From Bugula neritina (Eukaryota; Bryozoa; Gymnolaemata; Cheilostomatida; Bugulidae), in NCBI GenBank assembly GCA_964035545.1, contig OZ037771.1, forward strand, positions 11,970,980 to 12,034,979: 64,000 nucleotides of DNA, given 5' to 3'. Below the pieces are notes generated by a model. The model had not been told where the DNA came from and did no database searches. It worked only from the letters and a program-made list of their open reading frames with translations. This document shows positions 1 through 64,000 of the stretch, one piece after another. Each line of letters starts with the position of its first letter. Position 1 is the stretch's first letter. A program made the position numbers and the translations under genes.

Positions 1-973
1 TTATTAATTTGTTATTTACCATGGAAACATGAAGACAACTTAGCAGCTTCAACACTTTATTATAAATTAATGAATAATTAGGTAACGTATAGACTCACCT
101 CTGTATGGAGCTGAAAATGTGTATATTTTAGAAAGCTTCTACCTGTCTCAGGACTATGTGATTGCCTCTGCACAGCCAGTTGTAGTGGCTTGTGATTGAA
201 AACCTGATCGCTTTTATACTTAACTCTTATCTCACTTCAACCAATCAACATTGACGCACGACCTTGTTCGATTCTAAATTTAGTTTCTTGCTCCTCCAAC
301 AGGATCTTTGACTCAGATCAAGTTTTCCAAAAAAGTTTGCTCTTAGAATATGTAAAAACTTTATTTGCTGCTATTTCGTAGGTTTTATGTTATCCTGTGG
401 AACTGAATATGTATTTGCCAGTTCATGTTTGTATTAAACTATCTGCTATCATAACAATACAATACCTTTCATTACACAGTTTTATAAAGACAGGTGATGC
501 ACAGAATATAAGAATCTGATATTTTGTTATGCAGTTTGATATCATTATATATAAACAAAGCAATTTGTATTGTATGTCATCCAAGCAACGCCTTGAGTAG
601 TGGGATGGCTTGTCTAAGGTATATTTTCAGACGTACAATTTTTAGAAAGTGAACCCAATGCTTATGGAATTGATTTATGAAATAAACTGTTACACTGTTT
701 ATAACAAAACTTGTACAAATATTTTTAGAAGCATGCATTTTGCATTTGCACTTGCAGGATTTTGTTAAGGTATTATAATAGTGAGTACTGCACTGTACAC
801 ACTGCTAGTTGGCTGTGTCTTACATGGTCTATTCTAGCTCGACATCAACTCTGTGAATGAAATTGATTTATTAGTCGGAATTTGATGTAAAGGAGGGCAT
901 AAATTGTGTCTGATAAGAGAAACAGGTCTTTCTAGCCTTGATGAATGACACCTTTTAAGAAAGAGAGAGGAAA

Positions 974-987
974 CTATATATATATTA

Positions 988-1053
<66 letters not shown>
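974..1053. repeat. (TA)n microsatellite
   Basis: Nearly pure TA dinucleotide array. It lies on the far side of a 120-bp segment carrying a candidate hammerhead ribozyme and belonging to the Penelope-like remnant to its right. The first 970 bases of the window hold no gene that I can support. Confidence 0.95.
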
Positions 1054-1055
<2 letters not shown>

Positions 1056-1085
1056 TAATGAACGATAAAATTTGACTTAAAACAC

Positions 1086-1139
1086 TTTATTACTACTAGT
1101 TTCATGTACATTGAATATGCACAGTCTTCAGATAAAATG
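1086..1139 (-). ncRNA. Candidate type I hammerhead ribozyme, PLE copy 1
   Basis: On the minus strand the core CTGAAGA is followed by a hairpin (TGTGCAT pairing with ATGTACA, one G-U wobble), then GAA, a tiny stem III (ACTAGT) and a GTA cleavage triplet. Stem I can form between TTAT before the core and GTAA after it. The first stem II pair (C-U) is not the usual G-C. Hammerheads are known in terminal repeats of Penelope-like elements. Copy 2 has different stem sequences that still pair, which supports a functional fold. Confidence 0.55.
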
Positions 1140-1173
1140 TTCAGGTTTAGTATAACAAGAATAAAAACACATG

Positions 1174-1248
<75 letters not shown>
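1174..1248. repeat. (TA)n microsatellite inside PLE copy 1 tail
   Basis: TA array of about 37 units separating the endonuclease-coding part of the Penelope-like remnant from the ribozyme-containing tail. Confidence 0.95.
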
Positions 1249-1253
<5 letters not shown>

Positions 1254-1306
1254 GTTATAAAGCCAATGGATTAAAATTTATAGCTGGAGATTGAAAGATT
1301 AAAATG

Positions 1307-1873
1307 TCAAGTCACATTCTCTAGGAGGAGCTTTCTAGCGTGCCTGCATGTTGTTACAATCTCATTGCGGCTGTTAAGTGAGGATAGATGCGGCTTGCAA
1401 ACTATGAAGTACTTTTCTAGCAGGCACAGCTTGCAGAGTGGTGATTGCTTGTTGCATGGTTGCGCTCTGGCTAAAATCTTCCACTTTATCTCATAGGCTA
1501 TGTTGTTGGCTTTTAATTTCCATATATGTTTACTCAGCTCAGTGGAGTTTTGTCTATTGATGTTCTTGAAGCTGGCTGTGTGGTCATTGTACTGATACTT
1601 AAACTGGTTCTGGGTCAGTCCCACATATGTTTCTACCGCCGTGTTGTTGTTGTTTGTGACTGTCGCTTGATAAACGACAGCCTCAGTACAGCATTGGCCA
1701 CTCATTGAGCAATTACCTTTAATTTTGCAGTTGCAAGGCTTGGTGTGGCGTACATGTTCCTGTGAGTTCAATGCTTTCTTGTTGTGGCCATTTATAATAG
1801 CTGCTATATTGGGCATGCAGCTATATGACAGTTTTAATGTTTTGCTATTAAAAAATTTGTGTAGTTCATGCAT
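1307..1873 (-). pseudogene. GIY-YIG endonuclease domain of PLE copy 1
   Basis: Open frame of 188 residues coding the C-terminal part of a Penelope-like protein. It opens with a conserved SYSCMPN stretch, then a Cys-rich linker (CNCK, then CSMSGQC) followed by YQATV. The GIY-YIG domain follows: TYVGLT for the second half of the signature, then an FK..YNDH..SF helix in place of the usual arginine-containing helix. A terminal Cys cluster (CKLCLLEKY) precedes the stop. The copy at 59084 has YIGL and FKTRFNNHKASF at the same places. The active-site Arg position reads Gln-Tyr here, so activity is doubtful. The 5' RT region is missing. Confidence 0.8.
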
Positions 1874-2130
1874 GGTTTGGAGGGAACTCCTCGCTGATGA
1901 TTTTGAGGAATTCTTTGCCGATGTTATTAGTTACATTTTTACTAAAAAGAGGGTTGAACCATGTTGCCTTCTTTCTGCGATTTGGTTTATTTGTGACTTC
2001 TGTGGGTGTGTGAAAGTTTAGCTTATGATTGTATCCACTTTTAATGAGTGCTTGTTGATAGATTGCTGTATTGCTGTTGAATGTGGTGGAGCTGGATGAG
2101 ATGGATGAGAGTCGTCTATTTCCATAAGGC

Positions 2131-3324
2131 AGATATAAGCAAGTTTATGATTTGATATTCTAGATTCTATAGTACTATATAGTTTTTTAGATATAACTAT
2201 TACCAAACCTTATTACAAATGTAGAAGCTTTTTACAAAAAGGTGTGATTGCCTGCTCTATATAGCCTCTATTTGCAGTCTTTAGTTTTAGAAATGCAGTT
2301 TTAGGAAATTGTATCAATGTAATTATTAAAGCATTGCATCGTAACATATTTATGATATTTTTCCTACTGGTACACCAGGTATATCATGATGTTCTTAATA
2401 TATTACCTTTTTATCAAATATTTCTGAGTTTCAAAGTTTAACTCTCAAGTGATAAAAGTTAGTCATAAATGTTTAGGAAAGTTCCAAGATTGTCTAGAGT
2501 ATTTTCCAACCCTCAGTCTGCAACGTCTTTTAGTATACAGCTACACCTGATAATGGAATTTTTGTTGTCATATCAAATTTTCTGGAAATGTTTTCAATTA
2601 TCGTAGGAGAAATTAATTTTCTACTATACTTTGTACTTTGTCAATGTGCCATCTTATCTGAGTACTACTATTTGCTCTCACAGCAACCTGTACTAATTTT
2701 ATCATTCAAAATCATCTAAAAGCAGTTTCACTCTATAGCCATTTAAAAGTGATTTCAATATCTTAAGTAGTTTTACGTGAGAGTTGAGACTGTAATATAA
2801 TATGCATAGAATTACTATGGCTAAATGGACACCACCTTGATGCTCTCATGCATATAACACTAAAAAACTCACCCAAGTTTATAGTCGCCATCCCTGTATA
2901 CATGGAAGTTCACCATTAGGTTTCCAAAGCATAAACCAAACTTGTGCAATTACCATAAAAGTAATTAAAAAAATGACTTAAATTATGCTGCAAATTTATA
3001 CATTATTCAATAGAATTTAGGTAAGGTTAAGTTTAGTTTTGTGTAGCTTCAAATTGCACTAGCTGGGCTTTGTTTCAAAGAGCATTTTTAAATGCGCATT
3101 AACAAAGCAACTATGTGTTATATTAAACAGTGGTAGTTATAGCTTTCAACTTTTCAAAAGATGTTATTTTTCCAAAGTAGAATCTTAAGAATGCTCAGTT
3201 AGAAAACTTCATTTCTACATTTGTAGAAATTTTTGTTGGATTTTACTAGATTGCGCTGCAATTGTAGATACTTTTATATGTTCATCAAACTCTTGCAAAG
3301 TCTAACTCGTTATGACCACTATTT
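2131..3324. other. Non-coding interval
   Basis: AT-rich with no coding exon that I can support. A short piece at about 2868-2895 resembles the tail of the SINE described at 6312-6516, but is too short to call firmly. Confidence 0.5.
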
Positions 3325-3928
3325 ATAGCTATTGCCCTTGCAGTGAGTTTAATTATCACCGCGACTGCATACTGCGGCACCAGAGGATGATGAGATGTTA
3401 CCAGGGCCATGCCTCCGACGTGGATAAACTGACGTTTGCCCAGTTCTTTGACGTCATCTGCCCCCTAGTGCATGATCCCAGCAAGCTAGGTAGATTGTCT
3501 CGCGAGTTTGCAACCCCCCCCCCCCCCCCGTCCCATCACAGAAGGACCAGTGCCTAGGCCTCCTCGACTTGGTACAAGAAGAAGAGGTCAGACATATCCA
3601 TCTCCCTCGACAGTCCCCAAGAGTGATGCTGCAGCGGCTAGACACTAATGCTACCTCAGCTAGACACCACGATTGTGCCCAGCGGTCCCATTCTCGGGAT
3701 TCCATGTTGTCTGCCCAATCTCAGAAGAGAAAGAGAAAAGACTCCCCGTCCCCTGTTCCGACATCCATTCTTGCCCCTGCTACTTCCATCCACGAGGTGA
3801 AAAACAAAATCTCCACCTTGGAGGGCCAGCTACATAGGCTGACCCCCCAAGTCTTGGGGGTCACCAATGAACTGCATCTCCTGCAGGAGTCCTTACATAG
3901 ATTAAAGAAGAAAACCAAACACTCGTAA
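3325..3928 (+). pseudogene. Truncated ORF3 of a Ty3/gypsy element (zinc finger plus coiled coil)
   Basis: 3' half of the third ORF found complete at 50484-51572. It begins inside the second zinc-finger-like module (C-x-C-x12-H-x5-C, reading CPCSEFNYHRDCILRHQRMMRC across the module with the same spacing), continues with the domain ending SREF, and enters a run of C residues at about 3512-3528 where the frame changes. The second frame keeps SPRVMLQRLD and a C-terminal coiled coil containing LHRLTPQV and a terminal Lys-rich tail. The rest of the element 5' of this point is absent. Confidence 0.8.
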
Positions 3929-3958
3929 GGCCCTGTCTCCCACCTGGGTATGCCACAC

Positions 3959-4110
<152 letters not shown>

Positions 4111-4338
4111 CATCTCGTTCTTTTCTGTCTTTTCGGTAGCAGTTGCTTACTGCTCGTCTCAGACTCCACTCCGTTGACGACAATGTGGATTGTAGCTGTG
4201 CCACAATTATCTCAATCAACTTCTTTCAGGAAATTTTTTTTGTTATAGTTTTATGATTATGTACTTATATTATTTATATAATACTGTTTTTATGGTTTTA
4301 CTGGTTGCTGATACTTCCCCACCTTTTTTTGGTATTAT

Positions 4339-4369
4339 CAGAAAGTGGACTTTCTGCTGGAAGGGGTGG
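4339..4369 (+). other. Inverted repeat and polypurine tract before 3' LTR
   Basis: CAGAAAG and CTTTCTG form a 7-bp inverted repeat with a 4-base spacer, followed at once by the purine-rich CTGGAAGGGGTGG that abuts the LTR at 4370. The same arrangement occurs in elements 1, 2 and 4. A polypurine tract here would prime plus-strand DNA synthesis. Confidence 0.65.
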
Positions 4370-4756
4370 TGTAATGGATAGGGGAAGTTTACCCTCTAGC
4401 ACCCCCTGCTAAACATGACTCTATAGATTATGGTAAAACTAACATCAAGGACGACAACTCCGCAAACCCTTGCCGCATGTCTATGCGGTGCCCTATTATA
4501 GTAACTACGGATGACACCGCCAGAATCTTTTGTCATCCAATCGTGATCCACTCTGTATATATTAGTAATGCCTTCCGGCGCCCACAGCAGTCTCGGACAG
4601 TAGTAGTAGATAACTTGGTTGACTTTATGTAACTGTTTCAGCTATTGTATTCTTTCTCTTTTATACTTATAATGATTTTTGATCATTCGTAATTGATTAA
4701 CAATACAGTTCGCTTGTTAACTGTTCAACTAGTTCGGTTCTTCACATAACCTCACA
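4370..4756 (+). mobile_element. 3' LTR of truncated Ty3/gypsy copy
   Basis: Segment starting TGTAATGG directly after a polypurine tract and ending CTCACA, about 387 bp. It holds a TATATATTAG box-like stretch and several candidate poly(A) signals. No matching 5' LTR was seen, so the element is 5'-truncated and no target duplication can be tested. The right boundary rests only on the TG...CA rule. Confidence 0.6.
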
Positions 4757-6311
4757 GTGGATATGCAGTAATTACCAGCACACAATAACACCCAAACTAG
4801 TAGTAAGAGAAACTACTGCTAAAGCTGTCTCACTTTATCTGCACTGTTTCTATCAGCATCAAATTCACGGTACTCTTTTGTTATTCCATATTCAACATAT
4901 AATTTTCTTTGGAAAGTCTTTAGAATACATAGACTTTTAATTTGACTTTAACCGATCACATATCTGCATTATAGTTGATTTTACTAACCTTTTATATAGC
5001 TATCTGCTATTCACTTGCCGCAATGTGCAGCTATAAAAGTAGCCTAAGGTGTGACAACTACCAAATAGCATGTTGTGCACACAACTCTCAATAGGCTATT
5101 CATGCTTACATGCAATAATTTATCTGTTGTACAAGCAATTATATATGCTTTATAATATTAGTTAACAAGCTTATTCGCAAATTCCTTCTAATCTTTGTAC
5201 ATGTAAAACAAATATAAGTTATAGAAATAAGCTAAAGAGTTAATATAGTGCACCACATTTCAGGTTTTTTCTAGATGAAAAAAAATTTAAAAACATGTTT
5301 ATTTTTATGAAAATCTTTCATATACATAACATGCAGTAAGACTGAGATCTTAGAAACAATTTTAACTGTGTGAATGCTTTTGAATTATTAAAACCAATAA
5401 ATTTACCACCAAATTTAACTTTGGCATCTTTACTCTCACATAAATTGGGTTGAATTTAACCCAATTTATATAAAAGTAAATATGTCAAAGTTAAATTTGA
5501 CTGTAAATTTTTAATTATCGAAACAAATTTTATAAATTTATCATGCACTTATATTTTTGAGCAGGCATTATATTAATATAGTGTAAATAAAAGTTTAAGG
5601 CTTGATGGGAAAACACAGCAGCTCTTTAGTTGAAAATAGTCATACTCTAACTGGTCATTAAAGTCCACTATTTATTACGTAGATGTATAATAACGGTTTA
5701 TTTTGAATTTAGATTTTGTTAAATATCTGCATTGAAGATGTGCATGCAGCATAGCCACTAAATAAAGAGAAAATAAGAAGCAATGTTAAATAAATTAAGA
5801 CAAAAGAATAGAAATATTTTTTTCAGCAATAGACAAGTTAAAACACATTTGCCTTTGGGTGGGACATAAAGCAATAAGTGATATATACTGGTCTAATTTA
5901 ATTGATTTGGTCATGTGATATATCAGAATTATGATACATGATTTTACACTTTTAAAGATTTTCATTGAACGATTTAGTTATTTTTTAGATAAGAAAGGGA
6001 CAAACAAGATTATTGTATTTTTTATAAATGGCAAAATATTAGATAAGGATTATTTAAATTTATATAAAATGAAGACATATTAAATATTATACTGCATATA
6101 CTAATATATGACAGAGATATAGCATGATTTTATAGTAGGTTATATGCTAATCTCTGTGATCATCACATCTCGGAGAACTCAAGGGAAAAAAATGCATGCA
6201 GTTGGTAGAAGAAGAAAAAGTGCCAGCGGTTAAAAAACATTTTTATAAACAATAAAACAATCAAAAAATCAAAATGTTTGTAAACAGCAAATTATAGATT
6301 GTAATAAGTTG
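4757..6311. other. Non-coding AT-rich interval
   Basis: No coding exon seen. It holds one foldback (5383-5518), listed separately. Confidence 0.6.
5383..5518. repeat. AT-rich foldback (imperfect palindrome)
   Basis: Left arm (AAATTTAACTTTG ... ATAAATTGGGTT) and right arm (AACCCAATTTAT ... CAAAGTTAAATTT) are inverted copies of roughly 60 bp separated by about 6 bases. Arms carry a few indels. It could be a small foldback transposon. Confidence 0.6.
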
Positions 6312-6516
6312 AATTATAGTCGCTATCCTTAATGTGAGAACCCCTGATGGAGAGCTTTTTTAACCAGCTAAGGACTTTTTTCATGTGGAACAGGAGCTAT
6401 TATATGATTGGGTGCTCTTCTTAACATTGCCATCAGTTTTTAAACTCAAACCCCAGACTTTGTGTATTATTAGGCTGCAGCACTCTACAACCGCTACATC
6501 ATGGCTGCTCTTTAAT
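6312..6516 (-). mobile_element. tRNA-derived SINE, copy 1
   Basis: Read on the minus strand it starts AGAGCAGCCATG, has a weak B-box-like region, then a body with TTAAGAAGAGCACCCAATCA and TCCTTAGCTGG, and ends with the tail containing AGCGACTATAA. The same order occurs in the copies at 10557-11165 and 39766-39985. It lies just downstream of gene 1. Confidence 0.7.
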
Positions 6517-6644
6517 ATGATCATTCTGACAACAATCGAACATTACATTAGAGATTGTAGTAGGTAATAAAAAGTATTGGAAACATATATTTATTGTAGT
6601 TTGAAAATTGGTGTCTGGAGTGGGTTTAGTTGTTCACAGGCTGA

Positions 6645-9600
6645 TTAAAGTTTAGTTTCTTCACCAACACCAGAGTCTCTGACTGCATCTTTCAGGTTCA
6701 CCTGAGCACCAGGAGCCGGTTCTTCATAGGCGAAGGGTTTCAGATTTCTGACAAAGCCGATGTTGTCCAGCTCAATCTCCTGAAGAGCTTGCTGCAAGAC
6801 TATTGCCTGGTATATTGACTGCTCATTGGTATGCTTTCTAATGCTTTCTCCTATCAGCATCCCAATTGGATAGAGACGATCTGTTTTGACATCAATGACA
6901 CATACAATGCTGCCGCTATCACCTTTTATCAGTTTGCTACAATGATGCGATCATCATATAAATTTATTAGTATACACAAACTTAAGCGTGTTTGCAAAGT
7001 ATATGATTTAGAAATATGTTGACAGCAAACAAAGTGATCAAAGTTTCATTTTTTTGTTTCTGGTGATGTTGACAAACTTTAGAGTGCATAATCCTCATCA
7101 CTTTTTAGTGTCGTTTAATTTTTACTGCAACATTCTTGACAAAAAATTTTAATTTTATAGAAAAAAATTTTCAATCTATTCCAATCTCATCTAATTTTTT
7201 TACCAGAAATATTAAATAAATATAAATGATCTAATAAATGTGATATGCTGGGACTAGAATAATTATGTCTAACACTCACACGCCATGTTCTAAAACAAAC
7301 TGTATGTGGTGCAAAACCATTCTCTTTCCTTGATCAAAAGTCATGTCTTCCCTCCTCAAATCATCTTGTACCATGTGACCATCAGCACCTTTGACCTTAA
7401 CACAGACTCTGCGTCTACTCATCTGCTTCAAATCTTCAGTAGAGCAAGGAAAGATCATGCTTGCTTTTAAACCAGGCTTCGTTGATCCGTCACAAGCTGT
7501 ATTCATTTGTTCAAACAGCTTCAGGTTTTTAAGATCAATCAAGTGGCGGTATTGTATTGGGAACAAAACAATATCATTTAAAAAATTTTTACAATCATTT
7601 TCAGATGCTTTTTCATCTTTGTAATGACGATAAATTAACAGCGATGAGTTCATGAGTAGATCTATGCTTTTACTTGTTTGTTTTGCATCAATAGCATATC
7701 GCATTTTGCGAGTGGTTCCAGCGACAATATCTCTCATGTGTTCCAAAGCATCAGATGGCGCATCTGCTTTCAACAGCTCTTCACACTGACTTTCTTCAAG
7801 CACCAAGTGGGCAGGAGTCAATGCAAAGTGTCCCAAATATGGTGACTCTGTATCTTCAACATTTCCTGTTAGCACCAACTCACAAGTTGCAAATCCTGTT
7901 GTCTCTAACTTTGACATTCTAAACAGCTTTTTTATAACTTTGGCATTTGTTCCTGGATTTGACAGATGTTTGATGTGTGAGGACCCCTCCAGGCGCTGTG
8001 TTATTATTTTAAACTCTTGGTAATTTTGGTTGCTTTTGAGGATTGATCGAAGCAGATCTTGTAGGGTGTCAGATATTCCCTCCCCGACTACGAGCAATTC
8101 TTTATGATCATCGGGTGACGCGTAAAGCTCCAATGATGTCACGCCATCTTCGAGGCATTTGCTGAAATATTTAAAAAATAAATTATATACAGTCATGTTA
8201 CACAAGGTAAGTTATAATATTATTTAATTTTACTATCAATATTTATAGTATAAATACTGCTGCTTCTTGCTGATTCTTGGGTCATAAGTATCTCAAAATG
8301 AGTAATGATTTAAAATGAAACAAAAATATTATTTTTGCAGATAAATTTTGAAACCAGTTTTATATGATTTTACTTTGTCAATGGCCATTTGATTTTATGA
8401 TAAAAAATTTTGTTGTTTTATAATTTTTTATGTTTTTGTTTAATAAATTTTATACTGTAATGATTATTTAGTTGAATTTACATTAAAGTATAGCATCTTA
8501 AATATTTTTAAAAGATTTTTGATGCAACTGAGATTGGCACATATATACGATATATTGTGGTATTCTGTAGAGTTATTCTCCCATTATATATTATTTATCC
8601 CATTGTTTGTACGTCCGTAAATTACAATTATTCGCCCTTTATTTTCTTTTTATTTTTCGCTTTATTCATGTAAATTGGTCGCGATCGAAGTTCGGCTTGT
8701 CGGTCGACCAACTGACCTAATGTCGGTCACCCGGAACTCAAACATTCTGAACTTCAACCGACAATCGGTCGAAGTTTCTCAAACAGCCTTTTGTAACAGC
8801 ATAAAAGGGAGTGAATTGTAAGCTTGTAAGGCAAATTGAGACGGGAAAACATACTAGAAAAAACTACTTTATTACTAATAAATCGTATTTTACGCATATT
8901 ACAAAATACCCTCTTATCTTTTACTACTCACATGTGACGAGTTATGTTCTCTGCCTGATTGCATTCAAAAACCCACAAGTTACTACGATATTTGTTAGTT
9001 GAATCATATTACGAGCAGCTAAAAATTTCTTTATTACTGTCAATTTAGACTATTTAAACTTTGGAAATTACTTTCCCTTTATACACATATTTCACATAAT
9101 TTCCCTGTCATTTGTTATAATGAAATCATTGTGTTTGAAAATAGCATTTATACTAAAGTTAAACTTTAATATACAAAGATTTGTTCATGGTTTTTATGAC
9201 CATGACTTTATACATTAAATATAAAAATTTTGCTCAGAAACCTGATGTTTGCAAAAAGGACTTAACTTTCTTTATAAAATAAATCTTAATAATGGGTTAT
9301 AGAAGCAATACATTTTTGACACCATGTATAAGTGTCACTTCAAAGTTTAAAATACTCACAACAATATACAACACCAATTATAGTTAAGATTTGAAAGTTT
9401 CTAAAAACAGTAACTAAATGCAGTAACAAATTTATATTCAATTCAAGTTGTTAAACAAGGAAAGTTGAAACTATACTTACCTTTCTATTAGGGTAATCAA
9501 TTCACTTGGTATTCTTTCGATGTTTTCAGTTGCAGAAATGACTGACTTTAACAAATAAGTCTCTTCATTTACTTCCTTTTTGAAAAACATTCCATCATTG

Positions 9601-12282
9601 TGTCGAAATGCTACAGAACAGAATTTTAAATCAAAAGGTGGGATTTGAAAAACCTGATGTTTAAATGGCATATTGCATTTAATTCTAGTAAAAGTGCTAT
9701 TCAATTTGATACGGTATGAGACACAACTTCACAAAATATGTTTTTATATAGTACACTTATGGCAAAAAGTATTTATATTTAGAATGTATAATTCATGACT
9801 TCAAAAGTAAATCAAGAAAACACACTATTCATAATGAGCCAAGTTGCTATACTATTATCACCCCATTACATAAGAATATTGCTTACTAAGAAAATTTCTA
9901 CAAAGATGACAGTTCCTTGAGTTTGGGTAAGATTAACAAATCCAGGAAGTCTTTGTCAGGAATGTCAAGCAGCTAAGAACGTCATTGGTAGGGTACTTAT
10001 ATAAATTTCTGGTACTTAAGTGTGTATATATCATATTACTCCGCATATAATGTAGAACATTGATGACTTATTAATATAAGTACCGCATCGTATATATCAA
10101 ACCAAGTTGCGCTTCAAGGTACAACATGCACGTAGCTGGTAGATGATACATTTACTTACACACTTAAAAATACAACTGTACCAATAAGAAAACTGGCTCC
10201 TAAGTTATGCTTACGGCAACCACTTACCAAATATTTCAACTAAAATAACCAGCTTTTCAAAATAAGGAATATCAAAAATATATCATTCTTTAAAGACAGT
10301 TTTGCTGATTTACATGATTTTGTACATTGTGAATGTCTTGTTAAGACTTTCTCACTGCTAAGCCTAGGGCCACACGGTGCGTATTTTTGCATGCGAAAAT
10401 TGAAATCACAAGTAGCAAAGGTGTCCACAGTGGACACCTTTGCTACTTGTGATTTCAATTTTTGCATGCGAAAATACGCGCCGTGTGGCCCTAGGCTAAT
10501 TGTTGACAATAATTGTTCAAATTTAGCATGCACCTATATGTATTTACATTAATTAAGGGAGCAGCCGTGGTCTAAAGGTTATATGATTATATAAAGTGTT
10601 TGCCTTATAGTGTAAGAGTTTTTAGTAATGCATTAAGTTATATCGAAAGGATACTTCTCACTCGGACAGTTACATGATGCAGCCAGCATCATGTCATTAG
10701 AATGGCACCACCATGTTGGCCAATGAGATGTGACTAACAATTAATTAGTAGGTGGAGCTACTAATGTGTAGTGGAAGCTAGTTAGGCAGCGCCGGCAGAG
10801 AGGACTTGATAATGCTAGTGTAAAGTTGTGTACTGATAGCTCTCTATTATGTAACAGTTTGTGTTAGTTGATATACATTTTATTCGGGTGTTATTAGCAG
10901 TAAATAAACTCTTATTAATTAGCAAACCTGGTGAAGTGGCTTTCAATAAATAAACCCATTGATTGCAGTGAAGCATAAATTCACAACAATAGTAAACATG
11001 CACAAAGTCATGCGTTCGAGCCTGACAAAGGCCATTGGTAATGTTAGGAAGCGCATTCCATCATAATTGTTCCTGTGCCCCATCTGAATAAGTCCTTAGC
11101 CCGCTTTAACAAAAACCATTTTCCCTCAGGGGTTTCTCACAGGGATAGCAACTATAAACTTGCGTTAGTTTTATGCATTCATATTATAGCACTATATTTA
11201 TATTATTTTAGCATTATTTATATTCTAACACTAGTCATACATTATACTACTATATTCATATTATAACACTATATGTTCATATTATAGCATTATTTATATT
11301 ATAAAACCAATCATCTTATATATAACACTATATTGCAACACTATTGATATAACACTTTTTATATTATATAGGTAACTATTCATATTTTATAATATATCAA
11401 CTTTTTCAACAGCTACTTGACAGGTAATAAACTTACCAACATCAATATCTTGTTCTTCTTCATCTTCTGCAGTAAGTTTTAGTTTATCATCGCTATATTC
11501 AATAGTTGAAAAACATATAAAATACACAATTTGATAGAATACGCAACCAAATATTATACACTGTAGTACAATATACAACGGATGATATGCACAGTTTAGT
11601 ATTTGTAACTAAGAACAAATACAATACTCAACAAATAGAATTGCATATTCAATGCAACACAATTAATCTGCACTAAAAATATATGTATTATGAATTATAT
11701 ATGTAGTATAATCTACAATAAACTGTAATATCATAATTCATAAAAAGCATACTATTAAACACTTTCAGTATAATAAAATCCTAATATGATACTGACTCAG
11801 GGAGTTGAGCCATAAATTTAGTGCTTGTAACTTTAGCTGCAATAAAAATTTCAATCAGCTGACTAATTTTCAGTACTTGACCTGCATACAAAATCAATCA
11901 TTTTACAAGAATTTAAATTATCATTTAAAGTTGTGTAAAATGTAAGCGGATAAATTCCTTAGTTTTATGTTTATGTAAGTTTAGATTAAGAAACTCAAAA
12001 ACAATGTGCCACATCAACACTTATAGCTTACCATTTCTTTGATTCACCACCTTTAGTGTGTTTGCTTGTTGCATTCAATTCAACTTCAGTGTCCAGATCG
12101 CAAACAACGTTTAATTCATTATTCGAACCAAACGCGCTGTCACAAATGCTTTTTTCCATGTCATTGTTCATTCTATCATCACTTGCCTCATCAGTATCAC
12201 TAAACTTTACACATCTAGCGCAATCATCAGCTTCCTTGTAGTTTTCTTTCTTTAGAATTGTAATATTTTTAGCCTCATCCAT
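6645..12282 (-). CDS. Trypsin-fold serine peptidase, gene 1 (five exons, complete)
   Basis: Exons on the minus strand are 12282-12032, 11492-11437, 9610-9481, 8161-7280 and 6936-6645. All junctions are GT-AG and the phases agree, giving 536 residues. An in-frame TAA just upstream supports the ATG at 12282. The exon order matches genes 2 and 3. The predicted triad is His264 in FALTPAHLVLEE, Asp342 in FLNDIVLF and Ser447 in KGDSGSIV, the classical chymotrypsin-clan order with a canonical GDSG. No signal peptide is visible; the N-terminus is acidic and Lys-rich, so an intracellular enzyme is inferred. The protein ends in EETKL, which fits a class I PDZ ligand. Residues about 150-235 form a conserved domain I do not recognise (SPDDHKELLVVGEG). 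The substrate is unknown. Confidence 0.85.
8556..8984 (+). mobile_element. Solo LTR related to element 4 LTR
   Basis: Begins TGTGGTATTCTG and ends in CCCACAAGTTACTA. Its order of motifs matches the reverse complement of the element 4 LTRs, including CTCTGCCTGATTGCATTCAAAA near the end and the GTCGG-rich middle. ACGATAT occurs at 8547-8553 and again at 8985-8991, a likely target duplication with slight erosion of the LTR ends. It sits in intron 3 of gene 1, in the opposite orientation to the gene. Confidence 0.7.
10361..10497. repeat. Near-perfect 137-bp palindrome
   Basis: Arms starting AGCCTAGGGCCACACGG fold back on each other with only three mismatches and a centre at GTGTCCACAGTGGACAC. 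It is GC-richer than its surroundings and lies in intron 2 of gene 1. The form suggests a foldback MITE. No clear target duplication is seen. Confidence 0.85.
10557..11165 (+). mobile_element. tRNA-derived SINE, copy 2, split by a solo LTR
   Basis: Head GGGAGCAGCCGTGGTCTAAAGG (A-box-like), B box GCGTTCGAGCCTG after the interruption, body with AATAAGTCCTTAGCCCGC and CAGGGGTTTCTCACAGG, and tail GCAACTATAAACTTGCG. Removing bases 10611-10988 plus one ATAG copy restores a continuous element colinear with copy 3 at 39766-39985. This copy best shows the RNA polymerase III promoter boxes. Confidence 0.8.
10611..10988 (+). mobile_element. Solo LTR inserted in a SINE
   Basis: A 378-bp segment starting TGTAAGAG and ending TTCACAACA, flanked on both sides by ATAG (10607-10610 and 10989-10992). 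It holds AATAAA signals near the 3' side. It interrupts the SINE between its A-box and B-box parts, so its limits are defined by the SINE itself. Orientation is inferred from the AATAAA signals. Confidence 0.8.
11178..11390. repeat. Degenerate AT-rich minisatellite
   Basis: Imperfect repeats of a unit like TTATATTATAGCACTATA in intron 2 of gene 1, close to exon 2. Confidence 0.65.
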
Positions 12283-13358
12283 GGCAAAAAGTTAGAATAG
12301 TAAAAAAAAATTGTTTTTATAAAAATATATAATATTTTTAGTTAGCTGTAATTTTTAGCTGCTTGTGATCATTATGTAGGCACACCCTAGCTTCTTAAAA
12401 GTGTTAATTCAATTGATTCATGCAATATGTACAGTGATTTAGGCAAAATGCCATCAGGGAAGTAAATGAAATTAGCTTATATTCGTTTGTTGTTAGAAAC
12501 CTTTCAACTGTATATAATTTACCACAGTTAGGCAAACATAAAACTGTGTAGGGCAAAAAAACAATGTATTTGATATATCCTTAGTCTAATGCAAATAATG
12601 AGCTGCTTAAATAGCTAAACAATATAGTGTTTATATACGCAGTGATTGTTGTTTTCTTTTATTCAATTAAATAGAAAAAGTTTTCATTATAGCTATTAAG
12701 CTATCATTCTACTTAACTAGTTGAAAAGTAGAATACATGTTCTAAATTGCATATCTTGTGATTGGCATCACTAAATTCTATAAGGTCTAGGAAACCACAG
12801 CCGGGCCTCGAACTTACTCTTCAAACCTTTTAAAATATAAAGTTGAAACTTGTGGGGTCTGCCTGACACTTGCAACAGCAATTCAACCATGTTGTTTATT
12901 TTACCACATACATAAAGCAGTAGGGCTTTAGAAGGTTAAACAGCCAAAAAGTAGTATGATTTCTTTATTTTAAATATTGTTGGCTTTTAATTAGTTATAT
13001 TATGCATACTTGGTACTTCATAAGAATTTGAAGTTTCAGAGTCTATAGTTCAATATTCATTTACTAATTTATGCATTAAATCACTTTGTTAGACTGCTGT
13101 CTGTGCCCTCTGGTGTGAGAGGAATGCCACACACTTTATTTATTATTATCAATAGAAAGCATCTATTATTATTGCTGAATCGTTATTTTTGCTACAGCTT
13201 ACTACAAAATTCCGAATAAATAAATAATAATAATGTACAGTTTTTCTATAGATTTTTTGGATGATATTGTTGTAAATTGTAAGTTTCACAGTATGTGGGT
13301 TATTGAGGCTATGTGCGATGCAGGTGCTGATGTGAACTATTCAAATCAATGGTCCAAG
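12283..13358. other. Upstream region of gene 1
   Basis: AT-rich and without a recognisable exon. It would contain the 5' untranslated region and promoter of gene 1, but no specific element can be pointed out. Confidence 0.4.
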
Positions 13359-13650
13359 TGTAGCGAGTATAGATAAAATTTATTGCATGCGAATAATATA
13401 AGAGTGAGAAAACCGGCACAAGATGGAAAGAAACTAAATAATTTATTAGGCTTTAACTCAAGCTACTAAACTAAGACAGCTCTACTCCAAGGAAACGTGG
13501 GGCTGGCGTATGATTGCCTTTTTATATGCGCGCAGCTGTTGTAACACAAAGCGTGATTAGGTGATCATTAGCCAATACAATGAAAAGTAGTGTAGCGTAT
13601 CATTCTGATTTTCCATGTGACTACTGTAGCGTAGTAATGTGTAGCTTTAG
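13359..13650 (-). mobile_element. Possible LTR beside element 3
   Basis: Plus-strand sequence starts TGTAGCGAGT, like the outer ends of the other minus-strand LTRs here, and its minus strand has a CAATAAA poly(A)-like signal near the 3' end. It adjoins the broken end of element 3 pol. No partner LTR is seen at the other end near 17340, so the call is weak. Confidence 0.35.
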
Positions 13651-13654
13651 AGTT

Positions 13655-16600
13655 GTGTAGAGCCTTCACCCCTCAACTGCCATTGCTGTTCATGTAGAAT
13701 ATCGTGAGCTGTCCTCATACGCGTAATGAGCTCATCCATGTATCCATAAGAAAGTTCGGGATCTCCAGTGTGCTGGAGGAGGGTACTTACGGAATGCTCG
13801 CATGATTTGCCGCAATACCAAGCCCTACTTTTACCCAGTAGCAGATTTCATAGAGAGTTGCTTAACATAGGATTGTTCTGCCCAACAACACCATTCCCTT
13901 GCAGATGGTATGGGGTAGTCCGGCTCTGGTTGACCTCCCATGCCTTATAGAGATTGCTCACCAGCTGCGACTGAAACTGGGCACCCTGATCAGTGTGCAT
14001 TTGTTCCAGCAAGCCAAGATAACAGAACAAGTTCTGATCGAGAGTCCTGGCCACCCTGAGGGCTGACGCGACAGGAGTAACCAGAGCACCAGCCCACCAC
14101 ATAAAGTGGTCAGTTTACACTAGTATCCAGTTATAACCTCTCTCAGGTGTGGGCATGGGGCCCACCAAATCTACGGCAATTATTTGCCACGGACAACCGG
14201 CATGAAGGCAGTGCCTTACCGCGGTCTCAGTGGAGTGGCCATGCTTGCTAGCTTGGCATACCTCAAACTTTCGCACTCGCAGTCGGACATCCGGGTCATC
14301 CCGGGCCAATACCCCCAAAGCTGAAGGCACTTAGCCCCCCCCGCCCAGCTCCAGCATAAGCTTGCTTATGAATGTCCCAGATTAGCTCCTAAGGAAGGGC
14401 AAACGGACAGACTACCCTCTCATGTTCCCGGTCATCCACAACGGTTGCTAACGCTATTGTTAACAACCCATCATCATTGAACATGATAAAGTCCCAATGG
14501 TCACAGAAATATTTGAACTCTGCACACTTGACCCTTTGTTCAGCCTCACTAGGTCGCCATCCTTCTTTCTTGGCTCGGACTAAGTTGGCTACCATACCCG
14601 GTAGCGTAGCTTGGAATTTGCAAAGTTCCTTGACATTCCAGAAAAGTGTAAGGTTTACATTAAGGTTGTTGACAGCGCTGGAGGAATTGGATCAGAGTTT
14701 GCCTTCTCAGCTATACGCACTCGCTTTTTCCATCTGTTTTTTACATTTGAGCGAGGGGGGTCTACCATTCCTAGACTCAATATTTAGGCATTGCTTACAC
14801 TACTCTCCAGGCCGCCGGCTCAATTCATTGGCATTACCGAGTTTTCTTTTGGATCGGTACTCTATTCGGTATGAACATTCAGGCAAAATCTCAAGCCGAC
14901 GAGCCACGTGGCTCGAAAATTTTTAGCCCGCTTGCACAACCATAGCAAGGAAGCATGATTCGTTTGCAGCCTGAACATCAGCTTATACAGATTTGGCCTG
15001 AAGCACTTCACTGACTTAAATGCGGCCAGGAGCTCTTGCCTGGTAGTACAGTAGTTCTTTTTAGGAGTCGACATAGTTTTACTGTAGTAGGCCACTACCA
15101 ACTCACGACCATCCTGGATCTGAGACAGCATAGCTCCTACATTGTGGTTACTAGCATCAGTGTCCAGAATGTACTTCTTCACCAGATCGGGGTAGACCAA
15201 GATGGGTACCTGCATCAGGCAATCCTTGAGGTGCTCAAATGCCTACTGATTTGCTCACTGCCAACAAGCCCCTTTTGCTGTCAGCCGCTTTAATGGCTGT
15301 GCAATCTCTATGAAGTTGAGTATGTACTGCCTGCAGTGCCTCACCAACCCAAGAAATGTCTGCAATTCAAGGAGGTCCAGAAGAACCACACACTCTCTTA
15401 CAGCTCATGTTTTCTCGGGATCGGTAGCTACTCAGTCCCGGTTAACTACATTGTCTAGGTACCTTACTTCTGGGTGCAACAACTCACACTTAAAGGACTT
15501 GAGCTTTAGACCAGCAGTTTCAAATCTCTCAAACACCTCCCTGAGTGAATTAAAATGTGTGTCAAAGTCAGGGGAAATGACAATGACATCATGGAGGTAG
15601 ATGAACAGTGTCTTCCAGTGTAACCCTCTGAAGACCTGCTCCATGAGTCGCTGAAACGTGGCAGCAGTGGATGTAAGTCTAAACGGTAACATCTTCTATT
15701 TCCAGAGCCCATCCTACATTATAAACGCTACCTTGTCTTGTGCATTAAGACTCAAAGGCACCTGCCGGTACCCGCTCAGCAAATATTGACGTACTGAATA
15801 ACTTGCTACCAGCTAAGACATCCAAGCCACTTATTGATTCTTGAAAGAAAGTAAGCGTGCTAGATGATCACGTTGTTCAGTTTGCAATAATTTATGCAAA
15901 ACCTCCAGATAGAGAGCTCTAAGCACCATGGGTTGGCTAAATCAGGTCTCAGCTCAGAAGATCTTGCACCTAACGGCTCACTTCTGTTTTTTTCCCAGGA
16001 CCTAGCTGGCGGTTCGGCTAGCAAATCGGCCCGTCTCACCACCATATCATGGTAATTGTGACTGAATACATCTTTGTACACAGAGAGTTATTGCACAACT
16101 ATCTGGATTTTCTTGTTATTCTCACAGCCATCACATGCATTCCCATACAAATATACCAAGTGTTTCGGTACCGGTCCTCTGCCGTTCGTAGGGAGTACTC
16201 CACGGGTTTTCTCTGCATTCTCCATGTTGAGCCCTATATCCTCTTCCTGCACAGAGTAAAACTTTCTCACTAACAAACCAGCCGGCAACTCCTCTCACTC
16301 CGTGAAAGGGTTATTGCACTGTGTCAGGAACTCTCTACATTCGACCAGTCAATTCAGACTGTTTGTGAGCTAGACGCACCAAGTGTCCCTTCGACCATTC
16401 TTAAGTCAAATTATTTTTTACAGTTCATTCTGCAGCAAACTGTAGCTCGAGGGCATCCAGGAATGTTGCAGGGCTGCACCACCTGCACTCCCCTACCAAG
16501 GGCCTGCCAAACTTATTAACACAAGCGAGCCCAAGCCCAGCCCACATCACAGACGACTTGTTAAAGTCAATGTGGCACTTGTGTCTTTTTGGTGATGACA

Positions 16601-17340
16601 TCTCTAATACGGCGTCCTCCTTCAGCTGACTGACGATGAAAGTCTCGCTGATTACCTGCTCACGGACTTATCCCGTCAGCTCAATCACGCCATAAAATGG
16701 AATGCACGACCTTTTCACAAATTTGCTGTGCTCTCCTTTGTATGGCTCCAGGTTAGCTCTGTCTTGTGCACTTAGCGTGTCAAAGAGATGCCTGCTCAAA
16801 AGATTGGTTGTACACCCAGTGTCCAACAGTAATGTTGCAGCTTTGCTGACAAGTTTGCATAGAGTTTGGGATGCACCCATGCTTTCCGATTGCGAAGGGT
16901 TTTCGAGGACTTGTGGGCAGTCAAGGGAAATCTCGATATTGCTCCCACTTCTCATACATTGTTTTCTCCTGCAATCTTTCAAAGCAATTTTTAAATGGCA
17001 AAGCCTGGGGTTTTGTCAAACCTTAAGGTCTGCTAACTTTCCTGGGTGCTTGCCACTTTGACAAAAAAAACTGTAGCCCCAGAGCATCCGGAAATGGTGC
17101 AGCGCTGCACTTTAAAAAAGGCGTCCTCCTCACCCTACTGGGTTTGGGCTTTGGCCTTGATCTCGGAGGTGTTAATCGAAACCCATGGTTGGCGGATTTT
17201 ACCTTGAGACATTGAGGCTTAACCATCTTTTCTCAGTGTGTAAACAGCTCTTGTGGAAGTGTCCTTTATTTCCACACTTCCCAACAGGCTGGGGGGCAAC
17301 CGCCAGCAGTACCTGACGGCGGCCGAACAAGCCGCTCGAC
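13655..17340 (-). pseudogene. Ty3/gypsy element 3, decayed gag end and pol
   Basis: Minus-strand order is: zinc-knuckle remnant of gag (about 17300, GKCGNKGHFHKSC with the first Cys lost), aspartic protease with LLLDTGCTTNLLS (16982-16668), protease C-terminal part (about 16290-16050), RT pieces including FRGLHWKTLFIYLHDVIVIS around the catalytic box (15692-15432; the usual YLDD reads YLHD), RNase H with ILDTDASNHNVGAML (15215-14862), and integrase with DLVGP (14330-14115) and DQGAQFQ (14102-13848). The catalytic Glu region reads VVGQNN, so Glu is replaced. Many frameshifts and stops break the frame. The remnant stops inside the integrase C-terminus at 13655. No ORF3 remains. Confidence 0.85.
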
Positions 17341-18728
17341 TACCAGTTGTTGCCGCAGACACCTAATTATGTATATGTATTTTATAATAGCACTTTTTAC
17401 ATCTTTAATAATCAATTAAAGGCATAGCTACTTATAAATCCTACAAAAGTTGACAATGGGGAACACATCTATATAGTTGAAGATTTTGAAGCAAGACATA
17501 AGATTGAATAATCGATGATTGCTCTTCTATTGCAAACTTATTTTAGTTTTTGCAAAAAGTATATATATTGCTCTAGGAAATTAAATGTTTTATATTTTTA
17601 TAGAAAAAAAAATATTGTAGTATATCATGAATTATAATTAAGTGTGAATGCTGGTAAATGCTTTGATACACAACATATTAGCAACTGTAATGTGTATGAT
17701 ATTGCATCACCCGATTATTGCAAGCTGTTTTGTGAATACTGTAATTGTGCTGTTTTTCTGTACGCCATAAATAGCCTTTTTCTTTGTGGCTTTGGAAACA
17801 ACCAGTATGGTCATACTAATTGAATCTTTATAAAGCTATTTTATATATCATCAGTCTTGCAGATGTGTTTGGTGTGATTAGTTGTGTTTTCTAAATAAAG
17901 ATATATCATTGAACTTTACATACATGCAATACTATTACAGCTACCTAGTGTCAACATTTTAGAAAAAAAAATGCCATAAATTATGTCAAAATATTAGTTG
18001 CTTATACATAAAACGTTGGTGCCATAGTGCTGATGCTATGAAACTATTTATTTAATGGGAAAGTTAAAGAAAAACATCAACAATGTAGTTACTAATTTTT
18101 TTACTATTGCTTCATATGAATACGTAAATCCTGTGGATAGATTTTTGTTCCCAAACATCAAATGAAAAATCTTTTTATATAATGCAAAGCAATGGAAATG
18201 CAGGGTATATGTGAGATGTTATTATATTATACATATTGGAATGCTAAAATTTTAAGTACTATTAAAGCATGCATATAGCCATATATAAAATAGAATATAA
18301 ATAAAAATATTGTAGTAGTCTAACAATTTAAAACAGAAGGCAAAGTAGTTTTTGAATTAGAGCATGTTTGTAAAAAATAAATGTTGGCATTCATCACTAT
18401 ACAGCATTATTTCAGCTATGCACCAAAGTTAGCTTGCCGTTGAAAGAATACAACAAGTTTAAATAGTAGCTGCATGGCCAGCTATCTTTATCAAAGTTTG
18501 TATCTCAAGCTTAGGCTGTGCTAAAATGGTGAGTTGCGCACACCTCCAGCAGTTGAATGTCTTGGCAGTGCCTGGTAAAAATATGGAGAAATAGTGCTTG
18601 TAAGTAGAATCTTAAATTAATCACATTTTCAGTATTATAAATTTATATAATTAAAATTTGTTTAGCCAGGAACTAGCTGGTGAGGAGATATATCTACTCT
18701 TGTACATTCATAGGCGTTGCAAGCGCAG
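17341..18728. other. Intergenic AT-rich interval
   Basis: No coding exon or repeat that I can support. It separates element 3 from the 3' end of gene 2. Confidence 0.6.
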
Positions 18729-21700
18729 CTACTTTTTGTCAGAAAGGGATTGGCTACCAGAAAGACTTTCATCTGAAGCTTGACACTGTAGAGCTGAAGT
18801 AAAGGATGGTTGTCTGCGAGAAGTTGTATAAGGATTATGCCACCCACTTGCCTCTGCACCATTGTGGTCTGGTGGAAAAACATTTTGAAGGGATTCACTT
18901 TGTTCTTCTTGAATTGATGCATCTTCAGGATCGCAAACACTTCTAAACCTATTGTTATGACTGTGGGTAGTTGTGCGAAGGCCATCTTGCTGTCTACTCA
19001 TGGTGGACTGAGCATTTATATCATATGGTTCACTGTGTAGTCTCTTCAAGTGGCTGTGAGAATGAAAACCACTGCGATTCTGACCTTGGTAAAGCGTAAA
19101 TGCCGTATTACTTTCGTGGCATACAAGGTTTCGGTCACTAGCCGAATGAAATTCTATTTCACATGGAGTTAAAAGCTGCAAATTTTGAATACGATTGTTG
19201 TTTTCATATTCAATCTCATTCAGAGTCGAACTTAACACAACTGCTTGAAAAACTGCTGTGCCATTTCGATGGGTTCGGTGCAAATGCCCCACCAGCATTC
19301 CAAGGCGATAATGACATTGATTGTGAGCATCAATAACATATACAATAGTGCCACTATGCCCATTGATCAGAGGCCTAAAATAAAACACAAAATAAAACTA
19401 TTTACAGAACTATATGGTTTCACAATATATTACTATGCATAAATTTAAACTGTAAATAATGCAGTTTTTAAAAATATATTACTTTATATGTTTTTAGAGC
19501 TATTGGTTTCTCTTACCAGTCTTCCACAACAAACTGTATGTTATGTAGAAATTGTCTTCCAGTGTCAACACCCTTCTTCCGTTCTTCCTCTGAATGTTTC
19601 CATGATCCACCAAGAACCATATAGCCATACGCATGCCCGACTCTAACACGAACTTTTGCCATTGCCATGGCTGCTAAATGTTTTGGATCCTGAATTGGCA
19701 GGATTTCACCCATTATGCATTTGACTTTTGTTGGAGTGAAAATGTATGTCATTGCATTTTCAATTTCTGAAAGAGGAATTAATTTTTCTGAGTTGCGGAA
19801 AAGTTGACGCTGATTAAGTTCTAGTAATACAATATCATTCAGATACGACTTATAGTGATCAGGGGGAGCTTCTTCTGCTCTGTAATGACGATAAGCTAAG
19901 AGAGAAGTGAACTTTAACTCAAGCTTTTTGTTGGAGTTGAATTTCTCCATGGTAATTCGGGAATTGACCTGGTCTTTCATGCGTTTCAATGTCTCAGGTG
20001 TTACACTTTCTGCTAACAATTCTTTACATTCATTTTTCTCTAAAAGAAAGTGTGCTGGAACTACCGCAAAATAGCCAGTGTATGGATCGAGAGGGTCTGA
20101 CACTTTTCCTTCCATCACTAACTCACAAACAGCAGTGCTGCTCTGGAACTTATTCCCCATTTGGGTACACTTTTTGACGTTGAACTTATGTAGTGCGCCT
20201 CCAACAAGCTCATTAGTGTGCAACATTCCATCAATGTTTTCAGTAAATAATCTAAAATGTTTAAACTGTTTACTATGACTGATCTTTTTTTGAATGGCTT
20301 CCTGAACCTTACTATTTGCACCTTTACCAACAACCAGAACCTCTTTGTAGTCATCAGGTGATTGATAAACAAGAGGATATCTAACTTCATAGTCATGGCA
20401 AGTGCTACAATAAATGCACATTTATTTTTCTAAGTTTCAAAGCATAACTGACATGTATAAACGAAAGTTAGCTGGCCAACTACTATATTACATATCAATA
20501 AACTGAGAAGTAGTCGGATGATTTGAAAACAGACCAGTTAGCTCTCAACTTTGAATAAAGGCACCATGGAAAAACTAAAATTACAGTTAAAACTCATCTG
20601 CTCATTGGCTAAGCTTAAAAGCTTTTGATTTTAGATGTGAAGAAAACATGGTGAATAAAAAGATGAAACGCATCGAAAACTTACTTTGTTATCAGATCCA
20701 TCAACTTGTCTGGGATGATCCAATCATCAGGTGAATAATCAGGAGTCATTGCCTCTAAAGAGTAGGTCTGTCCATTGATGTCCAGCTGAAAGACAGGAAT
20801 TTCTTCTGGCTTGTCTGAACTACGACTCACTATATCATCATAATCTGGAGGTGGTGCTGGTTGAACTACAATTAGTTTAAATTTTTAATGATATTTTCAA
20901 CTGGTTGCCCTCACTACTACAACAGGCTTTTTTATTGGCATTTATTTGAAAAGTAAGTGAAATTTAACTTACCATTTGGTCAAAGGTAATAAATAAAAAT
21001 GGTTAAAATACTTTGCCAAAACTTCTATTTGCCGCATTTACTCTTACCTTTATTCTTGCTAGTGTATGCAGCAGGATCACTTAAATAATTCCTTTGCTCA
21101 ACATTGCTTCTAAAAGTGGAAATATTAAATATTCTGCATATTGAATCAAGTGACACAATCGGTAAAGGATTATAAAGACCAAACTCTAAAAGGGTCATAA
21201 GGTTTTTAAATAAAATATCAACTTGAATTGTAGATAAATGCTTTTTGGTAGATTTGACTATCAAATTACTGAAGAAAGGGGTTTAATGAACAATGAAACA
21301 TGCGTTCACACACACGCAAGCATATCATATGCATGTATGCGTGTATGCGTGTATGCGTGTATGCGTGTATGCGTGTCTGCGTGTATGCGTGTATGCGTGT
21401 ATGCGTGTATGCGTGTATGCGTGTATGCGTGTATGCGTGTATGCGTGTATGCGTGTATGCGTGTATGCGTGTATGCGTGTATGCGTGTATGCGTGTATGC
21501 GTGTATGCGTGTATGCGTGTATGCGTGTATGCGTGTATGCGTGTATGCGTGTATGCGTGTATGCGTGTATGCGTGTATGCGTGTATGCGTGTATGCGTGT
21601 ATGCGTGTATGCGTGTATGCATGTATGCATGTATGTACGTCTGTACGTACTTATGTGCATAGGTACGCACATATGTATGTACGTATGTATGTATGTACGT

Positions 21701-21948
21701 ATGTACATATGTATGTATGTACGTATGTATGTATGGCCAAATCTGTTATAAAGTCATATGTTCAGATGTGTTATGAATATACATAATATATAGATTGTCT
21801 TACTCTTGCCGAAATAACATTTCATCTTGTGAGAAGTTTTTATTTTTTCTTAATACTTCTCCTGGTCCATCTGTAAAACTTGACCATGTGGGTTGACCCA
21901 TTGAGAGGTATGGCGATTTTAGTTCTTCCAGTTCAACAGCTGGTGTAC
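18729..21948 (-). CDS. Trypsin-fold serine peptidase, gene 2 (five 3' exons, 5' end not found)
   Basis: Minus-strand exons are 21948-21804, 21109-21048, 20865-20685, 20404-19517 and 19374-18729. All have GT-AG borders and compatible phases. The first begins in mid-codon (phase 1), so at least one upstream exon is missing; element 4 lies 600 bp upstream and may occupy that intron. The triad is His in FAVVPAHFLLE, Asp in YLNDIVLL and Ser in NGHSGTIVYVID. The residue before Ser is His rather than the Asp of GDSG. The 181-base exon carries a PPxY motif (PPPDYDDIV), a WW-domain ligand. After the catalytic Ser domain comes a polar tail of about 160 residues rich in Ser, His and Arg, ending SDKK, which is absent from gene 1. 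No signal peptide is visible in the part seen. Confidence 0.8.
21333..21740. repeat. GTATGCGT octanucleotide satellite grading into GTAT/GTAC
   Basis: About 36 near-perfect copies of the 8-bp unit GTATGCGT (to about 21620), followed by degenerate GTAT/GTAC tetramers. It lies in the intron between the first two visible exons of gene 2. Alternating purine-pyrimidine sequence is prone to Z-DNA. Long open frames on both strands through it are artefacts of the period. Confidence 0.95.
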
Positions 21949-22561
21949 CTAGATCACATATTATGCATTAAATTTACAACTGCATACAAATGTCTGTGAC
22001 ATAGCAATAGTTTGCACAGTAAATTTCCAAACTCCCATAACTATGTCTAACATAAAACTAAAGACTCTACTAGCTATACAGCCAGTACCTAAGTCATCGG
22101 TTTGGTGTTGCAGAAACTGCAACATTTAGCCTGGGATGTTAAGTTCTGGTTTCAAGCTTAGGTTTGGAGTAAGAGGACAACAGGAGGACAACATCTCGCG
22201 CTAAATACTCAATATAGGTTTGATATTATTCATACAGTGAACTGTAATTTTACCCTCAAACTATAAGCCTAAGATAGCTAGTGGCTGATTATTTTTAGAA
22301 AACTGGCCTAACCAATTTTAGTAAAAGTTTCATGAAACACGTCTTTCTGACAGCTACTTACAATCTAATGAGTCCTACAAGTTAAAAACTTTGTTATGCT
22401 CTTAACACTTCACCTAATCAAATCTACTTCCACTATGCAGAAGTTAATGAATAGCAGATCTAGTCTTTGAAGTTGTTTTTAAAGATCAACAGCAGTTTAT
22501 TGTTTTTGTTCAAAGATGTTATTTCACATACATTAAACAATATATACAATAAGACATATAG

Positions 22562-22979
22562 TGTAGTAACTTGTGGCTTTTGAATGTAATCAGGCAGAGA
22601 ACATAACTCTTTGCAAGTAGTAAGAGATAAGAGAGTCTTGTTTATTGTGCGCCAAGTAAAATTTATTGATAAAAGTAGTTCCTTCTAGTGCGAGCTCCTG
22701 TCTTCAACTGACTGTGAGCCTGAAATAGGCTTCCTTTTATACTAACACAAAGGTCATTCTAGATCCTTTGACCAATAATCGGCCGAACTTCGAAATGTCG
22801 GGGTTTAGGGTGACCGCATTCAGAATGTCGGTTAGTTGACATGCTGAACTTCAGTCGAGGCCAATTTACAATGAGTAAGAAAAAATAAGATAAGATTATG
22901 GGGCAAAGGATCACGATTTAAACGTTGATAATTATGAAAAATGTGTAATAAGGGGGTAATTCTATAAATACCACACACA
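22562..22979 (-). repeat. 3' LTR of element 4
   Basis: Colinear with the 5' LTR at 27402-27837 apart from several indels and substitutions, so this insertion is older than elements 1 and 2. Its inner side adjoins the inverted repeat at 22983-23008. Confidence 0.8.
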
Positions 22980-22982
22980 CCC

Positions 22983-23008
22983 GTATCAGAAAGTACATTT
23001 TCTGATAC
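22983..23008 (-). other. Inverted repeat before the 3' LTR of element 4
   Basis: Perfect 10-bp inverted repeat GTATCAGAAA / TTTCTGATAC with a 6-base loop, immediately inside the 3' LTR. It corresponds in place and core (CAGAAA / TTTCTG) to the repeats in elements 1, 2 and the 3325-4756 copy. Confidence 0.65.
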
Positions 23009-23123
23009 AGCATAAAGCTAATGGTATCGAGAAAAACTGGTGCAAAGAAGGGTGGAAAAGTTGGTGGGTTGAGGAGTGAGATGTGGAGATCTGGAAGAAG
23101 TGCTGGTAAAACGGGGAGTGGTG

Positions 23124-24273
23124 TTAGAGGATCGGGGTTTGGGTGTTGGTACTGGAAGGTTGAGAGGTGGTGGTTAACGCCTGCAAGTTGGTACTGGCGG
23201 GTCTAGGTTTCTTTCGTGCAGAAGCAACAGGGGTCAGGCCCCGCGCAGTGTTATCGTCTACTCCAGCCAGCACGACCCGAAAGGGTTGGGTGGTTGTTGG
23301 CTGGCTGGCTGCCGTGGGTCCCTCATCATCTGTGTCTTCTCTCGCAGGCCGACACGCCGAAAACCTTTGGAGGAGCGTTGCCCGTTTACGAGGGTCCCTG
23401 ATGTGGGTCATGATGAGTTCCCGAAACTTGGGGAACGAGGCTTCGTCAACCACAAATGTCCTGCCTGTGTGTCAACAACCTATGCGCTGGTGGCGCAGCA
23501 CATATTTCGTTGATAGGAGTACTACCCACATGAGCAGAAAACATTTGCATAGTGTTGTGGGGCGTGTACCCTCAGTCGTCAAGCGTTGGATAATTTCTTC
23601 TCGCATTGGCGGCACTTGAGGTTACCAGCCTCACCACACGCTCTGTCAATCTTGAGGCGGGTGTCTACTGTGATCCAGTGTTGGCGGTTATAGCTAACAC
23701 TCTGAGCAGCTCCAGTGCCTTCCATCCTTGGTCTCCTTTGTCAATTTCTATTGCTCCGCGTTCCAGGATAACCTGCTCTTCCCTTGCAGGTAGTTGTACT
23801 TCTACGGGTTCTAGAGCAGGCTCCACTGGAGCGACGAGCACTTGCTCATCAGGCCTGGGTGAACCTTTCAGGCTGGTGGCAGCTGAACAAGGGTTCCTAG
23901 TGAAAAGGGAGTGGCGCTGATTTGCCTCGGCTTTATCTATGTCCATCAGATTATCTAGAACAGTAAATACAGGCTGTGACTGGCCAATCATAACACTCCC
24001 AAAACTCGGCAATTGCTTATACGGTGCTTTAACAACTGGAACTTCAGGTGAGTCTAAGAGAGCTGCCAACCGCAAGTCCCGGTCAAACAGGTAGTCAAGG
24101 AGACACTCGTTGCCGAAAGTTATCTGGAAATATTTAATTATAGTAATTTCAACTCGATTGATTAAAGAAAGTTTATTAAAAGTTAGACTGAACTCCGAAA
24201 ATAGAGGGTCTAGTCTTAGAGAAATACCTGACTGAACACGGTTGTCCGACATCTCGGGTAAAGTTATTCCCAT
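23124..24273 (-). pseudogene. ORF3 remnant of element 4
   Basis: Broken counterpart of the element 2 ORF3. The N-terminal part (24273-23665) is an open frame with an acidic region. The middle (about 23630-23455) reads CRQCEKKLS, RLRVHAPQHYANVFCSCG and YSYQRN with stops between, matching the finger region CRLCQLHF, RLRVHIPQHY and CPCGEYSYHRD of element 2. The third part (23453-23124) begins VDEASFPKF like the element 2 VDEPSFPQF and contains FRVVLAGVD near its middle, matching PRVMLRRID. The coiled-coil end is not clear. Confidence 0.7.
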
Positions 24274-24547
24274 TTTAAATTGCTAAGGAGTTGAAATTGT
24301 GCGTACATTTGTGACTTAAGTAAAAGCTGAAATGACCAAACCCCATATTGTCAAATTCTCATGCGATGACCCTTTGGTCACGTGTCTGGTCAGTTTCCCT
24401 GACAATTTTTGGTAGGACAACTTTCTACTTTGACCCTCCTCTGATTTTTGACATGTGTTTTCAACTCTCTCAGGGAAACTTGTCCATCTTTTGAGACGTC
24501 TGACCATGCGAGAGTCAGAGTGCATGCCTGTACCAGGTGTACCACTC

Positions 24548-26447
24548 CTAGATAGGAATGTATCTATGAGCCCACTGTGATAGTCGGCCAAACATTTCGG
24601 GGGCTTTATGCTTCATTTCTGTCTCCCTAAGTTGGCAGGCACTGATGTAGTTCTCCTCTGGCCGGCGGCACATCTCGTCGACGTTCCCGTGCCTTTTCCC
24701 AGCACGATGATCTATCTTATAGCAGAACTCATCAAAAATCTCTAGCCAACGGGCCACCTGACTCAAAGGTTCAGCATGTTTGCACAGCCACATCAGTTAT
24801 GCATGGTCGGTTCCTAACCTAAACGCTCTCCCATACAGATACGGTTGGCAGTGCTTAGTCGCATTGACTACTGCCTAGAGCTCCTTCTTGGTGGTGCAGT
24901 AGTTCTTCTCAGCAATCAAAAGAGTCTTACTGTAGTAAGCCACTACCACCTTTGTTCCACCCGAAACTTGGGACAGAACAGCTCCTACACTATGGTCGCT
25001 GGCATCAATGTCCAGGCAGACTCTTTGACCGAGTCAGAGTATGCCAAAATAGGCGCTTCCATCAGCCGATTTTTGACGTGGTCAAACGCCTGCTGCTCCT
25101 TTTGGGTCCACTGTCACTGGGTTTTCTTTGCAATTAGCTTATTCAAAGGCTTAGCCACTCTTGAAAACCCGGGTATGTTCTCTCTGTAGTTCCTCACCAG
25201 GCTCAAGAATGCCCGCAACCCAGGAAGATCTCGGGAGACAGCCCGCCCTCCACAGCCTGCACTTTCTCCTGGTCGGTAGCAACGTCATCACAGCCAATCA
25301 CATGGCCCAAGTACTTGACTTCCGGCTGTAAAAGTGTACACTTGGTGAGCTTCAACTTTAGTCCGGCAGCTCGAAGACGGTCAAAGATCTCCCACAGATG
25401 ACTGGCATGAGTCGCAAAGTCTGGGGAGATAACGATGACATCATCCAGGTAGATGAGCAAAGTCTTTCAGTGCAGGCCACTGAGGACCTGCTCTATGAGT
25501 TGTTGGGAAGTTGCCGGAGCAGATGTCAGTCTGAATAGTAATACTTTCCAGATCCAGAGCTCGTTGCAAGTGATGAATGACGGCTTGTTCTGAGCATCAG
25601 GACTGAGGGGCAGCTGCCAGTAACACTCAGCAGATTCGAAGTACAAAATACTTGCTTCCCGCGAGGGCATTCAGAGACTCATTTATCTGAGAAAGGGAGT
25701 AAGCATCCTGGATGGTAACACTATTGAGTTTGCGGTAGTCTATGCACAACTTCCAGTTACCATCCTTCTTCTTGACTTGAACTACTGAAGGGCTCCACGC
25801 ACCGTAGGCAGGCTCAATCAGATCTTGGTCGAGAAGATCGTGCACTTGCCTGCTTACCTCCTTCTCCGGGCCCAGTCGCCAAGTCAGCTGCTTGATGGGA
25901 GTGATTTCAACTGCTAAAGGTATCTCGTGGCAAACAAACTTGGCCAGCCTCAATTTCCTCATCTTTATAGCTGTAAACGTCACTGTAATCCATGAGTAGT
26001 CGAGCCAGTTCTTGGCGTTCAGCACTACTATTACAGTTCCGCAGGCTCCATCATATAGGTCAGCCATGTGTTCTGGTACCGCTCCTCAGCTGGCCTGGGG
26101 GAGAAAAGGGTTTCCTGTGTGTCCGCTACTGTCTTCAGTGCCGGTCCCACATATGTTTCTTGAATAGAGTGGTACTTCCCCAGAAAAGTGCCAGCCGACG
26201 GCATGTTAGGATACGCGAAAGGGTTAATGAACTGTACGAGAATTCTAGCAAATTTAGGCATCCCCTCCACCACTCCCAGTCCCGCTATCCTCTTGCAGTT
26301 AACCTTGCAGCATAGAATAGTCGTGGACCGTCCGGGTAGCATGCAGTTTTGTACTACCTGTACTCTGCCCACCAGGGGCCTACCAAACTTTTTATTGCAG
26401 ACAAGTTCCTTTCCGGCCACCCATAACACCGAGTTCTGAAAGTCCAT
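24548..26447 (-). pseudogene. pol remnant of element 4 (protease to RNase H)
   Basis: Fragments in order: GKELVCNKKFGRPLVG (protease C-terminal region), RLGPEKEVSRQVHDLLDQ, VQVKKKDGNWKLCIDYRKLNS (RT fingers), RLTSAPATSQQLIEQVLSGLH, LIYLDDVIVISPDF (RT catalytic YLDD), CDDVATDQEKVQAVE (connection), and WLCKHAEPLSQVARWLEIF (RNase H end). Several frame changes and stops separate them. The protease active-site DSG/DTG is not preserved. Confidence 0.8.
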
Positions 26448-26604
26448 GCTACACTGGTGTTTTTACAGGAATGGCATGCCCAAGATGGCGTCCTCCTTCA
26501 GATAGCTGGTGATAAAAAGTCTCGTGATTCACCAAAGCACCACACCCCTAGCAAGTAGGCTGCGTAGGCCTGGTAAGGTCGCCCCGAGAATCGGGCTTTG
26601 GTTA

Positions 26605-27380
26605 TCAGTCTGTTGTTGTTGCATTTTCATTACTTCCAGTTGCAGGTTTTTCACCATGTCTAACAACATGGTGAACTGCGGGAGGTTGGTGCCGCGCTAG
26701 CAACGGGGTGACTTGAGCATTCTCCTTGCGTGTTTCCTCCCCTTGAATTGCGGTAAAATCTGCTCCATGGGGGGCGTCTTCTTGATAGTCGGACCATCCC
26801 ATGTCAGTGCTTCTTCTATGGTGGAAATCTTTGCTGCCAGGTAATAACGCTAGAGTCCGCTGTTTTTCACTGTTCTGAAGCAAGCCTCATAGACTAGGTG
26901 CTGTCGTTCTTGTGGATTGGTGCGGCTGTATGCTATTTGTGCCAGTTTCTCTATGGGATTAGCATGGTCCTGTAGGAGGTCTTTCGGTTTCTTCGGAGGC
27001 TCTGTAATCTGTCTTGAGCGTCCCGGACGGTTAAATATTGAACCTAGCCCAGAGTGCCTGAAAGATGTGGTTTACATCTGATCTGAGTGCATTTAGCTGG
27101 TCTGGTCAAGCAGGATTGCAGCTGTAAAAGTCGTACCAGTGCCGGCTACTCCGCGATGGTAGCCACATCCTCAAATTCTCTAATAAATTGTTCACCATTG
27201 CTGTTGCCTCCAAAAATCAAAGGCCAACAGCGGTACCTGTCATCATGTGGCGCCTGACTAGCTCCACCGACTTCTCAGATGGCTGTAACTAGGGTCTCCA
27301 TCGCGAGAGCCTCTCCTCTTTCTTCTATCTTAGTCATCTGGCTCTTTTCTCTATTTCTTGTAAGGCTGTATGATTATTCG
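26605..27380 (-). pseudogene. gag remnant of element 4
   Basis: Contains FGGNSNGEQFIREFEDVATIAEYPALVRLLQL in broken form at about 27200, aligned with EDVEQFIQEF and IQLRRAL of element 1 gag. Multiple stops follow. No zinc knuckle is evident. Confidence 0.6.
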
Positions 27381-27401
27381 TGATATCATCACTGCCACCA
27401 A

Positions 27402-27837
27402 TGTAGTAACTTGTGGGTTTTGAATGCAATCAGGCAGAGATTGTAACTCCTTGCAAGTAGTTAGAGATAAGAGAGTCCTTTCTATTGTTTGCAGAGTAAG
27501 ATTTATTGATAAAAGCAGTTCCTTCTAGTGTGAGCTCCTGTCTTCAACTGACTGTAAGCTTAAAATGGGCCTACTTTAACTAACACAAAGGCTATTCTAG
27601 AACCTTCACCCAATAGTCGGCTAAAGTTTGTAATGTCGGGGTTTGGGGTGGCCGAGATTCGGACTGTCGGAGACCGACATCGGAATGTTGGTTAGTTGAC
27701 AAGTTGAACTTCGGCTGAGACCGATTTACAATGAGTAAGCAAAAATGAAATAAAGTTAAGGAGGCAAAGAATCACGATATAAATGTAAATAATTATGGAA
27801 AATGTGTATTAGGGGAGTAACTTTATAAAACACCTCA
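27402..27837 (-). repeat. 5' LTR of element 4
   Basis: Inner border is followed on the minus strand by TTGGTGGCAGTGATG. Its TGGTGGCAG matches the first nine bases of the tRNA-Leu primer site seen in elements 1 and 2 and then diverges. The outer end is flanked by the ATAG duplication. Confidence 0.8.
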
Positions 27838-27937
27838 ATAGGTGTACGGCTGGAATGCTGCTGATACCAACAAAATATTGCTGTTGTGTTGCTACAAGTT
27901 CAGTTTGCTGAGACTGGAATAGGAGTAAACAATATAT

Positions 27938-28233
27938 GTGACATATGAGTTGCGTATGTAACAGGTGAGCTGATTATGTGACAGATGAGCTGAGTATGTG
28001 ACAGGTGAGCTGAGCATGTGACAGGTGAGCTGAGCATGTGACAGGTGAGCTGAGCATGTGACAGATAAGCTGAGTATGTGACAGGTGAGCTGATTATGTG
28101 ACAGGTGAGCTGAGCATGTGACAAGTGAGCTGAGCATGTGACACGTAAGCTGAGCATGTGACAGGTAAGCTGAGCATGTGACAGGTGAGCTGAGCATGTG
28201 ACAGGTGAGCTGAGCATGTGACAGGAGAGCTGA
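27938..28233. repeat. 20-bp minisatellite
   Basis: About 14 tandem copies of GTGACAGGTGAGCTGAGCAT with few substitutions. Each plus-strand unit contains CAG/GTGAGC, a good match to a 5' splice site. No exon is known on that strand here. Confidence 0.95.
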
Positions 28234-28261
28234 TGCAATAAAGCATGTAAGAGAAAGCATG

Positions 28262-28572
28262 TCTGGTACAAATGGCACAGATAAAACTGGCACAGATAAA
28301 ACTGTAACAGGTAAAAATGGCACAGGGAATAATGGCACAAATGGAAAAACAGGTATAAATAGTACATTTTCAGTATTGGGGTTTAGGTGAAAGGTTGGGA
28401 GTTTAGGATGTGAGGTTTAGGTATGGGAATGGGGGTTTTGGTTTGGGGTTGGGGTTTAAGAGTTGGGGTTTGGGGAAATTTAAAATCATGATGTGCCATT
28501 TTTACCTGCTTTTTTATTTGTGTCAGTTTTACAGTGCCATTTTTACGTGTGCTATTTTTACCAGTGTCAATT
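28262..28572. repeat. Foldback of 18-bp-like repeats around a G-rich centre
   Basis: The left side holds repeats like AAAACTGGCACAGAT and GGTAAAAATGGCACAG. The right side (28490-28572) holds the same repeats in inverse orientation. Between them, 28377-28478 is G-rich on the plus strand, with several GGGG runs spaced by short T-rich loops that could form a G-quadruplex. Confidence 0.75.
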
Positions 28573-28673
28573 TCACCTAAAATCATAAAATAATGTAACA
28601 GCAATAAAAATAGACATTTCAAAAATATTATGTCTAATTTGCTGTTCCATTACATAGTTAGAACAGACACAAT

Positions 28674-29433
28674 TTACATACGTATTTCTACACTGCCCTG
28701 AGCACGAAATGGTCGGAAAAGATTTGTCTGTTGGTGCTGCCCATCTTCTCTTTGACCTCTACTTGAGAGATCACCATGAGAATGCTCTTCACTGCTCGTA
28801 GCACCATCTTCTCCTTGACCTCTACTTGAGAGATCATCATGAGAATACTCATCACTGCTAGTAGCACCATCTTCATCTGTTTGTGTTTCAGTTTCCCCCT
28901 CAGCCTAAGCAGTAATAGAAGTAAGGAAAGGAGAGAAGGAGAAATTGCGTAGTGCTTAAGATAGATGTAGCAGCATCGAGCCATAAGCATGATTGGATCA
29001 AAATTGAATAACGTTAGTAGAATCGGTTAAAATAACATTGTGGTTCTGCAATATTTTACTGATTCAATCTTCCATAATGTAGTCACAATATTATATTAAC
29101 GTACTTTATACATTTGCTATCAGGTACTAGTATACTACTTCATGAATTCATGAATTTTAGACTTTCACATTATTGGAACTTATGACTGTGAATTTATGAT
29201 TAAATGAAATGCAAAACAAAGTATGCAAATTAGAAAATATGCTTATATCCTTTGTATATTAAAACACTTACTAGTTCATCAGAAGCCCTTAAAGTTGTCT
29301 GCTTTTTTCTTTCAGCCTTAGCTTTTCTACTGTATTTTTTGTAACTGAAGTACACCCTTCCTGATATCAAAATGACCGAAATTAATATAATAATAAGTGC
29401 TAATAACACTGATGCATTTACTATCAGCTCCAT
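28674..29433 (-). CDS. Small single-pass membrane protein, two coding exons
   Basis: Exon 1 is 29433-29272 (54 codons, donor GTAAGT) and exon 2 is 28904-28674 (76 codons plus stop, acceptor CTGCTTAG). Both are phase 0, giving 130 residues. An in-frame TAA lies upstream of the ATG, and an acceptor (TTTCTACAG, about 29498) suggests a further 5' untranslated exon. Residues about 7-25 are a strongly hydrophobic helix (VLLALIIILISVILI), followed by a Lys/Arg-rich stretch, so the C-terminus is probably cytosolic. Exon 2 holds two tandem 21-residue repeats, each starting EDGATSS and ending SSRGQ, within an acidic Ser-rich tail. I do not recognise the family. Confidence 0.7.
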
Positions 29434-29639
29434 TCCGTCGTTCAGTTAGCATAGGAGATGATGTTGTTGATAAGCCCAGCTGCTGCTAACACTTGCCTGT
29501 AGAAAAAATTACATAACTGATGGTGGTACAACAATGGTATCCCATATTCAGTGCACCATGACTTGCCAAAAACCATACTATAACAGTATAAAGCCACTGT
29601 AGTATTCAGTCAGTCTAGTTCCATTCAAGTGTTATATGG

Positions 29640-29960
29640 TTTCAGGTAGTGTCATACAGGTCTAGGTGGTGTCATATAGTGTTAGGTGGTGACAAATAGT
29701 GCCAGGTGGTGTCATATAGTGTCAAGTGGTGTCATACAGTGTCAGTTGATGTCATATGGTGTCAGGCAGTGTCATCTAATGTCAAGTTGTGTCATACAGT
29801 GTCATTATAAGATCAGGTAGTGCCATATAGTGTCAGGAGGTGTCATATAGTGTCAAGTGGTATCATGCAGTGACAAGTGGTGTTATATAGTGTCATGTGG
29901 TGACATGTATATGGTGTCAGGTGGTGTCATGGTCTCAGGTGGTATCAGGTAGGGTCAGGT
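29640..29960. repeat. Degenerate GTGTCA minisatellite
   Basis: Imperfect tandem repeats of about 20 bp built on GTGTCAGGTGGTGTCATATA. It lies upstream of the small membrane-protein gene. Confidence 0.85.
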
Positions 29961-30378
29961 TGGGTAGCTACTAGACACAATTCTCAGTAAAATGGTGGTG
30001 GATTTGAGTGCCATTACATTCATGTAATCAGTGCATGGCGTACAGCCTTATCTATAACAAACACAGCTAAAAATAGCTATTATGTCATGTGAGCTTTAAC
30101 ATCCATTGCATAGAGTAGAACATGCCTTTGAAAAGCTCACCAATTAAACTTCCTTTACGAGGTAAGCCTGATAGTGAGGTGGATAAGAGCTCACCACACA
30201 CTAATAAGTGAATCAGCGCTGTAACCCTCAGTAGGATTGGTACTCTTACAGTTCTGGTAGAGCTGTCCTGCATGTAATACTGTAAATATAGCACATGCAT
30301 ATAACACCAGTAGCTGTGAATGGTGGTCACCTTTCACCGCCATGGTCCTGTGCGGGTGGCTGGACCAGTAGCTATGAA

Positions 30379-30380
30379 TA

Positions 30381-30460
<80 letters not shown>
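30379..30460. repeat. (TA)n microsatellite
   Basis: TA array in intergenic DNA. Confidence 0.95.
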
Positions 30461-30461
<1 letters not shown>

Positions 30462-32273
30462 CTTTTTACACTCAAAGATAACAGGCCTAGAATTTACTGA
30501 TACTGTTGCCATTGCTTGTCTCTACATTGCTGAACTAGTATAATGGCAAACTTTCAAACAAATTTTCCTTTAGCTACATTTATTTTCAACTTGGCCACAC
30601 GGGGCACAATGGGCCACCTGACCATGGCAACCTGATCACTGTGATTAATTTGTTTACCCAAAAAGTTAGATGAAATGTTAACAAAATCTGTAGATATAGC
30701 GATTTCTGATTTTTTTGTAAAGTATCACAGACATATCAAGTTGAGACTACCAAACTACAAAGTGAAGAAGCTCCCCTAATAAGGCTATATACATATGGTG
30801 TGGTTATAGTATTGTCATTTTATGCATCATACAAAACATTCTGCTGTTGCTACTATTTGATAGTCACGATATCCATTATACATTATATGATTGAAAGAAT
30901 ATACAAGTAATTTTACTAAAATAAATTGTGATTTGCTCATTTCCTCCCCTCTCCCCCTTCCGCACTCCAGCCACAAACCTCAGCCATGCATCTTAGCTAC
31001 AGTTCATAAAAAACTCAAAATTTTGCAGCGTACATGTTACTAAACCTTTTTTGGTGAAATTTCCTGTGAAGTGGAAATAGAAGAAAACATTTTTAGTTCT
31101 AAACAGCAATGATAATGGCACCGTAGAGATGAGTTATGTGCATTTGAGTTTACTTCCCCCTGCTATCTGTGGTGGCACACACTGTACAGCTAAAACATCA
31201 TTTACGCCGTAAATCTGAAAAAGTATTTTTATTTACTTGTGTATATTACTTAAATAAATAAAGATCAAATGCGACTAAATCAGCAAAGTTTCAATATATT
31301 TGGTGTGTCCCAACCAGTGGCCCCTTGTACATTGTGCCCAGGTACCCCTGGTATCAGAGCACAACCGGCCAGTTTTTCGTCAAGAAAATTTCAAATTGTT
31401 CTGAAATATGTGAAAGAGATAGAAACAACAAACTGATACCTGTAATAGACAACTGGTGTAGCTTTTAGACTAGAGATGATTGAACTAGTAACTTGAAACA
31501 CAGACGAATGAGAGCAAGAAGTTCAAAATTCAGCCCATTGTGCCCCCCCCCCCTTTACCTCTGTATATATTATATACTATACTATAGGCTACTTGCAGGC
31601 CAGCTCTCCTGGTTCTAGAAGTATAGTGGATAGAGGCTCACTCCACATTGCTAAACAATAACTATCACTTTATCTCCTTTATTGAGTTTTGTTCTGCTTC
31701 TTGCTCAATTTGATTTTCAATCACAGAAAATTGAAACAAAACAAAAGAAAATTCTCTAAACTGAGGTGCATGACTCATTCCATCGAAATATATATTGAAA
31801 ACTAATGTACCAGATAACCAGTTAGTTATTAAAATAGTTAAGGCATGGAAACCTACTAACCTTTTCTCACTAGTGCCGACTATATTGAAGTGGCGAGACA
31901 GAGGAGCAGTGGAAATACAAGTGAGCCAAACTAACCAATTCAGCTGCTGCAAAGGTAAAAGTGAATATCCTAAATCTTATAACAGTTGCTTAATGGTGTT
32001 TGCATAGCCAGTAAATCATGGCCTTAAAAGACGTTTGAACACAATATCAGAAAGTTGGCTAAAGGTGAAAACTTGTGTATACTACTTTGTTCTACTATTA
32101 GCAGATAAATTTCATTATTGTTGTACCGATTAGATAGGATTTAGTTTGTGTTTGTATAACATAACCTAGTGTATCATAGCTTTGTATAAAATTTGAGGGT
32201 TAATATATTGGTTAATTTCGGCTTGACTACCAGGCTTTAGAACCAGAGAACATTCTAATATATAGTATCCGAG
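30461..32273. other. Intergenic interval
   Basis: No exon that I can support. Short open frames near 31665-32007 lack splice or family support. A C-run occurs near 31543. Confidence 0.5.
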
Positions 32274-32581
32274 TGTTATGTTTTTCAGAATTAGGGTCGA
32301 TGTGTAACCAAGAGAGTCTAATTACTGCTAGAGAAACTTCACCAGGATAAGTCGAGTAGGTATCGTTATATTTTAGGTACAAGAATACATCATAAAATAT
32401 GATATAAAACAGTTAACAATTCACACGTCTATTTAATTTACTGCACTATCCTCAACTGGCTAGTAGCGCGAAGCTAACTACTGCTACTCAATATCAACTT
32501 AGCTAATTGGCTGAGTACATAGTTTTGGATCAATACGCGACCTTGCGTATTGTGCTGTTGGTAGCTCCACGAGCCACCACA
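32274..32581 (-). repeat. 3' LTR of element 1
   Basis: Minus strand reads TGTGGTGGCTCG ... CATAACA. About six of 308 positions differ from the 5' LTR at 39429-39736. Confidence 0.95.
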
Positions 32582-32612
32582 CCGCCCCCACCAGCAGAAA
32601 GCCCTCTTTCTG
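32582..32612 (-). other. Polypurine tract and inverted repeat of element 1
   Basis: On the minus strand CAGAAAG and CTTTCTG (arms 32612-32606 and 32601-32595) are followed by CTGGTGGGGGCGG, which abuts the 3' LTR. The layout is the same as in element 2. Confidence 0.75.
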
Positions 32613-32860
32613 ATATAAAAAATATAATTCACAAGTGACTAGGTACATCAGTGGACTAACGAGAGAAAGGATGTAAAATGTATATACAGGAACCAATCTA
32701 ATTAGATATATATGTATATAAGAAAAATATATGCACAATGAATTGACACTAGGTAATGAGTAAGTCTTATCTACATGGAGAGTACATGCCACAGTAACGG
32801 TAGGAAATGCCACAGAGAGGTAGTAGAGGAGTGGGATGGAAGTTAGAGAGGGAACTCATG

Positions 32861-33935
32861 TTAATCCTGGGCTGCTCGTTTCATACGTTTGATGGACTCC
32901 TGTAGCGACCGGAGCTCACTGGATGCGGCATGAATGCGGGGGCCAGTCTGTATACCTCTTGCTCCAGGTCGTTTGCCCTAGTCTCTACTTCTCGTAGGTT
33001 GTGGGCCAGAGGGGATGAGCGGGAGAAAGTCCGCTGTTGCCAGTGTCTTTTTCGTTCTGAGGATGGAAGTGGGGGAGGGAGTGTGTACGTCTTCGTGTCT
33101 ACCCTCTGTAGTACGACACGGGGGAGTGTATGCGGTTGACGTATAGGATTGAGAGGTGGGAATTAGATGATTTTGTAGGCTTATCCATGGGTTCAGAGAT
33201 GATGGGTCGAGGAGAGGGAAAGCCTTGCTCCAGGCGAAATAGCCGAGCTGGGTCGGTGATGAGAGGTCTGATAGCTTCGAGGAATGCGGAGTAAGATGAT
33301 TTATCCACGTCGTATACGTGTCCCTGAAAGCAATGCATGGTGCGTTGATGACGCAGTAGATAGTCTCGATTATAACTATATTCCCCGCAGGGGCAGAACG
33401 TTGTGATAAAATGCTGCGGCAAGTGGACTCTCAGTCTCCGATGGGTTGTAAACCGCTGTTGACATAGCCGGCACTCGCGGTTATTGTCATCTCCTCTATG
33501 TTTCTTAATTTCTGTCTCTGTGGCAGGGGCAGTCCAGTTAGAGGTTGCTTCTAGCTGGGGTGGCAGTTGTCTGGTTGTGAAAGTTGGTGGGGCCGGCTCT
33601 GGGTCCCACGCCATCTCTAGGAAAGGCATGCCCGGAGAGACGGGCGCGAGTGTGTCTACAAAAGTAAAATTATTGTTAGATCGCGGTGGATCTTTACAAC
33701 ATAATTCTAGCGACTGTCGACTGTTACTAGTCTGAGAGTCACAACTCTTAGAATGCACTCGAGAGACCAATAAATCATGTGTGAACTGACCAAGAACAGT
33801 GTCTAGCTCCAGGTCTAACAGACCGTCGGCCATTACAGTGTCCTCGTCGTCATTCACGTGAAACGTGGTCCCCAGTAATTCTGATTCAATCTGATGAATT
33901 AGCTCAGAATTTACTGGCATCGAGCCCGTTTCCAT
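32861..33935 (-). pseudogene. ORF3 of element 1 (zinc fingers, coiled coil), frameshifted
   Basis: Starts METGSMPVNSELIHQIES, 18 bases after the end of the pol frame. An acidic N-terminal region (MADGLLDLELD) precedes a classical C2H2 finger (CRLCQQRFTTHRRLRVHLPQH) and a C-x-C-x12-H-x5-C module (CPCGEYSYNRD ... HC), then an all-helical stretch. A frameshift near 33125 ends the first frame at 33099. In the shifted frame PRVVLQRVDTK and the coiled-coil segment (LREVETRANDLEQEVYRL) follow, and a further shift leads to LRSLQESIKRMKRAAQD and the stop at 32861. No membrane span or signal peptide, so it is not an Env. Confidence 0.85.
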
Positions 33936-33952
33936 GGATAGGAATACAAGAC

Positions 33953-36900
33953 TTATGCTGGCTTACCTGTGAACTCGGTATTAATGTCCATACTCAACGT
34001 TCTTGGTAAGGTTGGAGCTAATTGTGAAGTACGTCTGCCCTTGGTAATGTCAGCGTAAGAAAAGGCTGGGCATCGTTTCTGAGACACGAGGTCGGAACTA
34101 TTTGCTTTATGCGCTATAATTCCTCCCACTATTCCGCCCTCGCAAAAGTTGATATTTGCGTGGGGTTCACAACTCCAACATTCCCCCGTACGGTTTTCCC
34201 CTAGACTTTCATGCGTGCCGCTTTTAATGCAGTCACATACGAAGTCTTTTAAATATGGTGGGGGTTTCCTCGTACGCTGTCCCCGTTCTAGGGGGGGTGA
34301 CACGCTCGCTGGTTCATTAGAAGGGGCCTCGAATGGCATCTCTACTTCACCGTTAGCGGTCACTTCTTCTTGTTCTCCGGATGAAGCCCCTCCCTCCGTG
34401 GGGGTTTGCACTTCCGGAACCGGCTCGGTTTCTGGAAGTGATGGAATCAGACTTGGCGGCGGCGGACGCGCTTCTGTTGGCAAAAGCTGTCGCTCTTCTC
34501 TCACCAAGTCTTCCTCCCGCGGTATGACCACTTCATATTCAGGTCCATGCCGACGTCGCCCGCGTGTTGTTGTCTGCCTCCTGGGCTCCAACAATGGGGG
34601 GGAGGCTTCTCCCACCGCGTCGGGGCTAGCCCAATACGGCTTCAAGCGAGACTCATTCTGGATAGACACCTGTCCTGAGCGCTCGATCTTGTACGTATGG
34701 TTGGGCATAGCCTCAACGATCACGTAGGGTCCCACGAACTTAGGCTGTAACTTAGCCGCCTGTCCGCGACGCCTACGGTAATTGACCATCCACACCTTAT
34801 CTCCCGCTTGGTAGAGGGGTGGTTCCTCGGAATCTTCGTGTCGCACCTTCCACTGCTGTTTGCGCAGCATTTCGTGTGCGACCTTCATTCGTTCCACTAG
34901 TTCACTGGCATACTCGTGGACCGAGTTGTCTTGCTCTGGAACGTGGTAGGTAAGATGGTCAGGGACGCGGGTCTCTCTCCCGAGCATCAAGAAGTTTGGG
35001 GTCTCACCAGTACTGGTGTGTGGGATGCTACGGTATGCACGCATGACTTGCGGCAACACCGTGTCCCATTCCTTTTGGCTGCGTCCAAGGAGGAGACTCC
35101 GGAGCGCATCACCTAGCATCCGGTTGTTGCGCTCCACCACTCCATTACCTTGTGGGTGGTAGGGGGTGGTCCTGCTCTGATTTACTCCCCAGAGGCGGCA
35201 AAAGTCGCTCATCAGTTGAGACTGAAATTGAGCGCTTTGATCAGAGTGTATCTGTTCGAGGAGACCGAAATAGCAGAATACATGTTGGTCTAGTACCCTG
35301 GCCACTGTTGGGGCTGACGCGTCTGGGATGGCCAGAGCGTCCGCCCACCTTGTGAAGTGGTCGGTCAATACTAGGATCCAACTATTGCCTCTGGGTGTTT
35401 GGGGCATGGGTCCGACCAAGTCTACAGCGACTACTTGCCAGGGCCTTTCTGCATATAGCCTCCGCCGTCTCGCTTCACCAGGGAGACGGCCATGCTTACT
35501 GGCCTGGCAGATCTCACACTGTTTGACTCTGAGTCGGACGTCCCGCTCCATTTGTGGCCAATACCACCGGAGTTGTAATTTGGAGATCACTCTCTTGACC
35601 CCTGCTTGGCCCTGTTTGTGAGTGTTCCAAATCAGCTCACGGCGGATGGCAGTGGGACAGACCACCCTCTTCCTCTCCAGGTGTCTGCCGCTGGCAGCTA
35701 GAGAGATGGTCAGTAAACCATCCTGCCCGATCCGCAGCGAGTCCCAACGCTGACAGTATAGCCGGAACTCGGTGCATCCCTGTCGTATGCGTTCCTCGCT
35801 AGGTCGTCACCCTTCCCTTTTGGCCCGATATATGTCTGCCACTACCCCAGGCAGCTCTTCTTGGAGCTTCTTCAGCTCTCGGACATTATCGGCCAGTACA
35901 GGGTTGGCGCGGAGGTTTTGTACAACCTTCGGGGACTCGTCAACCTCCTGTCTGAGTTGACCCTGGTCCCAGTCAAAAGGTGCTCCGTGGTGAGCCAACG
36001 TCTCCAACTCACATCGCGGGGGACCTCCGTCCCTCCTCTCGATGTTGAGACACTGTTTGCAACCTCCATCAAGTCGGCGGCTCAAACCATCCGCATTGCT
36101 GTGTCTCTTGCCCGGCCGATGTTCGATCCGGTATGAGAATTCAGCTAGGATTTCGAGCCACCGGGCGACCTGACTGGAGGGCTCTGCTCTCTTGCACAAC
36201 CAGATCAGCGAGGCATGATCCGTACGCAGCCAGAACTTCCTGCCGTATAAGTATGGTCTGAAGTGCTTCACTGACTTGATTACTGCAAGCAGCTCCTTGC
36301 CTGTAGTGCAGTAATTTCGTTCAGCGGGTGAGAGAGACTTGCTATAGTAGGCTACTACTACCTCTCGGCCTTCCTGCACTTGAGACAGCACAGCGCCAAC
36401 ATTTTGGTCACTGGCGTCAGTGTCGAGGATGTACTCCAGAGTGGGGTCTGGGTAGGCCAAGATGGGCACCGTTAGCAAGCAGCCCTTGAGGCGGTCGAAC
36501 GCTCCTTGTTCGACTGGGGTCCACTGCCACGTCACTCCCTTTGCGGTAAGCCGGTTTAACGGCTGTGCTATGCCTGCAAAGTCTGGTATGTATTGCCTGT
36601 AATACCCTACCAGCCCCAAGAAAGCCCGAAGTCCGGTCAAGTATTGGGGGGTGACCCAGTCTTCTATCGCCCGTACCTTTTCGGGATCCGTTGCCACGTC
36701 GTTTCGACCGACAACGTGCCCTAGGTACTTGACCTCCGGCTGCAATAGAGCGCACTTGGAAGGTTTGAGCTTAAGACCGGCACCTCGGAGTCTCTCGAAG
36801 ACCTCCTGCAGACGACTGACATGCGTCTCGAAGTCTGGGGAGATCACGATGACATCATCGAGGTAGACCAGCAGTGTCTTCTAATGGAGCCCGCTAAGGA

Positions 36901-38338
36901 CTTGCTCCATCAGCCTCTGGAAGGTGGCTGGGGTGGAGGTTAACCCGAAAGGCAACACCTTCCACTTCCACAAACCGTCCCGTGTGATAAACGCCGCTTT
37001 CTCCTGGGCATCGGGACTCAGAGGAACTTGCCAGTAGCCACTCAGCAAGTCTAGCGTACTGAAGTACTTGCTGCCGGCTAGGGCATCTAATGACTCGTCA
37101 ATACGAGGGAGAGGGTAGGCGTCCTGTATGGTTACGCTATTGAGTTTGCGGTAATCCACACAGAACCGCCAACTGCCGTCTTTCTTCCGGACCAGTACGA
37201 CCGGCGAGCTCCACGCACTATGGGCGGGCTCTATGAGGCCGCGGTCCAGAAGATCCCGTACTTGTCGGCTAACCTCCTTCTCTTTTTCCGGCCCCAGCCT
37301 GCGTGTGGGTTGCCGGAAAGGGGGCCGTCCCTGCAGTCAGCGGTATTTCGTGTCTGACAACTCCAGTCAGTCCCACATCATGATCTCCGCTGCTGAACAC
37401 ATCACCGTAATCGCGTAGCAACTTCGCCATAGCTTGGCGTTCCTTGTTGCTCGCGCAGCCGCCACAGGCTGTTCCGTATAACTCCCGGAGATGTGTTGGA
37501 ACCGCCCCTCGCCCTTGAGTAGGGTGTCGAGGGGGTGCCTCCGTCGCGTCACCCAGCGACGGGCCCACGTCCTCTTCCTGGACGGAGTGGAACCAGCCCA
37601 GCATGGACCCAGCTGGAAGCTCGATGGGCTCGGTAAAGGGGTTGACACACTGCACTAAGATCTCCCCTCCCTCAGTTAGTCGGTTTAAACTACTGGCGAG
37701 TTGGATCCTTCCGTGCGCGCCTTCAACGACCCCGAGTCTTGCTATCCAGTTGCTGTTCACTCGGCGGTGGATAGTGGCTCTGGAGCGTCCGGGCACAGTG
37801 CAGTTTCGAACTACCTGAACACCGCCCACCAGAGGACGCCCAAACTTATCCACACAGGCGAGTTCTCGCCCGCCCATCAGCACTACCGACTTGCTAAAGT
37901 CTATGCGGCATTGGTGCTGCTTCAAGAAGGGCATTCCGAGGGTAGCATCTTCCTCCAGTTGGCTTATGACAAAGGTCTCCTTTACAGCCTGGTCTCGGAC
38001 ACGCCCAGGGAGCTCGATAATACCGTAGAAGGGGATACACGACCCGTCTGCTAGGGTGCCATGTTCTCCCGTATACGGTCTACTCTATCCCTGTCCCGGC
38101 GGGGCAGTGCCTCGAAGACTCTACGACTGAGAAGGTTGATAGTACAACCGGAGTCTAGCAGGAAGGTGACGGCGTTACCCGCCACCTTTCCGGGTACGAA
38201 ATAACCCTCTCCGTGTGGTTGTACTTTCACCCCCCCCGCATGTGTTGTCCTGGATGGGTAGGACGGCGGAGGTTTTACCCGTGGTTTACGGGGTTTCCGG
38301 CGGCGAGGCTGGTGCTGGCGGGGTTCGGAGCTCTCCAC
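33953..38338 (-). pseudogene. pol of element 1 (protease, RT, RNase H, integrase)
   Basis: Segments: protease with FLLDSGCTINLLS (38338-38051), protease end and RT start (37934-37269), RT palm with FSTLDLLSGYW (37159-36881), RT thumb and RNase H with ILDTDASDQNVGAVLS (36847-35807), and integrase (35665-33953) with HHCC residues (CEICQASKHGR), DLVGP, SDQSAQFQ and VVERNN of the DDE triad, then a GPY/F module (KFVGPYVIVEAM). Breaks are frameshifts near 38050 and 37290, a TAG in place of Trp just before the RT YLDD at 36880, and a TGA in place of Arg near 35805. The C-terminal tail is Pro-rich and ends in a segment shared with element 2 (FSYADITKGRR). Confidence 0.9.
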
Positions 38339-38528
38339 TAGGCCTTCTGGCTCTATTTCAGTGGCGGGCTCCTCTTCCCGAGGTAACCGGTGGAACCGGT
38401 TAGCGAGTGGCAGGGAGAAGGTACTCAGCCGCTGTGCGGGTCTGCTAGTCCTGCGTGGTACCTGCCACTCGGGGGAGTGTACCGTCGTGTCCGTACGGAC
38501 AGGCGACGGCGTGTCCCACCATGCTCCT

Positions 38529-39395
38529 TCAGTTGCGGCCCGCGGGGAGGAAGGGCGTCCGCGGGCCGTGACAGTTTAACGCCCCCTGGTGTTGGGGTCG
38601 TCCTTGCTGTCCATGGTCTTGACCAGCACTACTCCAGCCCGGCCCCACAGGTGTTGGGGGCAACCGCAGGGCCTGACCGGGGCCAGCGCCGGCCAGAATC
38701 GTTACAAGCTGTCCCAGCATCTCTACCATACGGTCCACTTCGGCTTCCAGAGGGGGAGCTTCGGGGCCTGTCGTAGCTCTGGCAGCACTGACTCCAACTG
38801 CGGGTGGGTTCCATTGCGCTCGATGCATTTGGGTAGCCAACAGGTAAGCTTCTCCAGCCTTCAGGGCATCCTCTATCCTGGTTATCCCTTTAGCTCGTAG
38901 TTGATGGTGTAGGCCCAGGTCGTTTAGTGACTGGACAAAGGCGTCGTAGGTGTAACGCTCTTGGTGTTGTGCTGGTAGATCACCATACGCAATTTGTGCC
39001 AGCTTCTTCACCGTCGCGGCGTGTTCTTGCAGCGAGGTCCGCGGGGCGCGGCACAATCTCTGTAGCTTGGTCCTGGCGTCTATTGCGGAGATGCCAAAAT
39101 GGGCCCGCAACGCAGCCAATATCCCGTCTATGGTCATCCCTACTCCGTACGGCTTGGCTTGCTCCGTCAACGCTCTCCGCAATTGGATAAGGGCCACTCT
39201 GTGCGGCCATTGGGCAATATCCATTACTTTTCTAAACTCTTGTATAAACTGTTCGACATCTTCTGACCCAGTAAAGGTGGGGGCTTTCAAGCAATATCTA
39301 TAAGCTTTTTCTCCCACATGATTCACAGGATTAACATCATTTCTACGCTCACCTTCTACTGGGGGTGGTTGCATTCTAGCATTTTCAGTCTCCAT
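38529..39395 (-). CDS. gag of element 1
   Basis: 288-residue open frame starting 15 bases after the primer site. The conserved core includes APTFTGSEDVEQFIQEF, IQLRRALTEQAKPYG and YTYDAFVQSLNDLGLHHQL, matching element 2 gag throughout, so this is the capsid-like part. The C-terminus is Pro-, Gly- and Arg-rich and lacks a CCHC zinc knuckle. It ends with TGA. The protease frame that follows is shifted by one base relative to gag. Confidence 0.85.
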   Translation of the reverse strand: METENARMQPPPVEGERRNDVNPVNHVGEKAYRYCLKAPTFTGSEDVEQFIQEFRKVMDIAQWPHRVALIQLRRALTEQAKPYGVGMTIDGILAALRAHFGISAIDARTKLQRLCRAPRTSLQEHAATVKKLAQIAYGDLPAQHQERYTYDAFVQSLNDLGLHHQLRAKGITRIEDALKAGEAYLLATQMHRAQWNPPAVGVSAARATTGPEAPPLEAEVDRMVEMLGQLVTILAGAGPGQALRLPPTPVGPGWSSAGQDHGQQGRPQHQGALNCHGPRTPFLPAGRN

Positions 39396-39409
39396 CTTTG
39401 ATGTACACT

Positions 39410-39427
39410 ATCCCACCGCTGCCACCA
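39410..39427 (-). promoter_or_regulatory. Primer binding site of element 1 (tRNA-Leu)
   Basis: Minus strand TGGTGGCAGCGGTGGGAT lies one base from the 5' LTR. It is the complement of the 3' end of a typical animal tRNA-Leu including CCA. Confidence 0.75.
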
Positions 39428-39428
39428 C

Positions 39429-39736
39429 TGTTATGTTTTTCAGAATTAGGGTCGATGTGTAACCAAGAGAGTCTAATTACTGCTAGAGAAACTTCACCAG
39501 GATAAGTCGAGTAGATATCGTTATATTTTAGGTACAAGAATACATCATAAAATATGATATAAAACAGTTAACAATTCACACGTCTATTTAATTTACTGCT
39601 CTATCCTCAACTGGCTAGTAGCGCGAAGCTAACTACTGCTACTCAATATCAACTTAGCTAATTGGCTAAGTACATAGTTCCGGGTCAATACGCGACCTTG
39701 CGTATTGTGCTGTTGGTAGCTCCACGAGCCACCACA
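39429..39736 (-). repeat. 5' LTR of element 1
   Basis: Same length and limits as the 3' LTR. The outer end is followed by the CGAG target duplication. Confidence 0.95.
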
Positions 39737-39765
39737 CGAGTATATCTTAAGTAATGGAATCAACT

Positions 39766-39985
39766 CACTCACGCAAGTTTATAGTCGCTATGTCCATGTG
39801 AGAAACCCCTGATGAAAAGGGTTTTGTTAAATCAGGCTAAGGACTTATTCATAAGAGGCATAGAAACAATTATGACTGGATGCTCTTTTTAACAACACCA
39901 ATGGTCTTTGTCCAGGCTTGAACCCATCACCTCGTGCTTGCTAGGCAAACACTCTAATCCCTAGAACATGGCTGCTCCCCAACGT
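39766..39985 (-). mobile_element. tRNA-derived SINE, copy 3
   Basis: Minus strand: GGAGCAGCCATGTTCTAGG head, B box GGGTTCAAGCCTG, body with AATAAGTCCTTAGCCTG and CAGGGGTTTCTCACATGG, tail GCGACTATAAACTTGCG. Starts 30 bp beyond the outer end of element 1. Confidence 0.8.
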
Positions 39986-40262
39986 AGGTAATGTAACTGT
40001 TGGAGAATAAAGGCTTATAGATCTTGGTATCAGTATGGTGATGCTTCATAACCTAAACTCTTTCTGAGTTTAACATTCACAACTATCACTTTCAAATGCA
40101 ATAATCCTGAACATAGTCACGCTTTATTTTTACTATCTCTGCTTTCTCAGTTGCTTCTTGTTGAATCAACTAAGGATGTAGGTAATTGTTTCAATCAAGT
40201 GAGCAATTTTGTTAATAATAATATCATATATAGCATATACACCATGCTTCATAAGCACACCA

Positions 40263-40345
40263 ACTATGAGTCATCAGTCCAGTCACTATGAGTCATCAGC
40301 ACAACAACTATGAGTCATCAGTCCATTCACTATGAGTCATCAGTA
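40263..40345. repeat. Four 22-bp repeats each with TGAGTCA
   Basis: TGAGTCATCA occurs at 40267, 40289, 40311 and 40333, exactly 22 bp apart. TGAGTCA is the AP-1 (Fos/Jun) consensus. It lies about 550 bp beyond the stop codon of the phosphatase gene. A binding function is inferred only from the motif. Confidence 0.7.
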
Positions 40346-40897
40346 TAGATCTTGAAAGGCACAAGTCTGAGCTGCAGGTTAAACAAGCTATGGATATAAT
40401 TTATTCAGATCTTAAATCAGATCTTAAAATATACAACTTTTAAATCACAATTTTTGGGACGTAATAATAATTTACAAAGGTTGAAAAAATAAATCACAAA
40501 AAGCAAAATATCTAAAGACACAGTAATATAACTTCAAAAGACACGATGATCCAAATAACATAAATATAGTTGGAATGTACATTGAACTATAACTGGATAA
40601 AACCTATGGAAAATTGAGTTCATTGGGAATGTAATGTATTTCCTAATAATATTTAAACAGGAATAACTTATGAAACATGTCAACATTGCAGGTCCTTCAC
40701 TGCATCAGATGATAACAAAATAAAAACAAACAATAAAATTATAACAACATTGTCTCAAAGTTAATATTGATTGAGCAAAAAGAGTATCAATGCTACAATC
40801 CAAGTTAATATATTATTCTCAAAATAACGTATTTAAGTCACCACATTTGAGTGATTGTCTTAGGGCAACTTGTTTGTGTCATTCATTTTGATTGGTT

Positions 40898-43737
40898 TCA
40901 AGAAATCCTATCTGTGTCAAGGTCAGAACTGCTTGAGCAAGTATCATATTCTCGATTCACCACACGGTGTGTGGTTATAAAAGGGTTGGCAAACTTCTTA
41001 GTAGTGTAAAGCACCTGGGAGAGATAAGAACAGACTATCAACAAAATAAACAATGAAATCACCAGGTAATTTAGCATACTGAGTAACAACATGTGCAGAC
41101 CACCTCGTAGCCACTACAATCAGCAAGGAGGTGTGTAGTTGCAGCAACAATTCTTTACTTCACCATACAGTATTCATTAAGAAATTAGGGGGGCGGAAAA
41201 CTTGCCATCCTGCCTTATCGGGTCTAAATTATTAAATTAGCGGAGTCAAGACTGAGAGGCAAGTCCTCTAGCAAAAAGAGAAATGCAGCTGATTGCTGGA
41301 AAATATTTGAAATAGCAAATATGAGGAAGATGTTAGTTATCAGCAATTTTCAACTTTAAAACTCCTAACAAAAAAAATTATAAAAAGATTATTATATCAC
41401 AATTCCTTAGCAAGCCTTAACTTCTGTACTCACACACAAGAGAGCTACAGTACCTGTACTCATACACAAGAGAGCTACAGTACCTGTACTCACACACAAG
41501 AGAGCTACAGTATCTGTACTCACACACAAGAGAGCTACAGTACCTGTACTCACACACAAGAGAGTTACAATATATGTACTCACACACAAAAGAGCTACAG
41601 TATCTGTACTTACACACAAGAGAGCTACAATATCTGTACTCATACACAAGGGAGCTACAGTATCTGTACTCACACACAAGAGAGCTACAGTACCTGTACT
41701 CACACACAAGAGAGTTACAATATATGTACTCACACACAAAAGAGATACAGTATCTGTACTTACACACAAGAGAGCTACAATATCTGTACTCATACACAAG
41801 GGAGCTACAGTATCTGTACTCACACACAAGAGAGCTACAGTACCTGTACTCACACACAAGAGAGTTACAATATATGTACTCACACACAAAAGAGATACAG
41901 TATCTGTACTCACACACAAGAGAGCTACATTATCTGTACTAATACACAAGAGAGCTACAATATATGTACTCACACACAAGAGAGCTACAATATCTGTACT
42001 CACACACAAGAGAGCTACAGTATATGTACTCATACACAAGAGAGCTACAGTATATGTACTCACACACAAGAGAGCTACAGTATATGTACTCACACACAAG
42101 AGAGCTACAACTGTGCCAATAGTGAAGCCAGCTAAGACGTCAGTTGGATGATGTTTATTGTCCATAACTCTGGAGAGACCACAGAACCAGGCCATACAGA
42201 TGAGGATAAACTGGATGACGTGTTTCACCAGGTAAGTGTAGTCAAAGCGTGGAACTCGCTGCTGTACATAACACTGCAGAAAATAAAAACAAGGAATCAA
42301 TTATAGTATTTTTATTCTGCACTGCACCGCGTGTTGTATGCTGTCTTTAGAATCTAGAACACTAGAACACCTACCAGGACATCTGCTGATAAATCTTAAA
42401 ATTAATAAGAAATTACAAAAGTATTTTAATTGATTGATTTATTGCATATCACAGATATAACAACATGTCGCAAAAAAAAGGTCAGGGTAAATAATGGCTA
42501 TAAAAGTAACAGGCAGAGAGATTTATTACTTTTATGGTGAGAAAACCAGAAGAAGATAACCCATCACAATCTTGTTCAATCGGCGGCACTTACTGAGAGA
42601 TAGGTGGCAGCAAAGGCAGCACCGGACGCATGTGCAGAAGGGAAAGACGTCCTCAGCTCATATTCCTCCATCTGATCAACAGCCAGACACGTGAAGTTGG
42701 TGATATACTGACCGTCAAAGCAGGACGACAACTCCACACTTGGCTGACACGCTTTCACGAAGTTAGGTCTCAGTTGACCAGAGCTGTACTTGGCTATGTC
42801 AGTAACAGCTGGAAATATTATCAGTATGAGTCATGGTAACAAAATGGCAGCTGCCTACTGTATCAGTTAGTAAAGATATGCTTTCTCAACACTAAACAGT
42901 TAAGTTTTCGATTATAAAAACTCCAACATGTATTAACATAGTCAATAGATTAGAAATACACATACAGCATATTATAATATCAGTAACAAGATTAGTGTTG
43001 GTTCAACAATGAAATAAAAGCCACAAAATACTAGAAAAACTTTGGACAAAAACTATTATTTGTCTAAATTTGGCTGCGAATGTATGTTAAAAGCAGTAGA
43101 CTTTGCATCAAATTGTGATGGTAATATGGTGAAGGAAATGAGAAAGGTTAAAAATAATACATGTATAATCGATTTCAGCTGAACATCTCACATGATAAGT
43201 CCGGCAAGGTTTGCTAGAATGTGCATAGGTTAGCAAATGGTTTCCTAACAAAATTGAAAGAAATTGAAATATGGCGGTTAAGATTAAGCTGACTCATAAA
43301 AGATTCACAATAAGCTTACACTGAGTGATTAAAGATCCAAATAACATCATGAAGTAGAAAGAGAAAATACTGTATAGGCAAGGATTTACAGAACAGCAGC
43401 AGACATCTTTATTAGGAATGACAACTCCCTGTCCCAGAGCTCTTCTGTATTGCAACACTTCAGTCACTATAAACTAGAACAAGTTAAGTTTATTAGTTAG
43501 CATTTGAGTAGAAAAGGTTCGAGATAGTAAGAGAAAAAGATTTGATATCAAAAAATATGTAACAAGCCTGACCAGCACTTACCAGCACGGCAGAGATGGT
43601 AAATGCTACGGCAGCTACAAGCCAACTTGGTAATGTAGTCTTCATATTAGGATACAGAATAGTTGGATCATTACAGAAAAAACCTCTTTTTGTTGGTGAA
43701 ACTTTCCCAATGTAAATCACAAGAGTTGGGGAAATCA
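40898..43737 (-). CDS. Phospholipid phosphatase (LPP/PAP2, wunen type), first exon missing
   Basis: Minus-strand exons 43737-43583, 43473-43320, 42808-42594, 42273-42094 and 41014-40898 join in frame with GT-AG borders, giving 272 residues. The first visible exon starts in mid-codon, so an N-terminal exon with TM1 is missing; element 2 begins 875 bp upstream and may lie in that intron. The signature [16 protein letters not shown] is typical of lipid phosphate phosphatases. Catalytic motifs are KYSSGQLRP (C1), FPSAHAS (C2, Ala where PSGH is common) and [14 protein letters not shown] (C3, nucleophile His and Asp). The family has six membrane spans and dephosphorylates extracellular lipid phosphates such as LPA and S1P. 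The donor of exon 5 lies at the edge of a 30-bp minisatellite that copies this junction. Confidence 0.9.
41420..42110. repeat. 30-bp minisatellite made of an exon-intron junction
   Basis: About 23 tandem 30-bp units. On the minus strand each holds the last 15 bases of phosphatase exon 5 (ending CTCTTGTGT) followed by 15 bases starting GTGAGTAC, so each carries a 5' splice site; some units read GTAAGT, some the weaker GTATGA. Because 30 is a multiple of three and no unit has a stop, the exon 5 frame stays open to 41407, coding decapeptides like [10 protein letters not shown]. Confidence 0.95.
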
Positions 43738-44612
43738 CTAAAAATTATTGTAAAATCATAATTCTATGATTAAACCATATGACTACTAGCCGACTCACTA
43801 AGAACTGCCCTTTTTTCATTGTCCCGCCCCCTTCCTCGTCACCTGCCCTGTATGCAAATTCTGATGCTACAAGAGGGTGCAGATATGGCAGCCCTAAACA
43901 TGCTCATAAGTAATAAAGTGACTTGATTAAAAAATCCTATCTTAAGCTACAATGTATTTGTTGTTAGCATAGACACTAATCTATAAAATATTTAGGTTAG
44001 CTTAGATTACAGTCGTTTACATTGATCTCAATACCGCCATTGCAATCATAAATGCTAATATTCATATTGGCAGTCATAGCCATAGTAGACATATGAAAGT
44101 ACTAATGCTATTATTGAAACTTTTCAACCACCCATGGCAACAATTAATAAGTTAGGTGCATGTTCTCTTAATAATGATACTTTCAATCGCAGAGTGAGCG
44201 TCACAAAATTCTTATACTCATATCCGTGTACTAAGTAAAATTATCAAGAGTTTTACTAATATTGATAAATTTTCATTACTACAGTAGAGATAACTATCAC
44301 TTAATGTCTGGCTATCCTATGATACTCTATGAGTCCACAATAAGTATGAAGTAAAAACACTACAAGTACAAGACTAAAACTGTAACTTATTCTTAGGGCG
44401 AGAGTCGATAGAAGTCGGTGTAATTAATTTCTTAGCAATACTAATACCAATAGTTACTAAAAGTAAAAGTAAATAAACTAGAAGTAGAACTAAAAAAAAT
44501 CTATCATTGAAAATAATTATATATTAATTTTAATTAATTAAACTAATTAATTAAAATTACCGTAGTATTACTATTAGTATCACTAACAGTAATAGTATCA
44601 AAAATAATATGG
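43738..44612. other. Non-coding interval upstream of visible phosphatase exons
   Basis: Very AT-rich, with a small palindrome of TTAATTAATT units near 44527-44558. No first exon of the phosphatase gene was recognised here. Confidence 0.5.
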
Positions 44613-44886
44613 TGTAGTGAGGACGTAATACGCGCGTCCCCCAAACGCCTTCAGCCTATCGGAGTGCGTCACGTGATAACCCTCAGCGAGTAGTAGTTTA
44701 TCAGTAGAGAGAGCGTACTAACTAAGCGAAGATGTAATTTCTAATCTGTGTACGTGTTGTATCTTTCTATATAATTAGTAGCGAATAAACTTTGTAAACT
44801 CTTACTTAAATACTTTATTGATGTGAATAAATAGACTATAATTACAAGCTAGGAACCCACGCATAGTAATTGCACAAATTACTACA
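44613..44886 (+). repeat. 5' LTR of element 2
   Basis: Starts TGTAGTGAGG and ends AAATTACTACA; the pair at 51930-52203 matches at 270 of 274 positions. Confidence 0.97.
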
Positions 44887-44887
44887 G

Positions 44888-44906
44888 TGGTGGCAGCGGT
44901 GGGATT
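44888..44906 (+). promoter_or_regulatory. Primer binding site of element 2 (tRNA-Leu)
   Basis: TGGTGGCAGCGGTGGGATT lies one base from the LTR and is complementary to the 3' end of a typical animal tRNA-Leu with CCA. Confidence 0.8.
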
Positions 44907-44947
44907 TCTAGCTACTATATAAGGACAATGAGAAGTATTAGAACATC

Positions 44948-45772
44948 ATGGACGAGAGTGTAACTTCAATGGAAGAAGGTGAGCGAAACATTATTATAGG
45001 CCCTCTCGGAGCTGGAGAGGAGGTATATAGGAACACATTGGAGGTTCCCGTGTTCACGGGCCTCGAGGACGTTGAACAGTTCGTCCAAGAGTTCCGTGAA
45101 GTTGCAGCCATTACAAGATGGCCGCCAAGAGTAACTTTTACGAAACTGCGGATGGCACTGACGGAAGAAGCCAAGCCGTACGGGTGGAAGCCTAGCGTAA
45201 ACGGGATCATTGCTACACTACGGGCCCGTTTTGGCATGCCCGTTGCCGTCGCCAAGTCCAGGCTGCGAGGATTACTCCGCAAGACATGTACACCGCTTCC
45301 TGACCACGCCACTCTGGTGCAGAGACTGGCACGGACCGCGTATAGCGATCTGCCAGAAACACACAGACGGCACTATACATTCGAAGCCTTTGTACAGTCC
45401 CTCAACTATTTAGACTTCCACCACCAGTTACAAGCCAAGGGAGTAACCACGATCGAGGCTGCAATCCAGGAGAACAAGGCCTACGCTGGAGCCGAGCGAC
45501 TCTATAAGATGGAAGAGGCCACTCCCCAGACCTCTAGGGAACCAGACCATCCGGTCCGCATAGCTGCCGCGACCATTAAACCCCCCATAGAGATGGAGAT
45601 AAGCCGCTTGATGACTAAATTGGGACAATTGGTGGCGACGATAACATACAACCACTCAAGGAAGAGTAAGAAGACGGCCGCAAAGCCCCCCAGACCTATG
45701 ATGCGACGCTGGGAAAGCGGCAACCAGGGGCACCGCCGCCCAAGCGGCCCACGATTCCAACGGCAGCAGTAG
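44948..45772 (+). CDS. gag of element 2
   Basis: 274 residues, starting at the first ATG suited to the gag frame after the primer site. The core contains VPVFTGLEDVEQFVQEF, FTKLRMALTEEAKPYG and YTFEAFVQSLNYLDFHHQL, the capsid-like region shared with element 1. The C-terminus is Arg- and Pro-rich without a CCHC knuckle. The stop TAG (45770) sits in the context CAGCAG-TAG-CCACAA. The pol frame continues in the same frame with no other stop, so Gag-Pol could arise by readthrough, or the TAG may be a mutated Gln codon. Confidence 0.9.
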   Translation: MDESVTSMEEGERNIIIGPLGAGEEVYRNTLEVPVFTGLEDVEQFVQEFREVAAITRWPPRVTFTKLRMALTEEAKPYGWKPSVNGIIATLRARFGMPVAVAKSRLRGLLRKTCTPLPDHATLVQRLARTAYSDLPETHRRHYTFEAFVQSLNYLDFHHQLQAKGVTTIEAAIQENKAYAGAERLYKMEEATPQTSREPDHPVRIAAATIKPPIEMEISRLMTKLGQLVATITYNHSRKSKKTAAKPPRPMMRRWESGNQGHRRPSGPRFQRQQ

Positions 45773-48700
45773 CCACAACCTCCCTGGAGACCTCCAAAGC
45801 TCCGCGGGCCCAAACCGAGAGGAAAACGGGGTGGATGTCGCCAGGAGCCCGTACGGGCCCAGCGGCACGCCCCCCATCAATGGCAAACACCCCGGCGAAC
45901 CAGCCAACCGGGTCGACCACGACACCCCTTCTCTCTGCCTCTCACCAACCGCTTCGGTCCGTTACCAGTAATGGAACAGACCAGCGAGGCCCCTCAGGGC
46001 ATCGGGGGGGATCAAAACACCTTCCCGCAAGGAAACTCTCACCGGCCCCGCAAACCGCGGAACAAACGGGCACAGCCCCGTTCGGCCGAGACCGAGCACG
46101 CTGGGGGAGTACGGGTACAACCCCACGGAGGCAGCTACTTCTTGCCAGGGAAGGTGGCCGGTAAAGCTGTCACCTTCCTGTTAGACTCCGGGTGTACCAC
46201 TAATCTCCTCAGCCGTCGGGTCTTCGACACCCTCCCTCTCAAGGAGAGGGGAGCCTTAGCTCCCTATACCGGGGAACCGGGCACCCTAGCTGACGGGTCA
46301 CGGATTCCTTTCTACGGTATCATAGAAGTGACTGGGCGCGTCCGCGACCAGGCCATTCAGGAAACCTTCGTCATCAGCCCACTGGAGGAAGATGCCATAC
46401 TGGGGATGCCGTTCTTGAAGAGACACGGGTGCCATATCGACTTTAGCAAGTCAGCCATGCTAATGGGCGGCAAAGAGCTCACCTGTGTCGACAAGTTCGG
46501 TCGTCCCCTAGCGGGAGGTGTGCAGGTAGTACGGAACTGTACTATACCCGGCCGCTCCTGGGCTACCGTTCACTGCAGAGTGAACAATAGCCAACTCTCG
46601 GGGTTAGGGGTTGTCGAAGGTGCGCACACTAGAATCCAACTCGCCAGCAGTCTTAACCGGCTGACTGACCGAGGAGAGATCTTGGTGCAGTGTGTCAACC
46701 CCTTCTCCGAAGCGGTACAATTACCGTCAGGATCCATGCTGGGTCGCTTCCACTCCATCCAGGAGGAGGATATAGGGCCGTCGCTGGGAGCTGCGACGGA
46801 AGGTCCCCAACAGAGCCCGTCAGTTAGGCGGGGGACCGTCCCACCACACGTCAAAGAGCTATACCAGGCAGCGTGTGACGGCTGCACGGGCAACGTGGAA
46901 CGCCAGACTATGGCTCAGTTGCTACGTGATTATAGCGACGTGTTCAGCAGTGGGGACCATGACGTCGGCCTGACCACGGCCGTCCGTCATGAGATACCGC
47001 TTGCTGCAGAGACTACCCCTATTCGACAGCCCACTAGGAGGCTGGGACCCGAAAAGGAAAAGGAGGTCAGCCAACAAGTCCGGGATCTTTTGGACCGCGG
47101 CCTCATCGAGCCAGCACATAGTGCGTGGAGTTCGCCGGTCGTTCTGGTCCGAAAGAAAGACGGCAATTGGCGGTTCTGTGTGGATTATCGCAAGCTCAAT
47201 AGCGTGACCATACAGGACGCCTACCCCTTACCCAGGATCGACGAATCTCTGGACGCCTTAGCCGGCAGCAAGTACTTCAGTACGCTAGACTTGTTGAGCG
47301 GCTATTGGCAGGTCCCCCTCAGCCCAGACGCCCAGGAGAAGGCGGCGTTCATCACGCGGGACGGCTTATGGAAGTGGAAGGTCCTTCCCTTCGGACTGAC
47401 TTTTGCCCCCGCCACGTTCCAGCGGCTCATGGAACAGGTCCTCAGTGGACTGCACTGGAAGACACTGCTAGTATACCTCGACGACGTCATCGTGATCTCC
47501 CCAGACTTTCAGACACACGTCAGCCGTCTGCGGGAGGTCTTCGATCGACTCCGAGGCGCCAATCTGAAGCTCAAACCCTCCAAGTGCGCTCTCTTGCAGC
47601 CAGAGGTGAAGTACCTGGGGCACGTCGTCGGCCGTCACGGTGTGGCGACGGATCCTGAAAAGGTACGAGCTATAGAAGATTGGGTAACCCCCAGGATTTG
47701 ACCGGACTACGGGCTTTCCTGGGGCTGGTAGGGTATTACAGGCAATACATACCAGACTTTGCGGGGGTAGCGCAGCCATTAAACCGGCTCACCGCAAAGG
47801 GGGTGACCTGGCAGTGGACTCCCGTCGAACAGAGAGCGTTCGACTGCCTCAAGGGCCGCCTGCTGGAGGCCCCTATCCTGGCCTATCCAGACCCTGCCCT
47901 GGAGTACATCCTCGATACTGACGCCAGTGACCAAAATGTTGGCGCTGTGCTGTCCCAGGTGCAGGAGGGCCGCGAAGTAGTCGTGGCCTACTACAGTAAG
48001 TCTCTCTCGCCCACTGAACGAAATTACTGCACTACCCGAAAGGAATTACTGGCAGTAATCAAGTCAGTGAAGCATTTCAGACCTTATCTATACGGCAGGA
48101 AGTTCCGCTTGCGGACCGACCACGCCTCCTTGATTTGGTTATGCAAGAGAGCAGAACGGTCCAGCCAAGTCGCCCGATGGCTCGAGGTCCTGGCCGAGTT
48201 CTCTTACCGGATCGAGCACCGACCCGGTAAGAAACACGGCAATGCTGATGGACTGAGCCGGCGACCGGACGAGGGGTGTAAACAGTGCCTCAACATCGAG
48301 AAGAGGGACGGAGGTCCTCCAAAACCCGAGTTGAGAGCACTGAACCACTCTGAAACGGAGTATGACTGGGACCAGGGTCAACTCCTACAGAAGGCCGCTA
48401 CGCCCCCGGGGGCTATCCAACGCCTCCGTGCCAATCCTGTTTTGGCTGATAACGTTAGGGAGCTACGAAGACTCTAGGAGGACCTCCCTGGAGTGGTAGC
48501 CGACGTATATCGTGCCAAAAAGGAGGGGCGACGACCCAGTGAAGAACAACTGCGACAGGGATGCACCGAGTTACGGTCGTACTGTCAACGTTGGGACTCC
48601 CTGCGGATCGGGCCAGATGGTCTGCTGACCATCACAGTGGCTGCTCACAACAACCAGTACGGCAGGAAGAGGGTGATCTGCCCAGCCGCCATACGCCGGG

Positions 48701-50418
48701 AGTTAGTATGGGACACCCACAAACAGGCCCACGCCGGGGTGAGCAGGGTGCTCTCCAAGTTACAACTCCGGTGGTACTGGCCCGGCATGGAGCGTGAGGT
48801 CTGGCGTAGAGTCAAACAATGCGAAATCTGCCAGGCCAGCAAGCATGGCCGTCTCCCTGGCGTAGCGGGACGGCGTAGGCTATATGCTGGGAGGCCGTGG
48901 CAGGTGGTAGCTATCGACCTAGTCGGACCCATGCCCGTCACCCCCAGAGGAAACAGTTGGATCCTAGTATTAACCGACCACTTTACGCGGTGGGCGGACG
49001 CCCTGGCTATTCCAGATGCGTCCGCCCCCACGGTGGCCAGGGTGCTAGACCAAAATGTATTCTGCTATCTTGGACTACCTGAGCAAATACATTCGGACCA
49101 GGGGGCTCAATTCCAGTCCCAACTGTTGAGCGACCTCTGCCGCCTCTGGGGAGTAAACCAAAGCCGGACCACCCCGTACCATCCTCAGGGCAACGGGGTG
49201 GTGGAACGCAACAACCGCATGTTGGGCGATACACTGCGCAGTCTGCTCCTCGGCCGGGGTCAGGAGGAGTGGGATACGGTACTGCCGCAAGTCATGCGGG
49301 CCTACCGTAGTACACCACACACCAGTACGGGGGAAACCCCTAACTTCCTGATGCTCGGTCGAGAGACGCGAGTGCCTGACCACCTCACATACCACATCCC
49401 AGAGCAGGACTATACCATCCACGAGTATGCCAGTAAATTGATAGAGGACCTGAGGGCCGCACACGAAATACTGCGGGCGAAGCAGTGGCAGGTACGGCGA
49501 GAGGACTCTCAGGAACCACCCCTCTATCAAACTGGGGACTGGGTGTGGATGGTCAACTACCGTAGGCGTCGAGGACAAGCGGCTAAGCTCCAGCCTAAGT
49601 TTGTGGGACCCTACGTAGTAGTTGAGGCTATGCCCAATCATACGTACAAGTTGGAGCGATCTGGACAGGTCTCTGTCCAGAACGAAGCCCGCTTGAAACC
49701 GTATTGGGCTAGCCCAGGAGCAGCAGGAGCAGCCCCCCCCCCCCCCCCCCCGTTGTTGGAGCCCAGGAGGCAGACAGTAACGCGCGGGCGGCAACGGCAT
49801 GAACCAGAATACGAAGTGGTTGTGCCGCGGGGAGAGGACTTGGTGAGGCAGGAGACGCCACTCCCACCAACGGAAGTGCGCCCACCGCCCCCAGTACCAA
49901 GTCTACCCCCACACCTTCCGGTTCCGCATCCGCGTTCGAAAGTGCAAAACCCCCCCGTGGGAGGGGCTCCATCTGGAGACAACAGCGGAGAGGGAAACAC
50001 CACCACCAACGGCGGGCCAGAAACACCACAGGTGGAGCAAAATAGCCCACCAGTGAGTACGCCGCCCCAACCAACAGCTACAACCCCCTCTCCAGCTGAT
50101 ACGTCACCTCCCCTGGAACGGGAACAGCGTACTAGACAACCCCCAGCATACCTTAAAGACTTCATATGTGACCGTGTTACAAACGGCAGTTATGAAAGTC
50201 TAGCTGGGCGCCGTACGGAAGGACTGGCAACAAAGCGTGGGAGTTGTGAACACCACGGAAATCTCAACTTTTGCGAAGGCGGAGTAGTAAACAAAACTAC
50301 TACGCCCGGGGCAAATAGTTCCAGCCGTGCGCAACAACCACGCTGCCCAGTCTTTTCGTACGCTGACGTTGTCAAGGGCAGACGCATTCAAACTCAATCC
50401 ACGGACATGCAAGCTTGA
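45773..50418 (+). pseudogene. pol of element 2 (protease, RT, RNase H, integrase)
   Basis: In frame with gag after the TAG. Protease FLLDSGCTTNLLS (about 46170); RT with FCVDYRKLNS, FSTLDLLSGYW and catalytic YLDD in LLVYLDDVIVIS (about 47470); then a one-base deletion in a C run near 47692. RNase H with ILDTDASDQNVGAVLS and LRTDHASLIW (47680-48474) ends at a TAG (48475) in place of Gln. Integrase (48493-50418) has the HHCC finger ending CEICQASKHGR, Asp in IDLVGP, Asp in HSDQGAQFQ, Glu in VVERNNRM, and GPY/F (KFVGPYVVVEAM). The tail is Pro-rich and ends near YADVVKGRR. About 1550 codons from protease to stop. Confidence 0.92.
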
Positions 50419-50427
50419 ACGCTGAGT

Positions 50428-50472
50428 ATGATTACAAATACCGGGTTCTCAGGTAAGCTTGCTCTGAGCTAA
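50428..50472 (+). other. Short upstream ORF with conserved CAG/GTAAG before ORF3
   Basis: A 14-codon ORF (MITNTGFSGKLALS) between pol and ORF3 contains TTCTCAG/GTAAGC, a strong 5' splice-site match. Element 1 has the same place filled by MDINTEFTGKPA with TTCACAG/GTAAGCC, there in frame with pol. Conservation in both elements suggests a role in making the ORF3 message, but this is inference. Confidence 0.5.
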
Positions 50473-50483
50473 CATTTCCACTC

Positions 50484-51572
50484 ATGGAAACCAGTCTACC
50501 ATCAGTCAGTTCTGATTTAATCGCCTTGATTGAATCACAACTACTGGGGACTGAGTTCTACGTGAAAGGCGACGAGAACATAAAGATGGCCGACGATCTA
50601 CTAGATCTGGAGTTTGACACCATGTCTCTCTGTCAGTCTACACGACACGACTCAGTCCCTCGAGTGCTATCTGAAAAGATGTATGACTCCCAGACTAGTA
50701 ACAGTCGGTTGTCATCAGAATTATGGTGTAAAGATCACATTCGATCTAACAGTAATTCTGCTCTTTTAGATACCGCTCTCTCTCCTCTCTCTGGTGACAT
50801 GCCGTCACTAGAAATGGCTTGGAACGAGGAACCCGTTCCCACTACTCTTCCGGAGGCACTCTTACAGCAGTCATGCTGGGTTACACCAGATACAGAAACA
50901 CTGATACGAGAGCACAAAGGAGACGACCAATGCACCACCTGCCGTTTATGCCAGCTTCACTTCACTACTCCACGAAGACTTCGAGTTCACATTCCCCAAC
51001 ATTATTTCACCACCTTTTGTCCCTGTGGTGAATATAGTTACCACAGGGACTACATCCTCCATCACCAGCGAACTATGGGATGCCATGTTGGACACCTTTT
51101 CGAAGTCGACGAACCCTCCTTTCCACAATTCCTTAATCTCATCCGACCATTCATATCAGACCCAGCTCGCTATGAACGGCTGCGTCAGGAATTCCCCGCA
51201 CCCAGGACCATCACAAAAGGACTCTGCCCTAAACCACCCGAATACAGGAAACCACACGTACCCCGTCCCTCACCCCCCGCACGCACAGTGCCCCGCCCCG
51301 ACTCTATACCCAGAGTCATGTTACGACGCATCGATATACCACAGCGATGGCGTCCCTCTCCCCCCGTCTCCCCAAGGCCTTCTCGTAAACGGCGTTGGCC
51401 ATCTTCGTCCCCCAACCGACACTCTGCCCCTGCCCGGAATCTAGGCGAGGCAGAAGAGCGGATACGAGAATTAGAGAAGAAGGTGCAAAGACTGACACCG
51501 AGAATCTCCGCCGCCGCATCAGAACTCCGGGCCCTCTCTGCCTCTGTAGCCCGAATGAAAGGAAGCGCTTGA
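50484..51572 (+). CDS. ORF3 of element 2: zinc-finger and coiled-coil protein in the env position
   Basis: Uninterrupted frame of 362 residues, 66 bases after pol. Residues 1-50 are acidic (MADDLLDLEFD). Residues about 153-173 are a C2H2 finger (CRLCQLHFTTPRRLRVHIPQH, C-x2-C-x12-H-x3-H), and residues 179-200 a C-x-C-x12-H-x5-C module (CPCGEYSYHRD ... GC). A helical stretch follows (VDEPSFPQFLNLIRPFI), then a basic Pro-rich linker with IPRVMLRRID, and a coiled coil from about residue 319 (AEERIRELEKKVQRL). No signal peptide or membrane span. Homologues occur in element 1, element 4 and at 3325-3928. A nucleic-acid-binding, self-associating protein is inferred; no known family was recognised. 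Confidence 0.85.
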   Translation: METSLPSVSSDLIALIESQLLGTEFYVKGDENIKMADDLLDLEFDTMSLCQSTRHDSVPRVLSEKMYDSQTSNSRLSSELWCKDHIRSNSNSALLDTALSPLSGDMPSLEMAWNEEPVPTTLPEALLQQSCWVTPDTETLIREHKGDDQCTTCRLCQLHFTTPRRLRVHIPQHYFTTFCPCGEYSYHRDYILHHQRTMGCHVGHLFEVDEPSFPQFLNLIRPFISDPARYERLRQEFPAPRTITKGLCPKPPEYRKPHVPRPSPPARTVPRPDSIPRVMLRRIDIPQRWRPSPPVSPRPSRKRRWPSSSPNRHSAPARNLGEAEERIRELEKKVQRLTPRISAAASELRALSASVARMKGSA

Positions 51573-51897
51573 AGACGATATCCCCCAAACTCCCTACCCG
51601 TGATGGTACTGCAGGTGGTGCTCCATCCCGAACCCTTCTCACGCCGGTGCTCACAAACAATTACTCAGTGTGACAATATTATAGTAACCTACCAGTATAC
51701 AGCTCTACCTCTATAGACTATCCTCTTACAAGTGCCTCCCGCCGGTGTCATTGTGTATTTACTGTTATATATTTTTTTATATGTGTATGTTTTTCTTATT
51801 ACTGTACATAACCATGTTCTTTCTTTTATGTGCCACACGCTCTCAGTTTTTTTAGTTTTATAACGTTTTATGTCTGAATTAATTGTATCTGTGTTAT

Positions 51898-51929
51898 CAG
51901 AAAGTAGGGCTTTCTGCTGGGGGGGACGG
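51898..51929 (+). other. Inverted repeat and polypurine tract of element 2
   Basis: CAGAAAG (51898-51904) and CTTTCTG (51910-51916) are followed by CTGGGGGGGACGG abutting the 3' LTR. Confidence 0.8.
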
Positions 51930-52203
51930 TGTAGTGAGGACGTAATACGCGCGTCCCCCAAACCCCTTCAGCCTATCAGAGTGCGTCAAGTGATAACCCT
52001 CAGCGAGTAGTAGTTTATCAGTAGAGAGAGCGTACTAACTAAGCGAAGATGTAATTTCTAATCTGTGTACGTGTTGTATCTTTCTATATAATTAGTAGCG
52101 AATAAACTTTGTAAACTCTTACTTAAATACTTTATTGATGTGGATAAATAGACTATAATTACAAGCTAGGAACCCACGCATAGTAATTGCACAAATTACT
52201 ACA
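51930..52203 (+). repeat. 3' LTR of element 2
   Basis: 274 bp, with four substitutions relative to the 5' LTR. About 1.5 percent divergence points to a young insertion. Confidence 0.97.
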
Positions 52204-53043
52204 ATAGTTTTACTTCAAGTTAGTAATAATTGGTAGAACTAGATAAAAAATAACCAATAGGTATTACTATAACTATTAGTATTAGACTTAATATCACTAA
52301 TAATATTTTCATTACTATTACTATTACATTTACTATTAGTACTACTTTAGAGTTCAGTAACAACACAATTAATTTATATTAATTATTTAATGACATTATG
52401 ATTACTTGGTAATAAAATAAATAACAAGTTAAAAATCAAATAAATACAATAATGAATAATGTTATTAGTGTTATAATTCATAATTGAGAATCATAATAAA
52501 AAATTATAATCCTAGTGATATCAAATAAACAATCACTGATCAGTGATCAGTCTGAGTCTCACAACCAGAATCACGATCACAACGACAATCGCTCAATGAC
52601 AATGAGTATCAGTATGACGATGGTTGCTCGTAGCTTACCAAATAATATTACTAGGAAATCAACAAAAATCTGACGTGTTCTTTTTCTAGCCATCAACTTC
52701 AAGATCACTAAAATGACAATAATTATTATTAAATTCAATGGTTTAAGAAAAACTTTGCATACGCTTATTAGTTATTGGTGTTCATCGTGAACCCAAACTC
52801 AGCTTGTTGAATTATTACTGTTTATTTAGCCTGCGATTGCTTTATCTCTTTTCGTTTGAGGAAAACATCAGCGTTTCTTCGGCTAAACACACCGAGTTTA
52901 TTAATTCTACAACAAATGCAAGCAGCTAAAATTCGAGTCCCTTTTCTACTCAAACTAATCTGCTATTCACCGGCTTTCCATGTACCGATCTTAGAGCGCT
53001 CTTAGCAAGATCGATCTATGGAAAGACGTCAAAGATCGATCTC

Positions 53044-53086
53044 ACCCCTCATTCACACTTACCGTAACGTACGTCGTAACAGCAAA
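53044..53086. repeat. Dispersed 43-bp motif, copy A
   Basis: ACCCCTCATTCACACTTACC followed by GTAACGTACGTCGTAACAGC. The same stretch with two or three changes occurs at 56153-56195. GATCGATCT-rich sequence precedes copy A. It could be the end of a DNA transposon family. Confidence 0.6.
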
Positions 53087-53330
53087 AATAAAATGGCGAC
53101 GCTGTTGCATTTTGTCAACGGGTGTTCACACCATTGAACTATAATCCCCTGGAATGGCCAATGTAAATTTTAAATGTCCAAATATTTCAGCCATATTGAA
53201 GAATTCTTATTTTTGGACACCGCCTACTTTCTAATGTAAAAGTAATGGAAATTACTATACTTTGCAGTATTTATAAAACCTTTGGCATCACACCACACAA
53301 GTGAATAATTCCAAAATCTACTCTATTTTT

Positions 53331-53590
53331 ATCTGCTGGTAATAAGGGTTGGCTATAACATAAAGAAATAAAGCTGGTAGTTATAAAAATATTCTTTTTT
53401 GAAACAACAAAAGCAAGTTGATATCAAGTAAAAACCTAGTATATAATATAACATCTACTTAAATTTAGCTGCTGGTAATAATTGTTGGCTATAAAATGGA
53501 GAAATGAGGCTAATTGTTATAAAAATATTTTACTTTGAAACAACAAAAGCAAGTAGATATCAATTAAAAACCTGATATATAATATAAGTA
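53331..53590. repeat. Tandem duplication of about 130 bp
   Basis: Two adjacent diverged copies, each starting CTGCTGGTAATAA and ending with ATATAATATAA, with GAAACAACAAAAGCAAGT in the middle of both. Confidence 0.8.
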
Positions 53591-56152
53591 ATATAAATAA
53601 AAACTAGAAATAAAAAGTCTATTGACTCTTAAAAAGAACATTTTCATTATTTCTCTGTTGACAGCTCACTTTATGTAAAACAAGTTTTTTATTTTAGACA
53701 AATTGTGTTAAAAAAATCTTAATATATTTCAACAATGAGGTTGAGTAACATAGAGTGGTGGTTCTCAATGTCAGTAGAAGTTGACTTGACAATTATTTAA
53801 ACTTAATTAATTATGGCTGTTAAAACTGTGTGAACTGGTAGATCTTCATTGCTGGAATTTTTACTCACATTCGTATTCTGTGGTGTAACTGGTTTCTAAA
53901 AAGAATTTTAAAAGTAACTTGCATAACAAATATAATTTTTGGACAACTTTGAAAGAATGCTAATTTTACACTATAGTTCAGAACTTAATAAAAGTCTAGA
54001 TAGAATAGAAACCAACTCTGCTAATGAGACAGCTCCTTCATGCAACCTTCCAGTTTGGCCAGTGGTTTCAATATGCTGAGGATAAAAATGTTCACTGCAC
54101 AGTTTTGCAGTTTCTGATAGTTCTTCTTAGCCCCTGGACACTTGCCACCATTCCTTACACATGCTGAAATCTTTTATTTTCATTTTGTTAGAGAATCTAA
54201 AATAAAAATATATGAATACTTAAAGCTAAAGCTAAGTAAATTTAGTATACAAACTATTAATTTTTGCTGCATATTATAATGTTTTTATAAAAAAGCTTTT
54301 GCTAAATCCTAATACTAGCCAACTTCTAGTACAATTTTGTGTAAGATCTACTTTGCCTTGGATCATTTATTTGTCAACAAAACTTAAGCCTTTGGCTATA
54401 TTTTATTATATACTTATATAGCGTTAGTGTTACAATTAGACTCTAATTCAAGTTGTAGTTCAATTTTATAGCTAAATCATCAAATTGAAATGACTAAAAG
54501 TATATGGGTAATGGCTATAAAAAGTTAGTCAATTTGAATTACAATAAATTAAGATTTAGATCATCATTATGACTCAAACTAAAAGTATAGTCATTGCCAT
54601 ATATTTATAAATCATCTTTACCATAATAATTGATACGGATACAATTACTAATAACTATTAGTATTAGTGTAAGTATTACTATTAGTGATAATATTAGTAG
54701 AAGTATTAGTATTACTCAAACTAACCTCAACCTGTGAAATGAAGTGTTTCTCTCTTTGTAGGTACATCAAGTATCCTTTAGCCCCGCCTACTTTCGCAAA
54801 ATCGAGTGGCATCGATAGCCCGAGTAAAATCTGGGGAGCATTCAGCGTAGAAAACCTGTTAAGACCTCTTCTTGCTTTGCTTATAACTTTTAGTGTAGTT
54901 TATGCAGAGAAAATTTGGAGACATCATTGTGTAGCAGAGCCTTATATTAAACTGATTTTATAATCACGAACCCCTTCAAATCCTCTGCTCCTTGTGGTAA
55001 GGAGTGTTAAAATATAGTAAAAATCCATGTTTTTCAATCGATAATTTAAGTTATAATTTGTGACAGATATGTAAAATGAATATATTGTAAAACCATCTCT
55101 AAAGGTTTTCCATCAATTGAAGTATTAATATGATGATATTATGCTTTAGCTATTTAGTTATAATGATTTAAGTCGAAGGCTATGCTCGAGACTTGTAGAT
55201 TTTTGAGATAGCCATTACGCTATTGTTGCTAAACGCATGAAAATAAGTGGGTTCGCTAAAGCATTCATGGCGTGAAGATTTAATTGCTCGGGTAACTGGT
55301 TGAACGTCATACATTTACAAGCTAATATCTGCACTTGTAGTTGATCTTGCCTGTTGAAAGTGCATTGAAGTTTACTCAAATTTTCTTGTCTACCGATCTA
55401 ACCTAAAATTAAACTGTAAAGCGTTACTTGAAAATTATCATTTGATGTACCTATCTCTTTGCTATCAACGCGATGAATTTGAGTAATTGAAGCAATTATA
55501 AGCAAAGCACTGTAATCCTGATGTTCTTTGGCTTTTGAAACTGCGTGATAAGTGTGTTCAGAAGTATCCATTGTTAGTAATGCTTACTATTAGTGACAAA
55601 CCACGACATTTGAAAATTTAACAATGGCGGCAAACTGGCTAAAATTAAAATACTTTTCGAAAAGAGGCTCCAGTTGACGTGAAAAAATGAACAGGTCACG
55701 TGATAAACTGCCCGAAAATCTTACTTCAAAGTGAAACTAACAATCCACCAATATGGCTGCTCTTTGGACGCGGGGTTACATTATAAAGCTACCGGATGTC
55801 CTTTCCAGGGTTATAGTTTCAGTTCAGTGGTTCACACATTGCCGTAAAAGTACAATGCATGACGTTGAGCTGTGACCAATCATAATAAAGGCAACTCTTG
55901 TCTGCGGTGATTTGAACGCCTTTGAATATTATTTACAAATTATTCGCAACATTCTTATCAAAAGATGTTATATAAATGCTATTTACTAAATAAACGCAAT
56001 CACATGAAAAGAATCTTTTTTTTAAATATATTCGTTTTTAAAATAATTGTGCAAACTAATTTAAATAATGAATATTTAAGCCGTCCAAATCATTTTTAAG
56101 TTTTTGGTTTGCTTGATTTTGTGATTAGGGAAAGCTAGATTTCTAACCCCTC

Positions 56153-56195
56153 ATTCACACTTACCGTACCGTACGCCGTAACAGCAAATTTTAGC
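56153..56195. repeat. Dispersed 43-bp motif, copy B
   Basis: Second copy of the motif at 53044-53086. Downstream are GATCGATCTGA stretches (56410-56430 and 56945-57000). Confidence 0.6.
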
Positions 56196-57020
56196 GATTT
56201 TTGTTACATCCGGGATAAATCGTACTCCGGTATACGTTGCGGCGCTGATCAAGCAGTGCTTGATTCAAAAAATCACGGCGGGCTCCTATTGGGTAGAGTT
56301 GATCTGGTACTAAAATTTAAAGAACATTTTCGGGGTCAGTCGATCTGAGCTGGTCCGTCTGTAGAGCTCGAACTCAGATCGCTCTCATGTCAATAAGACC
56401 ATAGAAAGACGCCAGATCGATCTGAGAAGTAGAAAAAGTCTGCGCGCTACAATGACGTTGTCTGCTAATAAAAATGATAACTTATTGATAATTACTAAGC
56501 AAAGCATTAAATAATTATGATTGCCACCTTTTCAGATGCTAAAACTTTGACTTTCAGTACAATGATTAAGAAAACTCAATCTCAATTATATGCAGTAAAA
56601 GGTAAAAAAATGGGAGGATTTAAATTGAATTTAAATGACTATCAAAACTTAGTTTCATTAGCTATTTTCTTTATAATTTTAAGCCTAACAATCCTGTAAT
56701 TTTATTAATAATCTGCAAGACAGCTATTAATTTTACATAAGCTGTCAAGCTAAAAAATTAAAATTAATTATTTTGAATTGGCCAAATTACCATACACTGA
56801 AAGCTTTGCTGCGTATAGTTTATAGCTGGGACTAAATTTCAGACTACGACCATCTTGTTTTCAACAGTAGTAGTTTCAATCACTAAAATAGGTGAACAAA
56901 TTATACTTTTAAAGTATCCTTCACTTAAGAGGAGGCAACTTCGCGAGATCGATCTGACGCTCTTATGGAAAAACGATCGATCTGAGCACATTTCTCGGAT
57001 CGGTACATGAATATCCCGTG

Positions 57021-57142
57021 AAGACTGTTTACAGTCACCCTCAATTTGGTGCTGGTCATAGCGATGTTTCTGACATTAGCCAAAAGGTTAAAGTTCATCG
57101 CTATGACCAGCACCAAATTGAAGGTGGCTGTAATCAGTCTTT
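57021..57142. repeat. Long hairpin (about 46-bp arms)
   Basis: Inner arms CAATTTGGTGCTGGTCATAGCGATG are perfectly inverted over 25 bp around a 29-base loop. The match extends outward with a few mismatches to AAGACTG. It may be a foldback element; as RNA it would form a precursor-like hairpin. Confidence 0.8.
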
Positions 57143-58232
57143 GTTGTCCAAACTTTAAACGTTCGAGAACGCACCCATTATTGCACTCAGCGACCACCGA
57201 TTTGGTGCTCCTTCAAGCGATTTTCTTTCACAAAGGGTAAATTGTTATTATAATTATTACTATCACGGCAAGTTAATAAGTTGGTGGAGACAACTTCCTT
57301 CAATTTATCATTACATATAAATTTTGGAAATCGGTACGCATCTTATTTATTACCATAAAATTTATTTTACTACCTTAAAATAGTATGATCATAAATCAGA
57401 ACTGTAGCAATTTGCATCATTCCATGCATCTGTTGAAAGCTCTATATTAAACCAAATAGAAAAAGAGTCAGCATATGTGCTACTGAATTATTATTATATT
57501 TATTATAAACTATTCTTGGTTATTTCACTCGCCTAACAAAGAGTGATTTGTTAGGTGTGACTGATGGTGTTTTGATAGAAGTGAAACAGGTAAAAGCCAA
57601 GCTATTTACAAGATTTTCTGGAGATGTGTTTGGAGACATTTTCACTACTCTATACCATGTGTTGCTGTGAGAGAAGTTCAAGATAAAGTTTTAATTGATA
57701 AGTTTCTAGTATTTAACCACAACCACCAAATAATGTTGTAATTTAGCGCAATGTGACTAAATAACTAAGTGTGAATTTTTTGGAACTAATGCTAGAATAT
57801 AACTCTTTGTTATTGAGTGACAGAAAATTGTGAATCGTTCCTCTGACAATAAATTGTATTTACAGTCCTTTACAATAACAAGATATAAACATAAGACAGT
57901 AATAAACAACAGAACTTTGCACATGGGCAATGCTTCTACCCGACTGTGTCAGTCAACAGAAAACACCTCTCTTATATAGCAATGCTTTGTTCCTATTGGT
58001 CCGTGCCACTTTCTGCAGCAGGATAGCTATTCCGTTGCAGAGAGAGATGCGAAATCCTTTGTGTAGTTTGTCAGTGCGCACGTGTGTTTATCATGTGTCT
58101 GAGTATAAAAAAAAATATAGATTAATGCAGTTTCAATATGTGTTTATGTTACAAGAAAAAATATATTATGGTGCATGATCTATTTTTAGGTGTTAACACT
58201 CTTGTTCAACGCTTATGGCATGATATCACAGT

Positions 58233-58237
<5 letters not shown>

Positions 58238-58300
<63 letters not shown>
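58238..58300. repeat. (TA)n microsatellite
   Basis: TA array in intergenic DNA between the 57-kb hairpin and the Penelope-like remnant. Confidence 0.95.
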
Positions 58301-58302
<2 letters not shown>

Positions 58303-58721
58303 GTCATTTTACTTAATTTAGTACACACTGGATATCTTCAGTTTTTGGCTATTTTACACAATTTAGCTGGTAATGAACATGGTTTTTTGGCCACAACTAG
58401 TAAAACACCAATAAATACACCTAAATAATCAAAGTTCTTTTTAATTTTGCTTCATTTCCCATGTTTTTCCCTAATTATTCAGCTAGTTTTGGTTACGGAC
58501 CGTTACGTTTTTTCGTAACGGTCGCACATATAGAATATTAAGTGCATATGACAATGACCTGTGCTTTAATGTTGGGGAATCCCCTCCCAGCCTTTGCTGT
58601 TATGCGTAGTTAAAACCAGCACATAAAAATACCATGTATAGTGAATTTCAATTGATTTTGAGCAAACTTTAATGTTAGGTGATAAGTTGCTGGTGTGTAC
58701 TAAATGAAGTAAACTGACTCA

Positions 58722-58743
58722 TATATATATATATATATATATA

Positions 58744-58831
<88 letters not shown>

Positions 58832-58850
58832 TATACATATATATACATAT
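58722..58850. repeat. (TA)n microsatellite at 3' end of PLE copy 2
   Basis: TA array with a few interruptions abutting the 3' terminus of the Penelope-like element. Confidence 0.95.
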
Positions 58851-58969
58851 ATGTAGTTTCTATAATTAAAAATGAATCAAAAGAACTCAATATTTCGAAA
58901 AATAGAGTATTTATATTTGGTACTAATACAATTTTGGATAGAAAAATAAACTTAGATCTTCATTCTATT

Positions 58970-59014
58970 GACTACAATATTGTTTCACGTAGTGTGAGCT
59001 ACGATCATCAGGTC
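58970..59014 (-). ncRNA. Candidate type I hammerhead ribozyme, PLE copy 2
   Basis: Minus strand: GAC (stem I), CTGATGA core, perfect hairpin CGTAG-CTCACA-CTACG (stem II), GAA core, ACAATATTGT (stem III, 4 bp with a 2-base loop), then A and GTC closing stem I. All invariant core bases are present. The pair next to the core in stem II is U-U rather than G-C. Cleavage would follow GTA. Confidence 0.6.
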
Positions 59015-59083
59015 GTTGTGTGTACGCTTGAGTGATTTTGTTTTGAAATTAGTATTGTTAGTGTATTACTACGCTGAAATGTT

Positions 59084-60361
59084 TTACCTAGCGTCTGTTA
59101 AGTGCGCAAGTAAAAATTTGCGTTTATGTCTACACGTGGTGGAAAGCTCTTTTCGTTTGTTGAGGGAAGATAATTCCGGTTGTTTTAAAATTATATACTT
59201 CTCATAGTTGCATAAATTACATCTATTGGTTAGGTTTGAGTATGATTTGCAAATCTTTAAAATATTCCATTTTAAGCTGAATTTCGTTTTGTTGTCTTTT
59301 AAATTCCAGATGTGTCTGCTGAGTTGCGTGCTGTTAGCTTTATCTGCATGTAGGAAAGAGGCTTTGTGGTTATTGAATCTGGTTTTGAAGGTAGTCGAAC
59401 AGAGTCCTATGTATGAATGGCTGGAATTATTGTCATGTCTTGTTACAGTTGCTTGGTATATTACGTCTTTGTATAAGCATTTACCATTTAGTGGACAGTG
59501 GGAAGGTTGTTTGCAGTTACATTGTGTGTCATTTAGTTTAGTAGCGGTAGTAGGGGTGTGTGCGGTTTTAAGTTTGTGATGGTTCGAGCCATCAATAATA
59601 TTTTTCATGTTGGGCATGCATGAATAGCTAATTTTTATAGTTTTCCTATTGAAAATTTTACTTAGTTGGTTGGATGGTGGAAAGCATTTGTCGATGATTT
59701 GAAGAAATTTCTTCCCTATTTTGGTTTTTACTGTTGAACTAAAAGGTGGGTTGTACCACAATATGTTTCTATTTCTATTTCTATTATTGTTGCTGGATTT
59801 AGGTGTCGGGTTATATTTTAATTTATAGTCATATCCACTGTTTGATAGTGCTTCTTGGTATGGTTGTATGGTGGTTTTAAACTCTTCTTCATTGGAGGAT
59901 AGTGAGCTAAGTCTTCTATTTATATTTTCTGGTATGTTTTTCAATATTGCAGGTGGGTGGTCGCTTTGTTTGTGAACGTAGAGGATAGTGTTTCCAGGTT
60001 TTGTATAGGGTTTATAGGATTGGTTAGTCAAGTTGAATGTTACATCTAGAAAGTTTACAACTTTCTTTTTGGCTTCTATTGTGATTGAGAGATTAAATTT
60101 TCTAAAAAAGTTGCAAATTTGTTTTTTGTTCTGTTCTATGTGTCTAGGTGTTCCTTCGCAAACTATGAGTCCATCATCTCTATACAGGCCTAAATTACAT
60201 TCTATATTCATTTCAGTAGTTAATAGATTAAGCAAATATATTCCAATTAGTTGGCAGGTTTCGGCGCCGTCATAACTTCCCATAGTGACATCAAAATTAC
60301 TGTCGTGTTTTTGTGTCCATTGCTCACCATTGGAGATAAGAATGGACTTTTTAGAGTGTAA

Positions 60362-60366
<5 letters not shown>
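59084..60366 (-). pseudogene. Penelope-like polyprotein, C-terminal part
   Basis: The open frame starts within RT just after the (TA)n array. It has SYDGAETCQLIGIYLL (RT motif before the catalytic box), then the catalytic GLYRDDGLIV, RT thumb (NFLDVTFNL), a linker, the conserved SYSCMPNMKNII, a Cys-rich CNC..CPLNGKC motif, YQATVTR, and the GIY-YIG endonuclease (HSYIGLCSTTFKTRFNNHKASF with the catalytic Arg, then WNLKDN). It ends in a Cys-rich CNLCNYEKY segment and SLNKRKE. The 5' RT motifs are gone. PLE proteins copy RNA at a nicked target; this copy cannot do so alone. Confidence 0.88.

Positions 60367-60443
<77 letters not shown>
60367..60443. repeat. (TA)n microsatellite at truncated 5' end of PLE copy 2
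   Basis: TA array marking the junction where the Penelope-like coding sequence stops. It lies 60 bp from the stop of gene 3. Confidence 0.95.
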
Positions 60444-60451
<8 letters not shown>

Positions 60452-60505
60452 ATATATATTTACATATATGTCTAATAGTTCATTTACATTCATAGGCCCC
60501 ACAAA

Positions 60506-63080
60506 TTACTTTTTACCAGAGGGTGATTTACTGCCCAAAATACTTTCATCCGAAGCTTGACACTGTTGAGTTGAAGTGAGCGATGATTGATTCTGAGAGG
60601 GATTCAATCTATGAGCAGCAGCAACATTCATGTCCGGTGAAGTGAAAGATAAACTGAGTTCACCTTGTTCTTCATAAACTGATGCATCTTGAGGGTCATA
60701 AACACTTCTAGACCTGTTGTGATGACTCTGGGTAGTATTGCGGTGGCCATATCGCTGTCTAAAAGAAGTGGACTGAGCATTTACATCATAAGGTTCACTG
60801 TGTGGTCTTCTCAAGTGGCTGTGTTGTGGGTCTATTTCACCGGCACGAGAACTAATACTTGTTTGGTTTTGATGAAAACTGAATGCTGTATTACTTTCAT
60901 GGCGTAAAAGGTTTCGATTACCGGTGCAATGATGTTCATTTTCACATTGATTCAACAGTTGTAAATTTTGAACACAGTCCTTATTTTCATATGCAATCTC
61001 CTTAAGAGCCTGGCTTAACACAACTGCTTGAAAGACTGCTTTACCATTATGGTGGGTTCTGTGCATATGCCCCACCAGCATTCCAAGACGATAATGGCAT
61101 TGACTGTGAGCATCAATAACATAGACAATAGTGCCACTATGCCCATTGATCAGAGGCCTAAAATGAAATGCATAATAATAAGTTTATTTACAGATCCATA
61201 TAGTTTCAAAATATATAACTGTGTGTAAATTCAAACTGTAAATGCATCTTTTAAAAATAAACTACTGTTTATGCTTTTAGAGCTATTGGTTTCTCTTACC
61301 AGTCTTCCACCACAAACTGTATGTTATGTAGAAATTGTCTTCCAGTGTCAACACCCTTCTTTCGTTGTTCCTCTAAATGTTTCCATGATCCACCAAGAAC
61401 CATATAGCCATACGCATGCCCGACTCTAACACGAACTTTTGCCATTGCCATGGCTGCTAAATGTTTTGGATCCTGGATTGGCAGGATTTCACCCATTGAG
61501 CATTTTAATCCCGTTGGAGTGAAAATGTCTGTCATTGCATTTTCAATGTTTGAACGAGGAATTAAAGTTTCTGAGTCGAGGAGAAGTTGATGTGGATCAA
61601 GTTTTAATAATACAAGATCATTAAGGTATGACTTGTAGTGATCAGGAGGAGCTTCTTCTACCCTGTAATGGCGATAAGCCAAGAGAGAAGTAAACTTTAA
61701 CTCTAGTTTTTCAATGGAGTTGAACATCTCCATGAGAAGTGTCGATCTTTCAATTTTGGCATGGACCTTGTCTTTTATGCATTTCAATATTTCAGGTGTT
61801 ACACTTTCTGCTAACAGTTCTTCACATTCATAATTCTCTAAAAGAAAGTGTGCTGGTACTACTGCAAAATAGCCAGTATATGGATTGAGTGGATCTAACA
61901 CTTTTCCTTTCATCACTAACTCACAAACAGCAGTGCTGCTCTGGATATAATTTCTGACATTGAACTTATGTAGTGAGCCCCGGATAAGCTCATTACTGTG
62001 CAACATTCCTTCAATGTTTTCAGTAAATACTGTAAAAGAGTTAAAGTGACTCTGACTAACTGCTTTCCGAAGAATTTCTTGGACTTTGATAGTTGCACCT
62101 TTACCAACAACTAAAAGCTCTTTGCAGTCATCGGGTGATTGGTAAACAAGAGGATATCCAACTCCATAGTCATAGCAAATTCTACAATAAATACAAAATA
62201 TAATTGACATGTTAAAGCAAAGGTTTTCAGACTTACTACATTATCTATAAATTGACTGCAAACTGGTTGGATGATGTGAAAAACCTTTGCTGGTCAACTT
62301 TCAACTATAACCTGAGACCGCATTAAGAAGCTAAGGAAACCCCAAGCCATCTGCTCATTAGCTAGTTTTAAATGCCCACAAGAGCTTAGATATGAATGAT
62401 ACAATTGTGGGTAAAAAGTTGACATGCATCAATAATTTACTCAGTTATTAGATCCATCAACTTGTCTGGGATGATCCAGTCATAAGGTGAATAATCAGAA
62501 GTCATTGCCTCTAAGGAGTAGGTCTGCCCATTGATGTCCAGCTGAAAGATGGGATAATTATCAGGCTTGTCTGAACTAGAGCTCACTATATCATCATAAT
62601 CTGGGGGTGATGCTGGTTTCTCTACAATTAGTTTAAAATTTCATTGAATATAATTTTTTGACATTAAAAGGCTAACTTTCAGATATAGTTTGTCTCAAAC
62701 ATTCCGATATGCTGATAATGTGTTATAAAATTGAAAACTTGTTTGAGAAATAAATTAAACTCAAAAATGATATTTCATTTCAAAATAGTAAGTAAGTTGT
62801 AAAAAAGGTATCTGCCATAGTTTGTAATTGCTGCATTTATCCATACCTTTATTCTTATTATCGTATGCAGTAGGATGATCCAAAAAATTTCTTTGCTCAA
62901 TGTTACTCCTAAAATTACAGATACAAAAAAGTTTGAATAAATTGACACAACGGCTTTAGTATTTTAAGGACTAATTTCTGTAATGAAATAGCAGTTCACG
63001 GTCTAAGGGAAATAATTATTGCAATGGTTTTGGCCATCCAATTATTTAATAAATTGGTCCAATGAATAAAAAAATTGTTG

Positions 63081-63157
<77 letters not shown>

Positions 63158-63357
63158 TATATATATAGATATATATATATATAATTTACATATATACATA
63201 ATATACAGATTCTCTTACTCTTGTGAGATTAACATTTCATCTTGTGAAAGGTTACGGGACTTTGCTGAGACTTCTCCTGGTCCAGCTGACATTGATTGCT
63301 GTTCTCGCATTGAAAGATATGGATATTTTAATTCTTCGAGTTCATCACCCGGTGCAC
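60506..63357 (-). CDS. Trypsin-fold serine peptidase, gene 3 (five 3' exons, 5' end outside or not found)
   Basis: Minus-strand exons 63357-63219, 62908-62847, 62621-62441, 62181-61300 and 61157-60506 match gene 2 exon for exon. Two have identical lengths (62 and 181), and the internal catalytic exon is 882 against 888. The triad His (FAVVPAHFLLE) and Asp (YLNDLVLL) are on the 882-base exon and Ser (NGHSGTIVYVID) on the last. As in gene 2 the Ser is preceded by His, and the third exon has a PPxY motif (SPPDYDDIV). The polar tail ends SGKK and keeps HSEPYDVNAQST. Promoter and first exon are not visible. The first visible exon needs one base from an upstream exon. Confidence 0.8.
63081..63183. 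repeat. (TA)n microsatellite in gene 3
   Basis: TA array with GATA interruptions in the intron between the first two visible exons of gene 3, close to the donor. The corresponding intron of gene 2 holds the GTATGCGT satellite instead. Confidence 0.95.
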
Positions 63358-63528
63358 CTGCATTGCATATCATGCATTAAATCCCCAACTGCATAAAAAC
63401 ATGTGCATGTATGATGTAGTTATAATTGTGTACAAGGAAATGCTAGATCAATGGTTCTGTGCAACATAAATGTGCATGCTGTTTTGATTTAGAATATTTC
63501 AACTGCATCACCTAATTCAGCAGCCCCC

Positions 63529-63975
63529 AACTGGAGCCGATCGAGGATGTACCCGTGGCTGTAGAGGATGTCATAGGTGGCCCAATGCTACCTACAGACA
63601 AGTATCATTTGCGGGCTCCCACCTTCTGTGTGGAAGAAGATGTGGAGCAATTTATCGCTGAGTTCAGCTCAGTGGCGGCCATCTGCAGATGGCCTGCCAG
63701 AGTAACTCTGATACAGCTACGGTTGTGCTAGACAGGAACAGCCAAGTCATATGGTATTGGCCTACATGTCAACAGCATCTTCGAAGTGTTGAGAGTTTGG
63801 TTTGAACGACCATAGCTGAACCGCTTGCACAAATTGCTTTTGATGACTTGCCAGTAGAAGGCTCGAGGAGTCTTGCATTAAAGGCGTTTCTCCAGTCAGC
63901 TTGAGGCGACACCTGCAGGTAGCCAAAGTTGACTCGATGAAGAAAGCCCTCCAATTTGGGAATGCATATTTCTAA
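63529..63975 (+). pseudogene. Ty3/gypsy gag fragment
   Basis: Reads LRAPTFCVEEDVEQFIAEF, CRWPARVTLIQLRLC, then a TAG, and later FDDLPVEGSRSLALKAFLQSA and MKKALQFGNAYF in other frames. These align in order with gag of elements 1 and 2. Stops and frameshifts break it, and it may continue past the window end. Confidence 0.8.
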
Positions 63976-64000
63976 GCCTGTAGCACGTGTTGGTTTGGGG

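Follow-up and report, generated by a model that had tools for sequence, protein, structure and literature searches.

The window analysed here is a 64,000-nucleotide stretch of the genome of the bryozoan Bugula neritina (contig OZ037771.1). It holds four retrotransposon copies, called element 1, element 2, element 4 and the truncated copy, each with all or part of a third reading frame, ORF3. Element 2 shows the Ty3/gypsy arrangement: between its LTRs, pol carries Pfam matches to an aspartyl protease, RVT_1, H2C2 and rve, in the order PR-RT-IN, as well as an SH3-type domain whose match lies below the Pfam cut-off. ORF3 of element 2 occupies 50484-51572 on the forward strand, encodes 362 residues without an internal stop, and fills the interval between pol, which ends at 50418, and the 3' LTR, just as a first-pass annotation of the window had described it. 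That annotation had also named homologues in the other three copies. They are found at those places, and all three are broken (Table 1). The element 4 copy matches the ORF3 profile weakly (23740-23582, E 0.0094; 23471-23127, E 8.5e-7) and has stops in its finger module.

A primer-binding site, TGGTGGCAGCGGTGGGA, which we take to be the complement of the tRNA-Leu 3' end, lies directly 3' of the 5' LTR of element 2 (44887-44905), and element 1 has an equivalent. Elsewhere in the window, a pair of open frames (~200 and ~300 aa) is repeated at 18729-20421 and 60506-62210, with the unit 78% identical; it has no Pfam match above the cut-off, and a third frame at 7276-8205 looks related to it by eye. 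Frames at 59084-60502 and 1307-1873 (reverse strand) are reverse-transcriptase-like and GIY-YIG-like, and by eye resemble Penelope-type elements, again with no Pfam match above the cut-off. A tandem repeat of ~30 bp at 41407-42300 keeps long open frames.

Table 1. Retrotransposon and ORF3 features in the window (in splice sites, a slash marks the cut)
Feature	Position	Strand	Basis or remark
Element 2, 5' LTR	44613..44886	+	Pair match 44611-44886 vs 51928-52203, 276 bp, 98.55% identical
Element 2, 3' LTR	51930..52203	+	LTR pair match
SD1, predicted 5' splice site AAG/GTGAGC, gag codon 11, phase 1	44976..44984	+	Second-best donor
Element 2 pol, 3' part (integrase, SH3-type domain) and C-terminal extension	48493..50418	+	Stop TGA 50416-50418
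Predicted exon 1, ATG + 22 nt, ends in phase 1, in pol frame in element 2	50428..50452	+	ATG-25-GT
SD2, predicted 5' splice site CAG/GTAAGC	50450..50458	+	Best donor
Predicted intron, 317 nt, structured RNA	50453..50769	+	Splice signals, folding, covariation
ORF3 codons 1-95, open frame overlapping predicted intron	50484..50768	+	Shuffles, distant-family alignment
Acidic/leucine motif MADxLLDLxLD, within codons 1-95	50484..50768	+	ORF3 reads MADDLLDLELD
Branch-point-like CTAAC, pyrimidine tract, predicted 3' splice site ...TTTTAG/A, phase 1	50746..50769	+	Acceptor score, conservation
Predicted exon 2 of ORF3, codon 96 to stop	50770..51572	+	Codon periodicity onset, dN/dS
Finger 1, C-x2-C-x12-H-x3-H, residues 153-173	50940..51002	+	Motif, conservation, predicted model
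Finger 2, C-x-C-x12-H-x5-C, residues 179-200	51018..51083	+	Motif, conservation, predicted model
Strand and two helices, residues 206-236, within folded domain	51099..51191	+	Predicted model
Basic cluster RKRRW, nuclear-localisation-like	51384..51398	+	Motif match only
C-terminal coiled coil, residues 315-360	51426..51563	+	Predicted model, heptads
Element 1 SD1, AAG/GTGAGC, in gag	39347..39355	-	Donor score
Element 1 exon 1, ATG to SD2	33967..33991	-	ATG-25-GT
Element 1 predicted intron, 311 nt	33656..33966	-	Acceptor exon starts 33655
Element 1 ORF3 homologue	32864..33935	-	Broken: three frame pieces 33962-33102, 33162-32884, 32977-32864
Element 4 candidate intron, 273 nt, CAG/GTATTT to TTCTAG/AT, phase 1	23955..24227	-	Homologous position
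Element 4 finger module and following helices, decayed	23127..23740	-	Weak profile matches
Truncated copy, finger 2 to coiled coil	3306..3925	+	Broken frames, three pieces

The ORF3 protein, its relatives and selection

ORF3 is predicted to begin with an acidic segment, followed by a finger module (C2H2 + C2HC) that helices flank on its sides, then by a basic, Pro-rich linker and finally by a coiled coil; structure prediction is confident for the finger domain and the coiled coil. The two finger motifs and the coiled coil, all picked out by the first-pass annotation, hold up in the alignment. The zinc ligands are CCHH in 59 of 68 rows for finger 1 and CCHC in 55 of 64 for finger 2, and 12 of the 13 a/d heptad positions are hydrophobic. 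Finger 1 combines the ligands of a C2H2 zinc finger with the predicted fold of one. The basic cluster reads RKRRW in 21 of 41 rows and RKRRR in four, the rest being other variants. A pattern resembling a nuclear export signal (NES) is matched by 43 of 60 motif-bearing proteins (a motif match), and it sits in the part encoded by the predicted intron.

Comparison of the predicted domain using Foldseek gave weak matches (best E 1.2), the top rows being C2H2 DNA-binding fingers. Classical C2H2 proteins such as Kaiso and ZBTB7A share the tandem two-finger fold of the ORF3 model, with an rmsd of 2.5-2.9 over 55-57 residues. RNA or DNA binding or targeting had been put forward as the role of the protein. 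ORF3 may bind nucleic acid; targeting gained no support.

Relatives of ORF3 are numerous and nameless. In the 215.8-Mb genome to which the window belongs, 1111 candidates were seen and 113 scored; the scored set may mix element copies with host genes and might contain a host gene from which ORF3 was captured. Among the scored copies are full-length frames in identity classes of about 56-58%, 60-66%, 74-84% and 92-98% to the query. Many genome copies are open, and the gene is high-copy. In a database of 5.8 billion proteins, 70 homologues were found at E ≤ 1e-3, 36-75% identical to ORF3 and without a name or Pfam domain, and a profile search returned 118 relatives, likewise unnamed. Scans of viral and genome contigs found none. 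No Pfam family reached its own cut-off on ORF3, and C2H2 matches on the element 1 copy were weak and below the cut-off.

The first-pass annotation had read the retention of ORF3 across families as a sign of selected function and had proposed dN/dS as one of the checks. Exon-2 dN/dS between genome copies is 0.062-0.089 for eight of ten pairs; the two closest pairs, whose dS is 0.05 and 0.07, gave 0.139 and 0.306. When the comparison was widened to 17 pairs, codons 149-245 gave 0.02-0.36 in 15 of them, the other two being saturated. Values above 1 occurred in these 17 pairs only at pS ≤ 0.05: four times in codons 1-95, once in codons 96-148 and once in codons 246-361. For element 1 versus element 2, the synonymous comparison is saturated in the fingers. 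A dN/dS near 1 is rejected, as values between genome copies lie far below it. By this measure of substitution, ORF3, present in many copies across several Ty3/gypsy families, is under selection.

Silent divergence itself differs between the two genes. Exon-2 dS is 2.3-5.1 times pol dS in eight of ten copy pairs (L039-L045, L048-L050; e.g. 0.79 vs 0.18), and 1.4 and 0.6 times pol dS in the two closest pairs. The raised silent divergence of exon 2 (50770-51572) begins near the predicted 3' splice site; recombination of a 3' block and faster silent change are candidate causes.

Predicted splicing and RNA structure

To look for splice signals, all GT and AG dinucleotides in elements 1 and 2 were given a score based on mammal-like frequencies, which may not be those of the host. 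SD2, just downstream of pol, is the best donor and SD1, in gag, the second best, among 412 GT dinucleotides in element 2 and likewise among 417 in element 1. No other site in the two elements matches the donor consensus at 8 of its 9 bases. For comparison, 41 of 364 donor 9-mers (11%) are identical between the two elements.

The same arrangement recurs in other copies. In 22 copies (elements 1 and 2 plus 20 others), the SD2 position is always the best donor of the stretch, with an ATG exactly 25 nt before its GT. All 22 have a phase-1 acceptor with a pyrimidine tract at codon 96, best or second best there, preceded by a branch-point-like motif (CTAAC in 20, CCAAC in one, CTGAC in one); in six, another AG deeper in ORF3 outscores the proposed acceptor. 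A locus-by-locus check found the same SD2, ATG and phase-1 acceptor in 30 of 30 scored loci, with a spacing of 317 nt. As the two sets share four copies, a 25-nt ATG mini-exon with a strong donor before ORF3 and an in-phase acceptor at codon 96 are present in 48 of 48 distinct copies. Within one family, some copies depart by a single base in the distance from SD2 to the ORF3 ATG. The DNA pattern of SD2 was found in no viral sequence and in three prokaryote contigs, which are unrelated.

Among 20 divergent gag starts, SD1 is exact in 15, a GT variant in four and missing in one, and 17 of the 20 have an upstream ATG in phase 1. In the element-2 family, the site reads GAG/GTG in 25 and AAG/GTG in four of 29 readable loci. 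Among all AG dinucleotides scored in elements 1 and 2, none upstream of exon 1 was seen to be a conserved acceptor for SD1. A mini-intron of ~53 nt ending within ORF3 codon 8 was dropped as a candidate, because no acceptor there scored above 1.3, versus 6.9 for 50770.

Upstream of exon 1, an in-frame stop lies 12 nt before the ATG in 17 of the 22 copies and in none of the five element-1-type copies, whose frame runs open into exon 1. In element 2, the pol TGA, 9 nt and the exon-1 ATG follow one another in a single frame (50416-50430), a layout compatible with reinitiation or stop readthrough. In element 4, the candidate intron, a multiple of three in length, has a donor ranked 7 of 263 and an acceptor ranked 5 of 398.

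Given these conserved signals, the 362-codon frame is probably not the whole gene, and we infer that splicing from 50452 to 50770 takes place.

The predicted intron was then folded in silico. As single sequences compared with shuffles, the introns of elements 2 and 1 gave z scores of -4.8 and -3.3, against a folding background of the elements that is also negative (means of -1.3 and -1.1). When an alignment of the two elements was divided into 134 windows, the three with the lowest z start in the intron (background mean -1.6). The consensus structure of 50400-50769, computed from nine representatives of 22 aligned copies, has a z of -10.8 and 17 pairs with double changes, versus 5.6 in shuffles. 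Neighbouring blocks gave -3.3 for the pol extension (9 double changes vs 8.4), and -2.7 and -0.5 for exon 2. With pairing partners slid by 1-4 columns over the 22 distinct rows, double-change pairs fell from 17 to 2-7 and paired cells from 0.97 to 0.31-0.38; the paired cells favour the structure by construction, because it was derived from nine of the 22 rows.

One predicted stem forms a hairpin at exon 1/SD2, and another, near the acceptor, holds the branch point. The intron also changes slowly: its mismatch (0.007-0.045) is lower than pol dS (0.05-0.33) and lower than 3'UTR mismatch (0.02-0.32) in ten of ten pairs each. An Rfam search gave no match. At the level of sequence comparison, the intron region holds a conserved, covarying RNA structure in the element 1/2 clade. 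Structure across the whole pol extension (z of -6.2 for element 2 alone and -3.9 for element 1) is not claimed, given its shuffle-like number of double changes. The candidate intron of element 4 shows no excess structure (z +0.45) and was rejected as a structured one; the RNA element may therefore be confined to the element 1/2 clade.

The first 95 codons

Codons 1-95 of ORF3 lie within the predicted intron, which raises the question of whether they encode protein. Between elements 1 and 2, codon periodicity is absent from the pol-frame segment 50101-50452 (33/33/30) and from 50457-50769 (31/28/36), and is present from 50770 onward (51/42/98, p 3e-11). Across four families, represented by one copy each, there is none in codons 61-95 (0.135/0.188/0.169) and a weak one in codons 1-60 (0.204/0.193/0.336), compared with 0.231/0.132/0.529 in the fingers. 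A substitution-type test of coding based on BLOSUM had no power, as even the finger core was not clearly above expectation.

Other signs favour coding. Elements 1, 2 and 4 keep the frame open to a degree reached by 5 of 4000 shuffles each, gaps within the first 95 codons are multiples of three, and residues 3-69 align with a piece of the Pol reading frame of L124, which belongs to a distant family (conditional E 3.6e-6; a second distant locus, L125, gave only 2.7 bits). Given these three signs, an intron alone cannot account for the region, and that simpler view was dropped.

The distant relatives connect this segment with Pol. A search with the N-terminal frame of element 4 returned 117 matches; 15 fall in single frames that are 1989-1998 residues long, with identities of 27-36%. 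Of two such frames that were read, one has an integrase core and an SH3-type domain directly before ORF3 and in its frame, at 26.0 and 28.3 bits (below the Pfam cut-offs of 32.6 and 30) in a stretch that begins inside the integrase domain. The L124/L126 relative has integrase and ORF3 in one frame of 1989 residues. From a candidate donor CAG/GTATTT to the best acceptor is 279 nt in L124 and L125, and 273 nt in element 4; since these spacings are multiples of three, removal of the interval would leave the reading frame unchanged. L124 and L125 lack the ATG-25-GT geometry that element 4 has. The N-terminus of element 4 scores against the ORF3 profile at a level matched by 22 of 2000 shuffles, and pairwise with elements 1 and 2 no better than shuffles, so that its homology is firm only with L124. 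For the pol extension, one homologue was found, and it ends before exon 1.

We conclude that codons 1-95 are of dual use: in the element 1/2 clade, an old protein segment has turned into a structured RNA that is probably removable. More tentatively, and with real doubt, this history can be extended to a Rev/RRE-like system that evolved from a C-terminal Pol domain. A stretch once read in frame with Pol, and optionally spliced out as an 'exitron' whose length is a multiple of three, might have become a structured regulatory intron that also codes for an alternative N-terminus, and the zinc-finger/coiled-coil part a trans-acting regulator.

The first-pass picture stands in so far as the third gene is shared, under selection and not envelope-like, and encodes fingers and a coiled coil; it had missed the apparent intron split, codons 1-95 as RNA, and the relatives in the Pol frame.

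Interpretation and known systems

The sequence data show a selected protein, conserved splice signals with conserved phase, and a conserved RNA structure. In the reading we prefer, and to which we give a probability of roughly 45%, ORF3 is a nuclear, multimerising regulator of the splicing or export of its own element's RNA, a post-transcriptional switch of the Rev/CERV type. In the element 1/2 clade, ORF3 would be expressed from a spliced RNA. Splicing at SD2 would link the 25-nt exon, which has an AUG of its own directly downstream of pol, to exon 2, which starts at codon 96 and would encode a nuclear protein containing the two fingers and the coiled coil. The intron, including the open frame of codons 1-95, would be a folded RNA retained in the unspliced genomic RNA. 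The fingers would bind this unspliced RNA and the coiled coil would multimerise, whereupon the bound RNA would escape splicing and leave the nucleus, or the splicing ratio would be set. If the intron were retained, a further and longer isoform could also be made, whose acidic, leucine-rich N-terminus is export-signal-like or activation-domain-like. Two conserved donors, a structured intron and a basic finger/coiled-coil protein are read most simply as post-transcriptional self-regulation; from this combination we infer nuclear location, binding of the intron RNA and an effect of that binding. Points against this reading include the structure matches of ORF3, which are to fingers that bind DNA and not RNA, the better-scoring AG deeper in ORF3 in six of 22 copies, the position of the NES-like pattern in the intron-encoded part, and the silent divergence of exon 2, which exceeds that of pol.

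The main rivals are transactivation and a role as part of Pol. A transcriptional transactivator, comparable to foamy virus Tas, would activate through the acidic leucine-rich N-terminus, bind LTR DNA with its two fingers and dimerise through the coiled coil. ORF3 has only two fingers, however, and the structured, slowly evolving intron and the two conserved donors would be left unexplained; we regard a transactivator as rather unlikely. ORF3 might instead be a C-terminal domain of Gag-Pol that serves assembly, reverse transcription or integration (e.g. chromatin targeting), with fusion via splicing or stop readthrough in the 1/2 clade. The single 1989-residue frame of L124/L126 and the five element-1-type copies open into exon 1 speak for such a domain, whereas the stop that precedes the exon-1 ATG by 12 nt in the other 17 copies speaks against it, and fusion would have no need of a structured intron. 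This role seems to us unlikely.

The splice signals could also be chance or by-products of coding, the 362-residue frame being translated from the ATG at 50484 and the RNA structure serving packaging or reinitiation after pol. The open frame and the conserved N-terminal residues fit such an account. It is nevertheless improbable, as the mini-exon, donor and in-phase acceptor recur in every distinct copy and the switch in periodicity falls at the acceptor. That ORF3 is an envelope protein or membrane fusogen, a reading the first-pass annotation had already set aside, is suggested by its env position and by nothing else. In 12 full-length proteins no 19-residue window reaches a hydropathy of 1.6 (maximum 0.96), which leaves no candidate transmembrane segment, and the predicted fold is that of zinc fingers; we reject this possibility with near certainty.

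Full-text searches of open papers found no description of the ORF3 layout, in keeping with the first-pass annotation, which knew of no such family. Other non-envelope frames have been described in similar places. The ORF3s of LTR elements in bdelloid rotifers likewise follow gag and pol as a third ORF, but they differ from the frame here in being enzymes, GDSL esterases or DEDDy exonucleases, in the account given (PMC5408684). In plant Gypsy elements of the Retand type, a putative DNA-binding ORF lies, as here, between pol and the 3' LTR; it differs in being antisense and in having a TRP28 domain, according to the passages that describe it (PMC11963269). The sORF1 and sORF2 of the Drosophila MDG1 group are accessory small proteins of LTR retrotransposons, a helix-turn-helix protein and a fusogen, with sORF1 nuclear. 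Unlike ORF3, they lie mostly upstream of gag, and the passages on them report no zinc finger and give no evidence of splicing (PMC11952523).

The closest parallels to the preferred reading, self-regulation of unspliced RNA, are export systems. HIV Rev, whose RNA element is located in env, has an Arg-rich motif instead of a zinc finger, which sets it apart from ORF3, and we claim no homology. What Rev/RRE and other retroviral export systems, as outlined in the Cer1 study, have in common with our proposal is a structured RNA, carried in an intron that unspliced RNA alone keeps, together with a nuclear protein that multimerises (PMC10309623). The nearest precedent is CERV of Cer1, a Ty3/gypsy element of C. 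elegans. As described in that study, CERV is made from a spliced RNA that shares the gag start, is required for export of Cer1 genomic RNA, and has a basic cluster (KRKK), a candidate NES, a potential leucine zipper and a Cys-rich possible finger (PMC10309623). ORF3 is likewise a Ty3/gypsy accessory protein with a basic cluster, an NES-like pattern, a predicted zipper and Cys-rich fingers. In the same account, CERV has H, M and G domains and five exons, the first three in the gag frame, and no obvious homology outside nematodes (PMC10309623). ORF3, by contrast, has a C2H2 + C2HC module located after pol, the two proteins being compared by layout. In the open literature searched, Cer1 is the only Ty3/gypsy element found that reportedly encodes an export factor for unspliced RNA. 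If our reading is correct, ORF3 would be another solution, unrelated to that of Cer1, whose RNA partner is visible and whose origin can be traced inside Pol, and would indicate that retrovirus-like RNA control arises repeatedly in retrotransposons.
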